A stretch of 56,242 nt of DNA from Treponema sp. (GTDB taxonomy: Bacteria; Spirochaetota; Spirochaetia; Treponematales; Breznakiellaceae). The position numbers and the translations under genes are program-made. The first letter of the stretch is position 1. The number at the start of each line of letters is the position of its first letter. The stretch is from assembly GCA_031266775.1 (NCBI GenBank), contig JAISAQ010000087.1:1-56242 (forward strand), given 5' to 3'. The notes beneath the pieces are model-generated. The model was not told where the DNA came from. It searched no databases and saw nothing but the letters and a program-made list of their open reading frames with translations. Positions 1 to 56,242 of the stretch are shown in pieces.

Positions 1-275
1 TTTTCGGAAACTGCTGGTCCGTTTCGAGAAACTGAAGTCCTCATACCTGGGTTTGCTTATGTTTGCGTGTGCTTTTATTGCCTTTCGTAAAGCCGATGTT
101 ATTTAAGGATAAACTCTAAATGAGAAAAAGTCAAATAAGTTTTTGCTCTCAAATCCCCTTTTTCTCTTCCTTTTTCGACTTTTTCGACCTTGCGGTAAAT
201 TTTTTCTTCAAAACATGCTGTTTTATAGTTTGTCCGTGTTGGTCCGCGCCGTCCGTGGTTGTTCTGAATTCGGAA
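1..275. other. Intergenic region at left edge
   Basis: No convincing gene is seen here. The plus strand is rich in T-runs between about 120 and 215. A 16-base element (TTTGTCCGTGTTGGTC) at 229-244 recurs in inverted orientation at 3959-3974, so the pair brackets the sugar-acid cassette. No clear terminator for the kinase gene, which ends at 276, could be identified. Confidence 0.5.
229..244 (+). repeat. 16-bp inverted repeat, left copy
   Basis: TTTGTCCGTGTTGGTC. Its exact reverse complement is at 3959-3974. The two copies bracket the kinase/LarA-like/PdxA2-like cassette. Similar short fragments (TCCGTGTTG, TCCGTGG) lie next to both copies. Confidence 0.7.
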
Positions 276-1505
276 TTACTGGGAAACGGGCCGGGGGGCC
301 GTCTCCATATGCGCGTGTATTTTTTCTATGAGGTTTTTCCCGCCGAAAGATCCCGCCTTTGTGACGACATACACCGAATCCCGGCGGCCGTGCGCGCGGG
401 AAACCACGACGCCGCCTTCTATTTCTTCCTCGGGTACAAGATACTCGTAGCCCAGCGCCTCCATGAGGCAGAGGAGCGTGTCTCCGCCGAAAACGGCAAG
501 GTGTACGGGGCCTGTTTTTTCAATGATCCCCTTGACGGTTTTCGCAAGGGATCGCGCGGCGTTTTTCGCGTCTCCTTCCTCCCCGGATCTCTCCATGCCC
601 ATGGAAAGGCGGGTTCCCGTTATGCAGATTCCCCTGTCCGCGAGAAATCCGGCGCAGCTTGTGATCTCTTCCCGAAAAGAAGCCGCCTGTTCCCCGCCCG
701 CCGCCGCGCCGGGTACGCCGTTTTCAAGGGCGGAACGAATCTGCGCGGCCGAAGCCGTATGCCGTGAACCCGAGACGACAAGGAGAGGCCGGCGGGGGAA
801 GGGCCGCGCGGGTACGGGCGCTTTTTCCGGGGGAAAGGGGAGGACCGTCATGAGGGCTTCCGCAAAGCCCGCGCATCCGGCGCTTGCGCCAAGAAGCCCT
901 TTTTCCATGAGAAAGGCCGCCGCGGCAAAAAGATCGCCTTCGGTCCGGGCGTCGAAGATCACAATGCCGGACCATTTTTCCGTTCCTGCCTCCGTTCCGG
1001 AAAAAGGCGGCGCGGCGAGCGAAACGGGCAGCTTCGATTGTTCGGCGATGATTTCGGGGATGAAGCTGTGCCGCACGGGGTTAAGCGCGTCGCGGGCGAG
1101 TTCCGTTTCATCAAGAGGCGTCCCGTCAATGAACTGGCGTCCCCCTGCCGTTGTCCGCCCCATGCGGGGCCACGCCGGAATGAAGGGAAGGGGCCCCCCG
1201 CGCCGCCTGAGGAGTTCCTCAAGTTCGGCGCCTGTGTTTCCCCGCAGCGCCGAATCCGTCTTTTTGTACACAAAGGGAACGCCGGAGAGGCGGCGGAGGC
1301 ATTCGCCAAGGACCTCCCGCGCGCGGGCGGGATCCAGGTGCCTTGTGGCCGTGTTGATCACAAGAACACCCGGACCTTTTTCCAAAGCCGCTCCCGCGGA
1401 TTCAGGGGAACTGTACACACGGACGGGGATGCCTTTTTTCGCCGCCCCCGCCGCGGTGTCAAGCGCCCCCGAAAGATCGTCGGCCAGAACAAGCAGGGTA
1501 CACAT
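276..1505 (-). CDS. Four-carbon acid sugar kinase family protein (DUF1537/DtnK-OtnK type)
   Basis: This is a predicted cytosolic ATP-dependent kinase of the DUF1537 family, which phosphorylates sugar acids such as threonate or erythronate on O-4. Seen from Met at 1505 (about 409 residues): an N-terminal ADDLSGA motif at residues 7-13, a KKTDSALRGN block near 75-85, a central block with P.WP..GR and a C-terminal glycine-rich nucleotide-binding half containing GGDTL and AGSFGG. An upstream in-frame ATG at 1541 would add 12 residues. 1505 is preferred because family members normally begin just before the LVLADD strand. It diverges from the LarA-like gene at 1554 and, with the PdxA2-like gene, forms the kinase-dehydrogenase pair known from threonate/erythronate catabolism. 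The exact substrate is inferred. Confidence 0.85.
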   Translation of the reverse strand: MCTLLVLADDLSGALDTAAGAAKKGIPVRVYSSPESAGAALEKGPGVLVINTATRHLDPARAREVLGECLRRLSGVPFVYKKTDSALRGNTGAELEELLRRRGGPLPFIPAWPRMGRTTAGGRQFIDGTPLDETELARDALNPVRHSFIPEIIAEQSKLPVSLAAPPFSGTEAGTEKWSGIVIFDARTEGDLFAAAAFLMEKGLLGASAGCAGFAEALMTVLPFPPEKAPVPARPFPRRPLLVVSGSRHTASAAQIRSALENGVPGAAAGGEQAASFREEITSCAGFLADRGICITGTRLSMGMERSGEEGDAKNAARSLAKTVKGIIEKTGPVHLAVFGGDTLLCLMEALGYEYLVPEEEIEGGVVVSRAHGRRDSVYVVTKAGSFGGKNLIEKIHAHMETAPRPVSQ

Positions 1506-1553
1506 GTCCTTATATTGCGCAGAAATGCCTTTCGGTGTCATCCTGTAGAGGCT

Positions 1554-2831
1554 ATGGGAATTATCAGCGATCTCTCTGCCGAAGTCGCCCTGCCCCGCAT
1601 GTTCAAAGTCAGGCAGCTTTTTGACAGGGGATGCATTGAAAGGGAAAGAATACCCGGAGAGGTCTTTGCGGAACTCTCGAGGCCTGAACTCGGGAACCCG
1701 GTAAAGAAAGGCATGCGCGTGGCGGTTACCTGCGGAAGCCGGGGCATAGCGAACATTGCGCTCATCATCAAATCAATCGGCGATTTTGTAAAATCAAAAG
1801 GGGCAAGCCCCTTCATCGTTCCCGCCATGGGGAGCCACGGGGGCGCCACTGCCAGAGGCCAGCGGGCCCTTATCGAAAGCTACGGCGTTACCGAAGCGTA
1901 CACCGGCTGTCCCATTGTTTCTTCCATGGAGACGGTGGTCATAGGGGAAAGCGGGGAAGGGGACGTTGTCCGCATCGACAGGAACGCCGCGGAAGCGGAC
2001 GGGATCATCGTGGCCGGCCGCATCAAGCCGCACACCGATTTTCACGGCCCCTATGAAAGCGGGATCATGAAGATGATGGCCATAGGGCTTGGAAAACGCG
2101 AAGGGGCCGATGTCTGCCATGCCGCGGGCTTTGGCCGCATGGCCCATATGGTTCCCCTCTTCGGCGCAACAATTTTGAAAAACGCCCCCGTAATCCTGGG
2201 TTTCGGCATCATTGAAAACGCTTATTGTGAAACCCTTTCGTTCACCGCCATGAGGCCTGATGAAATCGGAGAAAAGGAACCGCTGCTTCTTGAAGAGGCA
2301 AGGAGCCATCTTCCTGTTATACGGTTTGAAAGCGCCGACGTGCTTGTTGTTGACCGCATTGGCAAGGATATTTCGGGGGACGGCATGGACCCGAACATCA
2401 CGGGAGCGGGCCCCTGTTCGCCTTATATTTCAAACGGGCTCAGGGCCCGGCGCACCGTGATCCTCGATCTTACTGAAGAAACGCACGGAAGCGCGATGGG
2501 CGTGGGCGCGGCCCACACGATTACGCGGCGTCTCTTTGACAAGATCGATTTTGAGGCAAGTTATGTCAATGCCGTCACTTCGCGCGGCCTTGATTTTGTG
2601 CGCGTTCCCTGCATTCTGGAAAACGACAGGGAGGCGGTCCAGCTTGCCCTGAGGACCTGCGTGGGATGCGATCCCGCCCGTCCCCGCGTCATACGCATTG
2701 CCGACAGCCTGCATACGGAAACGATCCTGATTTCGGAAGCGATGGAAGAAGAGGCGCGGCGTGACAACAGGCTCGAGGTGCTTGAAGGGCCCTGTGAATG
2801 GCCGTTTGACGACGGAGGCAACTTGTGGTAA
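1554..2831 (+). CDS. LarA-like (DUF2088) racemase/epimerase-family protein
   Basis: The product, about 425 residues, belongs to the lactate racemase (LarA/DUF2088) superfamily, whose characterised members epimerise the C2 carbon of 2-hydroxy acids using a nickel-pincer cofactor. Seen: an N-terminal half with a GSHGG motif and a central PH....G....SGI.K segment (KPHTDF then SGIMKMM) that resembles the LarA region holding its metal-binding His and cofactor Lys. Known LarA homologues include malate racemase and aldonate epimerases. The reading frame is open upstream to 1038, but that part lies opposite the kinase gene and does not look like protein of this family, so ATG 1554 is chosen. It overlaps the next gene by 7 bases, implying coupled translation. 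A role as a four-carbon aldonate C2 epimerase is inference from context. Confidence 0.75.
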   Translation: MGIISDLSAEVALPRMFKVRQLFDRGCIERERIPGEVFAELSRPELGNPVKKGMRVAVTCGSRGIANIALIIKSIGDFVKSKGASPFIVPAMGSHGGATARGQRALIESYGVTEAYTGCPIVSSMETVVIGESGEGDVVRIDRNAAEADGIIVAGRIKPHTDFHGPYESGIMKMMAIGLGKREGADVCHAAGFGRMAHMVPLFGATILKNAPVILGFGIIENAYCETLSFTAMRPDEIGEKEPLLLEEARSHLPVIRFESADVLVVDRIGKDISGDGMDPNITGAGPCSPYISNGLRARRTVILDLTEETHGSAMGVGAAHTITRRLFDKIDFEASYVNAVTSRGLDFVRVPCILENDREAVQLALRTCVGCDPARPRVIRIADSLHTETILISEAMEEEARRDNRLEVLEGPCEWPFDDGGNLW

Positions 2832-3904
2832 GGGACAAAGGCGCGCCTCCTCTTTTGGGAATTACCGCCGGGGACCCCGCGGGCATAGGGCCGGAGATCG
2901 CCGTCAAGGCGCTTTCTCATCCCGAAGTTTTTGAAAAGGCGTCCCCCGTGCTTTACTGCGACCGCGCCGTTCTGGAAGACGCCGCCGCGCTCGCGGGAAA
3001 ATCCTTTGTCCTCCGCGCCATAAAAAGCCCCCTGGAGGCGGCGGGAAAACCGGGAACCATAGAGTACATTGACGAGGGCTTCCTTGAAAGGGGCGATTAC
3101 CCGTACGGCAGGGCCGGCGTCAAACCGGGCGAGGCGTCTTTCCGGTACGTGGTTTCGGCTATTGCCGACGCAATGGCGGGGCGCACCGGCGGCGTTGTTA
3201 CAGGGCCCATCAGCAAGGAAGCGATCAACATGGCGGGCCGCCGTTTTTCCGGCCACACCGAAATTTTCGCCCGTTATACCAAAACGGAAAAGTACGGCAT
3301 GCTTCTTTCCGCGGGAGGCGGTGTCATTCCCGGAAGCTCAGGCGGGCTTAACGTAATTCACGTTACAACCCATGTTTCCCTGCGCCGCGCCTGCGCGCTC
3401 ATAACAAAGGAACGCGTGCTTGACACAATACGGCTGGCTTCCCTCTCCATGGCGCTCATGGGAAAAAAGGGCCGGCGCATAGGAGTCGCGGGCCTTAATC
3501 CCCATGCGTCCGAAAACGGGCTTTTCGGAAAAGAAGAGGCCCAGGCGATTGTCCCCGCGGTCATGGCGGCCAGGGAGGAGGGCCTTGACGTAGAGGGGCC
3601 CGTTCCGCCCGACACGGTTTTTGTCAAGGCGCTCGGCGGCCTTTTCGACGTGGTAGTCGCCATGTACCATGATCAGGGCCACATCCCGCTCAAGCTCATC
3701 GGGTTCAGGATGGACGCGCCGGGGAATTTTTCGCGCATGAGCGGCGTTAACGCCACCATAGGCCTTCCCATCATACGGACTTCGGTGGATCACGGCACCG
3801 CCTTTGACATTGCCGGGAAGAATCTGGCGAACGAGGAAAGCATGATAGACGCCATCTATATGGCGGCCCTCTTCGCGGAAAACCGCCCCAAAGAAGCGCC
3901 CTGA
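2825..3904 (+). CDS. pdxA2: PdxA2-like 4-phospho-D-threonate/erythronate 3-dehydrogenase
   Basis: This NAD-dependent, metal-requiring dehydrogenase of the PdxA family oxidises and decarboxylates a 4-phosphorylated C4 sugar acid; in the DtnK/PdxA2 pathway the product is dihydroxyacetone phosphate. Seen in 359 residues: ITAGDPAGIGPE at the N-terminus, the three metal-ligand histidines in SGHTE (His144), TTHVSLR (His183) and YHDQGHIPLK (His282), and IRTSVDHGTAFD near the C-terminus. The YHDQGHIPLK form matches the catabolic PdxA2 branch better than pyridoxal-biosynthetic PdxA, which usually reads YHDQGLPVLK. The start is GTG at 2825, overlapping the upstream LarA-like gene. No pyridoxine genes are nearby, and the adjacent DUF1537 kinase supports a catabolic role. 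Confidence 0.88.
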   Translation: MVRDKGAPPLLGITAGDPAGIGPEIAVKALSHPEVFEKASPVLYCDRAVLEDAAALAGKSFVLRAIKSPLEAAGKPGTIEYIDEGFLERGDYPYGRAGVKPGEASFRYVVSAIADAMAGRTGGVVTGPISKEAINMAGRRFSGHTEIFARYTKTEKYGMLLSAGGGVIPGSSGGLNVIHVTTHVSLRRACALITKERVLDTIRLASLSMALMGKKGRRIGVAGLNPHASENGLFGKEEAQAIVPAVMAAREEGLDVEGPVPPDTVFVKALGGLFDVVVAMYHDQGHIPLKLIGFRMDAPGNFSRMSGVNATIGLPIIRTSVDHGTAFDIAGKNLANEESMIDAIYMAALFAENRPKEAP

Positions 3905-3958
3905 CAAAACGCCGGTTCATCCGTGTTGAGGGTTTAATTTTTACCTCGGACAGACACA

Positions 3959-3974
3959 GACCAACACGGACAAA
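3959..3974 (-). repeat. 16-bp inverted repeat, right copy
   Basis: This is the exact reverse complement of 229-244. It lies in the 221-base gap between the pdxA2-like gene and obgE, in a stretch with several related fragments such as ATCCGTGTTGAGG near 3918. Confidence 0.7.
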
Positions 3975-4032
3975 ACATAAACAAAAGTCCGTTCCGTCCG
4001 TGAGGGCGAACCGGAGCTTCGTTGTGGTTATA

Positions 4033-4080
4033 TTTTAAGCGGAAGTTGTCCAATAACTGAAGGTATTGAACAGCTCTATT
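4033..4080 (+). repeat. Dispersed palindromic repeat A, copy 1
   Basis: A 48-base element that starts TTTTAAGCGGAAG and ends CTCTATT, with a central near-perfect palindrome around CAATAACTGAAGGTATTG. It is almost identical to 42664-42711 and is related to the opposite-strand copy at 49321-49361. It lies just upstream of the obgE promoter. Confidence 0.85.
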
Positions 4081-4090
4081 CTTGCCACCC

Positions 4091-4125
4091 TTAAATTTTC
4101 CTCCCGTTTGTGGTAAAATTTTTTT
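4091..4125 (+). promoter_or_regulatory. Candidate obgE promoter with extended -10
   Basis: TTAAAT (4091-4096), a 17-base spacer, then TAAAAT (4114-4119) preceded by TGG, an extended -10. Transcription would begin about 6-8 bases after the -10, at or next to the GTG start at 4126. No ribosome binding site is visible, so the message may be leaderless. Confidence 0.5.
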
Positions 4126-5139
4126 GTGGATAAATTTGCTGACGAGGCTGTCATAGAAGTATCCTCCGGGAACGGGGGCAATGGCTGCGCGGCTTTTCAC
4201 CGGGAGAAATATGTCCCCAGGGGGGGGCCTTCCGGCGGGGACGGCGGCCGGGGCGGGGACGTGATCTTTACCGTGCGCCGCAACCTCCGTACCCTTTCGC
4301 ACCTCAGGCGGCGGCGATCCTTTAAGGCGGAAAACGGCAGGGACGGCGAAGGCCGGGGCCGCTACGGCAAAAACGGGGCGGACGCGGTAATTCCCCTTCC
4401 GCCGGGGGCTGTGCTCAAAGATCCCGGTACCGGCAGGATCATACGGGATTTTGGCCGGGGCGGGGACGATTTTTGCTTCCTTAAAGGCGGAAACGGCGGC
4501 TGGGGAAACATTCACTTCAAGTCTTCGGTCAACCGGGCCCCCCGCACGGCCCTGCCGGGCAGGGAGGGGGAAACTGTCCGCGTCATGGTGGAGCTTCAGC
4601 TTTTGGCCGATGTGGGCCTTGTGGGCTTTCCCAACGCCGGTAAATCAAGCCTCCTTGACCGCCTTACCAACGCCCGTCCAAAAATCGCCCCGTATCCCTT
4701 CACGACAAAGATCCCCAACCTGGGGGTTCTTTCGTACGGGTCTGCCGGCGGGGACGACGGAAGGGACATCATCATCGCGGATATTCCCGGCCTTATCGAG
4801 GGGGCTTCGCAGGGCGCGGGCCTTGGGATACGTTTTTTAAAACACATCTCCCGTACTTCGGCGCTGGCCTTTCTTGTCGATCTTTCGGACGACAGGTTCC
4901 TTACCGCCTTCGGCGTGCTTTTGGGCGAACTTGACGCGTTTTCGCACGAGCTTACCGGAAAACCCCGCCTCATACTGGGCGCCAAAACCGATGTGGAAGG
5001 AAGCGCGGAGCGGCTTGTGAAACTGGCGGCCGCGTATCCGGGGGAACAGGTCAGGGGCGTTTCCGTATTTTCGGGGGACGGCATAGACGGGCTTGCCGCA
5101 GAACTGTTCGCGCTGGCGGAAAAGGCGGCCCGGGGGTGA
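4126..5139 (+). CDS. obgE: GTPase ObgE/CgtA
   Basis: Obg is an essential GTPase that associates with the 50S ribosomal subunit and acts in ribosome assembly and stress control. Seen in 337 residues: the glycine-rich Obg fold at the N-terminus (VSSGNGGNG, GGPSGGDGG, GGNGGWGN) over roughly residues 1-158, then a G domain with P-loop GFPNAGKS (167-174), the G3 motif DIPGLIEGAS and the NKxD-like G4 motif GAKTD. It lacks the C-terminal OCT domain of some Gram-positive Obg proteins, so it is the short form. The start is GTG at 4126. It overlaps nadD-yqeK by four bases (GTGA) and heads a housekeeping operon that runs to rsfS. Confidence 0.96.
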   Translation: MDKFADEAVIEVSSGNGGNGCAAFHREKYVPRGGPSGGDGGRGGDVIFTVRRNLRTLSHLRRRRSFKAENGRDGEGRGRYGKNGADAVIPLPPGAVLKDPGTGRIIRDFGRGGDDFCFLKGGNGGWGNIHFKSSVNRAPRTALPGREGETVRVMVELQLLADVGLVGFPNAGKSSLLDRLTNARPKIAPYPFTTKIPNLGVLSYGSAGGDDGRDIIIADIPGLIEGASQGAGLGIRFLKHISRTSALAFLVDLSDDRFLTAFGVLLGELDAFSHELTGKPRLILGAKTDVEGSAERLVKLAAAYPGEQVRGVSVFSGDGIDGLAAELFALAEKAARG

Positions 5140-6371
5140 GGTTTGCGATACTGGGGGGAAGTTTTAATCCCGTTCATCTGGGGCATCTCTACCTGGCCGA
5201 GGCGGCGCTTTCCTTTCTTGATTATGACCGCGTGATCTTTGTTCCCGCCTTCCGTTCGCCTTTCAAGACGGAAACGCCCGGCGCGGCGGTTGCCGCTCCG
5301 GACAGATTCGACATGCTTGCCTCTTCCCTTGCCGGTTCCCCGGATTTCGCGCTGGATAACTGCGAAATAAAGCGCGAAGGCGTTTCCTATACTATCGATA
5401 CGGTCATCGACATTGAAAAACGCTACCGGCCCTCTGGAAAGCCGGGGCTTATACTGGGCGACGATCTTGCCGCCGATTTGCCCTCCTGGCGCTCCTTTGA
5501 GGATCTTCTTGAAAAGACGGACATCATCATTGCCCGGCGCGTCCTTGTGGGGGAACATTCCTTTCCCTATCCATTCAGGCAGATTGACAATGACGTGATG
5601 AACATTTCTTCCGCCCTGGTACGGGAACGTATACGGACAGGAAAACTGTGGCGGAGCCTCGTTCCCTCAGGCGCGGGGACGATTATCGAAGACAGGCGGC
5701 TCTACGGGTACACGGGAGAAGGGGAGGCGGATGAAAATCCCGGCCGTGAGGATTCCCCCAAAACGGACGGCCGGGCGGAAGGGGCCGTTACAAAGGATCT
5801 CCTCGTCAAGGTGGAAAACGCCGCGCGCGAAAGCCTTTCGGCGGGCCGTTTCCTCCATTCCCGCAACACGGCCCTTCTTGCCTGGGATCTCTGCCGCCGT
5901 TTCGGTCTTCCTCCCCAGGCGGGTTACCTTGCCGGCGTGGCCCATGATATTGGAAAACCCCTTTCCGGCGAGCGGCTTTTGGAGCTGGCCTCAGGTGACG
6001 GGGAAGGCATTTCCGCTCTGGAGCGGAAAAAGCCGTCCCTGCTCCACGGCAGGGCCGCGGCGGTATTGCTAAGGGAACGTTTTGGTATTCATAATGACGA
6101 TGTTATAGAGGCGGTGGCCTTTCATACGGAAGGCCGTGACGGTATGGGGCCTCTGGCAAAGGCGGTGTACATAGCCGACAAAATCGAGGTTTCCCGGGAC
6201 GCCGATCCCGCCCTGCGGGACATGGCCTGTGGCCGGGGAGGGGAGTCGCTTGACGGGATCTTTGCCGCGGTCCTGGGCAGTACCGTTGACTTTCTCAGGT
6301 CCCGAAGGCTGGATGTCTCTGAGGCGACCGTACGCCTCCTTGACGCGGTACGAAAGAGGAACAGCCGTTGA
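5136..6371 (+). CDS. nadD: Fused NadD (nicotinate mononucleotide adenylyltransferase) and YqeK-type HD hydrolase
   Basis: The N-terminal part, about residues 1-195, is NadD, which makes nicotinate adenine dinucleotide from NaMN and ATP. It shows the GGSFNPVHLGHL nucleotidyltransferase signature and the ISSALVRERIR motif (ISSTxIR type). A charged linker near 195-215 leads to an HD-domain of YqeK type, a family known to hydrolyse Ap4A symmetrically. The HD residues visible are FLHSRN, VAHDIGK, LLHGRAA, AFHTEGR and ADKIE. The two activities are usually separate neighbouring genes; here one unbroken frame of 411 codons carries both. The GTG start overlaps the obgE stop, and the 3' end overlaps the LCP gene by four bases, so translation is probably coupled throughout. 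Confidence 0.93.
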   Translation: MRFAILGGSFNPVHLGHLYLAEAALSFLDYDRVIFVPAFRSPFKTETPGAAVAAPDRFDMLASSLAGSPDFALDNCEIKREGVSYTIDTVIDIEKRYRPSGKPGLILGDDLAADLPSWRSFEDLLEKTDIIIARRVLVGEHSFPYPFRQIDNDVMNISSALVRERIRTGKLWRSLVPSGAGTIIEDRRLYGYTGEGEADENPGREDSPKTDGRAEGAVTKDLLVKVENAARESLSAGRFLHSRNTALLAWDLCRRFGLPPQAGYLAGVAHDIGKPLSGERLLELASGDGEGISALERKKPSLLHGRAAAVLLRERFGIHNDDVIEAVAFHTEGRDGMGPLAKAVYIADKIEVSRDADPALRDMACGRGGESLDGIFAAVLGSTVDFLRSRRLDVSEATVRLLDAVRKRNSR

Positions 6372-7585
6372 GAAGAAACAAGGCGGACGCCAGCGTTTTC
6401 ATCCTTTTTGTCATCATACTCATCCTTGCCGCGGGGGCGGCTTTTGCCGTGTATACGCTTCGCGCGGATCCGCTTGGGGAGGCCTTTGCCCCGGACCGGG
6501 TCATCAACACCCTTTTTGTGATTGAAAACGAAGGAAAGCCCCTCTGTTCCTTTGTGCTGATGTTCTACCCCGCGACAAAGCGCGCGGCCGTCTTCGACGT
6601 GCCGGGCGACCTTGGGCTTATTATACGGCGCGCCGATCGCGTGGACCGCATCGATACGGCCTACGATCCCAAAAACATCGGCCTTTTCAGGGAAGAAATC
6701 GAAGGGCTTTTGGGGGTGGAGATAGGGTACTCCTTTATCATCACCGCGGAAAATCTCGGCAGGGTGGTGGATCTCCTCGAAGGGGTAGAGATCTTGATCC
6801 CCTCGCCGGTGGAACGGTTCGGCGGCGATCCTGTTTTTTTCCCTTCCGGCAAGGTAACGCTGGACGGCGACAAGGCCAGGACCTATATCACCTACGAACT
6901 TTCCGGAGAAGACCGTGAAATGGTGGTTTTCCGCCGGCAGCGTTTTTTTCTGGGTTTCCTCAAGCGCCTGGGCGAGACGAACAGGGCCCTTAAAAACCCC
7001 GTCGCCGCCCGGTTGTTCAGGGGCTCTTTTACCGCATCCATGAACCGGCGGGCAAGGGCGCGCCTCTTTGACGAATTTTCCGCCATAGATACGGACAGAA
7101 CCGGCGTGCAGTCCATAGGGGGAAATTTCCGGGAAATTTCGGGCCAGGTTCTGCTTTTACCCCACTACAACGGCAGCCGTATCAAGGAGATTGTCCGCCA
7201 GTCCGCGGGAACCCTTACAAGGCGGGTAGAAGGCTCCCTTTCGGAGCGGGTCTTTACCGTGGAAGTGCTGAACGGTACGGCCGAAAACGGCCTTGCAGGA
7301 AGGACCGCGGAACTGCTGCGGGGTTTTGGCTATGATGTCATTTCCATAGGCAATGCCGGCAGAACCGATTACGAGGCCACCGAAATAATAGACAGAACAG
7401 GCTACGCCGATATGGCGGAGACGTTCGGCGGCGTGCTGCGCTGTACGAACATACAGTATGAACCGGCGGTTTCCGGGGTTCCCGAAGGCCCGGAAGCCCT
7501 CCCCACGCGGAATTTCGAATACAGGTCGGACTTTACGCTTATCATCGGAAAGGACTTCAATGGAAGATATGTCACGGGAGGATAG
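6368..7585 (+). CDS. LytR-CpsA-Psr (LCP) family protein with C-terminal LytR_C domain
   Basis: This is a predicted membrane-anchored envelope protein. LCP enzymes transfer glycopolymers from lipid carriers to peptidoglycan or other envelope acceptors. Seen in 405 residues: one N-terminal membrane segment (about 10-28), an LCP core with DVPGDLGL (cf. the SIPRD.. strand), the AYDP....FREEIEGLLGV region and a degenerate Arg-rich EDREMVVFRRQRFFL motif, then a LytR_C module (VEVLNGTAENGLAGRTAELL) near 305-395. The core is diverged: the usual RxDT-like and RxRD motifs are weak, so enzymatic activity is uncertain. The start is TTG at 6368 overlapping the previous stop. The next gene begins inside its last 26 bases. 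Confidence 0.85.
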   Translation: MRRNKADASVFILFVIILILAAGAAFAVYTLRADPLGEAFAPDRVINTLFVIENEGKPLCSFVLMFYPATKRAAVFDVPGDLGLIIRRADRVDRIDTAYDPKNIGLFREEIEGLLGVEIGYSFIITAENLGRVVDLLEGVEILIPSPVERFGGDPVFFPSGKVTLDGDKARTYITYELSGEDREMVVFRRQRFFLGFLKRLGETNRALKNPVAARLFRGSFTASMNRRARARLFDEFSAIDTDRTGVQSIGGNFREISGQVLLLPHYNGSRIKEIVRQSAGTLTRRVEGSLSERVFTVEVLNGTAENGLAGRTAELLRGFGYDVISIGNAGRTDYEATEIIDRTGYADMAETFGGVLRCTNIQYEPAVSGVPEGPEALPTRNFEYRSDFTLIIGKDFNGRYVTGG

Positions 7586-7928
7586 GGAAACGGCTCTTGC
7601 CTTGGGAAAACTGCTTGCCGGGCACCGGTGCGCCGATGTGATCGTGCTGGATCTGAGCCGCCTTGACGCGTGGACGGATTTTTTTGTCATCGCGACGGTT
7701 TCAAGCGGCGCCCATCTTTCGGGGCTTGAACGGCATATCGGCGATTTTTCCCGCGAACGGGCCCTTGAAATACTGAGGCGTTCCCGAAGAACCCGCGGGG
7801 AAGACGATGAATGGCGCGTTATCGACATGGGCGCCCTGGTTGTACATCTTATGAGCCGCAAGGCCCGTTCTTTCTATGAACTGGAACGGCTGTGGAGCGC
7901 CGCGGAGGTGCTTTTCAGGGAGGCTTGA
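7560..7928 (+). CDS. rsfS: Ribosomal silencing factor RsfS (Iojap)
   Basis: RsfS binds ribosomal protein L14 on the 50S subunit and blocks subunit joining when nutrients are short. Seen in 122 residues: CADVIVLDLSRLDAWTDFFVIATVSSGAHLSGLERHI, the family core (split here as CADVIVLDLS, then TDFFVIATVSS), followed by the W..ID.G..VVHLMS motif and a YELERLW tail. ATG 7560 follows an AAGGA box at six bases' distance and overlaps the LCP gene; an ATG at 7569 is a possible alternative. It is the last gene of the obgE operon, a position where it often follows nadD, and a GC-rich palindrome lies immediately after its stop. Confidence 0.95.
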   Translation: MEDMSREDRETALALGKLLAGHRCADVIVLDLSRLDAWTDFFVIATVSSGAHLSGLERHIGDFSRERALEILRRSRRTRGEDDEWRVIDMGALVVHLMSRKARSFYELERLWSAAEVLFREA

Positions 7929-7929
7929 G

Positions 7930-7962
7930 CCTGTTCCAAAACCCGGCCGGGTTTGAAACAGG
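7930..7962 (+). repeat. Dispersed palindromic repeat B, copy 1
   Basis: An inverted repeat centred on CCGGCCGG, with arms CCTGTTCCAAAACCCGG and CCGGGTTTGAAACAGG. It starts two bases after the rsfS stop and is followed by a short GTTTT run. It could act as a weak terminator or RNA-stabilising hairpin between rsfS and the opposing acidic-protein gene. Confidence 0.8.
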
Positions 7963-8027
7963 GTTTTCCCTTCCGCCGCGCCGGAATTTCATGCGAGTTT
8001 TGTGACCGGTGCTGCGCGCGCGGGCCG

Positions 8028-8309
8028 CTATTCGTCAAAATCGTTGTAATCTACATCCTCTTCGTAATCGTAATCTTCTTCCTCGTCTTCGTAATCGTCG
8101 TCTTCGTCGTCAAAATCATCGTCTTCGAAGTCGTCTTCGAAGTCGTCTTCCATATCGTCGAAGTTATCCTCTTCGTCAATATCATCATCCTCTTCATCAT
8201 CGAAGAAAAGAATGGGAAAAGGAAGATTATCCGCGCCCGTATACCACGCAGCGTCCCGCGTCTGCGGGACGGGAGTTACGAACATATTCATGGACTCGTC
8301 AGGCACCAT
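8028..8309 (-). CDS. Small hyperacidic protein, function unknown
   Basis: A 93-residue protein. The first 34 residues are ordinary (M..ES.NMFVTPVPQTRDAAWYTG), and 43 of the last 59 residues are Asp or Glu with no Lys or Arg, spaced by Phe and Tyr (repeats such as EDDFEDDF). The gene looks real: ATG 8309 has a GGAG box six bases upstream, and a strong promoter (TTGACA, 17 bases, TTATGT on the minus strand) lies at 8343-8371. Part of the acidic tract is encoded by tandem 12-base units near 8127-8150. I do not recognise the family. An acidic tail of this kind could bind a basic protein or metal ions, but this is inference. Confidence 0.7.
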   Translation of the reverse strand: MVPDESMNMFVTPVPQTRDAAWYTGADNLPFPILFFDDEEDDDIDEEDNFDDMEDDFEDDFEDDDFDDEDDDYEDEEEDYDYEEDVDYNDFDE

Positions 8310-8342
8310 AGTATTCTCCGTTCTTGGATGTATTTACCTTGA

Positions 8343-8371
8343 ACATAAGGGAGAGTTTAAGAGTCTGTCAA
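8343..8371 (-). promoter_or_regulatory. Promoter of the acidic-protein gene
   Basis: On the minus strand: TTGACA (8366-8371), 17-base spacer, TTATGT (8343-8348). Transcription would start near 8336, giving a leader of about 27 bases with a good GGAG ribosome binding site. It is back-to-back with the ispE promoter. Confidence 0.7.
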
Positions 8372-8389
8372 CTGGTTTTTTATAATATC

Positions 8390-8417
8390 TTTACAAAACC
8401 GGCTTTTTTGATATAAT
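8390..8417 (+). promoter_or_regulatory. Promoter of ispE
   Basis: TTTACA (8390-8395), 16-base spacer, TATAAT (8412-8417, a consensus -10). The ATG at 8429 is only 11 bases after the -10, so the untranslated leader would be about 4-6 bases with no room for a ribosome binding site. Confidence 0.7.
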
Positions 8418-8428
8418 AACACAACGGC

Positions 8429-9352
8429 ATGTCAGGTTTAACGGTTAAGGCTCCCGCCAAGATCAACCTGTACCTTCGTATAGGGGAAAGGCGGGCGGAC
8501 GGGTATCATGGAATAGAAAGCCTTTTTGTACCGCTTGCCTTTGGGGACACTCTCAGGATATTCTTGCTGGACGGCGAAGGCCCGCCGCGCGTGCGGATGG
8601 AGGGGCTTCCCGCCGCCGGACGCCTTCCCGCGGGCAAAAATATTCTGCGCGCGGCTTTTTCCCTGTTCAGGGAAAAAACGGGTTTTGGCCGCCGGCTTTA
8701 TATAAAGGTGATCAAGCGTGTACCCATGGGCGGGGGCCTTGGAGGCGGTTCTTCCGACGCGGCGGCCCTGCTCGCGGCTCTTGACCGTCTTTCCGGCGCC
8801 GGTCTTCCGGCCGAAGAGCTTCGCGCAATGGCGGAAAAACTGGGAAGCGATGTTCCTTTTTTTCTTTTGGGCGGCGCGGCGCTGGCGGGCGGCAGGGGGG
8901 AGCGCCTTCTGCCGGTTGATTTTCCCGCCGGAATGCCCGTGGTGCTGGTAAATCCCGGTTTTGCCAGCGATACCGCCGCCGCCTACCGCCGCCTGGACCG
9001 CCTGAGGCTGGAAAAGGGGGCTTTCCCGGCCCTGGGGGAAACGGAACAGGACGGTGGTTTTGCCGCCCGCGCCGGGGGGTTCCGGTTCGCCGGAAATACG
9101 ATAGGGGACTGGCCGCGGGGGAACGATTTTCTCCCTGTTTTCCGGGACGGCGGGGAGAACGGCGGCGGGGCGGTTTTCCAGGAGATCCTTTCGGCCCTTG
9201 ACAGGTCCGGCGCGGATTTTTCCGGCTTGTCCGGTTCAGGTTCCACCTGTTTCGGAATTTTTACCGATGGAGGAAGAGCGAAAACAGCGGCGAAAATGTT
9301 ATCGAAAGGATGGCCTTTCATTCGGTTAACATTTTCCTTGCGCGCAGGTTGA
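8429..9352 (+). CDS. ispE: 4-diphosphocytidyl-2-C-methyl-D-erythritol kinase
   Basis: IspE is a GHMP kinase that phosphorylates CDP-methylerythritol in the MEP pathway of isoprenoid synthesis. Seen in 307 residues: the N-terminal APAKINLYLRIG strand, ADGYHGIESLF, the ATP-binding PMGGGLGGGSSDAA loop near 103-115, LGSDVPFF and the C-terminal GSGSTCFGIF motif. Length is typical. It is transcribed from its own near-leaderless promoter, divergent from the acidic-protein gene, and is followed by spoVG; the likely spoVG promoter lies within its 3' end. Confidence 0.96.
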   Translation: MSGLTVKAPAKINLYLRIGERRADGYHGIESLFVPLAFGDTLRIFLLDGEGPPRVRMEGLPAAGRLPAGKNILRAAFSLFREKTGFGRRLYIKVIKRVPMGGGLGGGSSDAAALLAALDRLSGAGLPAEELRAMAEKLGSDVPFFLLGGAALAGGRGERLLPVDFPAGMPVVLVNPGFASDTAAAYRRLDRLRLEKGAFPALGETEQDGGFAARAGGFRFAGNTIGDWPRGNDFLPVFRDGGENGGGAVFQEILSALDRSGADFSGLSGSGSTCFGIFTDGGRAKTAAKMLSKGWPFIRLTFSLRAG

Positions 9353-9367
9353 AGACGGTAGTACAAT
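9338..9367 (+). promoter_or_regulatory. Candidate spoVG promoter
   Basis: TTGCGC (9338-9343), 18-base spacer, TACAAT (9362-9367). It overlaps the end of ispE and would give a leader of about 30 bases containing the AAAAGGAG box before the spoVG ATG at 9407. Confidence 0.45.
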
Positions 9368-9406
9368 CAATACAGGATGATGTGTCCCGTTTAAAAGGAG
9401 CGCGCC

Positions 9407-9688
9407 ATGGAGATAACTGACATTAGGGTCCGGAAAGTATCCGGGGAAGGCAAACTAAGGGCGTACGTTACGGTTACGTTTGACGACTGCTTTGTGGTGC
9501 ACAATGTGAAAATCATTGAAGGAAAAAGCGGCGTTTTTATTGCCATGCCAAGCCGCAAGACCAGGGCCGGGGAATACAAGGATGTGGCCCATCCCATACA
9601 GCCGGAGTTCAGGGCTGAATTGCAGAGCCGTATTCTGGAGCACTACGACAACGGCGGCGGGCCGGATGATTCTTCGGTGGAAATATAA
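9407..9688 (+). CDS. spoVG: SpoVG family nucleic-acid-binding regulator
   Basis: SpoVG is a small DNA- and RNA-binding regulator found in Firmicutes and spirochaetes; in Borrelia and others it modulates gene expression site-specifically. Seen in 93 residues: MEITDIRVRKV, the core AYVTVTFDDCFVVHNVKIIEG, and the signature FIAMPSRKT, followed by DVAHPI and an acidic tail. The length is usual for the family. ATG 9407 has a strong AAAAGGAG box. It lies between ispE and a tRNA-Gln/rplY group. Confidence 0.96.
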   Translation: MEITDIRVRKVSGEGKLRAYVTVTFDDCFVVHNVKIIEGKSGVFIAMPSRKTRAGEYKDVAHPIQPEFRAELQSRILEHYDNGGGPDDSSVEI

Positions 9689-9689
9689 G

Positions 9690-9730
9690 GAGAATCTCTG
9701 AAAGCCCCGGCCGGGTTTCCAGAGGTTCTC
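9690..9730 (+). repeat. Dispersed palindromic repeat B, copy 2 (variant)
   Basis: Imperfect inverted repeat immediately after the spoVG stop. Outer arms GAGAATCTCTG and CAGAGGTTCTC enclose the family core CCCCGGCCGGG. It may serve as a 3' stabilising hairpin. Confidence 0.75.
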
Positions 9731-9791
9731 TGAATTAAAACCGTTTGCCGCGCCGTGTGGAACCGTCCGCCGGCAGGTTTTGGGAACGGAG

Positions 9792-9825
9792 GCTGTTTCA
9801 AAACCAGCCAGGTTTTGGAACAAGC
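9792..9825 (-). repeat. Dispersed palindromic repeat B, copy 3
   Basis: GCTGTTTCAAAACC, then AGCC, then AGGTTTTGGAACAAGC. Read on the minus strand it closely matches copy 1 at 7930-7962. It lies about 20 bases upstream of the tRNA gene. Confidence 0.75.
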
Positions 9826-9845
9826 TCAACGGACATGAATTTTTT

Positions 9846-9917
9846 TGGGACGTAGGCAAGTGGTAAGCCACCGGGTTTTGGCTCCGGCATGCACAGGTTC
9901 GACCCCTGTCGTCCCAG
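9846..9917 (+). tRNA. trnQ: tRNA-Gln (anticodon TTG)
   Basis: A 72-base cloverleaf. Acceptor arm TGGGACG pairs with CGTCCCA (9910-9916), with discriminator G9917. The anticodon stem is CCGGG/TCCGG around the loop TTTTGGC, whose anticodon is TTG, reading CAA glutamine codons. The T-arm contains GGTTCGACC, and the D-loop contains AAGTGGTAAG. The 3' CCA is not encoded. The gene sits between spoVG and rplY. Confidence 0.95.
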
Positions 9918-9976
9918 TAAGTCGGAACGACAGGGCGGGGTTTAGCCGGCCCGAATAAGTGAACAGGGGTATATAA

Positions 9977-10654
9977 ATGAGTCAGGTAGTATTGCAGGCA
10001 AAAAACCGGCAGGGCAGAGGATCGGCCGAAGCCCGCAGGATCAGGCGCACGGGCCGTATTCCGGCGGTTCTGTACGGGCGGACGGGCGCGCCGTTGTCCA
10101 TAGATCTTGACGGGCGGGAATTTCTTAACGGCGTCAAGAATGTTTCCGAAAGCACCATCGTCAAGGTGGAAGTGGAAGGGAAATCCTACGACGCCTTTGT
10201 CAAGGATACCCAGCGGAACATAGTCAACGGGAGTATTCTCCACGTTGATTTTTATGAAGTGGAAAGCGGCCGCCTTCTGCGGGCGAGGGTTTCCGTTCAT
10301 ATTCACGGGACTCCCGCCGGGGTGCGCGAAGGGGGAATTCTGGAATCTCCCCTTCATGAGATTGAGGTGGAATGTTTCCCCAAAGATCTTCCCGAGCGCA
10401 TCGATGTGGATATTTCCTCCCTCAAGGTGAACCAGTCCCTGCATGTGCGGGATATAGTCCTGGGCGAAGGGGTAAAACTTATTTCAGGCGCCGATCAGGT
10501 GGTTGCCCTGGTGAAGTACGCCAAAGCCGAAGCCGTAAAGGAAGAAGACACGGCCGCCGCTGCCGCCGCCGCCGCGCCGGGCGCCCCTGGGGCCGCACCC
10601 GCGCCGGGAACTCCCGCACCGGGGGCTCCCGCGGCTTCGTCCGAGAAAAAGTAA
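9977..10654 (+). CDS. rplY: 50S ribosomal protein L25 / general stress protein Ctc
   Basis: This is the long (Ctc/TL5) form of L25, which binds 5S rRNA in the large subunit. Seen in 225 residues: the N-terminal L25 domain with RRTGRIPAVLYG near 24-35 and HVDFYEV near 89-95, then a C-terminal beta domain (VSVHIHGTPAGVREGG, LPERIDVDIS) over about 100-180. A low-complexity Ala/Pro/Gly tail of about 35 residues ends in SSEKK. It starts 59 bases after the tRNA and is followed within 21 bases by tilS. Confidence 0.95.
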   Translation: MSQVVLQAKNRQGRGSAEARRIRRTGRIPAVLYGRTGAPLSIDLDGREFLNGVKNVSESTIVKVEVEGKSYDAFVKDTQRNIVNGSILHVDFYEVESGRLLRARVSVHIHGTPAGVREGGILESPLHEIEVECFPKDLPERIDVDISSLKVNQSLHVRDIVLGEGVKLISGADQVVALVKYAKAEAVKEEDTAAAAAAAAPGAPGAAPAPGTPAPGAPAASSEKK

Positions 10655-10675
10655 ATTTCCGGGAGCCAGGTTCGT

Positions 10676-12046
10676 GTGAACGGGGGCCTGTCCCCGGAAG
10701 ATCCGGTTTCCCGTTTTGAAACGGCCGTTTCGGCTTCTCTGGCCGGTTTCCCGCCGGGCGCGGCGCTGCTTGCCGCGGTTTCAGGCGGTGCCGATTCTAC
10801 CGCCATGCTCTCTGCGCTGGCTGCGGCGAATCCTTCCGCCTTCCGCCTTTACTGCGTCCATGTGGAGCACGGTATCCGTCCTCCCCCGGAAAGCCGGGGG
10901 GACGCGGCGGCGGTGGCGAAGTTCTGCGGGGAACTGGGCGTGCCCTGCCGCGTCGTTACCGTGCCCCCTGGCAGAATCGCCGGCATGGCGAAAAGGCAGG
11001 GAATAGGCCTTGAAGCGGCCGCCCGTTTCTACCGCCGCCGCATACTCACAAGGGAGGCCCGCCGCACGGGCGCGGCGGCCATACTTACCGCCCATACGCG
11101 GAACGATCTTCTTGAAACGGTTCTGATGCGCTTCCTTAGGGGCTCGGGGCCAAGGGGGCTTGCCGCCATGCCTGTAAAAACGGCGGATCCCGTTCCCTTT
11201 GTACGCCCTCTTCTTTCCCTTACGCGCTCTGATGTTGAAGCCTACCTTGCCCTGCGGAATATCCCCTTCAGAACGGACGCTACCAACCGGGACGGCAGGT
11301 TTCTCCGCAACAGGATACGAAACCGCCTTGTTCCCCTTTTGGACGGCCTGTTTCCCCATTGGGAAAAGGGAGCGCTGGCCCTGGGAACGACACAGTCCCT
11401 TGCCGCGTCCTTTATTGAAGGGGAAGCGGAAAGGCGTATAATCTGGGAAAGATCGGGCGGAATCCTCAGAACGGCGGAGCTTCCCTTTTTCGCGGAGCAT
11501 CCTATGATAAGGGAAGAAGCCCTGTTTCAGGGCGCGGATATGCTTGCCGGGCATACAAACGCCTTTTCGGCGCGGCGTCTTTGCGTAAGACGTTTTTGCG
11601 CGGGCGGGACGGCGGCGGATCTGGGGAAGAACGTCCGGGTTAAAAGAGAACGGGGGTTTATCGTTCTTTCCCCTGCCGCTACGGGGGAGAGGGGATTTTC
11701 ACTGTTGATTAAAGAGCCGGGGTTATATACTCTAAAGAAGGCGTCGAGGACGGCTTTCCTTGTCTTTGAGGAGGGCCTTCCGGAAGGGGAAACGGTGAAG
11801 GAGGGGGCGGTGTTTTTTGCCCGCCTTCCCTTCGTGCTTCGTAATGCGTGGCCCGGCGATTTCCCCGTGCGAGGGGGAAAGGCGCGCCGTCTCTCGGACG
11901 CGGGAAACGCGTGCGTTGTGTGCGCCGCCGACGTTCTTGGAACCGCGGCCGTTATAGGCCGTGAAGGACTTCTCTTTGCCAGGGACGCGGAGCCGGGCGA
12001 CATTCGTGTGCTGGTACGAACGGGTGTTATAAACGGATCATCCTGA
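10676..12046 (+). CDS. tilS: tRNA(Ile)-lysidine synthetase
   Basis: TilS modifies the wobble cytidine of the CAU-anticodon isoleucine tRNA to lysidine using ATP and lysine, so that it reads AUA. Seen in 456 residues: the PP-loop SGGADS at 36-41, HVEHGIRP near 61-68, the GIGLEAAARFYRR motif, LTAHTRNDLLETVLMR, and RNRIRNRLVPLL. A TilS C-terminal domain appears to be present (LPFVLRNAWPGDF...). The start is GTG at 10676. It directly precedes ftsH with a 11-base gap, a pairing that is common in bacteria. Confidence 0.95.
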   Translation: MNGGLSPEDPVSRFETAVSASLAGFPPGAALLAAVSGGADSTAMLSALAAANPSAFRLYCVHVEHGIRPPPESRGDAAAVAKFCGELGVPCRVVTVPPGRIAGMAKRQGIGLEAAARFYRRRILTREARRTGAAAILTAHTRNDLLETVLMRFLRGSGPRGLAAMPVKTADPVPFVRPLLSLTRSDVEAYLALRNIPFRTDATNRDGRFLRNRIRNRLVPLLDGLFPHWEKGALALGTTQSLAASFIEGEAERRIIWERSGGILRTAELPFFAEHPMIREEALFQGADMLAGHTNAFSARRLCVRRFCAGGTAADLGKNVRVKRERGFIVLSPAATGERGFSLLIKEPGLYTLKKASRTAFLVFEEGLPEGETVKEGAVFFARLPFVLRNAWPGDFPVRGGKARRLSDAGNACVVCAADVLGTAAVIGREGLLFARDAEPGDIRVLVRTGVINGSS

Positions 12047-12057
12047 AAGGGGTATAC

Positions 12058-13941
12058 ATGTTTTCTGATCAGAATAAAACGCAGCGTCCCGCTCCCCGGC
12101 CCGGCGCGCCGGGGCGGCCAAACCGGTTCGCACTGGTTTTTTTCATCGCCATGGCGGGTCTCTTCGCGTTCTATTTTTTCCGGGGAAACGCCCCGTCCGT
12201 CCGTGAAATACGGTATTCGGATTTTACCGGCTACCTGGAACAGGGGCTTGTCGAGTCCGTTACAATACACGAAAACAGCGTAGTGGACATTTTTTTAAGG
12301 AGCGCCGCCGGTCAGGACCCTGCCCCGCGCAGGACCCTTATTCCCTATCAGGACCCGGGCCTTCTTAATCTTCTAAAGGAAAAAGGCGTTCATGTTTCCG
12401 GGGCCCCCGCGAACGTAAACCCCTGGCGCATCCTTATCGAACTGCTTCCCTGGATACTGGGCATCGGCTTTATCTGGTTCATGTTCAGGAACATGCAGGG
12501 TTCGGGAAACAAGGCGTTTCAGTTCGGCAAGAGCCGGGCAAAGCGGTACCAGGACGAGGGGAAGAAGATCAGTTTTTCCGATGTGGCCGGCCAGAAGGAC
12601 GCCAAGTATGAACTGGAAGAGGTTGTCGCCTTCCTTAAAAATCCCCAGAAATTCACCAAGATGGGGGCGCGTATACCCAAAGGGGTGCTGCTTGTAGGCA
12701 TGCCCGGCACGGGAAAGACCCTTATGGCGCGGGCCGTGGCCGGAGAAGCCGGGGTGGCGTATTTCCACATGTCGGGCTCGGATTTTGTCGAGATGTTTGT
12801 CGGGGTCGGCGCGAGCAGGGTCCGTGATCTTTTTGAACAGGGAAGGCGCAGCGCCCCCTGCATTATTTTTATTGATGAACTTGACGCGGTGGGCCGGACC
12901 CGGGGCGCGGGTTACGGCGGCGGCCATGACGAACGGGAGCAGACTCTGAACCAGCTTCTTGTGGAAATGGACGGTTTTGATTCCAAAGACGGGGTAATAA
13001 TTCTGGCCGCCACCAACAGGCCCGACGTGCTTGATCCCGCCCTGCTCCGTCCCGGCCGTTTTGACCGCCAGGTAATGGTGGCGATGCCGGACATAAAGGA
13101 ACGCGAGGACATTCTTAAAATACACGCCGCGAAAATTCCCCTGGGCAGGGACATCGATCTTTCCCGCATAGCCAGGGCGACGCCGGGGATGAGCGGGGCG
13201 GACATTGCCAACCTTGTAAACGAGGCCGCCCTTTTCGCCGCCCGCAGGGACAAGGCCGAGGTACAGATGCCCGACTTTGAGGAAGCCAGGGACAAAATAC
13301 TCATGGGTGTGGCAAGAACGACGCTGGTGATCTCCGAAAAGGAACGGCGCATGACCGCCGTGCACGAGGCCGGACACGCCCTGCTTCACTACTTCCTTGA
13401 AAACGCAGATCCCCTTCACAAGGTAACCATTGTTCCCCACGGCCGCGCCCTGGGCATGGCCATGTCCCTTCCCGAAGAAGACAGCTACAGCCGTACCCGC
13501 GGCTGGATTGAAGACCGCATTGTGATCTGTTACGGCGGCTGGGCTGCGGAAAAACTCTTCTACAACGAAACGACCACCGGTACCAAACAGGATATACAAC
13601 AGGCGACCGAAATGGCCCGTCATATGGTTTGCGAGTGGGGCATGGACGGGGACGTGGGCCCCATTGCCTACGGCCAGGAAGACGAGCCCATCTTCCTTGG
13701 CAAGGAAATTGCCAGGCACAAGGATTATTCCGAAAACACCGCCCAGCGTATAGACAAGGCGGTGCAGGCCATCCTTGAAAAAGGCAGGAGTACCGCCGAG
13801 GGGCACCTCACCATGCACAGGGATAAACTGGAAAAACTTGCCGACGCGCTTCTTGCCAGGGAGACCATGGCGGATGACGAGGTCCGGGAACTTCTGGGAA
13901 TGCCCCCGCAGCAGAACAACGCTTCCCTTTCGGGGCGGTAG
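12058..13941 (+). CDS. ftsH: ATP-dependent zinc metalloprotease FtsH
   Basis: FtsH is a hexameric inner-membrane AAA+ protease that degrades misfolded membrane proteins and short-lived regulators. Seen in 627 residues: membrane segments at about 23-42 and 123-142 flanking the periplasmic domain, Walker A GMPGTGKT (214-221), Walker [13 protein letters not shown], the second region of homology [19 protein letters not shown], and the zinc site HEAGH (436-440) with a distal Asp in the [12 protein letters not shown] region. Length is standard. A GAAAGGGG box precedes the ATG. It is cotranscribed with tilS. Confidence 0.97.
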
Positions 13942-13946
13942 GAAAC

Positions 13947-15692
13947 ATGGCGGTTTGTGCCCGCGCGGGCTTGGCGTCCCTCTTCCTCTGCGCCGCGCTC
14001 GCGGCGGCTCCCGTCCGGGCCGCGGATGTTCCCGGGGAGGCGGAGCCGGCGGGGGACGCCGCCGCCGCGGGACGTTACGCCGCCTGGGCCGAAGACGCGA
14101 TAAGCCGGGGCGAATGGCGGGCCGCCCTTGCCGCCCTGGAAAGGGCCGCCGATTACGGCGATGTCTCCTCGGATCTTTCGCTGCTTCTTGCGCGGGCCCG
14201 CGATCACGAGGGGCGGCCCTGCGGGGCGGTTCTTGACGCCCTCTGGCGGGCCCTTGCGGCGGACCTCTGGAAGAAAGGCAGCGCGGCGGAAGCGCGCCTT
14301 CTTGAGGCGGAGACCCTTGTAAGGTTAAGAAACTACGAGGGGGCCCTCCGCGTCCTGGCCCGGAATCCCGGCGGGGAACGTGAGACGGAGCTTGCCCTCT
14401 CGGCGCTGAAGGGGCTTCCCGGCGGCGGGCTTTTCCGCGAGGCGGCCCGGGAAGCGCTTGACCGCTACCCCCGGAATGTCCGCGTTGTCCGCGTTTTTTT
14501 TGAATACGCCGCCCGGGGAATGCCGGCCCCCGGCGATGAGGAGCTTATGACGGCCGTTCTGCGCCGCCTTCCCCTGCTTCTTGAAGAAGATCCCGAACTG
14601 GCCTTTCTTGCCGCCCCCTTTGTACGGGACGCCGGGGACGCGGGGCGCCTCGCGGCGTCCTACCGGGCGCTTTTTACGCCGCCTTCCCGGCCGTCTCCCG
14701 CCTCAATTCCCGCGGCCCTTAACGCCGGGCTTATCGGCGATTTTGCCGCGGCGGATGAACTTTTCGCCGCCGAAGGGGATCTTGACAAGGATCTCCTCCT
14801 TTCGGTTTTCGGCCTTTTGCGGAGCGAAGAGGGCAGGGATTACTTTAACCGAAACCTTCTTGCCTTTTCCGGTGTTATTGTAGAAGACAGCGACAGTGAC
14901 GGTTTTTACGAAAGCCGGACCGGTTACCTCGGGGGCGAAATTCAGCATTACCGCCATGACGCCGATCAGGACAGGCTCCCTGAATTTACCGCCGTTTTTT
15001 CCGGAGGGGATCCCGTCCGGGCGGAACAGGTGGTTCTGCCGGAACCGGGAACAGGCCCGCTGCCCTTGCAGGACGGGGAAAGGATCAAGGCGCGGATCGA
15101 ATGGGAAAAATTCCCGGCGGTGCTTTCCGCCGAACTTGAAGGCTCTGCCTACATACCCCGTCCCCTCGATTTTTTTTTCAGCCCCTTTCGCCTTGTTGAA
15201 TTGTGCGGAAGCGGGAAGAGGGGAGGTCTCCTCTACCCTGAGTATGAAGAGGAATACCCGCGCCTTTCCCGGCGTTCCCTTGTTTCCTTTTCGATTCAGG
15301 CAAGAAGGCCGAGCGCCGAATTCAGGGGGGCCGACGAGCGCATTGATCTGGACCACGGCATACCCCGCCGGGCGGTTGAAACGCTTGACGGCCGCGTTGT
15401 ATCCGTCACGGAATTTGAGCAGGGCAGGCCCCTCCTCCAGCGCGTCGATCTGGATCTTGACGGGCGCATGGAGACGGTGCGGCGCTTCAGGCGTCTTCTA
15501 CCCCATGTTCCGGGGGAGACCGGAGATCTTCTGGAGTGGAAAAGGGAACTTGAATTTGCCGAAAGCGACTGGAACGGGGACGGGTTGTATGAAGCCGCCG
15601 AGGAATACCTTCCCGGCGGGGAAAGGCGGTATTATGGGGATATGGACGGGGACGGAATAAGGGATTATGCTGGAAGTGTAACGGAAGAATAA
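13947..15692 (+). CDS. Secreted protein with helical-repeat N-terminus and DxDxDG-type repeats
   Basis: I do not recognise a named family. The 581-residue product begins with a signal peptide (about 1-25, cleavage near VRAAD). Residues about 40-290 are Ala/Leu-rich helices that resemble TPR-like repeats. The C-terminal half contains several Asp/Asn-rich turns followed by YE or ME segments (DSDSDGFYE, DADQDRLPE, DLDLDGRME, DWNGDGLYE, DMDGDGIRD), similar to calcium-binding loops in dockerin- or FG-GAP-like repeats. It starts five bases after ftsH and is followed two bases later by an HtrA-like protease gene, so it is probably an envelope protein of the same transcription unit. Calcium binding is inferred. 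Confidence 0.75.
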   Translation: MAVCARAGLASLFLCAALAAAPVRAADVPGEAEPAGDAAAAGRYAAWAEDAISRGEWRAALAALERAADYGDVSSDLSLLLARARDHEGRPCGAVLDALWRALAADLWKKGSAAEARLLEAETLVRLRNYEGALRVLARNPGGERETELALSALKGLPGGGLFREAAREALDRYPRNVRVVRVFFEYAARGMPAPGDEELMTAVLRRLPLLLEEDPELAFLAAPFVRDAGDAGRLAASYRALFTPPSRPSPASIPAALNAGLIGDFAAADELFAAEGDLDKDLLLSVFGLLRSEEGRDYFNRNLLAFSGVIVEDSDSDGFYESRTGYLGGEIQHYRHDADQDRLPEFTAVFSGGDPVRAEQVVLPEPGTGPLPLQDGERIKARIEWEKFPAVLSAELEGSAYIPRPLDFFFSPFRLVELCGSGKRGGLLYPEYEEEYPRLSRRSLVSFSIQARRPSAEFRGADERIDLDHGIPRRAVETLDGRVVSVTEFEQGRPLLQRVDLDLDGRMETVRRFRRLLPHVPGETGDLLEWKRELEFAESDWNGDGLYEAAEEYLPGGERRYYGDMDGDGIRDYAGSVTEE

Positions 15693-15694
15693 AG

Positions 15695-17554
15695 ATGAAA
15701 GGGACTTGTTTGAAAATATCCGGGGAAAAAACCTTCCGGGGCCGGGCCGTGCAGAAGCGCGCGGCGCTTTTTGCCGCCTCTTTGTGCGCGTGCGCTCTTT
15801 TTTTCTGTTTTTCCTGTCTTTCCGTCAAGATGCAGGAAGAACGGCTTTCGCCCCAGAGAAAACCGACGAATGAAGTCAGGCTGGAGGATATCAGGCGCTA
15901 TGTGTCGGAAGATCCCGTGCGGGCCATTCATCTTGGCGGTATTTACCGTGTCGTTTACGGGAAAGATGACGGGGAACTGGAAGCGCTTGAAGCCGAGGCG
16001 GTTGCCGGCCTTAAAGAAAAGCAGACCGCGGCGATACGCGCCGAACAGTGGGATGACGCCGCATCCCTGGCGCGGTCCCTTGCGAGCCTTGGGGAGGCGG
16101 TAGAAAATACCGGGATGGAAGCCGGTTTCATGCTTGCCGAGGCGAAGAAGTCCCTTGCCTCAGGCAGCGATCTTGCGGCTTTTCTTTTGGCGGTGCGTTC
16201 CCATGAGTTACAGCCGCTTGAATTTGAGGACGCCCTTGTGTTCCTTGAACACGCCGTGGAGGTAAAACAGCGCCGTACCGCGGCCTTCTTCCGCGCCGCC
16301 GCCGAAGCCTCCGGGCGCGCCGTTCCCGCCCCGCTTGGGGAATATGCCTCCGGGTACGACGGGCCGGAGGAAATGATCAAGGGTGTCGCGACGGTGCTGG
16401 TTGACCGCGGCATACGCATAGAGCGGGGGAGGGGAATTCCCGACCGCGTACTCGGCTCCGCCTTTTTTGTGGACTCATCGGGGCTTCTTATTACCAATTA
16501 CCATGTCATAGCCAGTGAAGTTGATCCTTCATACGAAGGCTATTCCCGCATGTCCCTTCGCATGGGGGACCCGTCAAGCCCAAGGGTTTCCGCCAGGGTC
16601 ATAGGCTGGGACAAGGCCATGGATCTGGCCCTTATCAAAACCGAGATAACGCCTGAGTATGTTTTTTCGGTGGCCGACCGGGTTATTCCCAAAGTAGGGG
16701 ATACGGTTCTGGCGATAGGATCGCCGGGCGGCCTTGAAAAAACCGTTACATCGGGAATTGTTTCCACGCTGGGCCGGCGTTTCCTCCAGATAGGGGACGT
16801 GATTCAGATAGACGCCTCGGTGAATCCCGGCAATTCGGGGGGGCCGGTGATCGATACATCCGGCCGTCTTGTGGGAATAGTATTCGCGGGTATTGAGCAG
16901 TACCAGGGGCTTAATTTCGCCGTTCCCGCCGAGCGGCTCGCCGCCGCCCTGCCGGCGATGCTCAGGGGCGGCAAGGCCGAGCGGCCCTGGCTTGGCATTG
17001 CCTTAAGCGAGACTTCGCGCGGCGCGGAGATCATCTACACCGCGCCCTTTACCCCCGCTTGGGAACATCAGGTAAGCGAAGGGACCTTCATCAGATCAAT
17101 TAACGGGGAAAATGTAAACGCCCCCCAGGGCGGGCTTATCCCCGCGCTGCAGGACAGGCTTTTTTCATCAAGGCCCGGCGAACTTGTGGCGCTTGAAACC
17201 TCGGACGGCAGCCGCCGTGTCATGATGACCGTTCCCCGTCCCGACATTCCCCTTGCCGAGGCGGCGAAGAAGGACAGCCGTGAGCGCGTTGCCGCGCCCC
17301 TCTTTGGCCTTGTCCTTGCCCCCGCCTCTGTCAGATCCTTTTCATCTTCGTACCTTGTAAAAAAAGTCGTGCGGGGTTCTATTGCCGATGAGGCCGGACT
17401 TTCCGAACAGGATCCTGTTTCCATACGGGGCTTTCGTATAATGGAAAAAGACGGTTACGCCCTTATAGAGATCAATGTAAAAAAAAGAAGCATGGGGTAC
17501 ATGGAAACCACCATGCAGCTTCCCGCGGCGCTTGATTCGCCCGATACCTTGTAG
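15695..17554 (+). CDS. HtrA/DegP-like S1C serine protease, predicted lipoprotein
   Basis: This is an envelope serine protease of the trypsin-like S1C family. Seen in 619 residues: a basic N-terminus, a hydrophobic segment with a possible spirochaetal lipobox (FFCFSC near 36-41), an alpha-helical region over about 60-230 that is absent from classical DegP, then the protease domain with His270 (LLITNYHV), Asp310 (AMDLALIK) and Ser381 (NPGNSGGP), and a PDZ-like C-terminal region over about 430-600. The complete triad suggests activity. The long N-terminal helical domain is unusual and may present substrates. It is packed between the repeat-bearing secreted protein and an esterase gene. Confidence 0.88.
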   Translation: MKGTCLKISGEKTFRGRAVQKRAALFAASLCACALFFCFSCLSVKMQEERLSPQRKPTNEVRLEDIRRYVSEDPVRAIHLGGIYRVVYGKDDGELEALEAEAVAGLKEKQTAAIRAEQWDDAASLARSLASLGEAVENTGMEAGFMLAEAKKSLASGSDLAAFLLAVRSHELQPLEFEDALVFLEHAVEVKQRRTAAFFRAAAEASGRAVPAPLGEYASGYDGPEEMIKGVATVLVDRGIRIERGRGIPDRVLGSAFFVDSSGLLITNYHVIASEVDPSYEGYSRMSLRMGDPSSPRVSARVIGWDKAMDLALIKTEITPEYVFSVADRVIPKVGDTVLAIGSPGGLEKTVTSGIVSTLGRRFLQIGDVIQIDASVNPGNSGGPVIDTSGRLVGIVFAGIEQYQGLNFAVPAERLAAALPAMLRGGKAERPWLGIALSETSRGAEIIYTAPFTPAWEHQVSEGTFIRSINGENVNAPQGGLIPALQDRLFSSRPGELVALETSDGSRRVMMTVPRPDIPLAEAAKKDSRERVAAPLFGLVLAPASVRSFSSSYLVKKVVRGSIADEAGLSEQDPVSIRGFRIMEKDGYALIEINVKKRSMGYMETTMQLPAALDSPDTL

Positions 17555-18705
17555 TGGAAAGGAAATACGATCCCCTCCTGTGTGAGGCGATACGTGCGGG
17601 AGAGCGGACGGTGCGGGAGCGGGGCATTGATATCCTTGAAAAACCCGTTCCCGATGATCCCAGACCCGGTGCGCTTGACAGGCGCTTTCTTGCGGGGATT
17701 CCCTTCCCTGTGCGGAAATTCGGCCTTGCCTTCTCTCCCCTTGTCCGCCGTGTTCTTTCCGGCGGAAGCCCCCAAAAAGCCGCCGCCCGGATGCGCCGTT
17801 ACTTTAACGGCGTAAGGAGTCTTCCGCTGGCTTCCGGGGTGCGGGTAAGCCGCATGACGGTGGATGCCGGGAACGCGCCGGTTGAAATACGGGTTTACCG
17901 CAGGGAAAACCCTCGCGGCGCGGGTTTTCCGCCTGTTTCAGGTTCTTTTCCCGTCCCGGAAAAACCAAGGCCGGTGTTTTACTACATGCACGGCGGGGGT
18001 TTTGCCGCCGGCTGTCCCGACGTGGTTGAGGAGATCTGCAAACAGGTTACGGAGAAGACGGACTGCGTCGGTGTACAGGCCGGTTACAGGCTGGCCCCCG
18101 AACACCCGTATCCGGCGGCCCTCGAAGACTGTTACGGCGTGCTCCGCTGGCTTGCCGGAAACGCCGGAAGCCTCGGCGGCGACGGCGGCATGATCTGCGT
18201 GGCCGGCGATTCGGCGGGGGGCAACCTGGCCGCCGCCTGCGCCATGCGGGATCGTGACGAAGGGCCGGGCGCGGTAAAGGCGCAGGTGCTGCTTTACCCC
18301 GTGCTTAACCCGGCGGGGAAAGAAGACGGGGAATTTCATTTTTCCATGGATCAGTACACCATGCTCGCCGAACACCGGCATGCCGCCGGTTTCATGATCT
18401 CCATTATGAGGTCGGGCACGGCGGCCATAATGAAGGTGCTGGGCGCAGGCGGCCCCCTTCTTGCCCCCTATTTCGGGAAGCTTGAAGGACTTCCCCCTTC
18501 TTTTATCGCGTACGGCGAGTTTGATTATTTCCGCCTTGAAAGCGAAGCCTACGCCCGCAAACTTTCCGCGGCGGGGGTTCCCGTCAAGGTTATCCGTTAC
18601 CGCGGCCTGTCGCACGCCTTCGCCGAACTTATAGGCACACAGCCCCAGGCCGAAGACTGCATGGAAGAGATCGGCGCTTTTCTGGGGGGTGTTTTTCACT
18701 TGTAA
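17554..18705 (+). CDS. Alpha/beta hydrolase, hormone-sensitive-lipase family esterase
   Basis: This 383-residue protein is a predicted cytosolic esterase or lipase of the HSL (family IV) group. Seen: the oxyanion-hole motif HGGG at 146-149, the family motif AGYRLAPEHPYPAALED, the nucleophile elbow GDSAGG with Ser220, an acid residue in YGEFDYF and the catalytic His in LSHAFAE near the C-terminus. There is no signal peptide. The GTG start shares one base with the stop codon of the protease gene, indicating coupled translation. It is the last gene of the ftsH run and meets the LacI-family gene tail to tail. The substrate is not known. Confidence 0.9.
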   Translation: MERKYDPLLCEAIRAGERTVRERGIDILEKPVPDDPRPGALDRRFLAGIPFPVRKFGLAFSPLVRRVLSGGSPQKAAARMRRYFNGVRSLPLASGVRVSRMTVDAGNAPVEIRVYRRENPRGAGFPPVSGSFPVPEKPRPVFYYMHGGGFAAGCPDVVEEICKQVTEKTDCVGVQAGYRLAPEHPYPAALEDCYGVLRWLAGNAGSLGGDGGMICVAGDSAGGNLAAACAMRDRDEGPGAVKAQVLLYPVLNPAGKEDGEFHFSMDQYTMLAEHRHAAGFMISIMRSGTAAIMKVLGAGGPLLAPYFGKLEGLPPSFIAYGEFDYFRLESEAYARKLSAAGVPVKVIRYRGLSHAFAELIGTQPQAEDCMEEIGAFLGGVFHL

Positions 18706-18755
18706 GACGAAGCGGGCACGCCCCCTCTCCGGCGCGAAAAACGGGCGGGCAGGTT

Positions 18756-19781
18756 TTATGGTTTCAGGGGGAGCACCGAATTGCGATCCACCAAAAAAGG
18801 ACTCAGGGTAACGGTTTTGTCGTAATGGCGGTTCTGCTGCCGCCGTTCCCAAAACATGGAGATAGCGGTTTTTCCGATTTCTTCGTAGGGAATGGCCACG
18901 GTGGTAATGGGAGGGCTGCACATGGCGGAATAGGTATTATCGTGGCTGATTATCGACAGATCTTCCGGCACCCGGATTCCCGCCTCGTACAGGCATTGCA
19001 GGGCCCCGCACAACAGCGTGTCCGATGTGATGTAACAACCGGTGGGCCTGTTTTTGCTTCCCTGGGCAATAATGTCCTTCATGGCCCGGTATCCGTGTTC
19101 GATGTCATATTCAGGTACCAGCCGGATGTTTTTTCCCCGGAGCTTGATCCCCGCCTTTTGATAATATCCGACAAAGCCTTCCAGGCGGTCCTTTTCGTCC
19201 CGCTCGGCGCCTAATTGCCTTCCTATAAAACCGGCAGACCTGTGCCCCTGCGAAAAGAAATGGGACGCGGCGATGGTGGAGCCGGCGATATTATCCCACA
19301 CCACCTTATCAACCCCCGTAACGTCCAGGGGCCGTTCCACCATGATGACGGGGATGTTATTGCTGATCACCGCTTTTATTGTGTTCCTGCCGGCCCAGGC
19401 GGTGTTTGTAAAAATGATCCCCTCCACCATGCGGCCGATAAGTTCCTGGAGCAGATGTTCTTCCCGGGCGGGATCAGGCTCCGCGTACATGGGGAGCACC
19501 AAAAGACCATAGGACGCCGCGGTGTTTCTGAGGGATTGGCTTATCATGGAGTTAACGATGCTTCCGACCACCAGGGGCATCACATTGCCTATAATTCCGG
19601 TACGGCTGTTTTTGAGGGCCTTTGCCATACGGTTCGGCACATATCCCAGCGCCTTGATCGACTGCTGTACCCGTTCCCGCGTCTGTGGCGCTACATATTC
19701 GCGGTTATTGACTACCCTGGTGATGGTAGCCAGGGAGACACCGGCGTGGGCCGCGACATCCTGTATGCGGGCGTTAGACAT
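18756..19781 (-). CDS. LacI-family transcriptional regulator
   Basis: This 341-residue regulator has an N-terminal LacI helix-turn-helix (RIQDVAAHAGVSLATITRVVNN) and hinge helix (YVPNRMAKALK) that bind DNA, then a periplasmic-binding-protein-like sugar sensor domain from about residue 60. ATG 19781 is preferred over 19814 because it has a GGAGG box seven bases upstream and sits at the usual distance from the HTH. It diverges from the sugar importer operon that starts at 20116. A perfect LacI-type operator palindrome overlaps that operon's promoter, and a second half-match lies nearer its own start, so it very likely represses the operon and may regulate itself. Confidence 0.93.
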   Translation of the reverse strand: MSNARIQDVAAHAGVSLATITRVVNNREYVAPQTRERVQQSIKALGYVPNRMAKALKNSRTGIIGNVMPLVVGSIVNSMISQSLRNTAASYGLLVLPMYAEPDPAREEHLLQELIGRMVEGIIFTNTAWAGRNTIKAVISNNIPVIMVERPLDVTGVDKVVWDNIAGSTIAASHFFSQGHRSAGFIGRQLGAERDEKDRLEGFVGYYQKAGIKLRGKNIRLVPEYDIEHGYRAMKDIIAQGSKNRPTGCYITSDTLLCGALQCLYEAGIRVPEDLSIISHDNTYSAMCSPPITTVAIPYEEIGKTAISMFWERRQQNRHYDKTVTLSPFLVDRNSVLPLKP

Positions 19782-19876
19782 CAACTTCCTCCCGGCACGG
19801 CCGGCTCTTGGCATATTGTTTACTCTTCGGTGTATTTTCCCATATTTTGCCCGGAAAGGTCAATGGATACGGGAAT

Positions 19877-19898
19877 CGATAATATATTATCGTTAACA
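19877..19898. promoter_or_regulatory. Palindrome and partial LacI operator upstream of the LacI gene
   Basis: CGATAATATATTATCG (19877-19892) is a perfect 16-base palindrome, immediately followed by GTTAACA. Together they give CGTTAACA, half of the perfect operator at 20044-20057. This fits a second, auxiliary operator or an autoregulatory site. Confidence 0.5.
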
Positions 19899-20022
19899 TA
19901 CAAATTCACCGGGAAAATGACGCCGGTTTTAAATTGTGCCGCCTTTAGGCTGTATTTTGACCGTAAAAACAACAAAAAACACCGGAAACATGGAAAATTA
20001 TACGATATTTTAAAAAAAATAG

Positions 20023-20057
20023 TTGACAGGCGGTATAAAACGATGTTAACGTTAACA
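20023..20057 (+). promoter_or_regulatory. Promoter and LacI operator of the 20116 importer operon
   Basis: TTGACA at 20023-20028, followed at promoter distance by the perfect 14-base palindrome TGTTAACGTTAACA (20044-20057). The centre CG and overall form are typical of LacI-family operators. The operator overlaps the expected -10 (about 20046-20051), so a bound repressor would block RNA polymerase. A small hairpin (ACAGAGGTTCTCTGT, 20069-20083) lies in the leader. Confidence 0.7.
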
Positions 20058-20115
20058 GGTTCGAATATACAGAGGTTCTCTGTAGATTATTTTACCCCAA
20101 ACAAGGAGCCAAAGC

Positions 20116-21429
20116 ATGAAAAAACTCTTGATTGTTTTTTGTGTTTTTTTGACAACGGCGGTTCTCTTTGCCGGCGGCAACAAGGATCGCGCCGGGGGAG
20201 GAATAAGCCTCCTTTCAATGTTTTCGAATCCCACCGCGGATGCCAACAGCAGGGCCTTTTACGGAATGACGGAAAAATTCGGAAAGGATTTTCCCGCCGT
20301 CAAGGTAACCCACGAGGCAATTCCCCACGACGAATATGAAACCAAAATGAAGACCTATGTTGCCGCGGGGGAATACCCTGATGTTTACGAGGTCAAGGGA
20401 ACCATGATTCCCCAGCTTGCCGACGACGGGGTAATCTACACCGCCAAAGAAATAATGGATCTGATCCCCGGCTGGGAAGCGAATTTTAAAAACGGCGTTT
20501 TTGAGGATTTTACCTACAAGAACACGGCCTACGCCATTCCCATGCAGATGGGAAACAACCACAACATTTTCTGGAACGCCGATATTTTCAGGGAATGCGG
20601 CATTACCGAATTCCCGAAGGATTGGGATTCCTTTGCGGCCGCCGTGGACAAGATCAAGGCCGCCGGATACATTCCTATTGTTCAGGGTAACAAGGCCAAC
20701 TGGCTGGTTCCGTCCCTTTTGTTTAACGCCATTGTGTACCGTTATACCGGCGTTGACTGGTATTACAGCCTGAGGGAAAACAGGGGCGCCAAATTTACGG
20801 ACCGGCAGTTTGTCGCCGCCACGGCTCTGCTGCAGGACATGGCGAAAAAAGGGTATTTTAATACCGACATCAATTCCATTGATCAGCACCAGATGTATAC
20901 TGTGTATTACAATAAAAAAGCGGCCATGATGGTAGACGGTTTCTGGGGCGTCGGCACCTTTATAGCTGAAATGCCCGGTGACGTGCTGTCCGCGACGCGG
21001 ATCGCCCAATTCCCCATGATCCCCGAATCCATGGGAGGGGGCGGCGCCAAATACGCGAAGATAAACCAGGCCGCGGCCGGATGGGGATACGTGATCACCA
21101 AAAGGAACAGCGACACGCCGGAAAAACTCAAAGCCATAGCCCAGCTTGTTCACTATATTACCGGCCCGTCTTACGCCAACATTGTGGTTGAAAACAGCGG
21201 ACTCCCCGCGGCAAAAACCAGCAATGTGGACGAAAGCAAACTCTCCCCCCTGTACAGGGATCTGCTTGCCTTGAATAACGAATCCCAATACGCGCCGGTA
21301 TTTGACGTACAGCTTAATCCTCAAATAGTGGACGCCTTTTATTCAAACACCCAGGAGCTGCTCATCGGATCAATCACCCCCCAGCGTTATGCTGAATTGA
21401 TTCAGGCGGAAGTTGACAAGACCCGGTAG
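20116..21429 (+). CDS. Carbohydrate ABC transporter substrate-binding protein (family 1)
   Basis: The 437-residue periplasmic protein captures a sugar for import. Seen: a signal peptide (about 1-19, ending LFAGG) with no clear lipobox Cys, and a MalE/UgpB-like two-lobe fold with the typical AGEYPDVYEV, AIPMQMGNNHNIFWN and AAMMVDGFWG segments. AAGGAG precedes the ATG. It is the first gene of an operon with two permeases, a dehydrogenase and a sugar isomerase/epimerase, under LacI control. A GC-rich hairpin follows its stop and probably limits read-through to the permeases. The ligand is not known. Confidence 0.92.
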   Translation: MKKLLIVFCVFLTTAVLFAGGNKDRAGGGISLLSMFSNPTADANSRAFYGMTEKFGKDFPAVKVTHEAIPHDEYETKMKTYVAAGEYPDVYEVKGTMIPQLADDGVIYTAKEIMDLIPGWEANFKNGVFEDFTYKNTAYAIPMQMGNNHNIFWNADIFRECGITEFPKDWDSFAAAVDKIKAAGYIPIVQGNKANWLVPSLLFNAIVYRYTGVDWYYSLRENRGAKFTDRQFVAATALLQDMAKKGYFNTDINSIDQHQMYTVYYNKKAAMMVDGFWGVGTFIAEMPGDVLSATRIAQFPMIPESMGGGGAKYAKINQAAAGWGYVITKRNSDTPEKLKAIAQLVHYITGPSYANIVVENSGLPAAKTSNVDESKLSPLYRDLLALNNESQYAPVFDVQLNPQIVDAFYSNTQELLIGSITPQRYAELIQAEVDKTR

Positions 21430-21440
21430 ATGATCCGATT

Positions 21441-21479
21441 CCGGCCCCGGCGGATGTTTTTCCGTCCGCGGCCGGTTTT
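21441..21479 (+). terminator. Intraoperonic attenuating hairpin
   Basis: Imperfect GC-rich inverted repeat (CCGGCCCCGG... and ...CCGCGGCCGG, 21441-21475) followed by TTTT, between the binding-protein stop and the first permease. Such partial terminators raise the ratio of binding protein to permease. Confidence 0.55.
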
Positions 21480-21498
21480 GTAAACAAGGATTCTGAAA

Positions 21499-22386
21499 AT
21501 GAGACGGACCCTTCCAAAACCCAAACCTTTTGTGTTTGTGCTGTTCCTTGCCCCCATCATGGTTATTTATTTGGCTAACGCGGTTCTCCCCATTTTCATT
21601 TCCGTTTTTTACAGTTTTTTCAACTGGACCGGCGGCAGGACCATGAATTTCATAGGACCGGGGAATTATATTGATCTGGCGCGGGATTTGGAATTCTGGA
21701 AATCCGCGTATAACAATCTCATCATTGTAATCATCTGTACCGTGGGGCAGGTTGGACTTGCGCTGGTTGTTTCGTTCCTGCTTATTTCCAGAACGTTAAA
21801 GTTTAAAGAATTTCACCGGACCGTTATTTTTTTCCCGGTAACCGTCTCGGCGCTGGTTATCGGTTTTATCTGGTCCCTCATGTACAACAAGGATTACGGA
21901 CTTGTCAATTTTTTTCTGCACCTGCTCCATCTGGATGCCTTTATCCTGCCCTGGCTTGATAATCCTTCCTGGATCCTTATTACCGCCTCGGTTCCGGTGG
22001 TGCTTCAGTATATAGGTCTTTATATGATCATGTTTATGGCGGCCATAAAAAGCATCCCCGAAGAAATACTGGAATGCGCCGGATTGGACGGCTGTAACGA
22101 TCTTCAACGTTCCGTGTATATTACCCTTCCCATGATCTACGACACCTTCAAGGTGGCGGTGATGGTTTGCGTTTCGGGGACCATGAAGATTTTTGATCAT
22201 ATCCTGGTCTTGACCAACGGCGGCCCCGGCAAGTCAAGCCAGGTATTGGCCCTGTATTCGTACAAAATTTCCTTTGACAGGATGAAGTTAAGTTACGGGG
22301 CGACAATCTCCATAGGCATTCTGATCTTGAGCGTTATCCTGACCCTTGGGTCCAGAAAACTCCTTGGGGGAAAACAATATGAATAA
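21499..22386 (+). CDS. Sugar ABC transporter permease (MalF/UgpA type)
   Basis: This 295-residue inner-membrane protein forms half of the importer channel. Seen: about six membrane segments starting near residue 15, and the cytoplasmic EAA-like loop (LECAGLDGCNDLQRSVYITLP) near 190-210 that docks with the ATPase. No ATPase gene is in the operon. It pairs with the permease at 22379, with which it overlaps by eight bases, and with the binding protein at 20116. Confidence 0.93.
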   Translation: MRRTLPKPKPFVFVLFLAPIMVIYLANAVLPIFISVFYSFFNWTGGRTMNFIGPGNYIDLARDLEFWKSAYNNLIIVIICTVGQVGLALVVSFLLISRTLKFKEFHRTVIFFPVTVSALVIGFIWSLMYNKDYGLVNFFLHLLHLDAFILPWLDNPSWILITASVPVVLQYIGLYMIMFMAAIKSIPEEILECAGLDGCNDLQRSVYITLPMIYDTFKVAVMVCVSGTMKIFDHILVLTNGGPGKSSQVLALYSYKISFDRMKLSYGATISIGILILSVILTLGSRKLLGGKQYE

Positions 22387-23224
22387 AACGGCGGCGAGGA
22401 TAGGGCGGACGGGCGGAAGCGTCATTCTGAACGGCTTTATGCTTGTTTTTTCCCTGGCAAGCGTCTTTCCCTTTGTGTGGATGCTTTATTCTTCATTAAA
22501 AAGCGAAGCGGAATTTGCCCTGAATATTATATCCCTGCCCCAAAAACCGGTTATTTCGAATTATATCAACGCGGTCAGGACGGGACACATGGGGGAATAT
22601 GCCCTCAACTCCCTGTTTAACTGCGTTGTTACCGTGGTGCTGGTAGCGCTTGCCGCATACATAGCGGCGTATTTTTTATCCCGCTATAATTTCAGGGGCC
22701 GGACCCTGGTGTACGGCCTTTTTGTGGCGGGTATGCTTATTCCGGTTCATTCCCTTATGGTGCCGGTTTTTGTGGAATACCGGGTGGCGGGGCTGTTGAA
22801 CAGCCGGTTTACCCTGCTGCCGGTGTACATGGCCTTTGGTATGCCCATGGCGGTATTCTTGATAGAAAGTTTTATCGGCTCCATACCGGTTGAACTGGAA
22901 GAGGCTGCCTTAATCGACGGCAGTTCCATGGTCCGCACCATGTTCACCATTATTATGCCCCTGTGCCGCCCGGTGCTTGCGACGGTGGTGATCCTTACCT
23001 TTATGAATACGTGGAATGAATTTCCCTTTGCCCTGGTGCTGATCCGGGACAATGCCCTAAAAACCATTCCCATTGGCCTCAGGAATTTTCAGGGGGCGTA
23101 TACGGCGCAGTATACCCAATTTATGGCGGGTATGGCGGTATCCCTCATCCCGGTGATGGTAGTATATATTCTGTTTTACAAAAAAATTATTGTGGGTATG
23201 ACCGCCGGTACCGTAAAGGGCTGA
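22379..23224 (+). CDS. Sugar ABC transporter permease (MalG/UgpE type)
   Basis: The second permease of the LacI-controlled importer, 281 residues with about six membrane segments. The EAA loop is clear (LEEAALIDGSS...IIMP near 175-200), and the C-terminus VGMTAGTVKG is typical of MalG-type permeases. ATG 22379 is chosen because it follows a GGGGG box and overlaps the stop of the upstream permease; the frame is open upstream to 22346 inside that gene. Confidence 0.93.
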   Translation: MNKTAARIGRTGGSVILNGFMLVFSLASVFPFVWMLYSSLKSEAEFALNIISLPQKPVISNYINAVRTGHMGEYALNSLFNCVVTVVLVALAAYIAAYFLSRYNFRGRTLVYGLFVAGMLIPVHSLMVPVFVEYRVAGLLNSRFTLLPVYMAFGMPMAVFLIESFIGSIPVELEEAALIDGSSMVRTMFTIIMPLCRPVLATVVILTFMNTWNEFPFALVLIRDNALKTIPIGLRNFQGAYTAQYTQFMAGMAVSLIPVMVVYILFYKKIIVGMTAGTVKG

Positions 23225-23248
23225 GCGTAACTTATAAGGAGCATCGTG

Positions 23249-24256
23249 ATGTTGGAAAACAAAAAAATCGTCTTTGAAAAGCCCTGGGAAGCCCGGCTCG
23301 AAACCGGACCCTTTGATGACTGCTCCGTACCTTCGGGGCATGTAATCCTCAAAAAACAGTATTCGATTATATCAACGGGGACGGAACTGGCATGCCTGTC
23401 GGGCGGTGAAAGCTGGTTTAAAATGCCGGGAGTGCCCGGATATTCCTGCGTTGGCGAAATTATAAAAACCGCCCCGGATGTACAGGGTTTTTCCCCGGGC
23501 GACATGGTTTTTTGTTATGGCAATCACTCCCTTTACGAGGTGATTCCCGCCGAAGGGATCTTCCTTCACGCGCCTCGAGACGTTGATCCCAAATGGATTC
23601 CCTTTGTGCGGATGGCCTCCATTGCGGCGACGGCGATCCGGGTTTCGAATATTGAGTGGGGGGACATTGTCGCGGTAACAGGCCAGGGTCTGGTGGGGAA
23701 TATGGCCCTGCAGCTTGCAAAATTGCAGGGCGCCACGGTTATCGCCGTTGACGTGGCTGACCGCCGGCTTGCCGTTTCCCGGAACTGCGGGGCGGATCTT
23801 GCGATCAATTCGGCAAACACCGGCGCGGCGGAAGAGATCCGGCGTTTTTCAGGCGGCAGAATGGTGTCCACGCTGATTGAAGCCTCGGGAGTACCCGCGG
23901 CCGCGGCAGAGGCCGTCAACTGGGTCGGCCAAAACGGCGAACTTGTCTTTCTGGGCAGTCCGCGGGGCGCCTTTGAAACCGACATCACGCCCTTCCTCAA
24001 CCGGACGCATCTTGCGTCTTTTAATGTTACGTTAAAAGGCGCTCACGAGTGGCGGTTTCCGGTGAACAGCATTCCCTTTGTAAAACATTCCCTGGAACGG
24101 AATTCGCGGCTGGTTATGGATCTTTTTGCCAAAAAGAAAATCGTTCTGGAACCGCTGCTGACGGAGGTTGTTTCCCCCGCCGGCTGTTTTGACGTTTATA
24201 CCAAGGTACGGGACAATAAGGACGAGTATATGGGGATATTGTTTGACTGGAAATAA
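23249..24256 (+). CDS. Medium-chain dehydrogenase/reductase (zinc-type alcohol dehydrogenase-like)
   Basis: This NAD(P)-dependent MDR-family oxidoreductase has about 335 residues. Seen: a GroES-like N-terminal catalytic domain with STGTELACLSG and GVPGYSCVGEI, then a Rossmann domain with a GQGLVGNMALQLAKL nucleotide-binding motif near 144-158. The usual GHExxG zinc motif reads GYSCVG, so the catalytic zinc site looks altered or absent. Members with the TGTEL motif include sugar and polyol dehydrogenases. Start 23249 (ATG) or 23246 (GTG) both follow AAGGAG. Its place between importer and isomerase suggests that it oxidises the imported sugar derivative. Confidence 0.85.
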   Translation: MLENKKIVFEKPWEARLETGPFDDCSVPSGHVILKKQYSIISTGTELACLSGGESWFKMPGVPGYSCVGEIIKTAPDVQGFSPGDMVFCYGNHSLYEVIPAEGIFLHAPRDVDPKWIPFVRMASIAATAIRVSNIEWGDIVAVTGQGLVGNMALQLAKLQGATVIAVDVADRRLAVSRNCGADLAINSANTGAAEEIRRFSGGRMVSTLIEASGVPAAAAEAVNWVGQNGELVFLGSPRGAFETDITPFLNRTHLASFNVTLKGAHEWRFPVNSIPFVKHSLERNSRLVMDLFAKKKIVLEPLLTEVVSPAGCFDVYTKVRDNKDEYMGILFDWK

Positions 24257-24267
24257 CGGAGGACAAC

Positions 24268-24999
24268 ATGGATATTTCACTGCAGTTGTGGTCTATTAAG
24301 GAAGAAGTTGAGGAAGATTTTGCCCATGCCCTGGAAATGACGGAAAAGGCGGGGTACCAGGGGGTTGAGTTTGCCGGTTATCACGGAAAATCGCCCGCCG
24401 GGCTTGGGGATCTGCTTGCCGCATATCATTTAAAGGCGGTAAGTACCCACGCTGGAATGGATCGTTTGCGCACGGCCCTTGATACGGAGATAAGCTGCGC
24501 AAAAGCCCTTGGTTACAGGCTGATTGTTTGTCCCTGGTCCGACTGCAAAACCGCCGAACAGGTCATCGAGGATGCGGAGTTTCTTGAATCCTGCGCAGGG
24601 AAGGCGGCGAAAGAAGGAATCACCATCGGGTATCACAACCACAACCAGGAATTTAAAAAATTCGAAGGCAGATATGCCATGGACATCATGCTTGAACATA
24701 TGCCCTCCGTGAAATTTGAGCCTGACCTGTTCTGGATTGCCTACGGCCTTGTTGATCCGGTCCGGTATCTGGCCCCCCTTGCGGCGGCGGGCAGAATTGC
24801 CGCGATCCACGCCAAGGAACTCGACAAAGAGGGGCCCGATAATGTTTATATAGGCCAGGGAAAAATTGATTTTGCGGGCGTTGCCGCCCTTTGTCCTCCT
24901 GATACATACCCGTGGATCATAGAGCAGGAAGAATTTTCGAGCAGCCATTTTGACGGGATCTCAAAAAGCTGCCGGGGGCTTAAAAACATCATCGGATAA
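24268..24999 (+). CDS. Sugar phosphate isomerase/epimerase family protein (TIM barrel)
   Basis: This 243-residue protein belongs to the AP-endonuclease-2-like TIM-barrel family, which includes xylose-isomerase-like enzymes, ketose epimerases and inosose dehydratases. Seen: N-terminal LQLWSIKEEVEEDF, a metal-site GYHNHNQEF near 130-138, FEPDLFWI near 153-160 and IHAKELD near 185. GGAGG precedes the ATG. It is the last gene of the LacI-controlled operon, 11 bases after the dehydrogenase. Together they suggest oxidation followed by isomerisation, epimerisation or dehydration of the imported sugar; the exact reaction is unknown. Confidence 0.88.
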   Translation: MDISLQLWSIKEEVEEDFAHALEMTEKAGYQGVEFAGYHGKSPAGLGDLLAAYHLKAVSTHAGMDRLRTALDTEISCAKALGYRLIVCPWSDCKTAEQVIEDAEFLESCAGKAAKEGITIGYHNHNQEFKKFEGRYAMDIMLEHMPSVKFEPDLFWIAYGLVDPVRYLAPLAAAGRIAAIHAKELDKEGPDNVYIGQGKIDFAGVAALCPPDTYPWIIEQEEFSSSHFDGISKSCRGLKNIIG

Positions 25000-25298
25000 A
25001 AACAGCTTTATTTTATATGAAACCCTCAATACGAGTCAAAAAAAATACTTGACAAATGAAAGAAGTGTATTTACAATAATGATAATTCAAAAGACAGAGT
25101 ATGAGCAGGGTTTAATGTGGTGAAAAGTTTTTTTACCGTATTTTACGAACGCGGTTCGATATTACCGAACGCTATGAACACGGTTCGTTAATGCCAAACA
25201 AAAGCTGTTCACAACACCGGCCGGGTTTTGGGAAAGGCTCAATATTATGCGAACAGGGCGTACAGCGCGTAAAATATGACGGATAATATGGGGCCGCT
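25000..25298 (+). promoter_or_regulatory. Promoter and long structured leader of the first GRE-locus importer
   Basis: The strong promoter is TTGACA (25049-25054), 17 bases, TACAAT (25072-25077). It predicts a 5' leader of about 215 bases before ATG 25299. The leader holds a CGAAC-GCG-GTTCG palindrome (25146-25158), a second CGAACGC (25166-25172) and a second CGGTTCG (25181-25187), and repeat B copy 4 (25204-25240). No protein-coding frame of interest is seen. The leader could hold a regulator site or an RNA control element. Confidence 0.6.
25204..25240 (-). repeat. Dispersed palindromic repeat B, copy 4
   Basis: Inverted repeat around CCGGCCGG with arms GCTGTTCACAACACCGG and CCGGGTTTTGGGAAAGGC. 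On the minus strand it resembles copy 1. It lies about 60 bases before the start of the first importer gene. Confidence 0.7.
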
Positions 25299-26216
25299 AT
25301 GAATTTATACGGCGCGCGGAAGCGTGAGACAGGAATTGTTACCGCTTTTTTTTCATTGCCCGCGGTTGTTTTACTCCTGGTGTATATCTATTATTCCGTA
25401 GGATACGCGTTTTTCCTCAGTTTTCACGAATGGAACGGCATCGCGCCGGTCAAAGATTTTGTAGGGCTCATGAACTGGAAGGAACTGGTTCGGGATAACG
25501 CGTTTATTGAGGCGTTCAAGCACAATATTTATATCGTGGTATGGTCGCTTGTTGTTCAGCAGCCCATTGCCATGGCTCTTGCCTTTATGCTGATAAGGGC
25601 GGGCCGGAAATCAACTCCCCTCAAGGTCATTTACTATCTGCCGTCCCTGTTTTCAACCGCTTCGGTGGGGGTGCTTTTTTCGTACATTTACTCTCCCCGG
25701 GACGGGATCTTCACCGCGATGGCGAGCGGAATCGCGACCGTCATGCAGGGCGCTCCTGTCAGAGTAACCGTGGATATGTTTCAGGTTGGAACCTCTCTTT
25801 TAAGCGTCTTTTCGGTAATCAGCTGGACCGCCATTCCCTTTTATATTTTGTTTTACATGGCGGCGATGAGCGGCATATCCACCGACATTTATGAAGCCGC
25901 GATAATTGACGGAGCCAGCCTGGGGCAGTATTTCTTCCGCATTATGCTTCCTTCGCTGAAATTTTCAATCCAGACCGCCTGTACACTTTCAATAATAGGT
26001 TCCCTCAAGTATTTTGATTTGATCTACATTATTACCGACGGAGGCCCCAGTTTTTCTTCCGAATTGATGGCGACTTACATGTTCAGGCAGACATTCCGTT
26101 TCCGCCAGATGGGGTACGGTTCGGCTACCGCGGGGGGGCTGTTTATCATAGTGGTTGTTTTTTCGCTTTTGGTTCTGTTTGTTTCCAATAAAATACTCAG
26201 GGAAAATGAAGAATGA
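25299..26216 (+). CDS. Sugar ABC transporter permease (MalF type), GRE locus importer 1
   Basis: This 305-residue permease has about six membrane segments, starting with VTAFFSLPAVVLLLVYIYYS near 14-33. The EAA-like loop reads YEAAIIDGASLGQYFF...LP. It is a close paralogue of the permease at 30880: both begin MNLY-AR and share YIYYSVGYAFFLSF and the MNW(K/R)EL segment. It overlaps the next permease by four bases (ATGA). It is driven by the promoter at 25049-25077. Ligand unknown. Confidence 0.93.
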   Translation: MNLYGARKRETGIVTAFFSLPAVVLLLVYIYYSVGYAFFLSFHEWNGIAPVKDFVGLMNWKELVRDNAFIEAFKHNIYIVVWSLVVQQPIAMALAFMLIRAGRKSTPLKVIYYLPSLFSTASVGVLFSYIYSPRDGIFTAMASGIATVMQGAPVRVTVDMFQVGTSLLSVFSVISWTAIPFYILFYMAAMSGISTDIYEAAIIDGASLGQYFFRIMLPSLKFSIQTACTLSIIGSLKYFDLIYIITDGGPSFSSELMATYMFRQTFRFRQMGYGSATAGGLFIIVVVFSLLVLFVSNKILRENEE

Positions 26217-27058
26217 TTGCCGGTAAATCAAGGACGCGTTATTTGTTTTTATATCTTGTCACGGGTTTTTTCGCGCTGTTTTACGCGGCCATCAGCCTGC
26301 TTCCCTTTTATTCAATGGCCCTGACATCCTTGAAGACCCAGAACGACTACGCCGTAAACGGCTTTTTCTCCCTTCCCCAGGTCTATGTGTTTTCCAATTA
26401 CAGGACCGTCATAAAAGACGGTATCTTCAATTATTTTAAAAACAGCGTCATTCTGGTAGTGGTTTCACTTACCCTGCTGCTCGTTATCAGCATGCTGGTA
26501 AGTTATCCCCTTTCACGGTTTTATTTCCGTCTTCGAAAGCCCATGATGTCGTTTTTTGTGGCAAGTCTTGCCATACCCATGCATGTTACCCTTATTCCCA
26601 TATACCTTTTGACCCGTACGCTGGGTATATATGACACGTATCCCGCGCTTATTATTCCCTATATAGCGTTCAATATTCCGATTACCGTATTTATCCTTGT
26701 TAATTTCATGAAGACTATTCCCCGGGAACTGGAAGACGCCGCTGAAATTGACGGCTGCGGCAAAGTCGGCATATTCAGCAATGTAATCGTTCCCCTGTCC
26801 GGCGCGGGCGTGGTGACCGTGGGGATTTATAACGCCATTAACATGTGGAACGAATTCACCTTTGCGCTGGTGCTGACCCAATCGGCGGCCATGCGTACCC
26901 TTCCCATGGCAGTGTGGAACTACAAGGGACAATATTCGGGAACCGTTCCCCTGATTTTTTGTGTTCTGCTGCTGTCGGTGGTTCCCATGATTATCGCCTA
27001 TGCCGTAGGCCAGGACAAACTGGTCCAGGGGATGATGGCGGGCGCGCTGAAAGGATGA
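26213..27058 (+). CDS. Sugar ABC transporter permease (MalG type), GRE locus importer 1
   Basis: This 281-residue permease carries the EAA loop LEDAAEIDGCGKVGIF...IVPL near 180-200 and ends in QGMMAGALKG, as expected of the MalG type. It is a close paralogue of the permease at 31779 (shared IPMHVTLIPIYLLTR, FNIPITV and MWNEF segments). Translation is coupled to the upstream permease through an ATGA overlap. A repeat B hairpin (27063-27096) lies right after the stop, before the binding-protein gene. Confidence 0.93.
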   Translation: MIAGKSRTRYLFLYLVTGFFALFYAAISLLPFYSMALTSLKTQNDYAVNGFFSLPQVYVFSNYRTVIKDGIFNYFKNSVILVVVSLTLLLVISMLVSYPLSRFYFRLRKPMMSFFVASLAIPMHVTLIPIYLLTRTLGIYDTYPALIIPYIAFNIPITVFILVNFMKTIPRELEDAAEIDGCGKVGIFSNVIVPLSGAGVVTVGIYNAINMWNEFTFALVLTQSAAMRTLPMAVWNYKGQYSGTVPLIFCVLLLSVVPMIIAYAVGQDKLVQGMMAGALKG

Positions 27059-27062
27059 AAAA

Positions 27063-27096
27063 CGTCTTCGAAACCCCGTCCGGGTTTTCGGGGACG
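27063..27096 (-). repeat. Dispersed palindromic repeat B, copy 5 (variant)
   Basis: Inverted repeat CGTCTTCGAAACCCCG / TCCGGGTTTTCGGGGACG located five bases after the permease stop, in the 137-base gap before the binding-protein gene. It shares the GAAACCC...GGGTTTTC core of family B. Confidence 0.65.
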
Positions 27097-27195
27097 ATGG
27101 ATAAAGATATGTGTCTACCTGTTTCCGGAAAGCTGCCGGGAATAAAGATAGAGGCGCAATTTTTGCGTACAAGTTTGAGAAGAAGAGGTATAATT

Positions 27196-28506
27196 ATGAA
27201 ACAGTCAAGCAGGGCCATAATACTGGGCACGGTATTGTTTGTAGCGCTTGCCCTGTCGGCTTATGCCGGGCCGGGACAGGATGGAAACGCGTCGGGAAAG
27301 AAGACCATATCATTTTGGAAGGTCATCTCTCCTCCGGCTTATGATGACAATATCAAGGCAAATATAACCCGGTTTGAAAAAGATAATCCCGATTTTGCCG
27401 TGGAGCAGACGTATCTGCAAAACGAAGATTACAAGGCAAAAATTGTTATCGCGCTGGGTTCCAATACGGCTCCCGACATATTTACGACATGGACGGGCGG
27501 CGGCATGATCGAATATGTCAAATCCAGTCTGATCATCCCCCTGACAAAGTATATGAATACTCCCTATCAAAGTCTTCCCGCATACAAGGATTATTTCATG
27601 GAAGGCGGCATAAATCAGGCAACGTATCAGAACGATGTCTGGGCAACCCCCGGATTGAACGCTTCCGTCCTGTTTGTCTGGTACAGTAAAAAAATATACG
27701 ACAGGCTGGGGCTTAAAATTCCCGCTACCCTTGCCGAACTTGAAGCCAACTGTGATAAAATACGCGCCGCGGGCATTGTTCCCTTTGGATTGGCAAACAA
27801 GGCGAAATATCACGCGTCCTTTTACTATATGCTCCTGGTTGACCGCTACGGCGGCCCCCAGGTTTTCCAGAATGCGGCCAACCGGATAAATGGCGGGACG
27901 TTTAATGATCCGGCGTTCACCTGGGCATCACGGAAAATGCAGGAATGGGCCCGAAAAGGATATTTCCCCGAAGGCTATAACAGCCTTGACGGCGAGGCCG
28001 ATGTACACCGCAGGATGTTCTACAACCAGGAAGCGGCCATGCTGATTGAAGGGTCGTGGACTGTGGCGAATTTAATGTCTGACGGACAGAACATTAACGA
28101 TTATGGCCTGTTCCCGTTCCCCGTTGTTGAAGGCGGCAGAGGCTCGATAAACGGCATGGTAGGTACCATTGGCGATTCCTTCTATTGTATCAATTCAAGG
28201 GCGAAGTACCCTGATGAATCCTTTAAGCTTATTCAGTATCTTGTTGATGAAGCCGCGATAAAAGGGTTTGTGTCAGGCGGCGGTACTCCTCCTACGAAGA
28301 ATGCCAGTGCGGGCGATCCCCTCAGCGAGGATGTCCTCAAGTATCTGAAAGCAAGCACCAGCACCCAGCTCTGGTACGATCAGTACCTGCCCAGCGCCAT
28401 GGCCGAAGTGCACAAGGATTCCCTTCAGTCCATGGTGGGCCTGACCATTACGCCTGAACAGTACAACCAGGCTATGGAAGAAGCCGCACGGCGGTATCTG
28501 AAATAA
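27196..28506 (+). CDS. Sugar ABC transporter substrate-binding protein, GRE locus importer 1
   Basis: This 436-residue periplasmic binding protein has a signal peptide (about 1-23, ALSAYAG) and no lipobox Cys. It shows the family-1 fold with LQNEDYKAKIVIALGS, NTAPDIFTTWTGGGMIEY, MQEWARKGYFPEGYNSLDGEA and LWYDQYLPSAMAE. Most of these blocks recur nearly unchanged in the binding protein at 35200, so the two importers probably arose by duplication and bind related ligands. ATG 27196 follows an AGAGG box; the frame is open far upstream into the permease gene, but the signal peptide fixes the start. A strong terminator follows. Confidence 0.93.
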   Translation: MKQSSRAIILGTVLFVALALSAYAGPGQDGNASGKKTISFWKVISPPAYDDNIKANITRFEKDNPDFAVEQTYLQNEDYKAKIVIALGSNTAPDIFTTWTGGGMIEYVKSSLIIPLTKYMNTPYQSLPAYKDYFMEGGINQATYQNDVWATPGLNASVLFVWYSKKIYDRLGLKIPATLAELEANCDKIRAAGIVPFGLANKAKYHASFYYMLLVDRYGGPQVFQNAANRINGGTFNDPAFTWASRKMQEWARKGYFPEGYNSLDGEADVHRRMFYNQEAAMLIEGSWTVANLMSDGQNINDYGLFPFPVVEGGRGSINGMVGTIGDSFYCINSRAKYPDESFKLIQYLVDEAAIKGFVSGGGTPPTKNASAGDPLSEDVLKYLKASTSTQLWYDQYLPSAMAEVHKDSLQSMVGLTITPEQYNQAMEEAARRYLK

Positions 28507-28514
28507 TTTCCGGG

Positions 28515-28556
28515 AGCCTCCAAAAACAGGACTTGTTTTTGGAGGCTTGTTTTTTG
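28515..28556 (+). terminator. Rho-independent terminator after importer 1
   Basis: Perfect 14-bp stem AGCCTCCAAAAACA (28515-28528) and TGTTTTTGGAGGCT (28534-28547) around a 5-base loop, followed by TGTTTTTT. It separates importer 1 from the glycyl radical enzyme gene, which has its own promoter. Confidence 0.93.
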
Positions 28557-28573
28557 GATTGTGAAAAAAATGC

Positions 28574-28602
28574 TTGACAAACGGAAAGAGTGCATTTAAG
28601 CT
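28574..28602 (+). promoter_or_regulatory. Promoter of the glycyl radical enzyme gene
   Basis: TTGACA (28574-28579), 17 bases, TAAGCT (28597-28602). From the preceding C through the spacer it closely resembles the promoter at 25049-25077 (both contain TTGACAAA, then AGTG, then ATTTA at identical spacing, with only transitions between them), suggesting a shared regulator. Confidence 0.6.
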
Positions 28603-28669
28603 CCTTTTCGAGGAAGAAGGCGGCCGTCCGCCCGAAAAAAATTATGGCGCCGAAAGGGGAAATACGACG

Positions 28670-30871
28670 ATGAAATTATCGCAAACCGTTCTGGAAAAAG
28701 AAAAAAGGGTAAGGCAGCACGCCGAAGACGCCGTTTTGCAGCCCATATATGAATCTTCAAAGTACGCTTATGAAGAACTCTATAAAGATTTACCCATGTG
28801 GGAAAGAACCGCGCGTTCTGTGGCGTATCAATTTGATCATCAGATTATTGATGTTGAAGATGATGATGTGGTAGTAGGACGGTACAATTTCAAGAAATTT
28901 CTTCCCGGCACCGTTCCGGGCCAGCATCCCAGAAAAACGCACACCGACGGCACGTATCTTTTTGGGCTGGCCCATAGAGCCATGTACGAGGAAGTGGCAA
29001 AAAAATACCCGTATATGCGCTCCGACTATGTAGAGTGCGGGCTTCACGCCGATGCTTTCTGGAACGGCCACGAGGCCCATGCCTTTCAAATTGTGCTGCA
29101 CATGGGCTGGCAGGGCATGCGCGATTTGGCCGAACGCAGCTTAGCCCGTTCAAAAGATCCGAAATCCGGGGAATTTTACCGCGGTTTGATTATTACGCTG
29201 GATGCCCTTGTACGCTATAACGATCGTTATGTGGAAGAGCTTGAAAAAAGGGGCATGAAAAAACAGGCCGAAATCTGCCGCCGCGTTCCCCGTTATCCCG
29301 CGGCAAATTTCCGCGAGGCGGTGCAGTGTATCAATATGGTTTATTTTACCGTAACGCAGGAGGCAAGCGGTACCTGGGGGCCGGGATGGATTGATTATTA
29401 CCTGTGGCCGTACCTTGAAAAGGATCTTAAGCTTGGAATAATTACCGAAGAGGAAGCGTATGATCTTTGCGGGTATCTTTTGATACAGCTGGACAGCCGT
29501 ATCTGCATGGATGAGGAACATAACGATACTGTTAATCTTGGCGGCAGTCATCCAAACGGGGTCCCCGCGGTAAGCCCGCTTACCTATATGTTCGCCAACG
29601 CGGTAACGGAGCTGGATATTACCAGCCTTCTGGTATATATCAAAATGCCCGCCGATCCCCCGGAGGGATTTATTGAATTTGCCGCCGACTGGCTCATACG
29701 GGGCAGAAACAGGGGGCAGATTCTCAGCGACAAGGCGATAGCGGGGGCTCTTGCGTACCGGGGAACTCCTTATCACGAAGCCCTTTCCTATACGTCAAAC
29801 GGCTGTATGGAAATTTCCTGTTCAAACGCCAACAGCGATCTCCTCCTCTGCGGCTGGTTTAACATGCCCAAATTTGTTGAACTTGCCGTAACGGGAAACA
29901 GGGACCTCGTAAACGGAAAAACCTATGATTCCCTGCATTACAGGGGGCTTGAACACTGCGGTTCCTGGGATGAATTTTACGCTGATTTTCTTGCCGAAAG
30001 CCGCCGTATTCTGCTTGAGTATTTTGACTGCATAGACATTTTGAGCAAGTACAGCGCCATATACCGGCCCACGTATTACGCCAGTTCCATGCTGAATGAC
30101 TGCATGCTGAGGGGGCGGAACATGTCGGACGGCGGGACCAGGTACAACGACTACGGCGTGTCTCCTGTGGGCATAGGTACGGCGGCGGATTATTTGTACG
30201 GCATAAAAAAGGCGGTTTTTGACGATCGTTTCTGTTCCGCCCCGGAGATGGTTGCCGCGCTGGAATCGAATTTTGAGGGCCGCGAAGTCTTGCGGCAGAA
30301 GCTGCTGAATATACCCAAATTCGGAGAGGACAATGAAGAGTCCGACGCTCTGGCGGTACGGTATGTCAATGACATGTGTGATATTTATGAGTCTTATGAA
30401 AACAGGCTTGGCGGCGTAGTAAAGCCGGTGGTGTTTACCTTTGTCTGGGCAAATAAATGCGCCATGCACCTCGGCGCAATGGCCGATGGTTCTTTTGCGC
30501 ATACGGCCGTTTCCCAGGGAACGACGCCCGCGAGCCATTCCATGAAGGCGGGCGTTACGGCGGCTATACTTTCAAACTGCAAGCTCCCGATGCACCGTTT
30601 TTCGGGCGGCGGATCGTCAATGTGGGATTTTGATCCCTCGTGGATTAACTCGCGGCTTAACGGCCAGTTTCTTTCCGCGTTTCTGTCGCTTGGAGGGCAG
30701 ATGTACCAGGGGAATTCTTCTTCGGACCCCGAAGAACTCCTTAAAGCCCAGAAGGATCCCAACAGTTACACGCATGTGCTGGTGCGGGTCGGCGGTTTTT
30801 CCGCGCATTTTGTCGATCTTGATCGTGACATACAGGATGACATACTTGCCCGTTACCGCCATCATGCATAG
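28670..30871 (+). CDS. Divergent glycyl radical enzyme (PFL/diol-dehydratase superfamily)
   Basis: This oxygen-sensitive radical enzyme has 733 residues. Seen: a C-terminal glycyl radical motif RVGGFSA with the radical Gly at 709, 24 residues from the end; a thiyl-radical Cys379 in NGCMEIS with Glu381, the Cys-x-Glu arrangement of glycerol/propanediol-type eliminases; and GGTRYNDYG plus YLYGIKKAVFDD, family landmarks. The normally conserved PDGR.A..PLADG.SP loop is replaced by ADGSFAHTAVSQGTTP, and the protein is shorter than typical diol dehydratases (about 780-790). ATG 28670 follows AAAGGGG. Its activase is encoded at 36612. Chemistry of the elimination type (C-O cleavage of a polyol or sugar derivative) is inferred from Cys-x-Glu and context; it is clearly not a canonical pyruvate formate-lyase, which has adjacent cysteines. 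Confidence 0.9.
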   Translation: MKLSQTVLEKEKRVRQHAEDAVLQPIYESSKYAYEELYKDLPMWERTARSVAYQFDHQIIDVEDDDVVVGRYNFKKFLPGTVPGQHPRKTHTDGTYLFGLAHRAMYEEVAKKYPYMRSDYVECGLHADAFWNGHEAHAFQIVLHMGWQGMRDLAERSLARSKDPKSGEFYRGLIITLDALVRYNDRYVEELEKRGMKKQAEICRRVPRYPAANFREAVQCINMVYFTVTQEASGTWGPGWIDYYLWPYLEKDLKLGIITEEEAYDLCGYLLIQLDSRICMDEEHNDTVNLGGSHPNGVPAVSPLTYMFANAVTELDITSLLVYIKMPADPPEGFIEFAADWLIRGRNRGQILSDKAIAGALAYRGTPYHEALSYTSNGCMEISCSNANSDLLLCGWFNMPKFVELAVTGNRDLVNGKTYDSLHYRGLEHCGSWDEFYADFLAESRRILLEYFDCIDILSKYSAIYRPTYYASSMLNDCMLRGRNMSDGGTRYNDYGVSPVGIGTAADYLYGIKKAVFDDRFCSAPEMVAALESNFEGREVLRQKLLNIPKFGEDNEESDALAVRYVNDMCDIYESYENRLGGVVKPVVFTFVWANKCAMHLGAMADGSFAHTAVSQGTTPASHSMKAGVTAAILSNCKLPMHRFSGGGSSMWDFDPSWINSRLNGQFLSAFLSLGGQMYQGNSSSDPEELLKAQKDPNSYTHVLVRVGGFSAHFVDLDRDIQDDILARYRHHA

Positions 30872-30879
30872 GAGGAACC

Positions 30880-31782
30880 GTGAATCTGTATAACGCGCGG
30901 CGGCGGGAGATATTTTTTGTCTCCGCGCTGTTTTTGGTGCCGGCGGTTTTTCTTCTTCTGGTGTATATTTATTATTCTGTCGGGTACGCGTTTTTTCTGA
31001 GTTTTCGGGACTGGAACGGAATAGATCCGGTAAAGCGGTTCGTTGAGATGATGAACTGGAGGGAGCTGCTGAGGGACCCGTCGTTTACGGGGGCCATCAG
31101 GCACAATCTCTTGATTATTGTCATGTCTCTTGTTATCCAGCAGCCGATAGCGATAGCCCTGGCGTTTATGCTGGACAGAATGGGGCCGCGCTCGGGCCCC
31201 CTCAGGGTCGTGTATTATTTCCCCGCGTTATTTTCCACGGCCGCGGTCGGAATGCTTTTTACGTTTATTTATTCGCCCCGCAACGGCATTTTTACAACCA
31301 TTTCACGGATATTCGGCGGCGGTATTGTGGATCTTCTTGGCAATCCGTCAATGTCGCTTATGGGCGTGTTTACCGTTATCTGCTGGACGGCGATACCTTT
31401 TTACATGCTTTTTTACCGCGCTGTTTTATCCGCCATGGATACCGAAATTTACGAAGCGTCGCTTATAGACGGCGCCACGCTTTCACAGTATTTTTTTCGC
31501 ATTGTACTGCCCATGATAAAGGTGTCTATACAGACGGCCTGTACCCTTTCCATGATAGGTTCATTGAAATATTTTGACCTTGTGTACATCATGACCGAAG
31601 GGGGCCCGAATTCGTCTTCCGAACTGATGGCGACCTATATGTACCGCATGACCTTCCGTTTCAGGCGCATGGGATACGGGTCCTCAATCGCCTCCGGCAT
31701 GTTTATCATCGTCGTCCTGTTTTCACTGCTCTTTCTTTTTATTTCCAATATAATCATGAAGGAAAACGGTAAAAAAGCATGA
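30880..31782 (+). CDS. Sugar ABC transporter permease (MalF type), GRE locus importer 2
   Basis: This 300-residue permease is a paralogue of the one at 25299, with the same MNLY-AR-RE start, YIYYSVGYAFFLSF membrane segment and EAA loop (YEASLIDGATLSQYFF). The GTG start at 30880 has an AGGAGG box and lies eight bases after the glycyl radical enzyme stop, so enzyme and importer 2 are cotranscribed. It overlaps the next permease by four bases. Confidence 0.93.
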   Translation: MNLYNARRREIFFVSALFLVPAVFLLLVYIYYSVGYAFFLSFRDWNGIDPVKRFVEMMNWRELLRDPSFTGAIRHNLLIIVMSLVIQQPIAIALAFMLDRMGPRSGPLRVVYYFPALFSTAAVGMLFTFIYSPRNGIFTTISRIFGGGIVDLLGNPSMSLMGVFTVICWTAIPFYMLFYRAVLSAMDTEIYEASLIDGATLSQYFFRIVLPMIKVSIQTACTLSMIGSLKYFDLVYIMTEGGPNSSSELMATYMYRMTFRFRRMGYGSSIASGMFIIVVLFSLLFLFISNIIMKENGKKA

Positions 31783-32618
31783 AAAAATTCAAAGCCCGGC
31801 GGCTGCCCGTATATATTATCACCGGTCTTTTTGCCTTTGTATGGACGCTTGTCAGCCTTCTGCCTTTTTATCTTATGATTATGTCGTCATTCAAGTCGCA
31901 GCCCGATTACGGAAGAAATGGTTTTTTTTCTTTTCCCCGGGAGTTCATGTTTTCAAATTATGTCCGCGTAGTTAAAGACGGCATATTTACCTACTTCAGA
32001 AACAGTCTTGTCGTAACGGTAGTCGCGCTTGTGGCGCTGCTCTTTCTAAGCCTGTGCGCGGCCTATCCGCTTTCGCGCTTCCGTTTCCGCCTTAAGGCGC
32101 CCCTCAATTCATTTTTCGTCGCCAGCATGGCGATTCCCATGCACGTAACCCTTATTCCCATCTACCTCCTAACGAGGGCTCTGGGAATGTACGACAAACT
32201 GCAGGGGCTGATTGTTCCCTATGTCGCCTTTAATATACCTATTACCGTTTATATTCTGGTAAATTTTATGAAGACGATTCCCCTTGAACTGGAAGACGCC
32301 GCGGAAATTGACGGCTGCGGTAAAATCGGCGTCTTCGCGAATGTCATCGTTCCGCTGACCGGTTCGGGCCTTGTAACGGTGGCGATTTACGACGCGATTT
32401 CAATGTGGAACGAATTCAGTTTTGCCCTTGTCTTGATGCAGTCAAGGACAATGCGCACGCTGCCTCTGGCAGTCTGGAATTACAAGGGCCAGTACTCCTC
32501 TTCCGTTCCTCTTGTTCTTTGCGTGTTGTTTATGTCCGTGCTTCCGATGATTATCGCCTATGCCGTAGGGCAGGACAAACTCGTCAAGGGGATGATAGCG
32601 GGAGCCATAAAGGGTTAA
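31779..32618 (+). CDS. Sugar ABC transporter permease (MalG type), GRE locus importer 2
   Basis: This 279-residue MalG-type permease is a paralogue of the one at 26213, with the EAA loop LEDAAEIDGCGKIGVF...IVPL and the C-terminus KGMIAGAIKG. The ATG overlaps the upstream permease stop. Two bases separate its stop from the IlvD/Edd dehydratase start, so import and catabolism are in one transcript. Confidence 0.93.
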   Translation: MKKFKARRLPVYIITGLFAFVWTLVSLLPFYLMIMSSFKSQPDYGRNGFFSFPREFMFSNYVRVVKDGIFTYFRNSLVVTVVALVALLFLSLCAAYPLSRFRFRLKAPLNSFFVASMAIPMHVTLIPIYLLTRALGMYDKLQGLIVPYVAFNIPITVYILVNFMKTIPLELEDAAEIDGCGKIGVFANVIVPLTGSGLVTVAIYDAISMWNEFSFALVLMQSRTMRTLPLAVWNYKGQYSSSVPLVLCVLFMSVLPMIIAYAVGQDKLVKGMIAGAIKG

Positions 32619-32620
32619 AC

Positions 32621-34330
32621 ATGAAATACAGGAGTGAAGACATCCTGAAAGGCGAAAACAGCGTATTTTACCGTTCGCTTTTCAAATCCATGGGATACAC
32701 CGATTATGAGCTGAATGGAAGACCCCTCATAGGTATTGCCAATTCATGGAATACCCTTATTCCCGGTCATGTTAACCTGAACAATGTGGCCGAATTTGTA
32801 AAGAAAGGCATATACAGCGCGGGAGGTACTGCCGTTGAATTCGGCGTTCCCGCCGCCTGCGACGGCATTGCCCAGGGGCATGAAGGAATGAATTACATAC
32901 TTCCTTCCCGCGAAATAATCTGCGATTCCGTTGAATGTATGGCGCGCGCGCATAAACTTGACGGGCTTGTGCTGCTTGCCTCCTGCGACAAAATCGTCCC
33001 GGCAATGCTGATGGCGGCGGCCAGGCTTGATATTCCGGCCGTCATGGTACACGGCGGCCCCATGCTTGGCGGAACGGAATTTGACGGCAGAAAATCCGAT
33101 TTGACTTCGATAGAAGAAGCCCGGGGCATGTATGTCAAGGGGAAAATTTCAAAAGATCAATTTGTTTCGCTTGAAAATACCGCCTGTCCCGGCTGCGGGT
33201 CCTGTTCGTTTCTGGGAACGGCAAATACCATGAGCTGTGTTACGGAGGCGCTGGGGCTTTCCCTTCCGGGAGAAGCCCTTGTTCCGGCGGTGTACGCCGA
33301 ACGGCTCCGGTATGCTTTTTTGTCGGGCAGGGCCGTCTGCGCGCTTGTGGAAGGGAATACCGGCGCGCGTAAAATTCTTGTCAAAGAGGCGGTTAAAAAC
33401 GCCATAAAAGTCGTTATGGCGATAAGCGGTTCGACAAACGCCGTCCTGCATTTATGCGCCGTCGCCAATGAAGCCGGTCTTGACATGAACGTGATTGAGG
33501 AATTTGAGTCCCTGAATAAAATAACGCCGCAGATTGCAAGGGTAAATCCGGCGGCATCCTGGGATATGGAAGCCTTCCACCGGGCCGGGGGAATTCCCCG
33601 TGTAATGGGCATGCTTGGGGATCTCCTTGATCTTGGCGTGCTGACCTGTACCGGGCGGACGCTTGGGGAAAATATCGCCTCTTATACATTCAGCTACCCT
33701 GAAAATCCCGAAATAATAAAAACCAGGAAAGATCCTTTCAGCGCCACGGGGGGAATAGCCGTGCTTCACGGGAATCTTGCCCCGAATACCGCGATTAGCA
33801 AACCTGGGGCCATAGATCCCGCCCTGCGCCGTTTCAGCGGGAAGGCGCGGGTGTTTAACAGCGAAGAGGAAGCGGAAGAGGCGATTCTCGGCGGGAACAT
33901 CAGGGGGGGCGATGTAGTTGTCATACGGTACGAGGGCCCCAAGGGCGGGCCGGGTATGAGGGAGATGTTCAAGGCCATGAAGTACATCTACGGCATGGGG
34001 CTGCACAAGTCGGTCGCGCTTATTACGGACGGCCGTTTTTCAGGTACCAATAACGGCTGTTTCGCCGGCCATATATCGCCTGAGGCCGCCGAAGGAGGGC
34101 CCCTTGCCATTGTTGAAGACGGGGACGGAATAGACATTGATGTCATTGAGGGAACGCTTAATCTGAACGTGTCCGATGAGGAAATACAACGCCGTTTTTC
34201 AGGCTGGGTAAAGGTAACAAAAACAATTCCACGGGGTTATCTGGAACTCTATTCGGCCGTGGCTTCCTCGGCCGACAAGGGGGCCGTCATTGATCGCCGG
34301 TTTTTTTTAAACCGGAAAGAGAATGCCTGA
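32621..34330 (+). CDS. IlvD/Edd family dehydratase (sugar-acid or dihydroxyacid dehydratase)
   Basis: This Fe-S cluster dehydratase, 569 residues, removes water from a 2,3-dihydroxy acid or an aldonic acid to give a 2-oxo-3-deoxy acid. Seen: Cys122 in SCDKIVP and the CPGCGSC motif (Cys189, 192, 195), both Fe-S-associated; IAQGHEGMNYILPSRE; and the C-terminal DGRFSGTNNGCFAGHISPEA signature. At the position of the third cysteine of [2Fe-2S] sugar-acid dehydratases (TPCN) it has IPGH, as in E. coli IlvD. No branched-chain amino acid genes are near, so a catabolic role on a sugar acid is more likely than isoleucine/valine synthesis. ATG 32621 is chosen from the family N-terminus; the upstream open frame lies inside the permease gene. 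Confidence 0.88.
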   Translation: MKYRSEDILKGENSVFYRSLFKSMGYTDYELNGRPLIGIANSWNTLIPGHVNLNNVAEFVKKGIYSAGGTAVEFGVPAACDGIAQGHEGMNYILPSREIICDSVECMARAHKLDGLVLLASCDKIVPAMLMAAARLDIPAVMVHGGPMLGGTEFDGRKSDLTSIEEARGMYVKGKISKDQFVSLENTACPGCGSCSFLGTANTMSCVTEALGLSLPGEALVPAVYAERLRYAFLSGRAVCALVEGNTGARKILVKEAVKNAIKVVMAISGSTNAVLHLCAVANEAGLDMNVIEEFESLNKITPQIARVNPAASWDMEAFHRAGGIPRVMGMLGDLLDLGVLTCTGRTLGENIASYTFSYPENPEIIKTRKDPFSATGGIAVLHGNLAPNTAISKPGAIDPALRRFSGKARVFNSEEEAEEAILGGNIRGGDVVVIRYEGPKGGPGMREMFKAMKYIYGMGLHKSVALITDGRFSGTNNGCFAGHISPEAAEGGPLAIVEDGDGIDIDVIEGTLNLNVSDEEIQRRFSGWVKVTKTIPRGYLELYSAVASSADKGAVIDRRFFLNRKENA

Positions 34331-34332
34331 AA

Positions 34333-35118
34333 GTGAAAATAGATTTGACCGGCAAAACGGCCGTTGTTACAGGCGGAAGTTCGGGTATAGGCTTCGCGGC
34401 GGCCAGGGCATTGGGCCTGTGCGGCGCCAAAGTGGCTTTTTGCGGGACAAACGAAAAACGTCTCGCGGACGCGCGTGACGCGCTTGGAAAAGAAAACATT
34501 TCCGTGTACGGAGAAACCTGTGATGTAGCCGATTCGGCGGCTCTTTTTAATTTCGCGGATAATGTGGAGAAAAACCTTGGGGAAATAAATATCTGGGTGA
34601 GTAACGCCGCCGTTTATCCGCAATGCCTGCTTGTGGAAACTCCCGAAGATGTGTGGTACCGGACGCTGGATGTGAATATGAAATCGGTGTATTTGGGCGG
34701 CAGGATAGCGCGGCGGAAAATGCGGAACGGCGGCGTATTGATAAACGCGGCTTCTTTTGCGGGCATAATGCCTTCGGTGGGAAGCGGGCTTTATGCGGCG
34801 AGCAAGGCCGCCGTCTCCAGCATGACAAAAGTCCTTGCCGCCGAACTCGCGCCTTTATGTATACGTGTGTGCGCCTACACCCCCGGAGTTATTGATACCG
34901 GCATTACCCGTCCGTTGATTGAAGCAAACGGCGAAGCCATGAAAAACAGCATCGCCATGCGGCGTTTTGGCCGCTGCGAGGAAGTCGGAAACTGCATAGC
35001 TTTTCTTGCTTCCGATTATGCGTCTTATGTTTCCGGGGTTACCCTGGAAATAAGCGGGGGCAAATTTTGCGTTCAGAATCCCGCCGACGCGTGGAGTCAT
35101 TTTGAAACGGCGTCATAA
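34333..35118 (+). CDS. Short-chain dehydrogenase/reductase
   Basis: This 261-residue classical SDR uses NAD(P). Seen: nucleotide motif TGGSSGIG (about 13-20), the NAA motif (WVSNAAVY) near 92-99, a catalytic Ser (INAASF), Tyr154 and Lys158 in YAASK, and the PG....T segment (TPGVIDTGIT). GTG 34333 lies two bases after the dehydratase stop, so the two are probably co-translated. It most likely oxidises or reduces a hydroxyl of the imported sugar, polyol or sugar acid before or after dehydration; substrate and direction are unknown. Confidence 0.9.
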   Translation: MKIDLTGKTAVVTGGSSGIGFAAARALGLCGAKVAFCGTNEKRLADARDALGKENISVYGETCDVADSAALFNFADNVEKNLGEINIWVSNAAVYPQCLLVETPEDVWYRTLDVNMKSVYLGGRIARRKMRNGGVLINAASFAGIMPSVGSGLYAASKAAVSSMTKVLAAELAPLCIRVCAYTPGVIDTGITRPLIEANGEAMKNSIAMRRFGRCEEVGNCIAFLASDYASYVSGVTLEISGGKFCVQNPADAWSHFETAS

Positions 35119-35143
35119 CCGCGTTAAAGACTCAGGATACACA

Positions 35144-35173
35144 TTGTGAATGGTATTATACGTATGTATAATA
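35144..35173 (+). promoter_or_regulatory. Internal promoter with overlapping palindrome before the second binding protein
   Basis: TTGTGA (35144-35149), 17 bases, TATAAT (35167-35172). A perfect palindrome, TATTATAC-GTAT-GTATAATA (35154-35173), covers the spacer and the -10, a good position for a repressor operator. This would let the binding protein and activase be expressed separately from the genes upstream. Confidence 0.65.
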
Positions 35174-35199
35174 ATATTACAGGACAAGAGGAGAAGAAT

Positions 35200-36504
35200 A
35201 TGAAAAGGTCATGGTTTTGCCGGCCGGTTGTTTTACTGCCGGCATTGGTCGTTGTTTTTTCTATTGCGGGATGTTCAAAGTCAGGCGGCGGCGCTTCTTC
35301 CGCACAGGATACAAAGACAATCGCACTGTGGGAGATTCAGACCGAAAGCGGGGTGGACGGTATTATCACCGACAGTCTGGCGCGCTTTGAGGCCGCGAAT
35401 CCCGGATACAGGGTAGACAAAAACGTGCTTCAGAATGAGGATTATAAATCCAAGATTGTCGTAGCGCTTGGATCAAATACCGCTCCCGATATATTTGTTA
35501 CCTGGACGGGAGGGGGAATGATTGAATATATCAACGCCGATAAAATTATTCCCCTTACGCGTTATTTGAATCAGAATAACTACAAGGATTATTTCATGGA
35601 TGGCGGTATCGCGCAGGCCACGTATAACGGGGATATCTGGGCCGTACCGGTGGAAAACTGTTCGGTGGCCGGCATTTTTTACAACACGGCGGTATTTGAC
35701 AGACTGGGAATAGGGGTTCCCCGAACCATAGGGGAGCTGGAAGCGGCCTGCGATAAAATGATCGCAAACAACGTTGTTCCTTTCGGGCTTGCGAACAAGG
35801 CAAAATATGTCGCTTCGTTCTATTACATGTACCTCGTGGACAGGTATGCCGGCCCCCAGACATTCGCGGATGCCGCGAACAGGGCAAACGGCGTCACCTT
35901 TAACGATGAAGCCTTCCTCTGGGCCGGCCGGAAAATGCAGGAATGGGCCAGAAAAGGCTATTTCGGCGAAGGGTACAACAGCCTTGACGGCGAAACGGGC
36001 GTTCACCGGCAGATGTTCTACAACCGTGAATGCGGCATGGTGCTCGACGGCGCCTGGGCGGTGTCGGGTTTTTATGATGACCAGGCTCCGGTTGAAGATA
36101 TTTCACTGTTTCCCTTTCCCGCGCTTGAAGGCGGCAAGGGTGATATAAACAACATGGTTGGAACCCTCGGCGATACCTTCTATTGCATCAGTTCCATGAC
36201 GCCCTATGCCGACCAGGCCTTTGAGGTGATCCGTTTTCTGATAGACGAATCCGCCGTGAAGGCCAGAGTCGGAGTCGGCCGCGTTCCGCCTACAAAAAAC
36301 GCCACCGCGGGCAATCCGCTCAATGTAACGGTGCTGGATATGCTTCAAAAGGCGCCCAGTATTCAGCTGTGGTACGATCAGTATCTGCCCAGCGCGATGG
36401 CGGAGATTCACAAAGATCAATTGCAGGCGCTTGTCGGCTTGAGCGTTACCCCTGAAGCCTACAACGACGCGATGGAAAAAGCGGCGGAGGCTTATTTGAA
36501 ATGA
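35200..36504 (+). CDS. Sugar ABC transporter substrate-binding lipoprotein, GRE locus importer 2
   Basis: This 434-residue binding protein has a lipoprotein signal with lipobox FSIAGC (Cys near 25), so it is membrane-tethered, unlike its paralogue at 27196. It shares LQNEDYKSKIVVALGS, APDIFVTWTGGGMIEY, MQEWARKGYFGEGYNSLDGE and LWYDQYLPSAMAE with that protein. GAGGAG precedes the ATG, and its own promoter lies just upstream. The stop overlaps an ATG that could start an N-terminally extended form of the activase. Confidence 0.93.
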   Translation: MKRSWFCRPVVLLPALVVVFSIAGCSKSGGGASSAQDTKTIALWEIQTESGVDGIITDSLARFEAANPGYRVDKNVLQNEDYKSKIVVALGSNTAPDIFVTWTGGGMIEYINADKIIPLTRYLNQNNYKDYFMDGGIAQATYNGDIWAVPVENCSVAGIFYNTAVFDRLGIGVPRTIGELEAACDKMIANNVVPFGLANKAKYVASFYYMYLVDRYAGPQTFADAANRANGVTFNDEAFLWAGRKMQEWARKGYFGEGYNSLDGETGVHRQMFYNRECGMVLDGAWAVSGFYDDQAPVEDISLFPFPALEGGKGDINNMVGTLGDTFYCISSMTPYADQAFEVIRFLIDESAVKARVGVGRVPPTKNATAGNPLNVTVLDMLQKAPSIQLWYDQYLPSAMAEIHKDQLQALVGLSVTPEAYNDAMEKAAEAYLK

Positions 36505-36514
36505 GGGAGGATTC

Positions 36515-36576
36515 GGAAACCCCGGCGGGGTTTCCGGGCGGCCCGGGGCCGCATGCATGCGGCTGCCGTGCCCCGG
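36515..36576 (+). repeat. Repeat B copy 6 plus GC-rich cloverleaf-like palindromes in the activase leader
   Basis: GGAAACCCC-GGC-GGGGTTTCC (36515-36535) is a perfect 9-bp hairpin with the family B core. It is followed by CCGGGGC (36543-36549) pairing with GCCCCGG (36570-36576), enclosing the perfect palindrome CCGCATGCATGCGG (36549-36562). There is no T-run, so a terminator is unlikely. The structure separates the binding-protein gene from the activase core. Confidence 0.75.
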
Positions 36577-36611
36577 AGATCCCTTCCACGGGAAGCACAG
36601 AGCCGGATCGC

Positions 36612-37499
36612 ATGTGTGTCTTTGACATTCAGCGGATGTCGCTGCATGACGGCCCCGGTATACGGACAAACGTATTTCTTAAGGGCTGCAATCTTCGCTG
36701 TTTCTGGTGCCATAATCCCGAGTCGTGGAATGTACATCCTGACATCCAGTATTTTGAGGCTAAATGCATAGGCTGTGGAAGCTGTGTTTCCGTATGTCCG
36801 CTTGCCCTGCACGGTATCGGTGAAAACGGCGTTCATGTGTATAAAAGGGACGGCTGTACGGTCTGCGGAAAATGCGCGGAGGCGTGTCCCTCCGAAAGTC
36901 TTGTCCTGACCGGGCGTATGATGACGCTCGATGAAATTGTAAAAGCCGCCAAAAGGGACATGCCTTTTTATGAAAAATCGAACGGAGGGGTCACCGTTTC
37001 CGGCGGGGAGCCGCTGCTTCAGTATGCCGCGGCGGCAAAACTGCTCGAGCGCCTCAAGGATAACGGCGTGCATACCGCCCTGGAAAGCGCGCTGTGCGTA
37101 CCGGAGGATCATCTGGACGCCGTTATTCCCTATACCGATTTTTTTCTTGTTGACATGAAGATCGCGGATGCGGAGCAGCATAAAAAATTTACGGGTGCTT
37201 CAAACCGTGCGATAAAAAAGAATTTTCATCATCTTGACGATTTACGGTGCGGCTACTGTATGCGCGTTCCGCTGGTTCCGGGCGTTAATGACAATAAGGA
37301 AGCCATGTTCCAAATAGCGGAGTTTGCCTCGGGACTTTCCTGTCTTTCGTATGTCGAATTCCTTCCGTATCACAGCCTGGGCGAGGGGAAATTTAAAAGT
37401 CTCGCTCTTGAGTTCAGAGCGGGCCTCGAGCCTCCGTCAAAGGAAACAATGGCATCTCTCGCCGGAATTTTTCCCGAAACCGTTGAAGTGCGTTTTTAG
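36612..37499 (+). CDS. Glycyl radical enzyme activating protein (radical SAM)
   Basis: The activase uses S-adenosylmethionine and a [4Fe-4S] cluster to place the radical on the partner enzyme's glycine. Seen from Met 36612 (295 residues): FDIQRMSLHDGPGIRT, the radical SAM triad CNLRCFWC (Cys26, 30, 33), then an inserted two-cluster ferredoxin-like domain (CIGCGSCVSVCP near 52-63 and CTVCGKCAEACP near 82-93), GGVTVSGGEPL (SAM binding) and a VPLVPGVND segment. Two extra clusters are usual for activases of dehydratase-type glycyl radical enzymes. An in-frame ATG at 36501 overlaps the previous stop and would add 37 Gly/Pro-rich residues encoded by the palindromes; family comparison favours 36612. 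It is separated from its enzyme by about 5.7 kb but is the only activase in view. Confidence 0.92.
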   Translation: MCVFDIQRMSLHDGPGIRTNVFLKGCNLRCFWCHNPESWNVHPDIQYFEAKCIGCGSCVSVCPLALHGIGENGVHVYKRDGCTVCGKCAEACPSESLVLTGRMMTLDEIVKAAKRDMPFYEKSNGGVTVSGGEPLLQYAAAAKLLERLKDNGVHTALESALCVPEDHLDAVIPYTDFFLVDMKIADAEQHKKFTGASNRAIKKNFHHLDDLRCGYCMRVPLVPGVNDNKEAMFQIAEFASGLSCLSYVEFLPYHSLGEGKFKSLALEFRAGLEPPSKETMASLAGIFPETVEVRF

Positions 37500-38374
37500 G
37501 GAACCCCAAACAGCTTTTCCATCATGACCGGAATATACCGGTTCCAGTAATCCCACACGTGGGCGCCGCTGCCGGTGGTCAGACTGTACCTCAGCCCTTT
37601 TTGGGCGGCGAAATCCCTGAACAGCAGGTTGCTTTCGTAATGGTAATCCTGTTCGCCGCAAAAGGCCATAAGGGCAAGTTCCGGTTTTTTTTCGAGGATT
37701 TTTTCCGCCAGGAAAAACAGATCGCAGGGACCGGAGCGAAGAGCCGGGCGGACGCCGAACATGGCTTCGAAAGCGCGTATGGTTCTCTCTCCGCTCATTT
37801 TGCAAAGTTCCGTGACAAGAAGTTCCGGGATGCGGTTTTTTTCCGAATAGAGTCTGCAAGCTTCCCTCTTTTTACCGTCGTCCTCCAGCCCCGCGGCCCC
37901 GGCTATATCCCTGTCCGTCAATATCTGGTAAATCCAGTCTATGCGCATGGGACCTGAGAGACTGACGGCGGTATGGTATTTTTCGCTGCTGGTTAAAGCC
38001 GTTAAAAACGCGCCGTACGCGCCCATGGAAATGCCGGCAATGTAATTGTCGTTGGGATTTTTTGACAGGGGCAGCAGTCCTGACAGAATATCAGGAAGCT
38101 CTTTTGAAATCCACGCCGCATAGTCACATCCGTAAGCCATGTCATGATAAAAACTGAGATCGGCATTCGGAAAAACAACCGCGACGCCGTATTTTTCCGC
38201 TTCGAGTTCCAGCAGGGAACTGCGGAGGCATCCGGTATGATCGTCGCCCATGCCATGAAGAAACCACAGGGTTTTTACGGGCCTGTCATGCGAGGAATGC
38301 GCGGGCAGGAGAATAACCGCCTCCGTTTTTTTACCCAGCGATTGCGAGTACAGATTCATCTCCAAAAGTATCAT
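37496..38374 (-). CDS. Putative esterase (esterase D/FrmB-like alpha/beta hydrolase)
   Basis: This 292-residue predicted cytosolic serine esterase shows WFLHGMGDDHTG (oxyanion region), the nucleophile elbow AGISMGAYGA, and a C-terminal GAHVWDYWN with the catalytic His. Such enzymes remove acetyl or other acyl groups from sugars or S-formylglutathione. ATG 38374 follows a GGAGGGA box; a start at 38389 is less likely. It converges on the activase gene, with the two stop codons overlapping (37496-37499), so it may deacylate substrates of the same pathway; this link is inference from position. Confidence 0.85.
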   Translation of the reverse strand: MILLEMNLYSQSLGKKTEAVILLPAHSSHDRPVKTLWFLHGMGDDHTGCLRSSLLELEAEKYGVAVVFPNADLSFYHDMAYGCDYAAWISKELPDILSGLLPLSKNPNDNYIAGISMGAYGAFLTALTSSEKYHTAVSLSGPMRIDWIYQILTDRDIAGAAGLEDDGKKREACRLYSEKNRIPELLVTELCKMSGERTIRAFEAMFGVRPALRSGPCDLFFLAEKILEKKPELALMAFCGEQDYHYESNLLFRDFAAQKGLRYSLTTGSGAHVWDYWNRYIPVMMEKLFGVP

Positions 38375-38401
38375 AATAAGTCCCTCCAATAAATAAAAAA
38401 T

Positions 38402-40714
38402 TCAGGTGGCCGCGCCGTCTTTCGCGTAGTAGTTTATGAGGCAGCCGGAGGCGAGTATATTCCGTTCATCTCTTGTAAGTTCTCCAAGATGAAAGGCGGT
38501 TTCGGCGGTTTTTTCCTTTCTGTAGACAATTCCTTTCATTGTTTCCTCTCCTCCAAGAAGGGACTCCCTTGCGCCGGGGAAAAACACATAATCGCCTGGC
38601 GAGAAGACCCTTTCGTCATCCACGATGAAGGGGAGTATTCCCCAGTTGATGAGGTTGGAGCGGTAGCGTTTGGTGGCGTATTCAAGGGCAAGGTTCGCCC
38701 GGCCGCCGAGCACCCGCTGGCATGACGCCGCCTGTTCCCGCGCGGAACCGTCGCCGGGTTTGCGGGCGTAGATGGCGCTTCCCAGGGTGATCCTGTCTTC
38801 TTCAATGTCCCTGTACCCTGCCGCCTTTATTGCAGAAAGCACTAATTCGATTTCGCCGCCTCTTTTTCCTGCCCGCAGGTCCTCTTCCATGCGGCGTATG
38901 TCTTTTGCCCTTTGCACATAGCCCGGGTCCCTCCGGCTCAGGGTAAATTCGGCAAGGCGCGGGGGATTGGAACGGTATGAGGAGGTCTCGCCTGAAGGAA
39001 TAAGTTCGTCGGTGGTGGTAACAGGATCGGTGATGTAACTTGCGATCCTGATGAGGAGGTGGGAAAGGAGCGGGGAAAAGGAGGGCCAGTCCCTTATGTT
39101 GGGGCCGAAGACAAGCTCTGTTTCCCGTGCGCGCTCTTCCCCGCTGCCGCCCGACGGGCCCCGGCTTCCGTTGTAAACTCTTTTTTCGTACACGCCCCTG
39201 TTGAAGAAAAATTTCGCGCCGGGCGGTGAAAAAACGGCTTCGTCCGCCGCGGTGAGCCTTCCGCCGCGGGCGGCGGTGGCGGCTATGGAACGGGCGTCCA
39301 TGAGGGCTACCGAGGCGGTTTGCCCTTCATCCGGTTTGGAGCCTTCCCGGCTGGGGAAATTTCTTGTGGTGTGCCGTATGGAAAAATCACCGTTTGCCGG
39401 AACGTCTCCCGCGCCAAAGCACGGGCCGCAGAAGGCTTCCCTCATTATTACTCCGGCTTCCATGAGTTTTGCCGCCGCGCCGTTCTTTACAAGTTCGAGG
39501 AACACGGGCTGGCTTTCGGGGTACACGCTTAACGAAAAAGCGCCTTGGCCGGTTGACTTCCCGCCGAGGATAGAGGCCGCCGCCATGATGTTTTCAAAGG
39601 AGCCCCCGGAGCATCCGGCGATGATCCCCTGATCAACGTACACGTCTTTGCCGCGTATTTTGTTTACGAGGTTCATTCCGGAACCGCTTCCGCCCGGCGC
39701 CCCCGGGTTTTCCTTTTCCGTTCCGGCAAGTATGTCTTTCGCGTTCGCCTTGAATTCCCGTATGGTGTACACATTGGCGGGATGAAAGGGGAGGGCGATG
39801 CAGGGTTCAACGGCGTCGAGGTCAACGCGGAGGAGGCCGTCGTAATACGCGGCGTCCTCAGGCGCAAGCTCCCGGTATTCGCCGCTTCTCCCCCTTGCCT
39901 CAAGATAGTCCCGCACCTTTTCGTCGGTTTTCCAGACGGAGCTCCAGCATGCCGTTTCGGTGGTCATGACGTCTATGCCGTTACGGAAATCAACCGAAAG
40001 ATTCCCGACGCCGTCTCCCAGGAATTCCATTACCTTGTTTTTGACGAAGCCGTTTCTGAATACGGCGCCTATGATTGCGAGGGCAACATCATGGGGGCCC
40101 ACGCCCGCGCGGGGCCTGCCGGAAAGACAGACCGCGACGACAGGAGGCGAAGGAAAATCGTAGGTTTTTCCCAGAAGCTGCTTGACAAGCTCTCCGCCGC
40201 CTTCGCCTACCGCCATGGTCCCAAGCGCGCCGTAGCGGGTGTGGCTGTCGGAACCCAGAATCATTTTGCCGCAGCCGGCCATCATTTCACGCATATAGGA
40301 ATGGATTACCGCCATATACGGCGGAACGTATATGCCCCCGTATTTTTTCGCCGCCGAAAGGGCAAAGGCGTGATCGTCGGCGTTGATGGTGCCGCCCACC
40401 GCGCAGAGGCTGTTGTGGCAGTTGGTAAGCACATAGGGAAGGGGAAAACGCTTCATGCCGCCCGCCCGGGCGGTCTGTATGATGCTTACGCAGGTTATGT
40501 CGTGGGAGGCAAGCGCGTCGAACGAGAGGGCAAGGTTTTTTTCGTCCCCGCCGTTATGGGCTTTGAGGATGCCGTAGGCGATGGTTCCCCTGCGCCCCTC
40601 GTCCGGAGAAAGCGGGAGCCCCCGTTTTGCCAGTTCCGCCCGCGCGCCCTCCCCGCCAGGTACAAGACCTGAACCTTTTAGCGCCCACGCGCCGTCAGGG
40701 TACATTTCTATCAT
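38402..40714 (-). CDS. Aconitase-family hydratase, YbhJ-like
   Basis: This large Fe-S hydratase, about 770 residues, belongs to the aconitase superfamily and resembles the uncharacterised E. coli YbhJ group more than AcnA or AcnB. Seen: [41 protein letters not shown], the cluster cysteines in [10 protein letters not shown] and [10 protein letters not shown], and a C-terminal swivel domain with [16 protein letters not shown] 40714 fits the family start; an in-frame ATG at 40756 would leave only three bases to the divergent lepA start. Reaction unknown: a 2- or 3-hydroxyacid hydration or isomerisation is likely. Confidence 0.85.
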
Positions 40715-40724
40715 GCTAAAAGGA

Positions 40725-40759
40725 TATACGAAAAGACGGAAATTGCCTATAATCATTTC
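40725..40759 (+). promoter_or_regulatory. Candidate lepA promoter (leaderless)
   Basis: A consensus -10 TATAAT (40748-40753) lies only six bases before the ATG at 40760, with a weak -35 (TATACG, 40725-40730) 17 bases upstream. Transcription would start at or next to the ATG. No ribosome binding site is visible. Confidence 0.5.
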
Positions 40760-42565
40760 ATGAAAGATACTTCCCTAATCCGTAATTTCTGCATCATTGC
40801 CCACATCGATCACGGGAAGTCCACGCTTGCCGACCGGCTTATTCAGAAGGGGCGTCTTGTGGACGACCGGAATTTTCAGGATCAAATACTTGACAACATG
40901 GACATAGAGCGCGAGCGGGGAATCACCATAAAAAGCCAGGCGGTGACCATTCCGTATGCCGTGTCCGACGGCAGGGAATACGAACTTAACCTTGTCGATA
41001 CCCCCGGCCATGTGGATTTTACCTATGAAGTGAGCCGGGCCATTAATTCCTGCGAAGGAGCGCTGCTGCTCATCGATGCTACCCAGGGGGTGCAGGCGCA
41101 GACTCTTTCCAACATGTACCTTGCCCTGGAGCACAACCTTGAAATAGTGCCCGTGATCAACAAGATAGACATGCAGGCCGCCGACATTCCCGGCGTCAAA
41201 AAACAGATCGAAAAGGATCTGGGGCTTGACGGTGAAAGCGCCCTTCTGGTTTCCGCCCGCAGGGGCACAGGCGTTGACGAGCTTTTCGAGGCCATTGTAA
41301 AGCGCATTCCCCCTCCGGGAGGCAGCGCGGCCTCTCCCCTGCGCGCCCTTATCTTTGACTGCCGTTACGACTCTTACCGGGGCGTCGTGGTGTACCTCCG
41401 CGTTTTTGACGGCGTAATAAAAAAGGGTATGAAGATTACCTTTATGTCTACAGGCTCCGTTTACGAGGTTGAAGAGGCGGGGATCTTCAGGCTTGCCCTT
41501 GCCGAAACGGACAGGCTTTCCGCGGGGGAAGTGGGCTACATCATTGCGGGGATCAAGACAGTCGCCGATATACGCGTCGGCGATACGGTAACAGGGGAAG
41601 ACGATCCCTGCGCCTGTCCCCTGCCGGGCTTCCGCGAAGTAAAGCCCGTTGTTTTTTCCTCGATATATCCTGTCGATTCAAACGATTACGAGGAACTGCG
41701 GACGGCGATGGAAAAGCTGAAACTCAACGACGCCTCGCTTGTGTATGAAAAAGATTCGTCGGCGGCTCTGGGTTTTGGTTTCCGCTGCGGGTTTTTGGGA
41801 CTTCTTCACCTTGAGGTGATACAGGAACGGCTTGAGCGGGAATTCGATCAATCTGTTATTTTTACCGCCCCTTCCGTCCGCTACAGGGTGCGCCTTCGCA
41901 GCGGCGGGGAAATCTTTGTCGACAACCCCTCCGAATACCCTGACGAGGGCCGCGTGGAAAGCGCCGAGGAACCGTATATACGCGCGTCGGTGATAACCCC
42001 CGCCGCGTATCTTGGGAACATCATGACGCTGTGTCTTGAAAAGCGGGGAGTTCAGTCCAACATGACGTACCTTGATGAAAAACGGGTGGAGATTGTCTAT
42101 GACATGCCTCTTGCCGAAGTGCTCTTCGATTTTTACGACCGCCTCAAGAGCACGAGCCGGGGCTACGCCTCGTTCGATTACGATATTACGGGGTACAGGC
42201 CCACGGAACTTGTAAAGCTTGACATACTCCTTAACGGCAAGCAGGTTGACGCGCTTTCCCAGCTGGTGTTCAAAAACGGCGCGCAGGCGCGGGCCCGCGT
42301 GATCTGCGAACGCCTGTGCGGCGAGATTCCCCGCCAGCAGTTCAAGATCCCCATACAGGGGGCCATAGGCAGCCAGATCATCGCGCGTGAAACGGTGAAC
42401 GCCCTGCGCAAGGACGTGCTTGCCAAATGTTACGGCGGCGACATTACCCGCAAACGCAAGCTTCTTGAAAAGCAGAAGGAAGGAAAGAAACGCATGCGCA
42501 TGGTTGGGGAAGTGGAACTGCCCCAGAGCGCCTTCCTTGCGGTGCTCAAAACGAAGGAAGAATAG
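40760..42565 (+). CDS. lepA: Elongation factor 4 (LepA)
   Basis: LepA is a ribosome-associated GTPase implicated in translation under stress and in initiation or ribosome assembly. Seen in 601 residues: P-loop [10 protein letters not shown] (about 13-22), [10 protein letters not shown] (switch I), DTPGHVDF (G3), NKIDM (G4), the elongation-factor domains II-V including [15 protein letters not shown], and the LepA-specific C-terminal domain with [25 protein letters not shown]. Length is normal. It stands alone with its own apparent leaderless promoter and is followed by hairpins. Confidence 0.98.
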
Positions 42566-42578
42566 GCTTATGATATTG

Positions 42579-42667
42579 GACATGTTTAGTAACCCGGTTG
42601 GTTACTAAACATGTCTTGCGATTTTTCAGGCTAAAGCATAGCTTTAGCCTTACAAAATCGCGTTTTT
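42579..42667 (+). terminator. Two strong hairpins after lepA, second with T-run
   Basis: Hairpin 1 is a perfect 16-bp stem GACATGTTTAGTAACC / GGTTACTAAACATGTC (42579-42615, 5-base loop). Hairpin 2 has outer arms GCGATTTT and AAAATCGC (42618-42661) around an inner stem GGCTAAAGC / GCTTTAGCC, and is followed by GTTTTT. Hairpin 2 is a good candidate terminator for lepA; hairpin 1 is an unexplained extra palindrome. Confidence 0.7.
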
Positions 42668-42711
42668 AAGCGGAAGTTGTTCAATAACTGAAGTTATTGA
42701 ACAACTCTATT
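42664..42711 (+). repeat. Dispersed palindromic repeat A, copy 2
   Basis: Nearly identical to 4033-4080, with a perfect 14-bp stem GTTGTTCAATAACT / AGTTATTGAACAAC around GA. Its CTCTATT end provides the stop codon (TAG, 42707-42709 on the minus strand) of the isomerase gene. Confidence 0.88.
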
Positions 42712-43381
42712 TTCCGTAATCGCTTACCAGTAAATGCAGGGGAGCTTCATCCTCGGTAATGTCCGGAAAACGGCCCCGCTCTTCCAGAAAAAAGTTGTCG
42801 GCGTGATCGTCGTTGACCATCGAGACTTCTCCCAGAAGCAGCTGTGCGTCTTCCGGCCAGAACTGGTGAAAAACCCCCTGAAAAAGCGTAATGCTTTCCC
42901 CCGGCAGAAGCCTTATGACGCTCCCCGGTTCGGCAAGGTAATTACGGCCGTCCACGGCGACCGGAACCCTGGAAGATCTGTCAAGCTCTTTTTCGCCCGC
43001 CGAACAGTACACCTGCACGTTAAGCGGGCCTTTGCCGCCCCGGTTTATGATGTCTTCCATTTTGCCCCTGTGGAAATGATAGGGCGTAAGCTGTCCGGGA
43101 CGCACAAGGAGGATCTTTTCCGCGTAGGTTTTTTTGCATGAAGGATGATGGGTGTTTCCGTTCCGTATGGTAAAGAGAAAAAGCCCGAGCTTTTCATAAC
43201 TGCCGCCGCCGAAGTCGGTTAAATCCCAGCCGAGCTGGTTTTTCCGTATTTCGCCGTATTCGCTTCCCTTTTGCCGCCAGTCTTCCGGGCTCCAGAAGGC
43301 GAAAGGCGGAAGGAAAAAATTCATTTCCTTGATGAATTCCTTCGCTTCCCGTATGTATCCGTTTATTTCAGAACGCCTCAT
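42707..43381 (-). CDS. D-lyxose (D-mannose) isomerase, cupin family
   Basis: This 224-residue cupin-type sugar isomerase is of the D-lyxose ketol-isomerase family, which interconverts D-lyxose with D-xylulose and D-mannose with D-fructose. Seen: metal ligands His102, His104 and Glu109 in YHFHRGKMED and His172 in FHQFWPE. It starts one base after the alpha-mannosidase stop on the same strand. Fructose production from mannose released by that enzyme is therefore the likely role. The stop codon lies within a copy of repeat A. Confidence 0.9.
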   Translation of the reverse strand: MRRSEINGYIREAKEFIKEMNFFLPPFAFWSPEDWRQKGSEYGEIRKNQLGWDLTDFGGGSYEKLGLFLFTIRNGNTHHPSCKKTYAEKILLVRPGQLTPYHFHRGKMEDIINRGGKGPLNVQVYCSAGEKELDRSSRVPVAVDGRNYLAEPGSVIRLLPGESITLFQGVFHQFWPEDAQLLLGEVSMVNDDHADNFFLEERGRFPDITEDEAPLHLLVSDYGK

Positions 43382-43382
43382 G

Positions 43383-46100
43383 TTACACTCCCAGTTTCAG
43401 CGTTAGTACCCTGAACGGGGCGGCTTCGACGGCGAGCTTCCCGTTTTCAAGTTTCATCTCGCCAAGGGTTTCCTCGTTCATTCCCGCATTGTACACCTTT
43501 GTAACCGGGATGTTAAATGCCACATCTCCCTTTGCCGTCTTTGCTGTAGTATTGTAAAAACGGAGAATATACCCCTCTTCAAATTCGCACGGCTTGAAAG
43601 CGGTGACGACAAGGCCCGCGGGAAGGGAAACAAAGCTCTTTTCGGCGGGAAGGGAAGCCCCTCCTGAATCCGCCTGAGTAAACGGCAGGGGGAAAGGGGG
43701 AAAGGCGAAGTTCCGCGCCTCGGCGCAGCTTTGCGAAGATTCCCAGTTTCCCGCGTGGGGGATGACGGAATATTCAAAACGGTGTTTTCCTTTGCACTGG
43801 CCTTCGGGCGCGAATACCAGCCACCCGCCCCTGTCTTTGCGGGTGCGCATGTTCCATTTGCTTATTTCCCCGACGCAGCGCAGAAGCGTAACGGCGATTA
43901 CCGACTGCTTTTCCTCGTTGTAAACCTCGTATTCGGGAAGCCCCCGGTTGGCGACGGTAAGCCCCTTCTCCCCGTCCGAGACGCTGCAGAATTCTTTTTG
44001 GGGATTTGTGGTAAACCATTCCTGCCACTGGGGGTCCTGCTTTTTTTCCACCGGCCTTGTATCAACGGAGAAGGCCCCGGCGCTGGCCGACGTTTCCGCT
44101 CTGACACCTGCGGGGAAGAGGGCGCGCAGGCGGTGATATTCCGCCCTGTTGTCAAATTCGGTTTCAAAGTCAATGCGGGGAATTCCGCTGTACAGGGTTA
44201 CCCTTGTGGTAAAGGCGCAGTCCAAAAGCCTTCCGCTCCGGCGCGCGTCCGTTTCCAGTATTGTTTCGGGAAGATGCATGATCCCCGATACGGCAAGGAC
44301 CTGCGACACGTTTCCCCTTTTTTCGGCGCTGATAACGATTGAACAGGGATCGGGATACACGAAGCTGTCGTAAAGCGGCGGACAATAAGTGTATTCGTCG
44401 CCAGAGTCTCCCGAATCGGCAAGACGGCCCATGCCCGAATACAGGGCGCCCGTTTTTTTGTCGAGCACGTCAAAGCTGCCGTCTTTTCCGTCCGTGTTTA
44501 CCGCGAAGAATTCGTTTTCGATACGCGGCGCGGCAATTTCTTCCCTGCCGCTTTTTCCTTCATAGACAGGGAGGAAACTTACCGTCTTGTACCCCATTGC
44601 GGGAATGTCCTTCGCCAGGAAAGTAACCGAACAGCGTATTGAACAGTATTGATTGGGGAACGTGTAGGGGTTCAGTTTGAGTTTTCCCGTATACACTTCG
44701 GCCGAATTGAGCGTACAGGGTATTTCCCGTTCCCCGTCAAAGGCCCGCACCGCGGCGGGAACGTTTCTGTCAAGAACGTCGTGGATTTTTGTTTTCCTTA
44801 CGGCCTTTGTATCGGACGCGAGGGGCACGTCAAGATCGTTGAATTCCAGCCTTCCCATAAGCCTGGGCTCAAGATCGACGGTAACGGTAACGGGACTTGA
44901 CCTCGCCTGTCCCGACGCGTTGAACAGGACTGCGGCGTCACGGCTTTTAAGGGCCTTTCCGTCTATGGCGCCGTAAAAGATGCCGCACCTGTCAAGCAGT
45001 GCCTCGCCTATTTCCCTGACCTGGTTGTACCGGTACAGCATGTCCCTGTGTACTTCGTCAATGCTGCACCCGCAGATGCTGTCGTGGGGCATGTTCTGAA
45101 GAAGATGGCGCCAGGCCTCAAGTATCAGTTCTTTTGGGTACGCATAACCCTGGAAGGCGGCAATGCTGTGTACGGGTTCGACAATGTCAAGAAGAAGCCT
45201 TTCACATTCAAAATTTAACTGTTTCAGGTACATGCGGGTTGAAATGGTGGAGGTAAGAAGAATCGCCGTGTGGGTGCCCATCATCTCGCCCTTTACGGTC
45301 TTGAGATTTTTTCCCTTTAGTTTTTCACAGAGATCGGTAAAGAATTTTTCCAGCGTCGTATGAACGATCTTTCCGTTCTTCATCCGTTCATTCGCGCCTG
45401 TTATTACTTTTGAAAGATAGGGAACCGCCTCAAGATGATCCCCCCCGTTGCTCATGTACAGAATATTGGTGTTTGCGTTTGAAGAAAAATCGTCTATGTA
45501 CCTGTCGAGCCGTGCGGCAAGCACATCAGGATCATTGGGGAATTCCGCGCCTGTTGAATAGCCCTTGGGCATGAGGTTCACGAGAATCTTTGAACCGTCG
45601 GGGGCCTCCCAGTAGAATTCGTTCTTGTCTATTTCTTCCGTAGCCCCGCGCCAGAAGGTCATCCATTTCATGCCGAGCCCGCTTAATATCTGGGGCATCT
45701 GCGAAGGATGCCCGAAGGAATCGGGAAGGTATCCTATGTTCATTTTTTTGCCGCCGAACTTCCGGGCAAGACGTTCCCCCATGAGCCAGTTGCGTATGTG
45801 GGCCTCCCCTGAAACAAGCACTTCGTCGGGAAGCACGTACCAGGGCCCGATAACAAGGCGCCCGGAATCCACGAATTTTTTTATCCGTTCAAACTGATCG
45901 GGCTTTACGGCAAGGTAATCTTCAAGAGGGATCATCTGTCCGTCCATCATGAATGAAACGTACTGGGGATCTTTTTCAAGAATCTCAAGAAGATTGTCCA
46001 TGAGCTTGACAAGGCGGACGCGGAAATTCTGGAAATTGAGATACCATTCACGATCCCAATGGGTTTTTGACACCGCGTAAATAACTTTTGACTCAGACAT
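43383..46100 (-). CDS. Alpha-mannosidase, glycoside hydrolase family 38
   Basis: This retaining, metal-dependent alpha-mannosidase has 905 residues. Seen: THWDREWY with metal ligands His14 and Asp16, the catalytic nucleophile Asp127 in GYLPDSFGHPSQMPQIL, the N-terminal barrel, a three-helix region near 330-370 (HDSICGCSIDEVHRDM) and C-terminal beta domains. There is no signal peptide, so it acts in the cytoplasm on imported alpha-mannosides. GGAGG precedes the ATG. It lies between the importer genes and a mannose/lyxose isomerase. MngB-like action on a mannosylglycerate-type substrate and action on mannobiose are both possible. Confidence 0.95.
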   Translation of the reverse strand: MSESKVIYAVSKTHWDREWYLNFQNFRVRLVKLMDNLLEILEKDPQYVSFMMDGQMIPLEDYLAVKPDQFERIKKFVDSGRLVIGPWYVLPDEVLVSGEAHIRNWLMGERLARKFGGKKMNIGYLPDSFGHPSQMPQILSGLGMKWMTFWRGATEEIDKNEFYWEAPDGSKILVNLMPKGYSTGAEFPNDPDVLAARLDRYIDDFSSNANTNILYMSNGGDHLEAVPYLSKVITGANERMKNGKIVHTTLEKFFTDLCEKLKGKNLKTVKGEMMGTHTAILLTSTISTRMYLKQLNFECERLLLDIVEPVHSIAAFQGYAYPKELILEAWRHLLQNMPHDSICGCSIDEVHRDMLYRYNQVREIGEALLDRCGIFYGAIDGKALKSRDAAVLFNASGQARSSPVTVTVDLEPRLMGRLEFNDLDVPLASDTKAVRKTKIHDVLDRNVPAAVRAFDGEREIPCTLNSAEVYTGKLKLNPYTFPNQYCSIRCSVTFLAKDIPAMGYKTVSFLPVYEGKSGREEIAAPRIENEFFAVNTDGKDGSFDVLDKKTGALYSGMGRLADSGDSGDEYTYCPPLYDSFVYPDPCSIVISAEKRGNVSQVLAVSGIMHLPETILETDARRSGRLLDCAFTTRVTLYSGIPRIDFETEFDNRAEYHRLRALFPAGVRAETSASAGAFSVDTRPVEKKQDPQWQEWFTTNPQKEFCSVSDGEKGLTVANRGLPEYEVYNEEKQSVIAVTLLRCVGEISKWNMRTRKDRGGWLVFAPEGQCKGKHRFEYSVIPHAGNWESSQSCAEARNFAFPPFPLPFTQADSGGASLPAEKSFVSLPAGLVVTAFKPCEFEEGYILRFYNTTAKTAKGDVAFNIPVTKVYNAGMNEETLGEMKLENGKLAVEAAPFRVLTLKLGV

Positions 46101-46133
46101 GATAAGCCTCCGCTTGATTGGTAAAGGGCAGTA

Positions 46134-46982
46134 CTACCCCTTAATCGCCCCCGCCGTCATTGCGGAAACGATGAATTTTTGCAGTATGACAAAGAGAACG
46201 ATCGTGGGCGCAATGGCGACTACGCTACCGGCCGCGAGGAACTGTGTGTTAATGCTGGTCAGCGACGACTGCAGGTTGACAAGGGACACGGACACGGGCA
46301 TCCTGGCCGGGGCGCTTATCAGGATATAGGGCACCACAAACTGGCTCCAGCTGCTTATGAATACGAGGAGGGAAGCCGAGAAAAGGCCGGGGGTAATGAC
46401 GGGCAACAGTACGCGGGTTACCGTCTGCAGCCGGTTACAGCCGTCGATGGTTGCGGCCTCGTCAAGCTGAACGGGAATGGTGTCAAGAAACCCGCGTATG
46501 AACCACACCTGAAACGGAATTGAAACGGCAATGTAGATGGCGATGAGGCCGAAGTACGAATTGAGGAGCCCTATTCTGGAAAAATAACGGTAAAGGGGAA
46601 TGAGCATGACAATGGGGGATATCATCTGGAAGAGGAGTATCGAAAACTGCAGAACGCGGCTCAGGGCAAATTTGATCCGCGAAAAGGCGTAGGCCGCCGG
46701 TATGGTTATCAAAAGGGTTCCCACAACCGTGACGATGGTAATGTAAAAAGAATTGCGCACCCCCGCGAAGATATTGTACTGGTTGATGACATAACCGTAA
46801 TTTTTAAGATAAAGGGAGCTCGGCAGAATTTTCGGGGGAAAACGGTACAGTTCCTGCATGGTCTTGAAGCTCAGGGAAATGGTCCAGACTACGGGAAACA
46901 GAAAAAAAACCGCGACAAGAACAAAAAACACATACAGAAAAAACCGCGACAGGACCTTTCCGCCTTTTCCCCGCCTTTTCAT
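46134..46982 (-). CDS. Sugar ABC transporter permease (MalG type), mannoside importer
   Basis: This 282-residue permease has about six membrane segments and the EAA loop LDEAATIDGCNRLQTV...LLPV near 190-210; the C-terminus SAMTAGAIKG is typical. It begins two bases after the partner permease on the same strand and precedes the alpha-mannosidase by 33 bases. It is not closely similar to the GRE-locus permeases. Confidence 0.93.
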   Translation of the reverse strand: MKRRGKGGKVLSRFFLYVFFVLVAVFFLFPVVWTISLSFKTMQELYRFPPKILPSSLYLKNYGYVINQYNIFAGVRNSFYITIVTVVGTLLITIPAAYAFSRIKFALSRVLQFSILLFQMISPIVMLIPLYRYFSRIGLLNSYFGLIAIYIAVSIPFQVWFIRGFLDTIPVQLDEAATIDGCNRLQTVTRVLLPVITPGLFSASLLVFISSWSQFVVPYILISAPARMPVSVSLVNLQSSLTSINTQFLAAGSVVAIAPTIVLFVILQKFIVSAMTAGAIKG

Positions 46983-46984
46983 TT

Positions 46985-47896
46985 TTATTCCCCCTTTGCC
47001 ATGAACCGTATGTAAAACAGGGACATGATGATGTTTATAAACAGGAGGATAACGGCCATGGCGCTGCCCTGCCCAAGATTATACATGCTGAATATGCGGC
47101 TGTAAACGCCCAGCACCAGCACCTCGGTACTGCGCCCCGGCCCTCCGCCTGTCAGGGACATGACCATGTCAAACGTGTTAAAGGTGTTAATGATATTCAG
47201 AAGAATGTTGACGGTAATAACGGAACGCATGGAAGGAAGGATAATGTGCCAGAGGCGGCTCCACATGTTCGCCCCGTCTATGCAGCCCGCCTCGATAATG
47301 TCCCTGGAAACGGTTTTGAGCCCCGCGTAAAGGAGGATCATGCTCTGGGCGGTTCCCCGCCACACGTTGGCTACGGAAACCGAAATGATGGCGTGATTGG
47401 GGTTCGACAAAAAGTCTACCATGGACACGCCGAAAAGGGAAAGGCCGTAATTGAAGATGCCGGAAGGGGATTCTTCCAGCATGATTTTCCAGATGACGCC
47501 TATGACTACGCCGGGTATGGCCCAGGAAATAAGGGCTATGGTGCGGGTAACAAGGGTGCCTTTCGCCCTTCCCCTTTCCCCGTGGTCCACCGCGTAGGCA
47601 ATCGCGAAACCGAGGAGGAACTGAAACACGACGCTTATTGAAACAAAGATAAATGTGCGCCTGAGGGATTGATAAAAGGCCTGGGAGGTAAAAACATTTA
47701 TATAGGAGCGGAACGTGTAAACGTATTCATTTGAAGTCATCTTCGCGTCGGTAAAGCTGTAGCGGATAACGTCAATGACAGGATAAAGGTAAAAACAAAA
47801 AAGTACGACAAGAAGCGGCAAAAGCCATAACAAAGGCCCCCGCACAAGGCGGCGCGGAAAACCCGCTTTTGAAAGGACTGTGGCGTTACTCCGCAT
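46985..47896 (-). CDS. Sugar ABC transporter permease (MalF type), mannoside importer
   Basis: This 303-residue permease has a basic N-terminus, about six membrane segments starting near residue 23 and an EAA-like loop (IEAGCIDGANMWSRLWHIILP). CAGGAG precedes the ATG. A terminator-like hairpin lies between it and the upstream binding-protein gene, so it is probably expressed at a lower level. Confidence 0.93.
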   Translation of the reverse strand: MRSNATVLSKAGFPRRLVRGPLLWLLPLLVVLFCFYLYPVIDVIRYSFTDAKMTSNEYVYTFRSYINVFTSQAFYQSLRRTFIFVSISVVFQFLLGFAIAYAVDHGERGRAKGTLVTRTIALISWAIPGVVIGVIWKIMLEESPSGIFNYGLSLFGVSMVDFLSNPNHAIISVSVANVWRGTAQSMILLYAGLKTVSRDIIEAGCIDGANMWSRLWHIILPSMRSVITVNILLNIINTFNTFDMVMSLTGGGPGRSTEVLVLGVYSRIFSMYNLGQGSAMAVILLFINIIMSLFYIRFMAKGE

Positions 47897-47920
47897 TGGG
47901 CAAACTCCTGTACGGGAAAT

Positions 47921-47955
47921 AAAAAGGCGCCCCCTCTGTCCCGGCGGCGCCTTTT
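47921..47955 (-). terminator. Intraoperonic hairpin between binding protein and permeases
   Basis: On the minus strand AAAAGGCGCC and GGCGCCTTTT form a perfect 10-bp stem (47922-47931 with 47946-47955) followed by a T-run. It lies just after the binding-protein stop, so it probably trims expression of the permeases and mannosidase relative to the binding protein. Confidence 0.75.
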
Positions 47956-47961
47956 ACGGTA

Positions 47962-49293
47962 CTACTGCGAGATGTTCTGCGACATGATCCTTAACGCCGC
48001 TTCAGGCGTTGCCGCTCCGGTAATGACATCGGAAATGGCTACCTGGAATTCCTGCGAAATGGCGGGATATATTTCCACGCCGGGGCGGACCCTTGCGAAT
48101 TCAAGCTCTTTCGCGTAGGCCACAAGAACCGGATCGTTTTTGAAAAAATCCGATTTTTCATAGATCGTGGATCTGCAGGGAAGCTGCCCGGAGATGGAGC
48201 TGTACTCGTCCATCGCCTCATCGTCGATGTAGCAGCTGATGGCGAAATCGGCGGCCAGCTTGCGTTTCTCGTCGTCTTTGGTGAACACCGCCAGAGTCCA
48301 TCCGCCGGCGGTGGAAACGCGTTTTCCTCCCTGCGGCATGGGAATCTGGGCAAGCCCCCAGGTATCGGAAAATTCCTTGTCGCCCATGATGGTCCTTAGC
48401 TGGGAGGAAAGCCAGCTTCCGCCCACAAACATGGCTACCTTTCCCGCGACAACTTCGTTGTTCATGTCGCTGTCGGTGCCGAAGGTGGTGACCCGCGCCG
48501 GAGAAATGCCCGAGTCAATGGTCCGTTTAAGGAACGCGAGGGTGTTTAGGAGATATGTGCGGTTGTTTCCCTGATCGAAAACAGGGTTTCCGCCGCCGTC
48601 CACCAAAGATCCGCCCTGGGACCAGAACCACGGAAGTATGTCGCAGGACGTGGTTTCGTTGCGTCCGGCGGGATAGAGAAGGGGAGTGTAGTCCCTGGCC
48701 TTGAGTTCCTGGCCCAGGGAAAACAGTTCTTCCCATGTTTCAGGCGGATTGGGCACGAGCGCCTTGTTGTAATAAAGTACGCGGACATCGGTAGTGTGCC
48801 AGAGGGCCACGAATTTTCCATTGTACGTTACGCCTTCCTGGGCAAAGGGAAACCAGGACGCCTTGTCAATGCCCTTTTCGGCAAGCACGTCGTCCAGCGG
48901 CTGGAGGTACTGCTTGAAGTTGGGAAGCACAAAGGAGTCCACTTCCGCGAAGTCAGGCGCGTTCCCGTCCGCCGCCTGGATAAGCAGTTTGCCCATGGAA
49001 TCGTTGATGTTGACGCTTTGGGCGACCGGCACAATTTTAACATTGGGGTGAGCTTCCGCCCAGGCCCTTGCCTTCTTTTCAAAATAGGCGGCTACGCCGC
49101 TGTCGGTTGAACTGAGCCAGTGACCGGGATCGGGCTGAAAGGTAATTTCGATGGGGGCGTCGGCCCGCCCGACCATCTGGTTATTTACCACAATCGCCTG
49201 ACTGCCCGAAGTTCCGGACTGCTTCCCGCCGCATGACACGAAGACCGCGCAGAGAATGGCCGCGGTCAGAATAAACAACGCCTGTTTCTTCAT
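47962..49293 (-). CDS. Sugar ABC transporter substrate-binding lipoprotein, mannoside importer
   Basis: This 443-residue family-1 binding protein has a lipoprotein signal, KKQALFILTAAILCAVFVSC, with lipidated Cys near residue 21. It shows typical segments such as VALWHTTDVRVLYYNKALVP, PETWEELFSLGQELKA and VAMFVGGSWLSSQL. ATG 49293 follows AGGAGG; the open frame continues to 49332 but the signal fixes the start. Being first in the minus-strand operon with GH38 and the isomerase, it probably binds an alpha-mannoside. The leader carries repeat A copy 3. Confidence 0.93.
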   Translation of the reverse strand: MKKQALFILTAAILCAVFVSCGGKQSGTSGSQAIVVNNQMVGRADAPIEITFQPDPGHWLSSTDSGVAAYFEKKARAWAEAHPNVKIVPVAQSVNINDSMGKLLIQAADGNAPDFAEVDSFVLPNFKQYLQPLDDVLAEKGIDKASWFPFAQEGVTYNGKFVALWHTTDVRVLYYNKALVPNPPETWEELFSLGQELKARDYTPLLYPAGRNETTSCDILPWFWSQGGSLVDGGGNPVFDQGNNRTYLLNTLAFLKRTIDSGISPARVTTFGTDSDMNNEVVAGKVAMFVGGSWLSSQLRTIMGDKEFSDTWGLAQIPMPQGGKRVSTAGGWTLAVFTKDDEKRKLAADFAISCYIDDEAMDEYSSISGQLPCRSTIYEKSDFFKNDPVLVAYAKELEFARVRPGVEIYPAISQEFQVAISDVITGAATPEAALRIMSQNISQ

Positions 49294-49507
49294 AAATCTG
49301 AATCCTCCTGAAAATAAATTGGAGCCGTTCAATAACTGGAGTTATTGAACAGCTTCCGCTTGCATCCATATAATAATCCCCCTTCTTTTTTCGCCTGTAC
49401 AGGATCGGATTTTGTATTATGTGTGTTTTTTCATGGGCCGCCTGCAATAAAGTTGTTCAACAATTTTATTGTTTGCTTTTTTTACGGGGGTGTGAAATAA
49501 TGTTTCT
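49294..49507. promoter_or_regulatory. Divergent control region of the mannoside operon and its two-component system
   Basis: The 214-base gap separates the binding-protein gene (minus) from the sensor kinase gene (plus). It holds repeat A copy 3 and, near 49451-49476, a related but degenerate GTTGTTCAACAATTTTATTG element. Upstream of the kinase ATG there is a purine-rich GGGGGTG and an AATAAT that may be a -10. No confident binding site for the YesN-type regulator could be assigned. Confidence 0.4.
49321..49361 (-). repeat. Dispersed palindromic repeat A, copy 3
   Basis: Read on the minus strand, it begins AAGCGGAAG and continues into TGTTCAATAACT CCAGTTATTGAAC, matching copies at 4033 and 42664. 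It lies in the 5' leader of the binding-protein gene, 28 bases before its ATG. Confidence 0.8.
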
Positions 49508-51313
49508 ATGCGTTTCAGGTTCAGATCGCGCCTGCAGGGGAAACTGTTCGTCCTTTTTTCGGTGATTATCATTCTGCCCCTTATTTTTTGTTCATTCTTC
49601 ATTTCCCGCCAGTCAATGGACATTGTGGAAAAAAACACCGGTTCCGCGTATATAGCCCGCCTGGATTTTTTTTCCGACCGCTTCCGTCTTATTATCGAAA
49701 AATTCTACCAGGATCTGCTCAACACGGCGGTAAACAGAACGGTGCGGAACCTGATGTTTGCCCCCATGAACGTGACCGATGACGGTTATGCGGAAAATAT
49801 GGCGTACCTCGCGTTCCTTGCGGGGAACATGCTGTTTACCGACAACATGATACACAGCGTCGTTATTTATTCACGGGAGCGAAACTGGCTTTTTGTAAGC
49901 AGTAACGCTACTTCGAATATTTATACGGGGGATCTTTCCGGCCTTGAATGGCTGGGGACGGCGGCGGGACGGGATCGCGGCGTCTACATGACCGCAAGCT
50001 CGTCGGTCTCGCCCCGTGCGAAGGCAAACGGCGAAAAAGTCATTTCCCTTTTTGTGTCCGTAGTGAGCATGAGGAACTACCTTCCCGCAGGCTATATCTC
50101 CGTCAACCTGGACATAAAGGCCGTTCAAAGCCAGCTCCTCCAGAATTTTCTCCGGGATAATCCCAGCAGCGTCATAATTACCGACAGCGAAGGCGGCGTC
50201 ATTTCCGGTTACGGGCGGCCTGTTACCCTTGAACTGCTTGGCCGCATCTGCGCGGCCGCGGAAGAAAGCGGCGGCCAGGGCTATTACCATGAAACAATAA
50301 AGGGCGAAAAATTTCTTGTGTCCTATTCCGCCATTTTACCCTACAGGTGGAAGGTTTTTGTTCTTACCCCTTACCGGCAGATAATACACCAGAACAGGAT
50401 GATAACCGGGGTTGTGTTTCTGGTTATTGCCATTTTTATTCTGCTCAGTACGGGCATCGCCTGGATTCTTTCGATAAATCTGCTTAGTCCGCTGCAGATT
50501 CTTTTCGGGGCCATGCGCCGTGTCAAGGACGGGGAACTTGACTGCACCATTCCCCTTGTCAGAAAAGATGAAATCGGTCTTCTCTATGACGGATTTAACG
50601 AGATGTCGAAAAATCTCGCGAGCATGATGGAAAAGCTCTATCAGGATGAACTTGTCAAAAAGGATCTTCGCCTCAAAATGATGGGGTATCAGATCAACGC
50701 GCATTTTTTGTACAACACGCTTGACGCGATACACTGGATGGCGAGGATCAACAAGGTTCCCCAGATCACGAGCCTTGTTTCCTCCCTGGTTTCCTATTTC
50801 AGAATCGCGCTCAGTGAAGGACAGGACATTATCACCATAGAACAGGTAATACAGATGGCGGAAAGTTACATGAACATTTACACCATTAAAAGTGATTTTA
50901 TTGTTGATTTTGTCGTTAACATTGACAGAACGCTTTACGGGAAGAGGACGCTGAAATACATATTCCAGCCCCTGCTTGAAAACGCCCTCAACCACGGCAT
51001 TGAAGGAAAAGCGGACAGCGGCATTGTGGAGCTTTCGTGTACGCCTGAGGGAGACGATCTTGTTTTTACCGTAAGCGACACGGGCGCGGGAATTCCCCCC
51101 GAAAAACTGAAAGATCTGCGGCATTCCCTGGAAAAAAACGACATGAATGAAGTGGGCAATTTCGCGCTTCGCAACGTCAACATGCAGATAAAGATACATT
51201 ACGGAAACAGGTACGGCCTTAACATAGAAAGCGTTCCGGGCGCGGGGACTAAAGTGTATGTCCGTGTTCCCGTTTTAATGGAGGAAGACCATGTCCAGGC
51301 TGCTGGTTTGTGA
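49508..51313 (+). CDS. Sensor histidine kinase, YesM/LytS type
   Basis: This 601-residue membrane sensor has an N-terminal membrane segment (about 13-32), a large extracytoplasmic sensor region (about 35-295, Cache-like), a second membrane segment near 300-320, a HAMP linker (PLQILFGAMRRVKDGELD...), the His_kinase motif HFLYNTLDAIHWM with phospho-acceptor His399, and an ATPase domain (QPLLENALNHGIEGK, DTGAGIPPEKL). It overlaps the response regulator gene by 23 bases. It diverges from the mannoside operon, which it probably controls in response to an external sugar or to the loaded binding protein. Confidence 0.93.
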   Translation: MRFRFRSRLQGKLFVLFSVIIILPLIFCSFFISRQSMDIVEKNTGSAYIARLDFFSDRFRLIIEKFYQDLLNTAVNRTVRNLMFAPMNVTDDGYAENMAYLAFLAGNMLFTDNMIHSVVIYSRERNWLFVSSNATSNIYTGDLSGLEWLGTAAGRDRGVYMTASSSVSPRAKANGEKVISLFVSVVSMRNYLPAGYISVNLDIKAVQSQLLQNFLRDNPSSVIITDSEGGVISGYGRPVTLELLGRICAAAEESGGQGYYHETIKGEKFLVSYSAILPYRWKVFVLTPYRQIIHQNRMITGVVFLVIAIFILLSTGIAWILSINLLSPLQILFGAMRRVKDGELDCTIPLVRKDEIGLLYDGFNEMSKNLASMMEKLYQDELVKKDLRLKMMGYQINAHFLYNTLDAIHWMARINKVPQITSLVSSLVSYFRIALSEGQDIITIEQVIQMAESYMNIYTIKSDFIVDFVVNIDRTLYGKRTLKYIFQPLLENALNHGIEGKADSGIVELSCTPEGDDLVFTVSDTGAGIPPEKLKDLRHSLEKNDMNEVGNFALRNVNMQIKIHYGNRYGLNIESVPGAGTKVYVRVPVLMEEDHVQAAGL

Positions 51314-52805
51314 TGATGAAAAGTGGATAAGGGAGGGCATTGCCGGGGCAATCGACTGGGCTTCCCTGGGAATTGACACGATCCTTACGGCCAGGGACGG
51401 CGTCAGCGCGGTGGAAATAGTGCGCGGGCAAAAACCCGATATCGTAATTACCGACATCAGAATGCCCAATTTAAGCGGGCTTGAAATGATAGAGGCGATA
51501 AGGGAAACAATTTGCCCGAAGCGCATTATAGTTATCAGCGGGTTTTCCGATTTCGAATACGCGCGGACAGCGTTACAGCTTGGTGTCTCCGATTATCTTC
51601 TAAAGCCCGTTAACGAGGATGCCCTGCGGGAAGCGGTCAAAAAATGCCTTGACGCGGCCAGGGAAGACGAGCTTGCCCTCCGTCTGCGAAGGGAAGCCGG
51701 CCTTGACCGCCTTACCCTGTGGCTTAACCACATTGATGCGCAGATCCCCGGCCTGGATGTTTTACTGTCCGGCTTCGGCATCGACGCGGAAAGGACGCCC
51801 TTTGTGCGCGCGGGAATATGCAGGCCTGATTTTTCACGGGGGCTTTTCCCTGCCCATCAAACGCCGGTGACAGGCGCCGTTGAAGAAACCGGGGCCGCAT
51901 ACCTTCTCTTTCAGCCGTCCGCCTCTGAATACGCATGCCTTTTTTTCCGGGATCGTTCAGAGGATCCCGGTGCCCGCGATACGGGCCTTATGGGCCGCGT
52001 GTTTTACGGGAACCTGGGAATAACGGAGGCCGGTTCCTTTACCGGGGAAGGAGGATGGACGCGCCTTGAAGACGGCTGGGTTTCCTATAACCAGGCGGAG
52101 ACGGCCCTCCTGTACAATCTGATTTACGCAAAACAGCATGTGTTCATGTACGATGAATTGCGCGGCCGCAGGGAAAAACCCCTTACCGCCGATTTTAGGG
52201 TTTCGAAGCCTGTCGTGCTTTTGGCAAACCGCCGCTTTGCCGGGTACAGGGCCTGGGTGGAGGAGATATTCGGGGCAATTAACGGCGGCGCGGAGCAGAT
52301 AAACCCCCGCGATCTAATCGCCTTTTTTTCTTCCCTTGTTTCCGGCATAGGCCGCCTCTGGGAACTTGACGACGGAGAACTAGAGGCAATACGTGATGAA
52401 ATTGAAACGGTCTGGCGGCAGGAAGATCTGTACAGAAAACTTCTTTTTCTGCCTGAACGGCTGCCGCCCGAAAGGCAGGTCGGCGTCAAGCGGAATTTTT
52501 TGCAGGCGCTGGATTATATCGAAAAGCACTATTCGCAGCCGGTTACCATGGCCGGAACCGCCCGGGCCCTAGAGTTAAACGCTTCCTATTTTTCCAAAAT
52601 GTTCAGTGAATGCGCGGGGGAGCCTTTCCTTAAATTTCTTACCAGATACCGCATGGAAAAAGCAAAGGAAATGCTCCGTGAAAGCAACGGGAAAATTTAT
52701 GAGATTTCGGAAAAGACAGGGTACGCCGATTACCGTATTTTTTCAAAAAATTTCAAGGAGTACGCCGGAATCAGCCCGGCCGGTTTCAGGAGCCGCATCG
52801 TGTAA
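51291..52805 (+). CDS. Response regulator, YesN type with AraC-family DNA-binding domain
   Basis: This 504-residue regulator has an N-terminal receiver domain (CDDEKWIREG, phospho-acceptor Asp55 in VITDIRMPN, Lys in YLLKPVNE), a central domain of about 270 residues without clear identity, and a C-terminal AraC HTH pair over the last 100 residues (IEKHYSQPVTMAG, LNASYFSKMFSE, IYEISEKTGYADYRIFSKNFKEY split over two helices). It is co-translated with the kinase. YesN-type regulators typically activate adjacent sugar-importer operons. Its 3' end overlaps the DUF115 gene on the other strand by 20 bases. Confidence 0.94.
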   Translation: MSRLLVCDDEKWIREGIAGAIDWASLGIDTILTARDGVSAVEIVRGQKPDIVITDIRMPNLSGLEMIEAIRETICPKRIIVISGFSDFEYARTALQLGVSDYLLKPVNEDALREAVKKCLDAAREDELALRLRREAGLDRLTLWLNHIDAQIPGLDVLLSGFGIDAERTPFVRAGICRPDFSRGLFPAHQTPVTGAVEETGAAYLLFQPSASEYACLFFRDRSEDPGARDTGLMGRVFYGNLGITEAGSFTGEGGWTRLEDGWVSYNQAETALLYNLIYAKQHVFMYDELRGRREKPLTADFRVSKPVVLLANRRFAGYRAWVEEIFGAINGGAEQINPRDLIAFFSSLVSGIGRLWELDDGELEAIRDEIETVWRQEDLYRKLLFLPERLPPERQVGVKRNFLQALDYIEKHYSQPVTMAGTARALELNASYFSKMFSECAGEPFLKFLTRYRMEKAKEMLRESNGKIYEISEKTGYADYRIFSKNFKEYAGISPAGFRSRIV

Positions 52806-54465
52806 GGTCCGCCTCAAGGCTGTCCCAGAGCTTGAGGAAGGGATCGATCTCCGCGCGTACCATTTTAAGAAAGGCGATGTCGGATACGGGGGGCCTCGCG
52901 CCGCCGCGTCCGGCGCAGCCGGGGAGGTGCGCCCACAGGTAATCGAGGCTGTCAACAAGGGCGCCGAGATTTTCCTTCCCGGCGGCGCGTTCCCCCGTAA
53001 GTATGCCGCGGAGTCCCGCAAGATTTTCGCGTTCGTCCCGGACAAAACGAAGCAGCGCCTCCTTTTCGCCGGCGGATTTTTTTCCGGGAGCATCCCCCGT
53101 GTTTTCCGGGGCCCCGGCGCTTTCCCCCAGCAGCCGGCACGCTTCTTCGGTGTCCACCGTCTTTACGCCCAGGTAAAGGCCGCTGCCCTGGAGACTCAAG
53201 ATCCTTGTCCCGGAGAATTCCCGTTCAAAAAGATCCCGGTATCCCCGCATGACGGCGTCGCTCCGCACGGCCTGATTCGCGGAAACCGCCGAGGTTCCCG
53301 GACGGAAACCGGCGTCCGCGTTGAGCGCGCTTTGAAAGCGGTTGTGTTCCCTGAGCTTTTCACGGTGTCCGGGCGTCGAGCGGGCGTGGTAGCTGTCGGG
53401 GGTAAACGAAAAGTCTATGCCGCCGCACAGCACGGGGCCTTCTCCAAGGCGGAGCGCGATGGCCGCCGCGGCAAGCCCCACCGATCCCAGCGGCCGCAGG
53501 TGTTCGGGGAGCAGCCCCGCCTTCTTGAGGCGGCCGAAAATGCGGAGGGGGGTCCAGGGCGTAAAGAAAAGATGAATGCGGCTTCCAAGCATTTCCGCCG
53601 TTTCCGGAAGGGCGGAAAGATCCATGGCAACGGGAAGTTCCCAGTCTCCAAGGCCGGTAAAATCCCTGATGTTCCAGTGCTGGCTTTCAAGGGCCACCGC
53701 AAGATCGGGCTTGATGCGCCGCGCCCTGAGGGCCGGAAGGGCGGTGTCTACGCATACCACCCTGAAGGGGCGGGAGCCTTCACGTTCTTTGCCGTAAAGG
53801 CTTTCGCCAAAACGCCGTTCAAGGCAGTCAAGAAGATTGTCCAGGGAAGGGCCCGCGCCAAGAACCAGAACGGGAGAGGAGCCAAAGGAAAGATCCCGGA
53901 GGCTCAAGCATGAAGGAAGGAGCGCGAGGTTGCGGACGGCGTTTCTCATGTAGCGCCGGCCCAGCTTCATCAGGGTAACGGCGTTTCCCCATTCAAGGGC
54001 AATATCGTCCCTCAGCGCGCCGGCAAGGGAGTCGTACAGCCCCTGATGCAGCCGCCAACCGCCGGAAAGCCGGAGAGGTTCCACGCGGCGGAAACGGCGG
54101 CTCCCCCAGGCGTCCCGGACAAAATCGCAGAGCTCCGCCGGATCGCCTGTTCCCGCAAGGCGCAGGCGGGGATTTTCAAGCAGGATCTTCATGCTGTTGC
54201 GGGAAAGTTCAAACAGTTCTTCTTCCGCCTCTACGCAGAGCACAGCCGAATCGGGGCTTTCCCTCTCAAGCCGTTCAAGAAATCCCTCAAGGCCGTAGCC
54301 GAACAGGGGAGAGGGGCAGAAATACAGCGTGCGGTTTACCGGAGAAACGGCCCCCGCTGCGCGTTCGGCCTGCGCGGCGGGGTCCATGACGGAAAGCAGG
54401 GTTTTTCCCCGGTAGGAAAGGGAATAACCCCGGCCGGTCTCTATGAGGCGTCCATGAATCAACAT
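52786..54465 (-). CDS. DUF115/MptE-like motility-associated protein (Maf-type)
   Basis: This 559-residue protein carries a DUF115 (MAF_flag10-like) domain over about residues 185-420, with the hallmark VLVLGAGPSLDN, VCVDTALPAL and the GIDFSFTPDSYHA segment. Related proteins act in flagellin glycosylation or motility, or are of unknown function in spirochaetes. The N-terminal 180 residues are less conserved and resemble Rossmann-like methyltransferase folds; the C-terminal 130 residues are helical and charged. It lies 21 bases downstream of the PpiC-type chaperone gene on the same strand. A glycosyltransferase-like role is inference. Confidence 0.82.
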   Translation of the reverse strand: MLIHGRLIETGRGYSLSYRGKTLLSVMDPAAQAERAAGAVSPVNRTLYFCPSPLFGYGLEGFLERLERESPDSAVLCVEAEEELFELSRNSMKILLENPRLRLAGTGDPAELCDFVRDAWGSRRFRRVEPLRLSGGWRLHQGLYDSLAGALRDDIALEWGNAVTLMKLGRRYMRNAVRNLALLPSCLSLRDLSFGSSPVLVLGAGPSLDNLLDCLERRFGESLYGKEREGSRPFRVVCVDTALPALRARRIKPDLAVALESQHWNIRDFTGLGDWELPVAMDLSALPETAEMLGSRIHLFFTPWTPLRIFGRLKKAGLLPEHLRPLGSVGLAAAAIALRLGEGPVLCGGIDFSFTPDSYHARSTPGHREKLREHNRFQSALNADAGFRPGTSAVSANQAVRSDAVMRGYRDLFEREFSGTRILSLQGSGLYLGVKTVDTEEACRLLGESAGAPENTGDAPGKKSAGEKEALLRFVRDERENLAGLRGILTGERAAGKENLGALVDSLDYLWAHLPGCAGRGGARPPVSDIAFLKMVRAEIDPFLKLWDSLEADLTRCGS

Positions 54466-54486
54466 GCTCCCGGGAGGCGGCGAAAA

Positions 54487-56010
54487 TCAGGGCGCCACAT
54501 AGCGGCGGTAAGCCTGCACGAAACCGTCCTCAAACGCCTCGCTCGTAAGAAAATGGGAACGGATGCTCTGCCTCGCAAGGAGGCTCATCCAGTACGACGA
54601 GTAGGATTGTATGGGGTTCGCGACGGATTCGTCGGCGCCGGTTTCTTCAAGGGGAAAGAGCACTACGACGTTTCTTCCCAGGACAACGGGTTCCGAGGGG
54701 GTATAGAGGGGGGTTGAAAAGGCGGTAAGCCAGAAGTTTTCGTCCGTCGCGCCGGGCTGAAGTTCGGCGACCTGGGATGTCGCAACCGACGGAAAAAGTT
54801 CCACGCTGCCGTAGTTAACCGGAAGGGGCCCGAAACTTTGTTTGGTAATGTTCTTTTGATTGGCCGCTTCGGTAAATCCGTATTCATTCACAAGAGCGAT
54901 AAACGCCAGCGCCTCCCCTTCGGCCCAGTCTGCCATGCGGCCGCGTTCATATTCCATAAGATAGGAACGTATTTTCTGTTTTGTCAGTTCGTCTTCCATG
55001 ACGGCTGCGCGGGGCGCTTCTTCCGCCCTGAAAAAGGCCCACCCCGAAGGAACCTGGAGGACGCCGCTGTACTCCCCCGCGCCAAGGGATGTAAGAGAGT
55101 CCCTGGCGGCGGTTTCGGAGACTTCGATGGAAAGCTCAAAGGCCATTTTGATCCCCATGTCGCCGCCCTGTTCTGCGTATTCATCCTGTGAATAACTCCG
55201 CGCGGCTTCCTCAAAGGAAGTCGTCCCGTCCTTTATGGAGGCAAGCACCCGCGCGGCTTCCTGTTCGCCGGAATTCACGGTGATTTTTGAAAGGCGGGTA
55301 ACCGTAAAAAGATCAGGATTGGCAAACGCGAAGGCCGTTTGTTCCTCTTCGGGATAATCGTTCGTGGAAAAAGACACCATATCGAAACTGCGCTGGTCTC
55401 CTGCCATGCCGGCAATGAAGGCAATCTCCCCCTCCGGCATGCTCATTTCCCCTATGTCCGCTTCATACCGTTCCCGTATGAGCTTGTCGCGCACCTTCTG
55501 CCAGAGGTTAAGACGGGTCGAACTGTCGAGCGCCTGGTATCTTGAGGGTGAATAACGGCCGTTTTCCTGGAAATCGGGCAGCATCGCCACTTCCCTGTTT
55601 ACCAGTTTGTCGGACGCCGTGTAGCCCGAGCGGTTCATTTCATCAAGAATCGCCGTCTGTATCACCGCCTCAATATAGGCCTGCTGCCAAATTTCAAAAT
55701 TGATAACCGGGTAGTTCTCCTCGGTAATTTCGGACTGCCTGTTCCTGGCGAAAAGGCGCACTTCGTCGGAAAAATAATTGTTCCCAACGTACTTTACGGG
55801 GATCTTGTTGTAAACGCCGAAAACAAGATCGCCAAAGCCCCCCCCCGATTCGGGCGCCAGGGCCGGAACCAGAACAAAAGAAACGATAACGATGATCAGA
55901 ATAACGACGGTACCGGTAAAAACGGCGGGATTGGCCTTGAAACGGCGGATTAATTCATCCTTTGAAGAATTTTCTTCCCGGACGGCCGGTTTTTTTCCCT
56001 TAAAAGCCAT
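54487..56010 (-). CDS. Membrane-anchored peptidyl-prolyl isomerase/chaperone (SurA_N/PpiC type)
   Basis: This 507-residue envelope folding factor has an N-terminal cytoplasmic basic stretch, one membrane segment (TVVILIIVIVSFVLVPAL, about 39-56), a SurA_N-like helical domain (KLVNREVAM, ALDSSTRLNLWQKVRD) and a parvulin PpiC domain near 240-330 (ARSYSQDEYAEQGGDMG, SGVLQVPSGWAFFRAEE). The overall layout is PpiD-like. ATG 56010 follows GTGAGG; the frame is open upstream to 56193 but lies beyond the promoter. It is driven by a strong promoter at 56042-56070. Confidence 0.9.
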   Translation of the reverse strand: MAFKGKKPAVREENSSKDELIRRFKANPAVFTGTVVILIIVIVSFVLVPALAPESGGGFGDLVFGVYNKIPVKYVGNNYFSDEVRLFARNRQSEITEENYPVINFEIWQQAYIEAVIQTAILDEMNRSGYTASDKLVNREVAMLPDFQENGRYSPSRYQALDSSTRLNLWQKVRDKLIRERYEADIGEMSMPEGEIAFIAGMAGDQRSFDMVSFSTNDYPEEEQTAFAFANPDLFTVTRLSKITVNSGEQEAARVLASIKDGTTSFEEAARSYSQDEYAEQGGDMGIKMAFELSIEVSETAARDSLTSLGAGEYSGVLQVPSGWAFFRAEEAPRAAVMEDELTKQKIRSYLMEYERGRMADWAEGEALAFIALVNEYGFTEAANQKNITKQSFGPLPVNYGSVELFPSVATSQVAELQPGATDENFWLTAFSTPLYTPSEPVVLGRNVVVLFPLEETGADESVANPIQSYSSYWMSLLARQSIRSHFLTSEAFEDGFVQAYRRYVAP

Positions 56011-56041
56011 AAAAACGCACCTCACAAACCGTAATATCACA

Positions 56042-56070
56042 ATAATACAGTTTTTGGGAAAGGAGGTCAA
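56042..56070 (-). promoter_or_regulatory. Promoter of the PpiC-type gene
   Basis: On the minus strand: TTGACC (56065-56070), 17-base spacer, TATTAT (56042-56047). Transcription would begin near 56035, leaving a short leader with a GAGG box before ATG 56010. Confidence 0.75.
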
Positions 56071-56086
56071 CGCGGGTGCGGGGTAC

Positions 56087-56115
56087 TTGTGGAAATTTAC
56101 AAAGTTTGGTAATAT
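56087..56115 (+). promoter_or_regulatory. Promoter of the truncated right-edge gene
   Basis: TTGTGG (56087-56092), 17-base spacer, TAATAT (56110-56115). It is back-to-back with the PpiC-type promoter and precedes an AAGGAGG box and ATG 56147. Confidence 0.65.
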
Positions 56116-56146
56116 ATCATACACTAACCGCAAGGAGGACCCGCGA

Positions 56147-56242
56147 ATGTACGCCGTCGATGGCCGCCCAATAAGTCCTGTTTCCTGTAACAAGACGCCG
56201 TTCCGTCTCTTGCAGTCAATTTGGGTGGGGGGGGGGGGGGGG
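56147..56242 (+). CDS. Start of an unidentified gene, truncated at the window edge
   Basis: An open frame starts at ATG 56147 with an excellent AAGGAGG box eight bases upstream and a good promoter. The visible part begins MYAVDGRPISPVSCNK and is too short to identify. The final 16 bases are a run of G, so the last codons are probably not real. Confidence 0.45.
   Translation, partial: MYAVDGRPISPVSCNKTPFRLLQSIWVGGGGG
56227..56242. other. Terminal poly-G run, probable artefact
   Basis: Sixteen consecutive G bases end the window. This is typical of a low-quality read end or contig edge and is unlikely to be biological sequence. Confidence 0.7.

Follow-up and report, generated by a model that had tools for sequence, protein, structure and literature searches.

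A glycyl radical enzyme gene set shared by Treponema and Lachnospiraceae, possibly serving an anaerobic pentose route

An uncharacterised glycyl radical enzyme, predicted to be an eliminase, is encoded in a Treponema genome side by side with an IlvD/Edd dehydratase and a short-chain dehydrogenase/reductase (SDR), and the same neighbourhood recurs in Lachnospiraceae. We tentatively suggest that these genes serve the anaerobic use of a pentose or pentonate, although our confidence in this reading stays on the low side. The radical enzyme would act first, followed by the SDR, an esterase and the IlvD protein, leading to 4-hydroxy-2-oxopentanoate and from there to pyruvate and acetaldehyde. If true, anaerobes could convert a pentose into acetyl-CoA and pyruvate while bypassing phosphorylated sugar intermediates and glycolaldehyde. 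Anaerobic gut communities are rich in glycyl radical enzymes and, to our knowledge, a substrate has yet to be assigned to many of the sequence clusters of these enzymes. Here, the comparative context provides a lower pathway with named enzymes scoring above their cut-offs, and narrows the substrate question to a short list.

The locus lies in a stretch of 56,242 nucleotides from Treponema sp. (contig JAISAQ010000087.1), hereafter the window. All ten genes between 25299 and 37499 were accounted for by open frames and Pfam/NCBIfam domains. These agree with the initial annotation, which had listed two related importers, a glycyl radical enzyme, an IlvD/Edd dehydratase, an SDR and an activase. The esterase at 37496-38389 belongs to the locus too, as an addition to that gene set. 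The features are as follows.

25299..26216, + strand, importer set B permease 1 (BPD_transp_1), 65% identical to its set C counterpart
26213..27058, + strand, importer set B permease 2 (BPD_transp_1), 69% identical to its set C counterpart
27196..28506, + strand, importer set B solute-binding protein (SBP_bac_1), 60% identical to its set C counterpart
28514..28548, + strand, terminator-like hairpin, 16 pairs followed by a T run, a pattern match only
28670..30871, + strand, glycyl radical enzyme of an uncharacterised family, 733 aa, C379-M-E381 and G709
30880..31782, + strand, importer set C permease 1 (BPD_transp_1, Pfam)
31779..32618, + strand, importer set C permease 2 (BPD_transp_1, Pfam)
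32621..34330, + strand, IlvD/Edd Fe-S dehydratase of the dihydroxy-acid dehydratase (DHAD) type (TIGR00110, 654.5 bits, cut-off 618.15)
34333..35118, + strand, SDR (Pfam/NCBIfam)
35200..36504, + strand, importer set C solute-binding protein, nearest solved relatives including a xylo-oligosaccharide-binding protein
36501..37499, + strand, radical SAM activase with two ferredoxin-like Fe-S motifs (TIGR02494, 327.2 bits, cut-off 174.35)
37496..38389, - strand, alpha/beta-hydrolase esterase (PF00756), convergent, outside the ten-gene span but a member of the conserved set

Sets B and C, with four BPD_transp_1 permeases between them (Pfam), are related, whereas the upstream set A (20116-23224) is merely 24-35% identical to either. 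The top solved relatives of binding protein C are sugar binders, the xylo-oligosaccharide binder among them at 139 bits. For a chitin-oligosaccharide binder, the score was 100 bits. Between the gene of binding protein B and that of the radical enzyme sits the hairpin, whose stem is by far the longest among the sites listed in the pattern scan (25 terminator-like sites observed vs 19.7 +/- 5.9 in shuffles). The ten genes are therefore possibly arranged in two transcription units. Pfam and NCBIfam models revealed no ATPase, kinase, aldolase or aldehyde dehydrogenase among them, the last three absences having been pointed out before. A Pfam scan of the 16 proteins of 20116-38389 detected no microcompartment shell proteins.

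The radical enzyme fits the eliminase class, as indicated by a PFL-like domain (PF02901, 330.9 bits), a Gly_radical domain (PF01228, 47.8 bits), the CXE motif and a cognate activase; its activity is a prediction. According to passages of PMC7077986, a CXE motif in the Cys loop marks glycyl radical eliminases. The residues previously given as Cys379-x-Glu381 and Gly709 were read as C379, M380 and E381, invariant in 28 of 28 aligned sequences, and as G708-G709 in RVGGFS. In the activase, cysteine motifs lie at residues 63, 89 and 119, and the last two correspond to the two extra Fe-S motifs noted earlier. The activase is kept in six of the seven closely related loci described below, the seventh contig ending early.

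Within the eliminases, the enzyme belongs to a large unnamed family that is uncharacterised. It is 18-26% identical to solved relatives and stays under every curated cut-off among the NCBIfam models that it matched. The candidates rejected in this way were the glycerol/1,2-propanediol dehydratase subfamily TIGR01774 (268.8 bits, cut-off 678.2), HpsG (234.4/1000), HypD (NF043068, 215.7/1100), HpfG (190.4/1000), PRK09983, which we take to be PflD (178.9/1109), CutC (172.7/1050), indoleacetate and 4-hydroxyphenylacetate decarboxylases (121.4/1100 and 114.2/1150) and PFL (50.7/994.2). Neither NCBIfam nor PDB searches placed it in a characterised cluster, in keeping with the idea of a possibly undescribed locus.

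Near-tied at the top of its fold neighbours are, among others, the 1,2-propanediol and glycerol dehydratases (PD and GD), at about 25% identity. Alignment with structures shows a pocket that differs from these small-diol enzymes. Between barrel strands 2 and 3, the enzyme is some 10 residues shorter than GD, and Phe333 of GD has no counterpart, falling in a 10-column gap when the family profile is aligned with 1r8w. Our reading of the alignment also places Thr235 at GD Ser282 and Leu393 at GD Asp447, both presumably functional positions. In GD and PD, a Phe between strands 2 and 3 (Phe333 and Phe338, respectively) packs against the substrate, as described in parts of PMC7077986. IslA and HypD carry Arg near anionic groups, according to passages of PMC7077986 and PMC8473560. 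As we read the alignment, the corresponding positions are F130 and V587 here, which speaks against an acid as substrate of the radical enzyme.

Seven loci, from three Treponema genomes and three Lachnospiraceae MAGs, form a tight subclade of the family (about 64% identity or more; SH-aLRT 100 in a quick tree). An IlvD and an SDR lie beside the radical enzyme in all seven, the window and six others. A six-frame search of 64 more distant loci retrieved no IlvD, and SDRs in five, all of them remote (26-30%). The wider family is about 32-45% identical and occurs in Clostridia, Lentisphaerota, Planctomycetota, Armatimonadota, Latescibacterota, Poribacteria and others. Hence, the linkage of the radical enzyme with the SDR and dehydratase that the initial annotation had assumed holds for the subclade, but does not extend, as regards IlvD, to the wider family. 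In one locus (L021), the IlvD gene overlaps the SDR gene and the SDR gene overlaps the radical enzyme gene, each by ATGA. The esterase was found in 5/7 subclade loci, and in one of Lachnospiraceae (L020) it forms one reading frame with IlvD. Permease 1 of importer set C is kept in six of the seven, and the remaining contig stops within the radical enzyme gene.

The three Lachnospiraceae loci (L018, L019 and L020, two from one genus) extend the gene set. One strand encodes an iron alcohol dehydrogenase (Fe-ADH), a 4-hydroxy-2-oxovalerate aldolase (TIGR03217; 487, 498 and 486 bits, cut-off 286), an acylating acetaldehyde dehydrogenase (TIGR03215; 439, 442 and 451 bits, cut-off 282.25), the SDR, IlvD and the esterase. 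Against solved 4-hydroxy-2-oxovalerate aldolases, the L018 aldolase reached 326-341 bits. The Fe-ADH, present in all three, is nearest to the alcohol dehydrogenase model PRK15138, with lactaldehyde reductase models lower and all of them below cut-off. A second SDR was seen in L018 alone among the loci. L019 and L020 come from a genus in which the aldolase passes its cut-off in 2/77 genomes, the same two that carry the radical enzyme. The Lachnospiraceae loci confirm that the genes for the later steps, which had been expected elsewhere, lie outside the locus of the window.

Treponema paints a different picture. The window genome (87% complete) yielded no TIGR03217 or TIGR03215 match over cut-off and no HpcH/HpaI aldolase. 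Beside the core of the four Treponema loci, we found neither an Fe-ADH nor an aldolase, and the TIGR03217 and TIGR03215 pair was likewise absent there. In congeners of the window genome, this pair is located away from the radical enzyme locus. A catechol 2,3-dioxygenase (352.8, cut-off 320.2) accompanies it in L101, and hydratase-like genes, below cut-off, in L101 and L100, so that the pair serves another purpose there; in L099 neither kind of gene was seen. Away from its locus, the window genome encodes a KDPG-type aldolase adjoining a PfkB-family kinase, which would fit a different pathway end. KDPG-type aldolases passed their cut-off in 6/6 genomes tested and stand next to a PfkB-family kinase in two (G000 and G001).

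Judged by its sequence matches, IlvD is of the DHAD type rather than of a known sugar-acid-dehydratase type. Besides passing the DHAD equivalog TIGR00110, it matches DHADs (438 bits) better than the dehydratases of L-arabinonate (330) and galactonate (270). The equivalogs of L-arabinonate dehydratase (NF009559, 416.6 vs 882), 6-phosphogluconate dehydratase (277.3 vs 708.25) and the YjhG/YagF xylonate dehydratase (TIGR03432, 252.1 vs 808.15) were rejected. This affinity fits a short, methyl-ended acid. According to parts of PMC9314677, one DHAD is less active on longer sugar acids, and acts on D-ribonate and D-xylonate, so that the DHAD type is compatible with a plain pentonate too. The only IlvD/Edd copy found in the window genome is that of the locus. 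The three Treponema genomes (85-87% complete) hold 1, 2 and 1 copies, every one adjoining a radical enzyme, and no ilvC over cut-off. Therefore, IlvD looks catabolic in Treponema. Each of the three Lachnospiraceae genomes contains ilvC, along with three more copies of IlvD/Edd.

In the proposed pentose route, Cys379 would take a hydrogen from the carbon adjoining the terminal CH2-O of a pentose-level substrate. Breakage of the C-O bond would then leave a pentose or pentonate in its 5-deoxy-4-keto form, which is a methyl ketone. A precedent for a methyl ketone is the formation of 1-deoxyfructose 6-phosphate from 1,5-anhydrohexitol phosphates by YbiW and PflD, as given in passages of PMC12441222. 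With a substrate that is an acid from the start, the SDR would reduce the ketone; with an aldose, it would oxidise C1. The esterase would open the lactone. IlvD would dehydrate C2-C3 of the 5-deoxypentonate to 4-hydroxy-2-oxopentanoate, which the aldolase and the acylating dehydrogenase would convert to pyruvate and acetyl-CoA. Where the ordinary non-phosphorylative pentose route yields glycolaldehyde, this one would yield acetaldehyde. In an alternative order, IlvD would precede the radical enzyme. This reading draws on the linkage within the subclade, the lower-pathway genes of Lachnospiraceae, the catabolic look and DHAD affinity of IlvD, its single frame with the esterase, the YbiW/PflD precedent, a pocket unlike that of small-diol dehydratases and the sugar-binding relatives of binding protein C. 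An imported aldose would need two redox steps, beyond one SDR, which counts against our main reading. So do the lack of both lower-pathway enzymes over cut-off in the window genome, which leaves the aldolase step in Treponema without an assigned enzyme, the location of the pair away from the locus in congeners, the residues at the Arg positions of IslA and HypD, and the small number of Lachnospiraceae loci. A rather doubtful, more specific version is a radical Dahms pathway that breaks the terminal C-O of a pentose or pentonate, possibly C5-O5 of the pyranose ring itself. It would end in pyruvate and acetyl-CoA, not pyruvate and glycolaldehyde, and the acylating dehydrogenase would supply the NADH needed to reduce the ketone. 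No description of this combination of steps was found in the literature searched. The earlier interpretation, a locus for importing, oxidising and doubly dehydrating a sugar, polyol or sugar acid, is partly supported, its substrate, step order and SDR direction being putative.

The main rival, which we consider unlikely, keeps an ordinary non-phosphorylative route and places the radical enzyme last, on a small diol. The SDR, the esterase as lactonase and IlvD would process a pentose or 6-deoxyhexose, the aldolase would release pyruvate and glycolaldehyde or lactaldehyde, and the Fe-ADH would produce ethylene glycol or 1,2-propanediol. From these, the radical enzyme would make acetaldehyde or propanal, and the TIGR03215 enzyme acetyl- or propionyl-CoA. 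This scheme finds a use for every Lachnospiraceae gene, including the Fe-ADH of all three loci, in reactions of known types, and one SDR is enough. Passages of PMC6336799 give aldose dehydrogenase, lactonase and acid-sugar dehydratase as the standard trio. The single frame of esterase and IlvD fits a lactonase, and the diol dehydratases are among the nearest folds. However, identity to them is low, the pocket lacks Phe333 and has both GD residues replaced, and all four Treponema loci are without Fe-ADH or aldolase beside the core. The aldolase is also a canonical 4-hydroxy-2-oxovalerate aldolase, a type that favours acetaldehyde and propanal.

It is less probable still that the route runs at the hexose level. 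In that case, an imported hexonate or hexose would be turned by the SDR and IlvD into 2-keto-3-deoxygluconate or a deoxy version of it. Treponema would complete the route with its PfkB-family kinase and KDPG-type aldolase, and the radical enzyme would remove a hydroxyl from a side substrate or the same sugar. The distribution of the KDPG-type aldolase and its kinase neighbour agrees with this, and so does a regulator beside L021 that resembles BhcR (169.7, cut-off 350) and KdgR (165.3, cut-off 275), both below cut-off. Yet the Lachnospiraceae loci hold the 4-hydroxy-2-oxovalerate aldolase pair despite KDPG-type aldolases in their genomes, and IlvD scores far under the 6-phosphogluconate and YjhG/YagF equivalogs. 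That IlvD is a plain branched-chain amino acid enzyme and an accidental neighbour seems very improbable. Although it passes the ilvD model TIGR00110, the three Treponema genomes have no ilvC over cut-off, the Lachnospiraceae genomes have other IlvD/Edd copies in addition to ilvC, and the linkage is kept across two phyla in 7/7 loci.

Among known systems, YbiW and PflD, the 1,5-anhydroglucitol- and 1,5-anhydromannitol-6-phosphate lyases described in parts of PMC12441222, are glycyl radical enzymes that act on carbohydrates and give the type of methyl-ketone product proposed here. Their substrates are phosphorylated by a PTS, in contrast to the ABC importers of the locus, and they are 22-24% identical in structure comparisons. 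Both fall outside the radical enzyme's clade in a tree in which they are the only characterised enzymes. With the B12-independent glycerol and 1,2-propanediol dehydratases, the enzyme shares the fold, the CXE motif and the conserved first-strand His (H164, here H134), but not the strand 2-3 segment and pocket residues discussed above. In our reading of the alignment, it differs from HypD, the trans-4-hydroxy-L-proline dehydratase, by Trp396 for Tyr450 and Phe591 for Thr645, and the locus has no proline genes. The non-phosphorylative pentose routes (Dahms I, Weimberg II and Route III; passages of PMC6336799) likewise combine a dehydrogenase, a hydrolase, an acid-sugar dehydratase and a sugar importer. 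The glycyl radical enzyme is an addition to them, and in Lachnospiraceae the aldolase is one of the meta-cleavage type, with an acylating acetaldehyde dehydrogenase as its partner. These two enzymes, over curated cut-offs, are those of the aromatic meta-cleavage lower pathway, but in Lachnospiraceae they stand beside sugar-type genes instead of the dioxygenase and hydratase-like genes of L101.

Ten closely spaced open frames make up the locus and a convergent esterase follows them. The window, on contig C104 of a 3.1-Mb assembly that is 87% complete, contains:

20116-24999: upstream cluster of importer set A (20116-23224), a zinc-type dehydrogenase and a xylose-isomerase-like TIM barrel
25049-25077: promoter-like site with 11/12 matches, 5' of importer set B
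25299-37499, plus strand, 5' to 3': permease, permease and binding protein (set B), glycyl radical enzyme, two permeases (set C), IlvD/Edd dehydratase, SDR, binding protein (set C), activase
37496-38389, convergent to the ten-gene run: esterase
38405-40756, minus strand: aconitase-family protein, adjoining the esterase
42710-52802: D-lyxose isomerase family protein, GH38 mannosidase, a further importer and a two-component system with an AraC-type regulator

The promoter scan returned 20 sites with at least 9/12 matches, versus 15.0 ± 3.5 in shuffles. Each gene assignment of the initial annotation for 25299-37499 is backed by a Pfam or NCBIfam match, and the catalytic residues it named in the radical enzyme proved right in the protein sequence. 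The two related importers it described around this enzyme, sets B and C, share 60-69% identity, indicating one importer duplicated around the radical enzyme; set A is merely distant kin of both. Contigs of the relatives stop at set B, short of a counterpart to the upstream cluster.

Searching the GTDB genome collection once with the radical-enzyme family alignment yielded 70 loci. The linkage of radical enzyme, SDR and dehydratase, as initially proposed, holds in all seven subclade loci (the window and six at 64-98% identity; four from three Treponema MAGs and three from three Lachnospiraceae MAGs), and does not extend to the next loci, at 45% identity or less. Among these, a six-frame search found IlvD in 0/64 (32 span at least 15 kb; shorter ones could miss a neighbour) and a distant SDR in five. 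In locus L021 (Treponema), the IlvD, SDR and radical-enzyme frames have ATGA overlaps at both junctions. The esterase is kept in five of the seven loci; it was not found in L017 (Treponema), and the contig of L021 stops too soon to show one. In L020 (Lachnospiraceae), esterase and IlvD form a single 859-residue frame (residues 1-289 and 303-856).

A quick maximum-likelihood tree with 92 rows, which carried a long-branch warning for its distant rows, united the linked radical enzymes and five further proteins of unread genomic context in one group (SH-aLRT 100). Because the subclade occurs in so few genomes (3/390 of the window's order, 1/397 in a sample of the L018 genome's family, and 2/77 of the genus of L019 and L020), horizontal spread of the cassette is suggested. 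Three further radical enzymes of the window genome, all under every NCBIfam glycyl-radical cut-off matched, also lie beside importer genes, so the pairing recurs in this lineage. Two are on C72:1-17000, with radical SAM activase-like and fucose-isomerase-like genes, and one on C47:1-8000, with a GH2 mannosidase-like gene. Elsewhere in the wider family, five tandem genes, each about 570 residues long, come after the radical enzymes of L043 (10001-22151) and L044; the single one scanned has a BNR-repeat domain.

The later steps, which the initial annotation had found missing from the window locus, are encoded beside the core in the three Lachnospiraceae loci. In L018, L019 and L020 a 4-hydroxy-2-oxovalerate aldolase scores 487, 498 and 486 bits against a cut-off of 286, and an acylating acetaldehyde dehydrogenase 439, 442 and 451 bits against 282.25; an iron alcohol dehydrogenase is also present. 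All three genes share a strand with SDR, IlvD and esterase, and a GntR-type regulator and a binding protein come next; radical enzyme, activase and permeases occupy the opposite strand. Of the 77 genomes in the genus to which L019 and L020 belong, two have an aldolase above cut-off, the same two that have the radical enzyme. This co-occurrence counts as one event, since the genomes are congeneric and the genes adjacent. A second such aldolase and dehydrogenase pair in the L018 genome (C52:1-14000) neighbours a GH31 enzyme and an importer. Also alongside are a group-22 nickel-pincer isomerase (563.7 bits against a cut-off of 400) and a gene resembling galactarate/altronate dehydratase; the cluster may encode a further sugar-acid route with the same terminal pair. 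Literature searches found no description of a radical enzyme combined with IlvD, SDR and the aldolase pair.

The final cleavage in Treponema may differ. In the window genome, 87% complete, neither aldolase nor acylating dehydrogenase exceeded its cut-off, which speaks against a plain transfer of the Lachnospiraceae lower pathway to the window, and no HpcH/HpaI aldolase was found there. Three congeners do have the pair, at a distance from the radical-enzyme locus: in G003 (C298) beside a catechol 2,3-dioxygenase that scores above its cut-off, in G003 and G002 (C104) with hydratase-like genes below cut-off, and in G001 beside glyoxalase-type genes only. Hydrolase-like genes also accompany the pair in G003 and G002, relatives of a Treponema that is presumably anaerobic. 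A KDPG-type aldolase is present in all three Treponema genomes tested, adjoined by a PfkB-family kinase in the window genome and G001.

The IlvD of the Treponema locus looks catabolic. The IlvD/Edd copies found in the window genome, G001 and G002 (one, two and one) all lie beside a subclade radical enzyme, and these genomes have no ilvC over cut-off; each of the three Lachnospiraceae genomes has ilvC plus four IlvD/Edd copies. The sequence of the window IlvD places it with the DHADs: it scores 438 and 422 bits against solved DHADs, versus 330 for L-arabinonate dehydratase, 270 for galactonate dehydratase, and 234 and 220 for more distant members. This favours a short acid as substrate without requiring it. 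One DHAD is reported to have lower activity on longer sugar acids, with D-ribonate and D-xylonate accepted (PMC9314677).

If the pathway is traced back from 4-hydroxy-2-oxopentanoate, IlvD would act on 2,3,4-trihydroxypentanoate, a 5-deoxypentonate. The radical enzyme would take a hydrogen off C4 of a pentonate or pentopyranose and cleave its C5-O bond, giving a 4-keto precursor that the SDR would reduce, with NADH recovered by the acylating dehydrogenase. The same genes could serve a pathway in which the radical enzyme comes last, as a dehydratase of ethylene glycol or 1,2-propanediol, a reading only somewhat less likely. The DHAD-type enzyme, the sugar-type importers, with a xylo-oligosaccharide binder among their closest solved relatives, and the rebuilt radical-enzyme pocket all agree with the 5-deoxypentonate route, and none of them proves it. 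Among characterised radical enzymes, YbiW and PflD are reported to yield products of the kind proposed here for C5-O cleavage (PMC12441222); the likeness lies in the type of product, reported for YbiW and PflD and inferred for the window enzyme.
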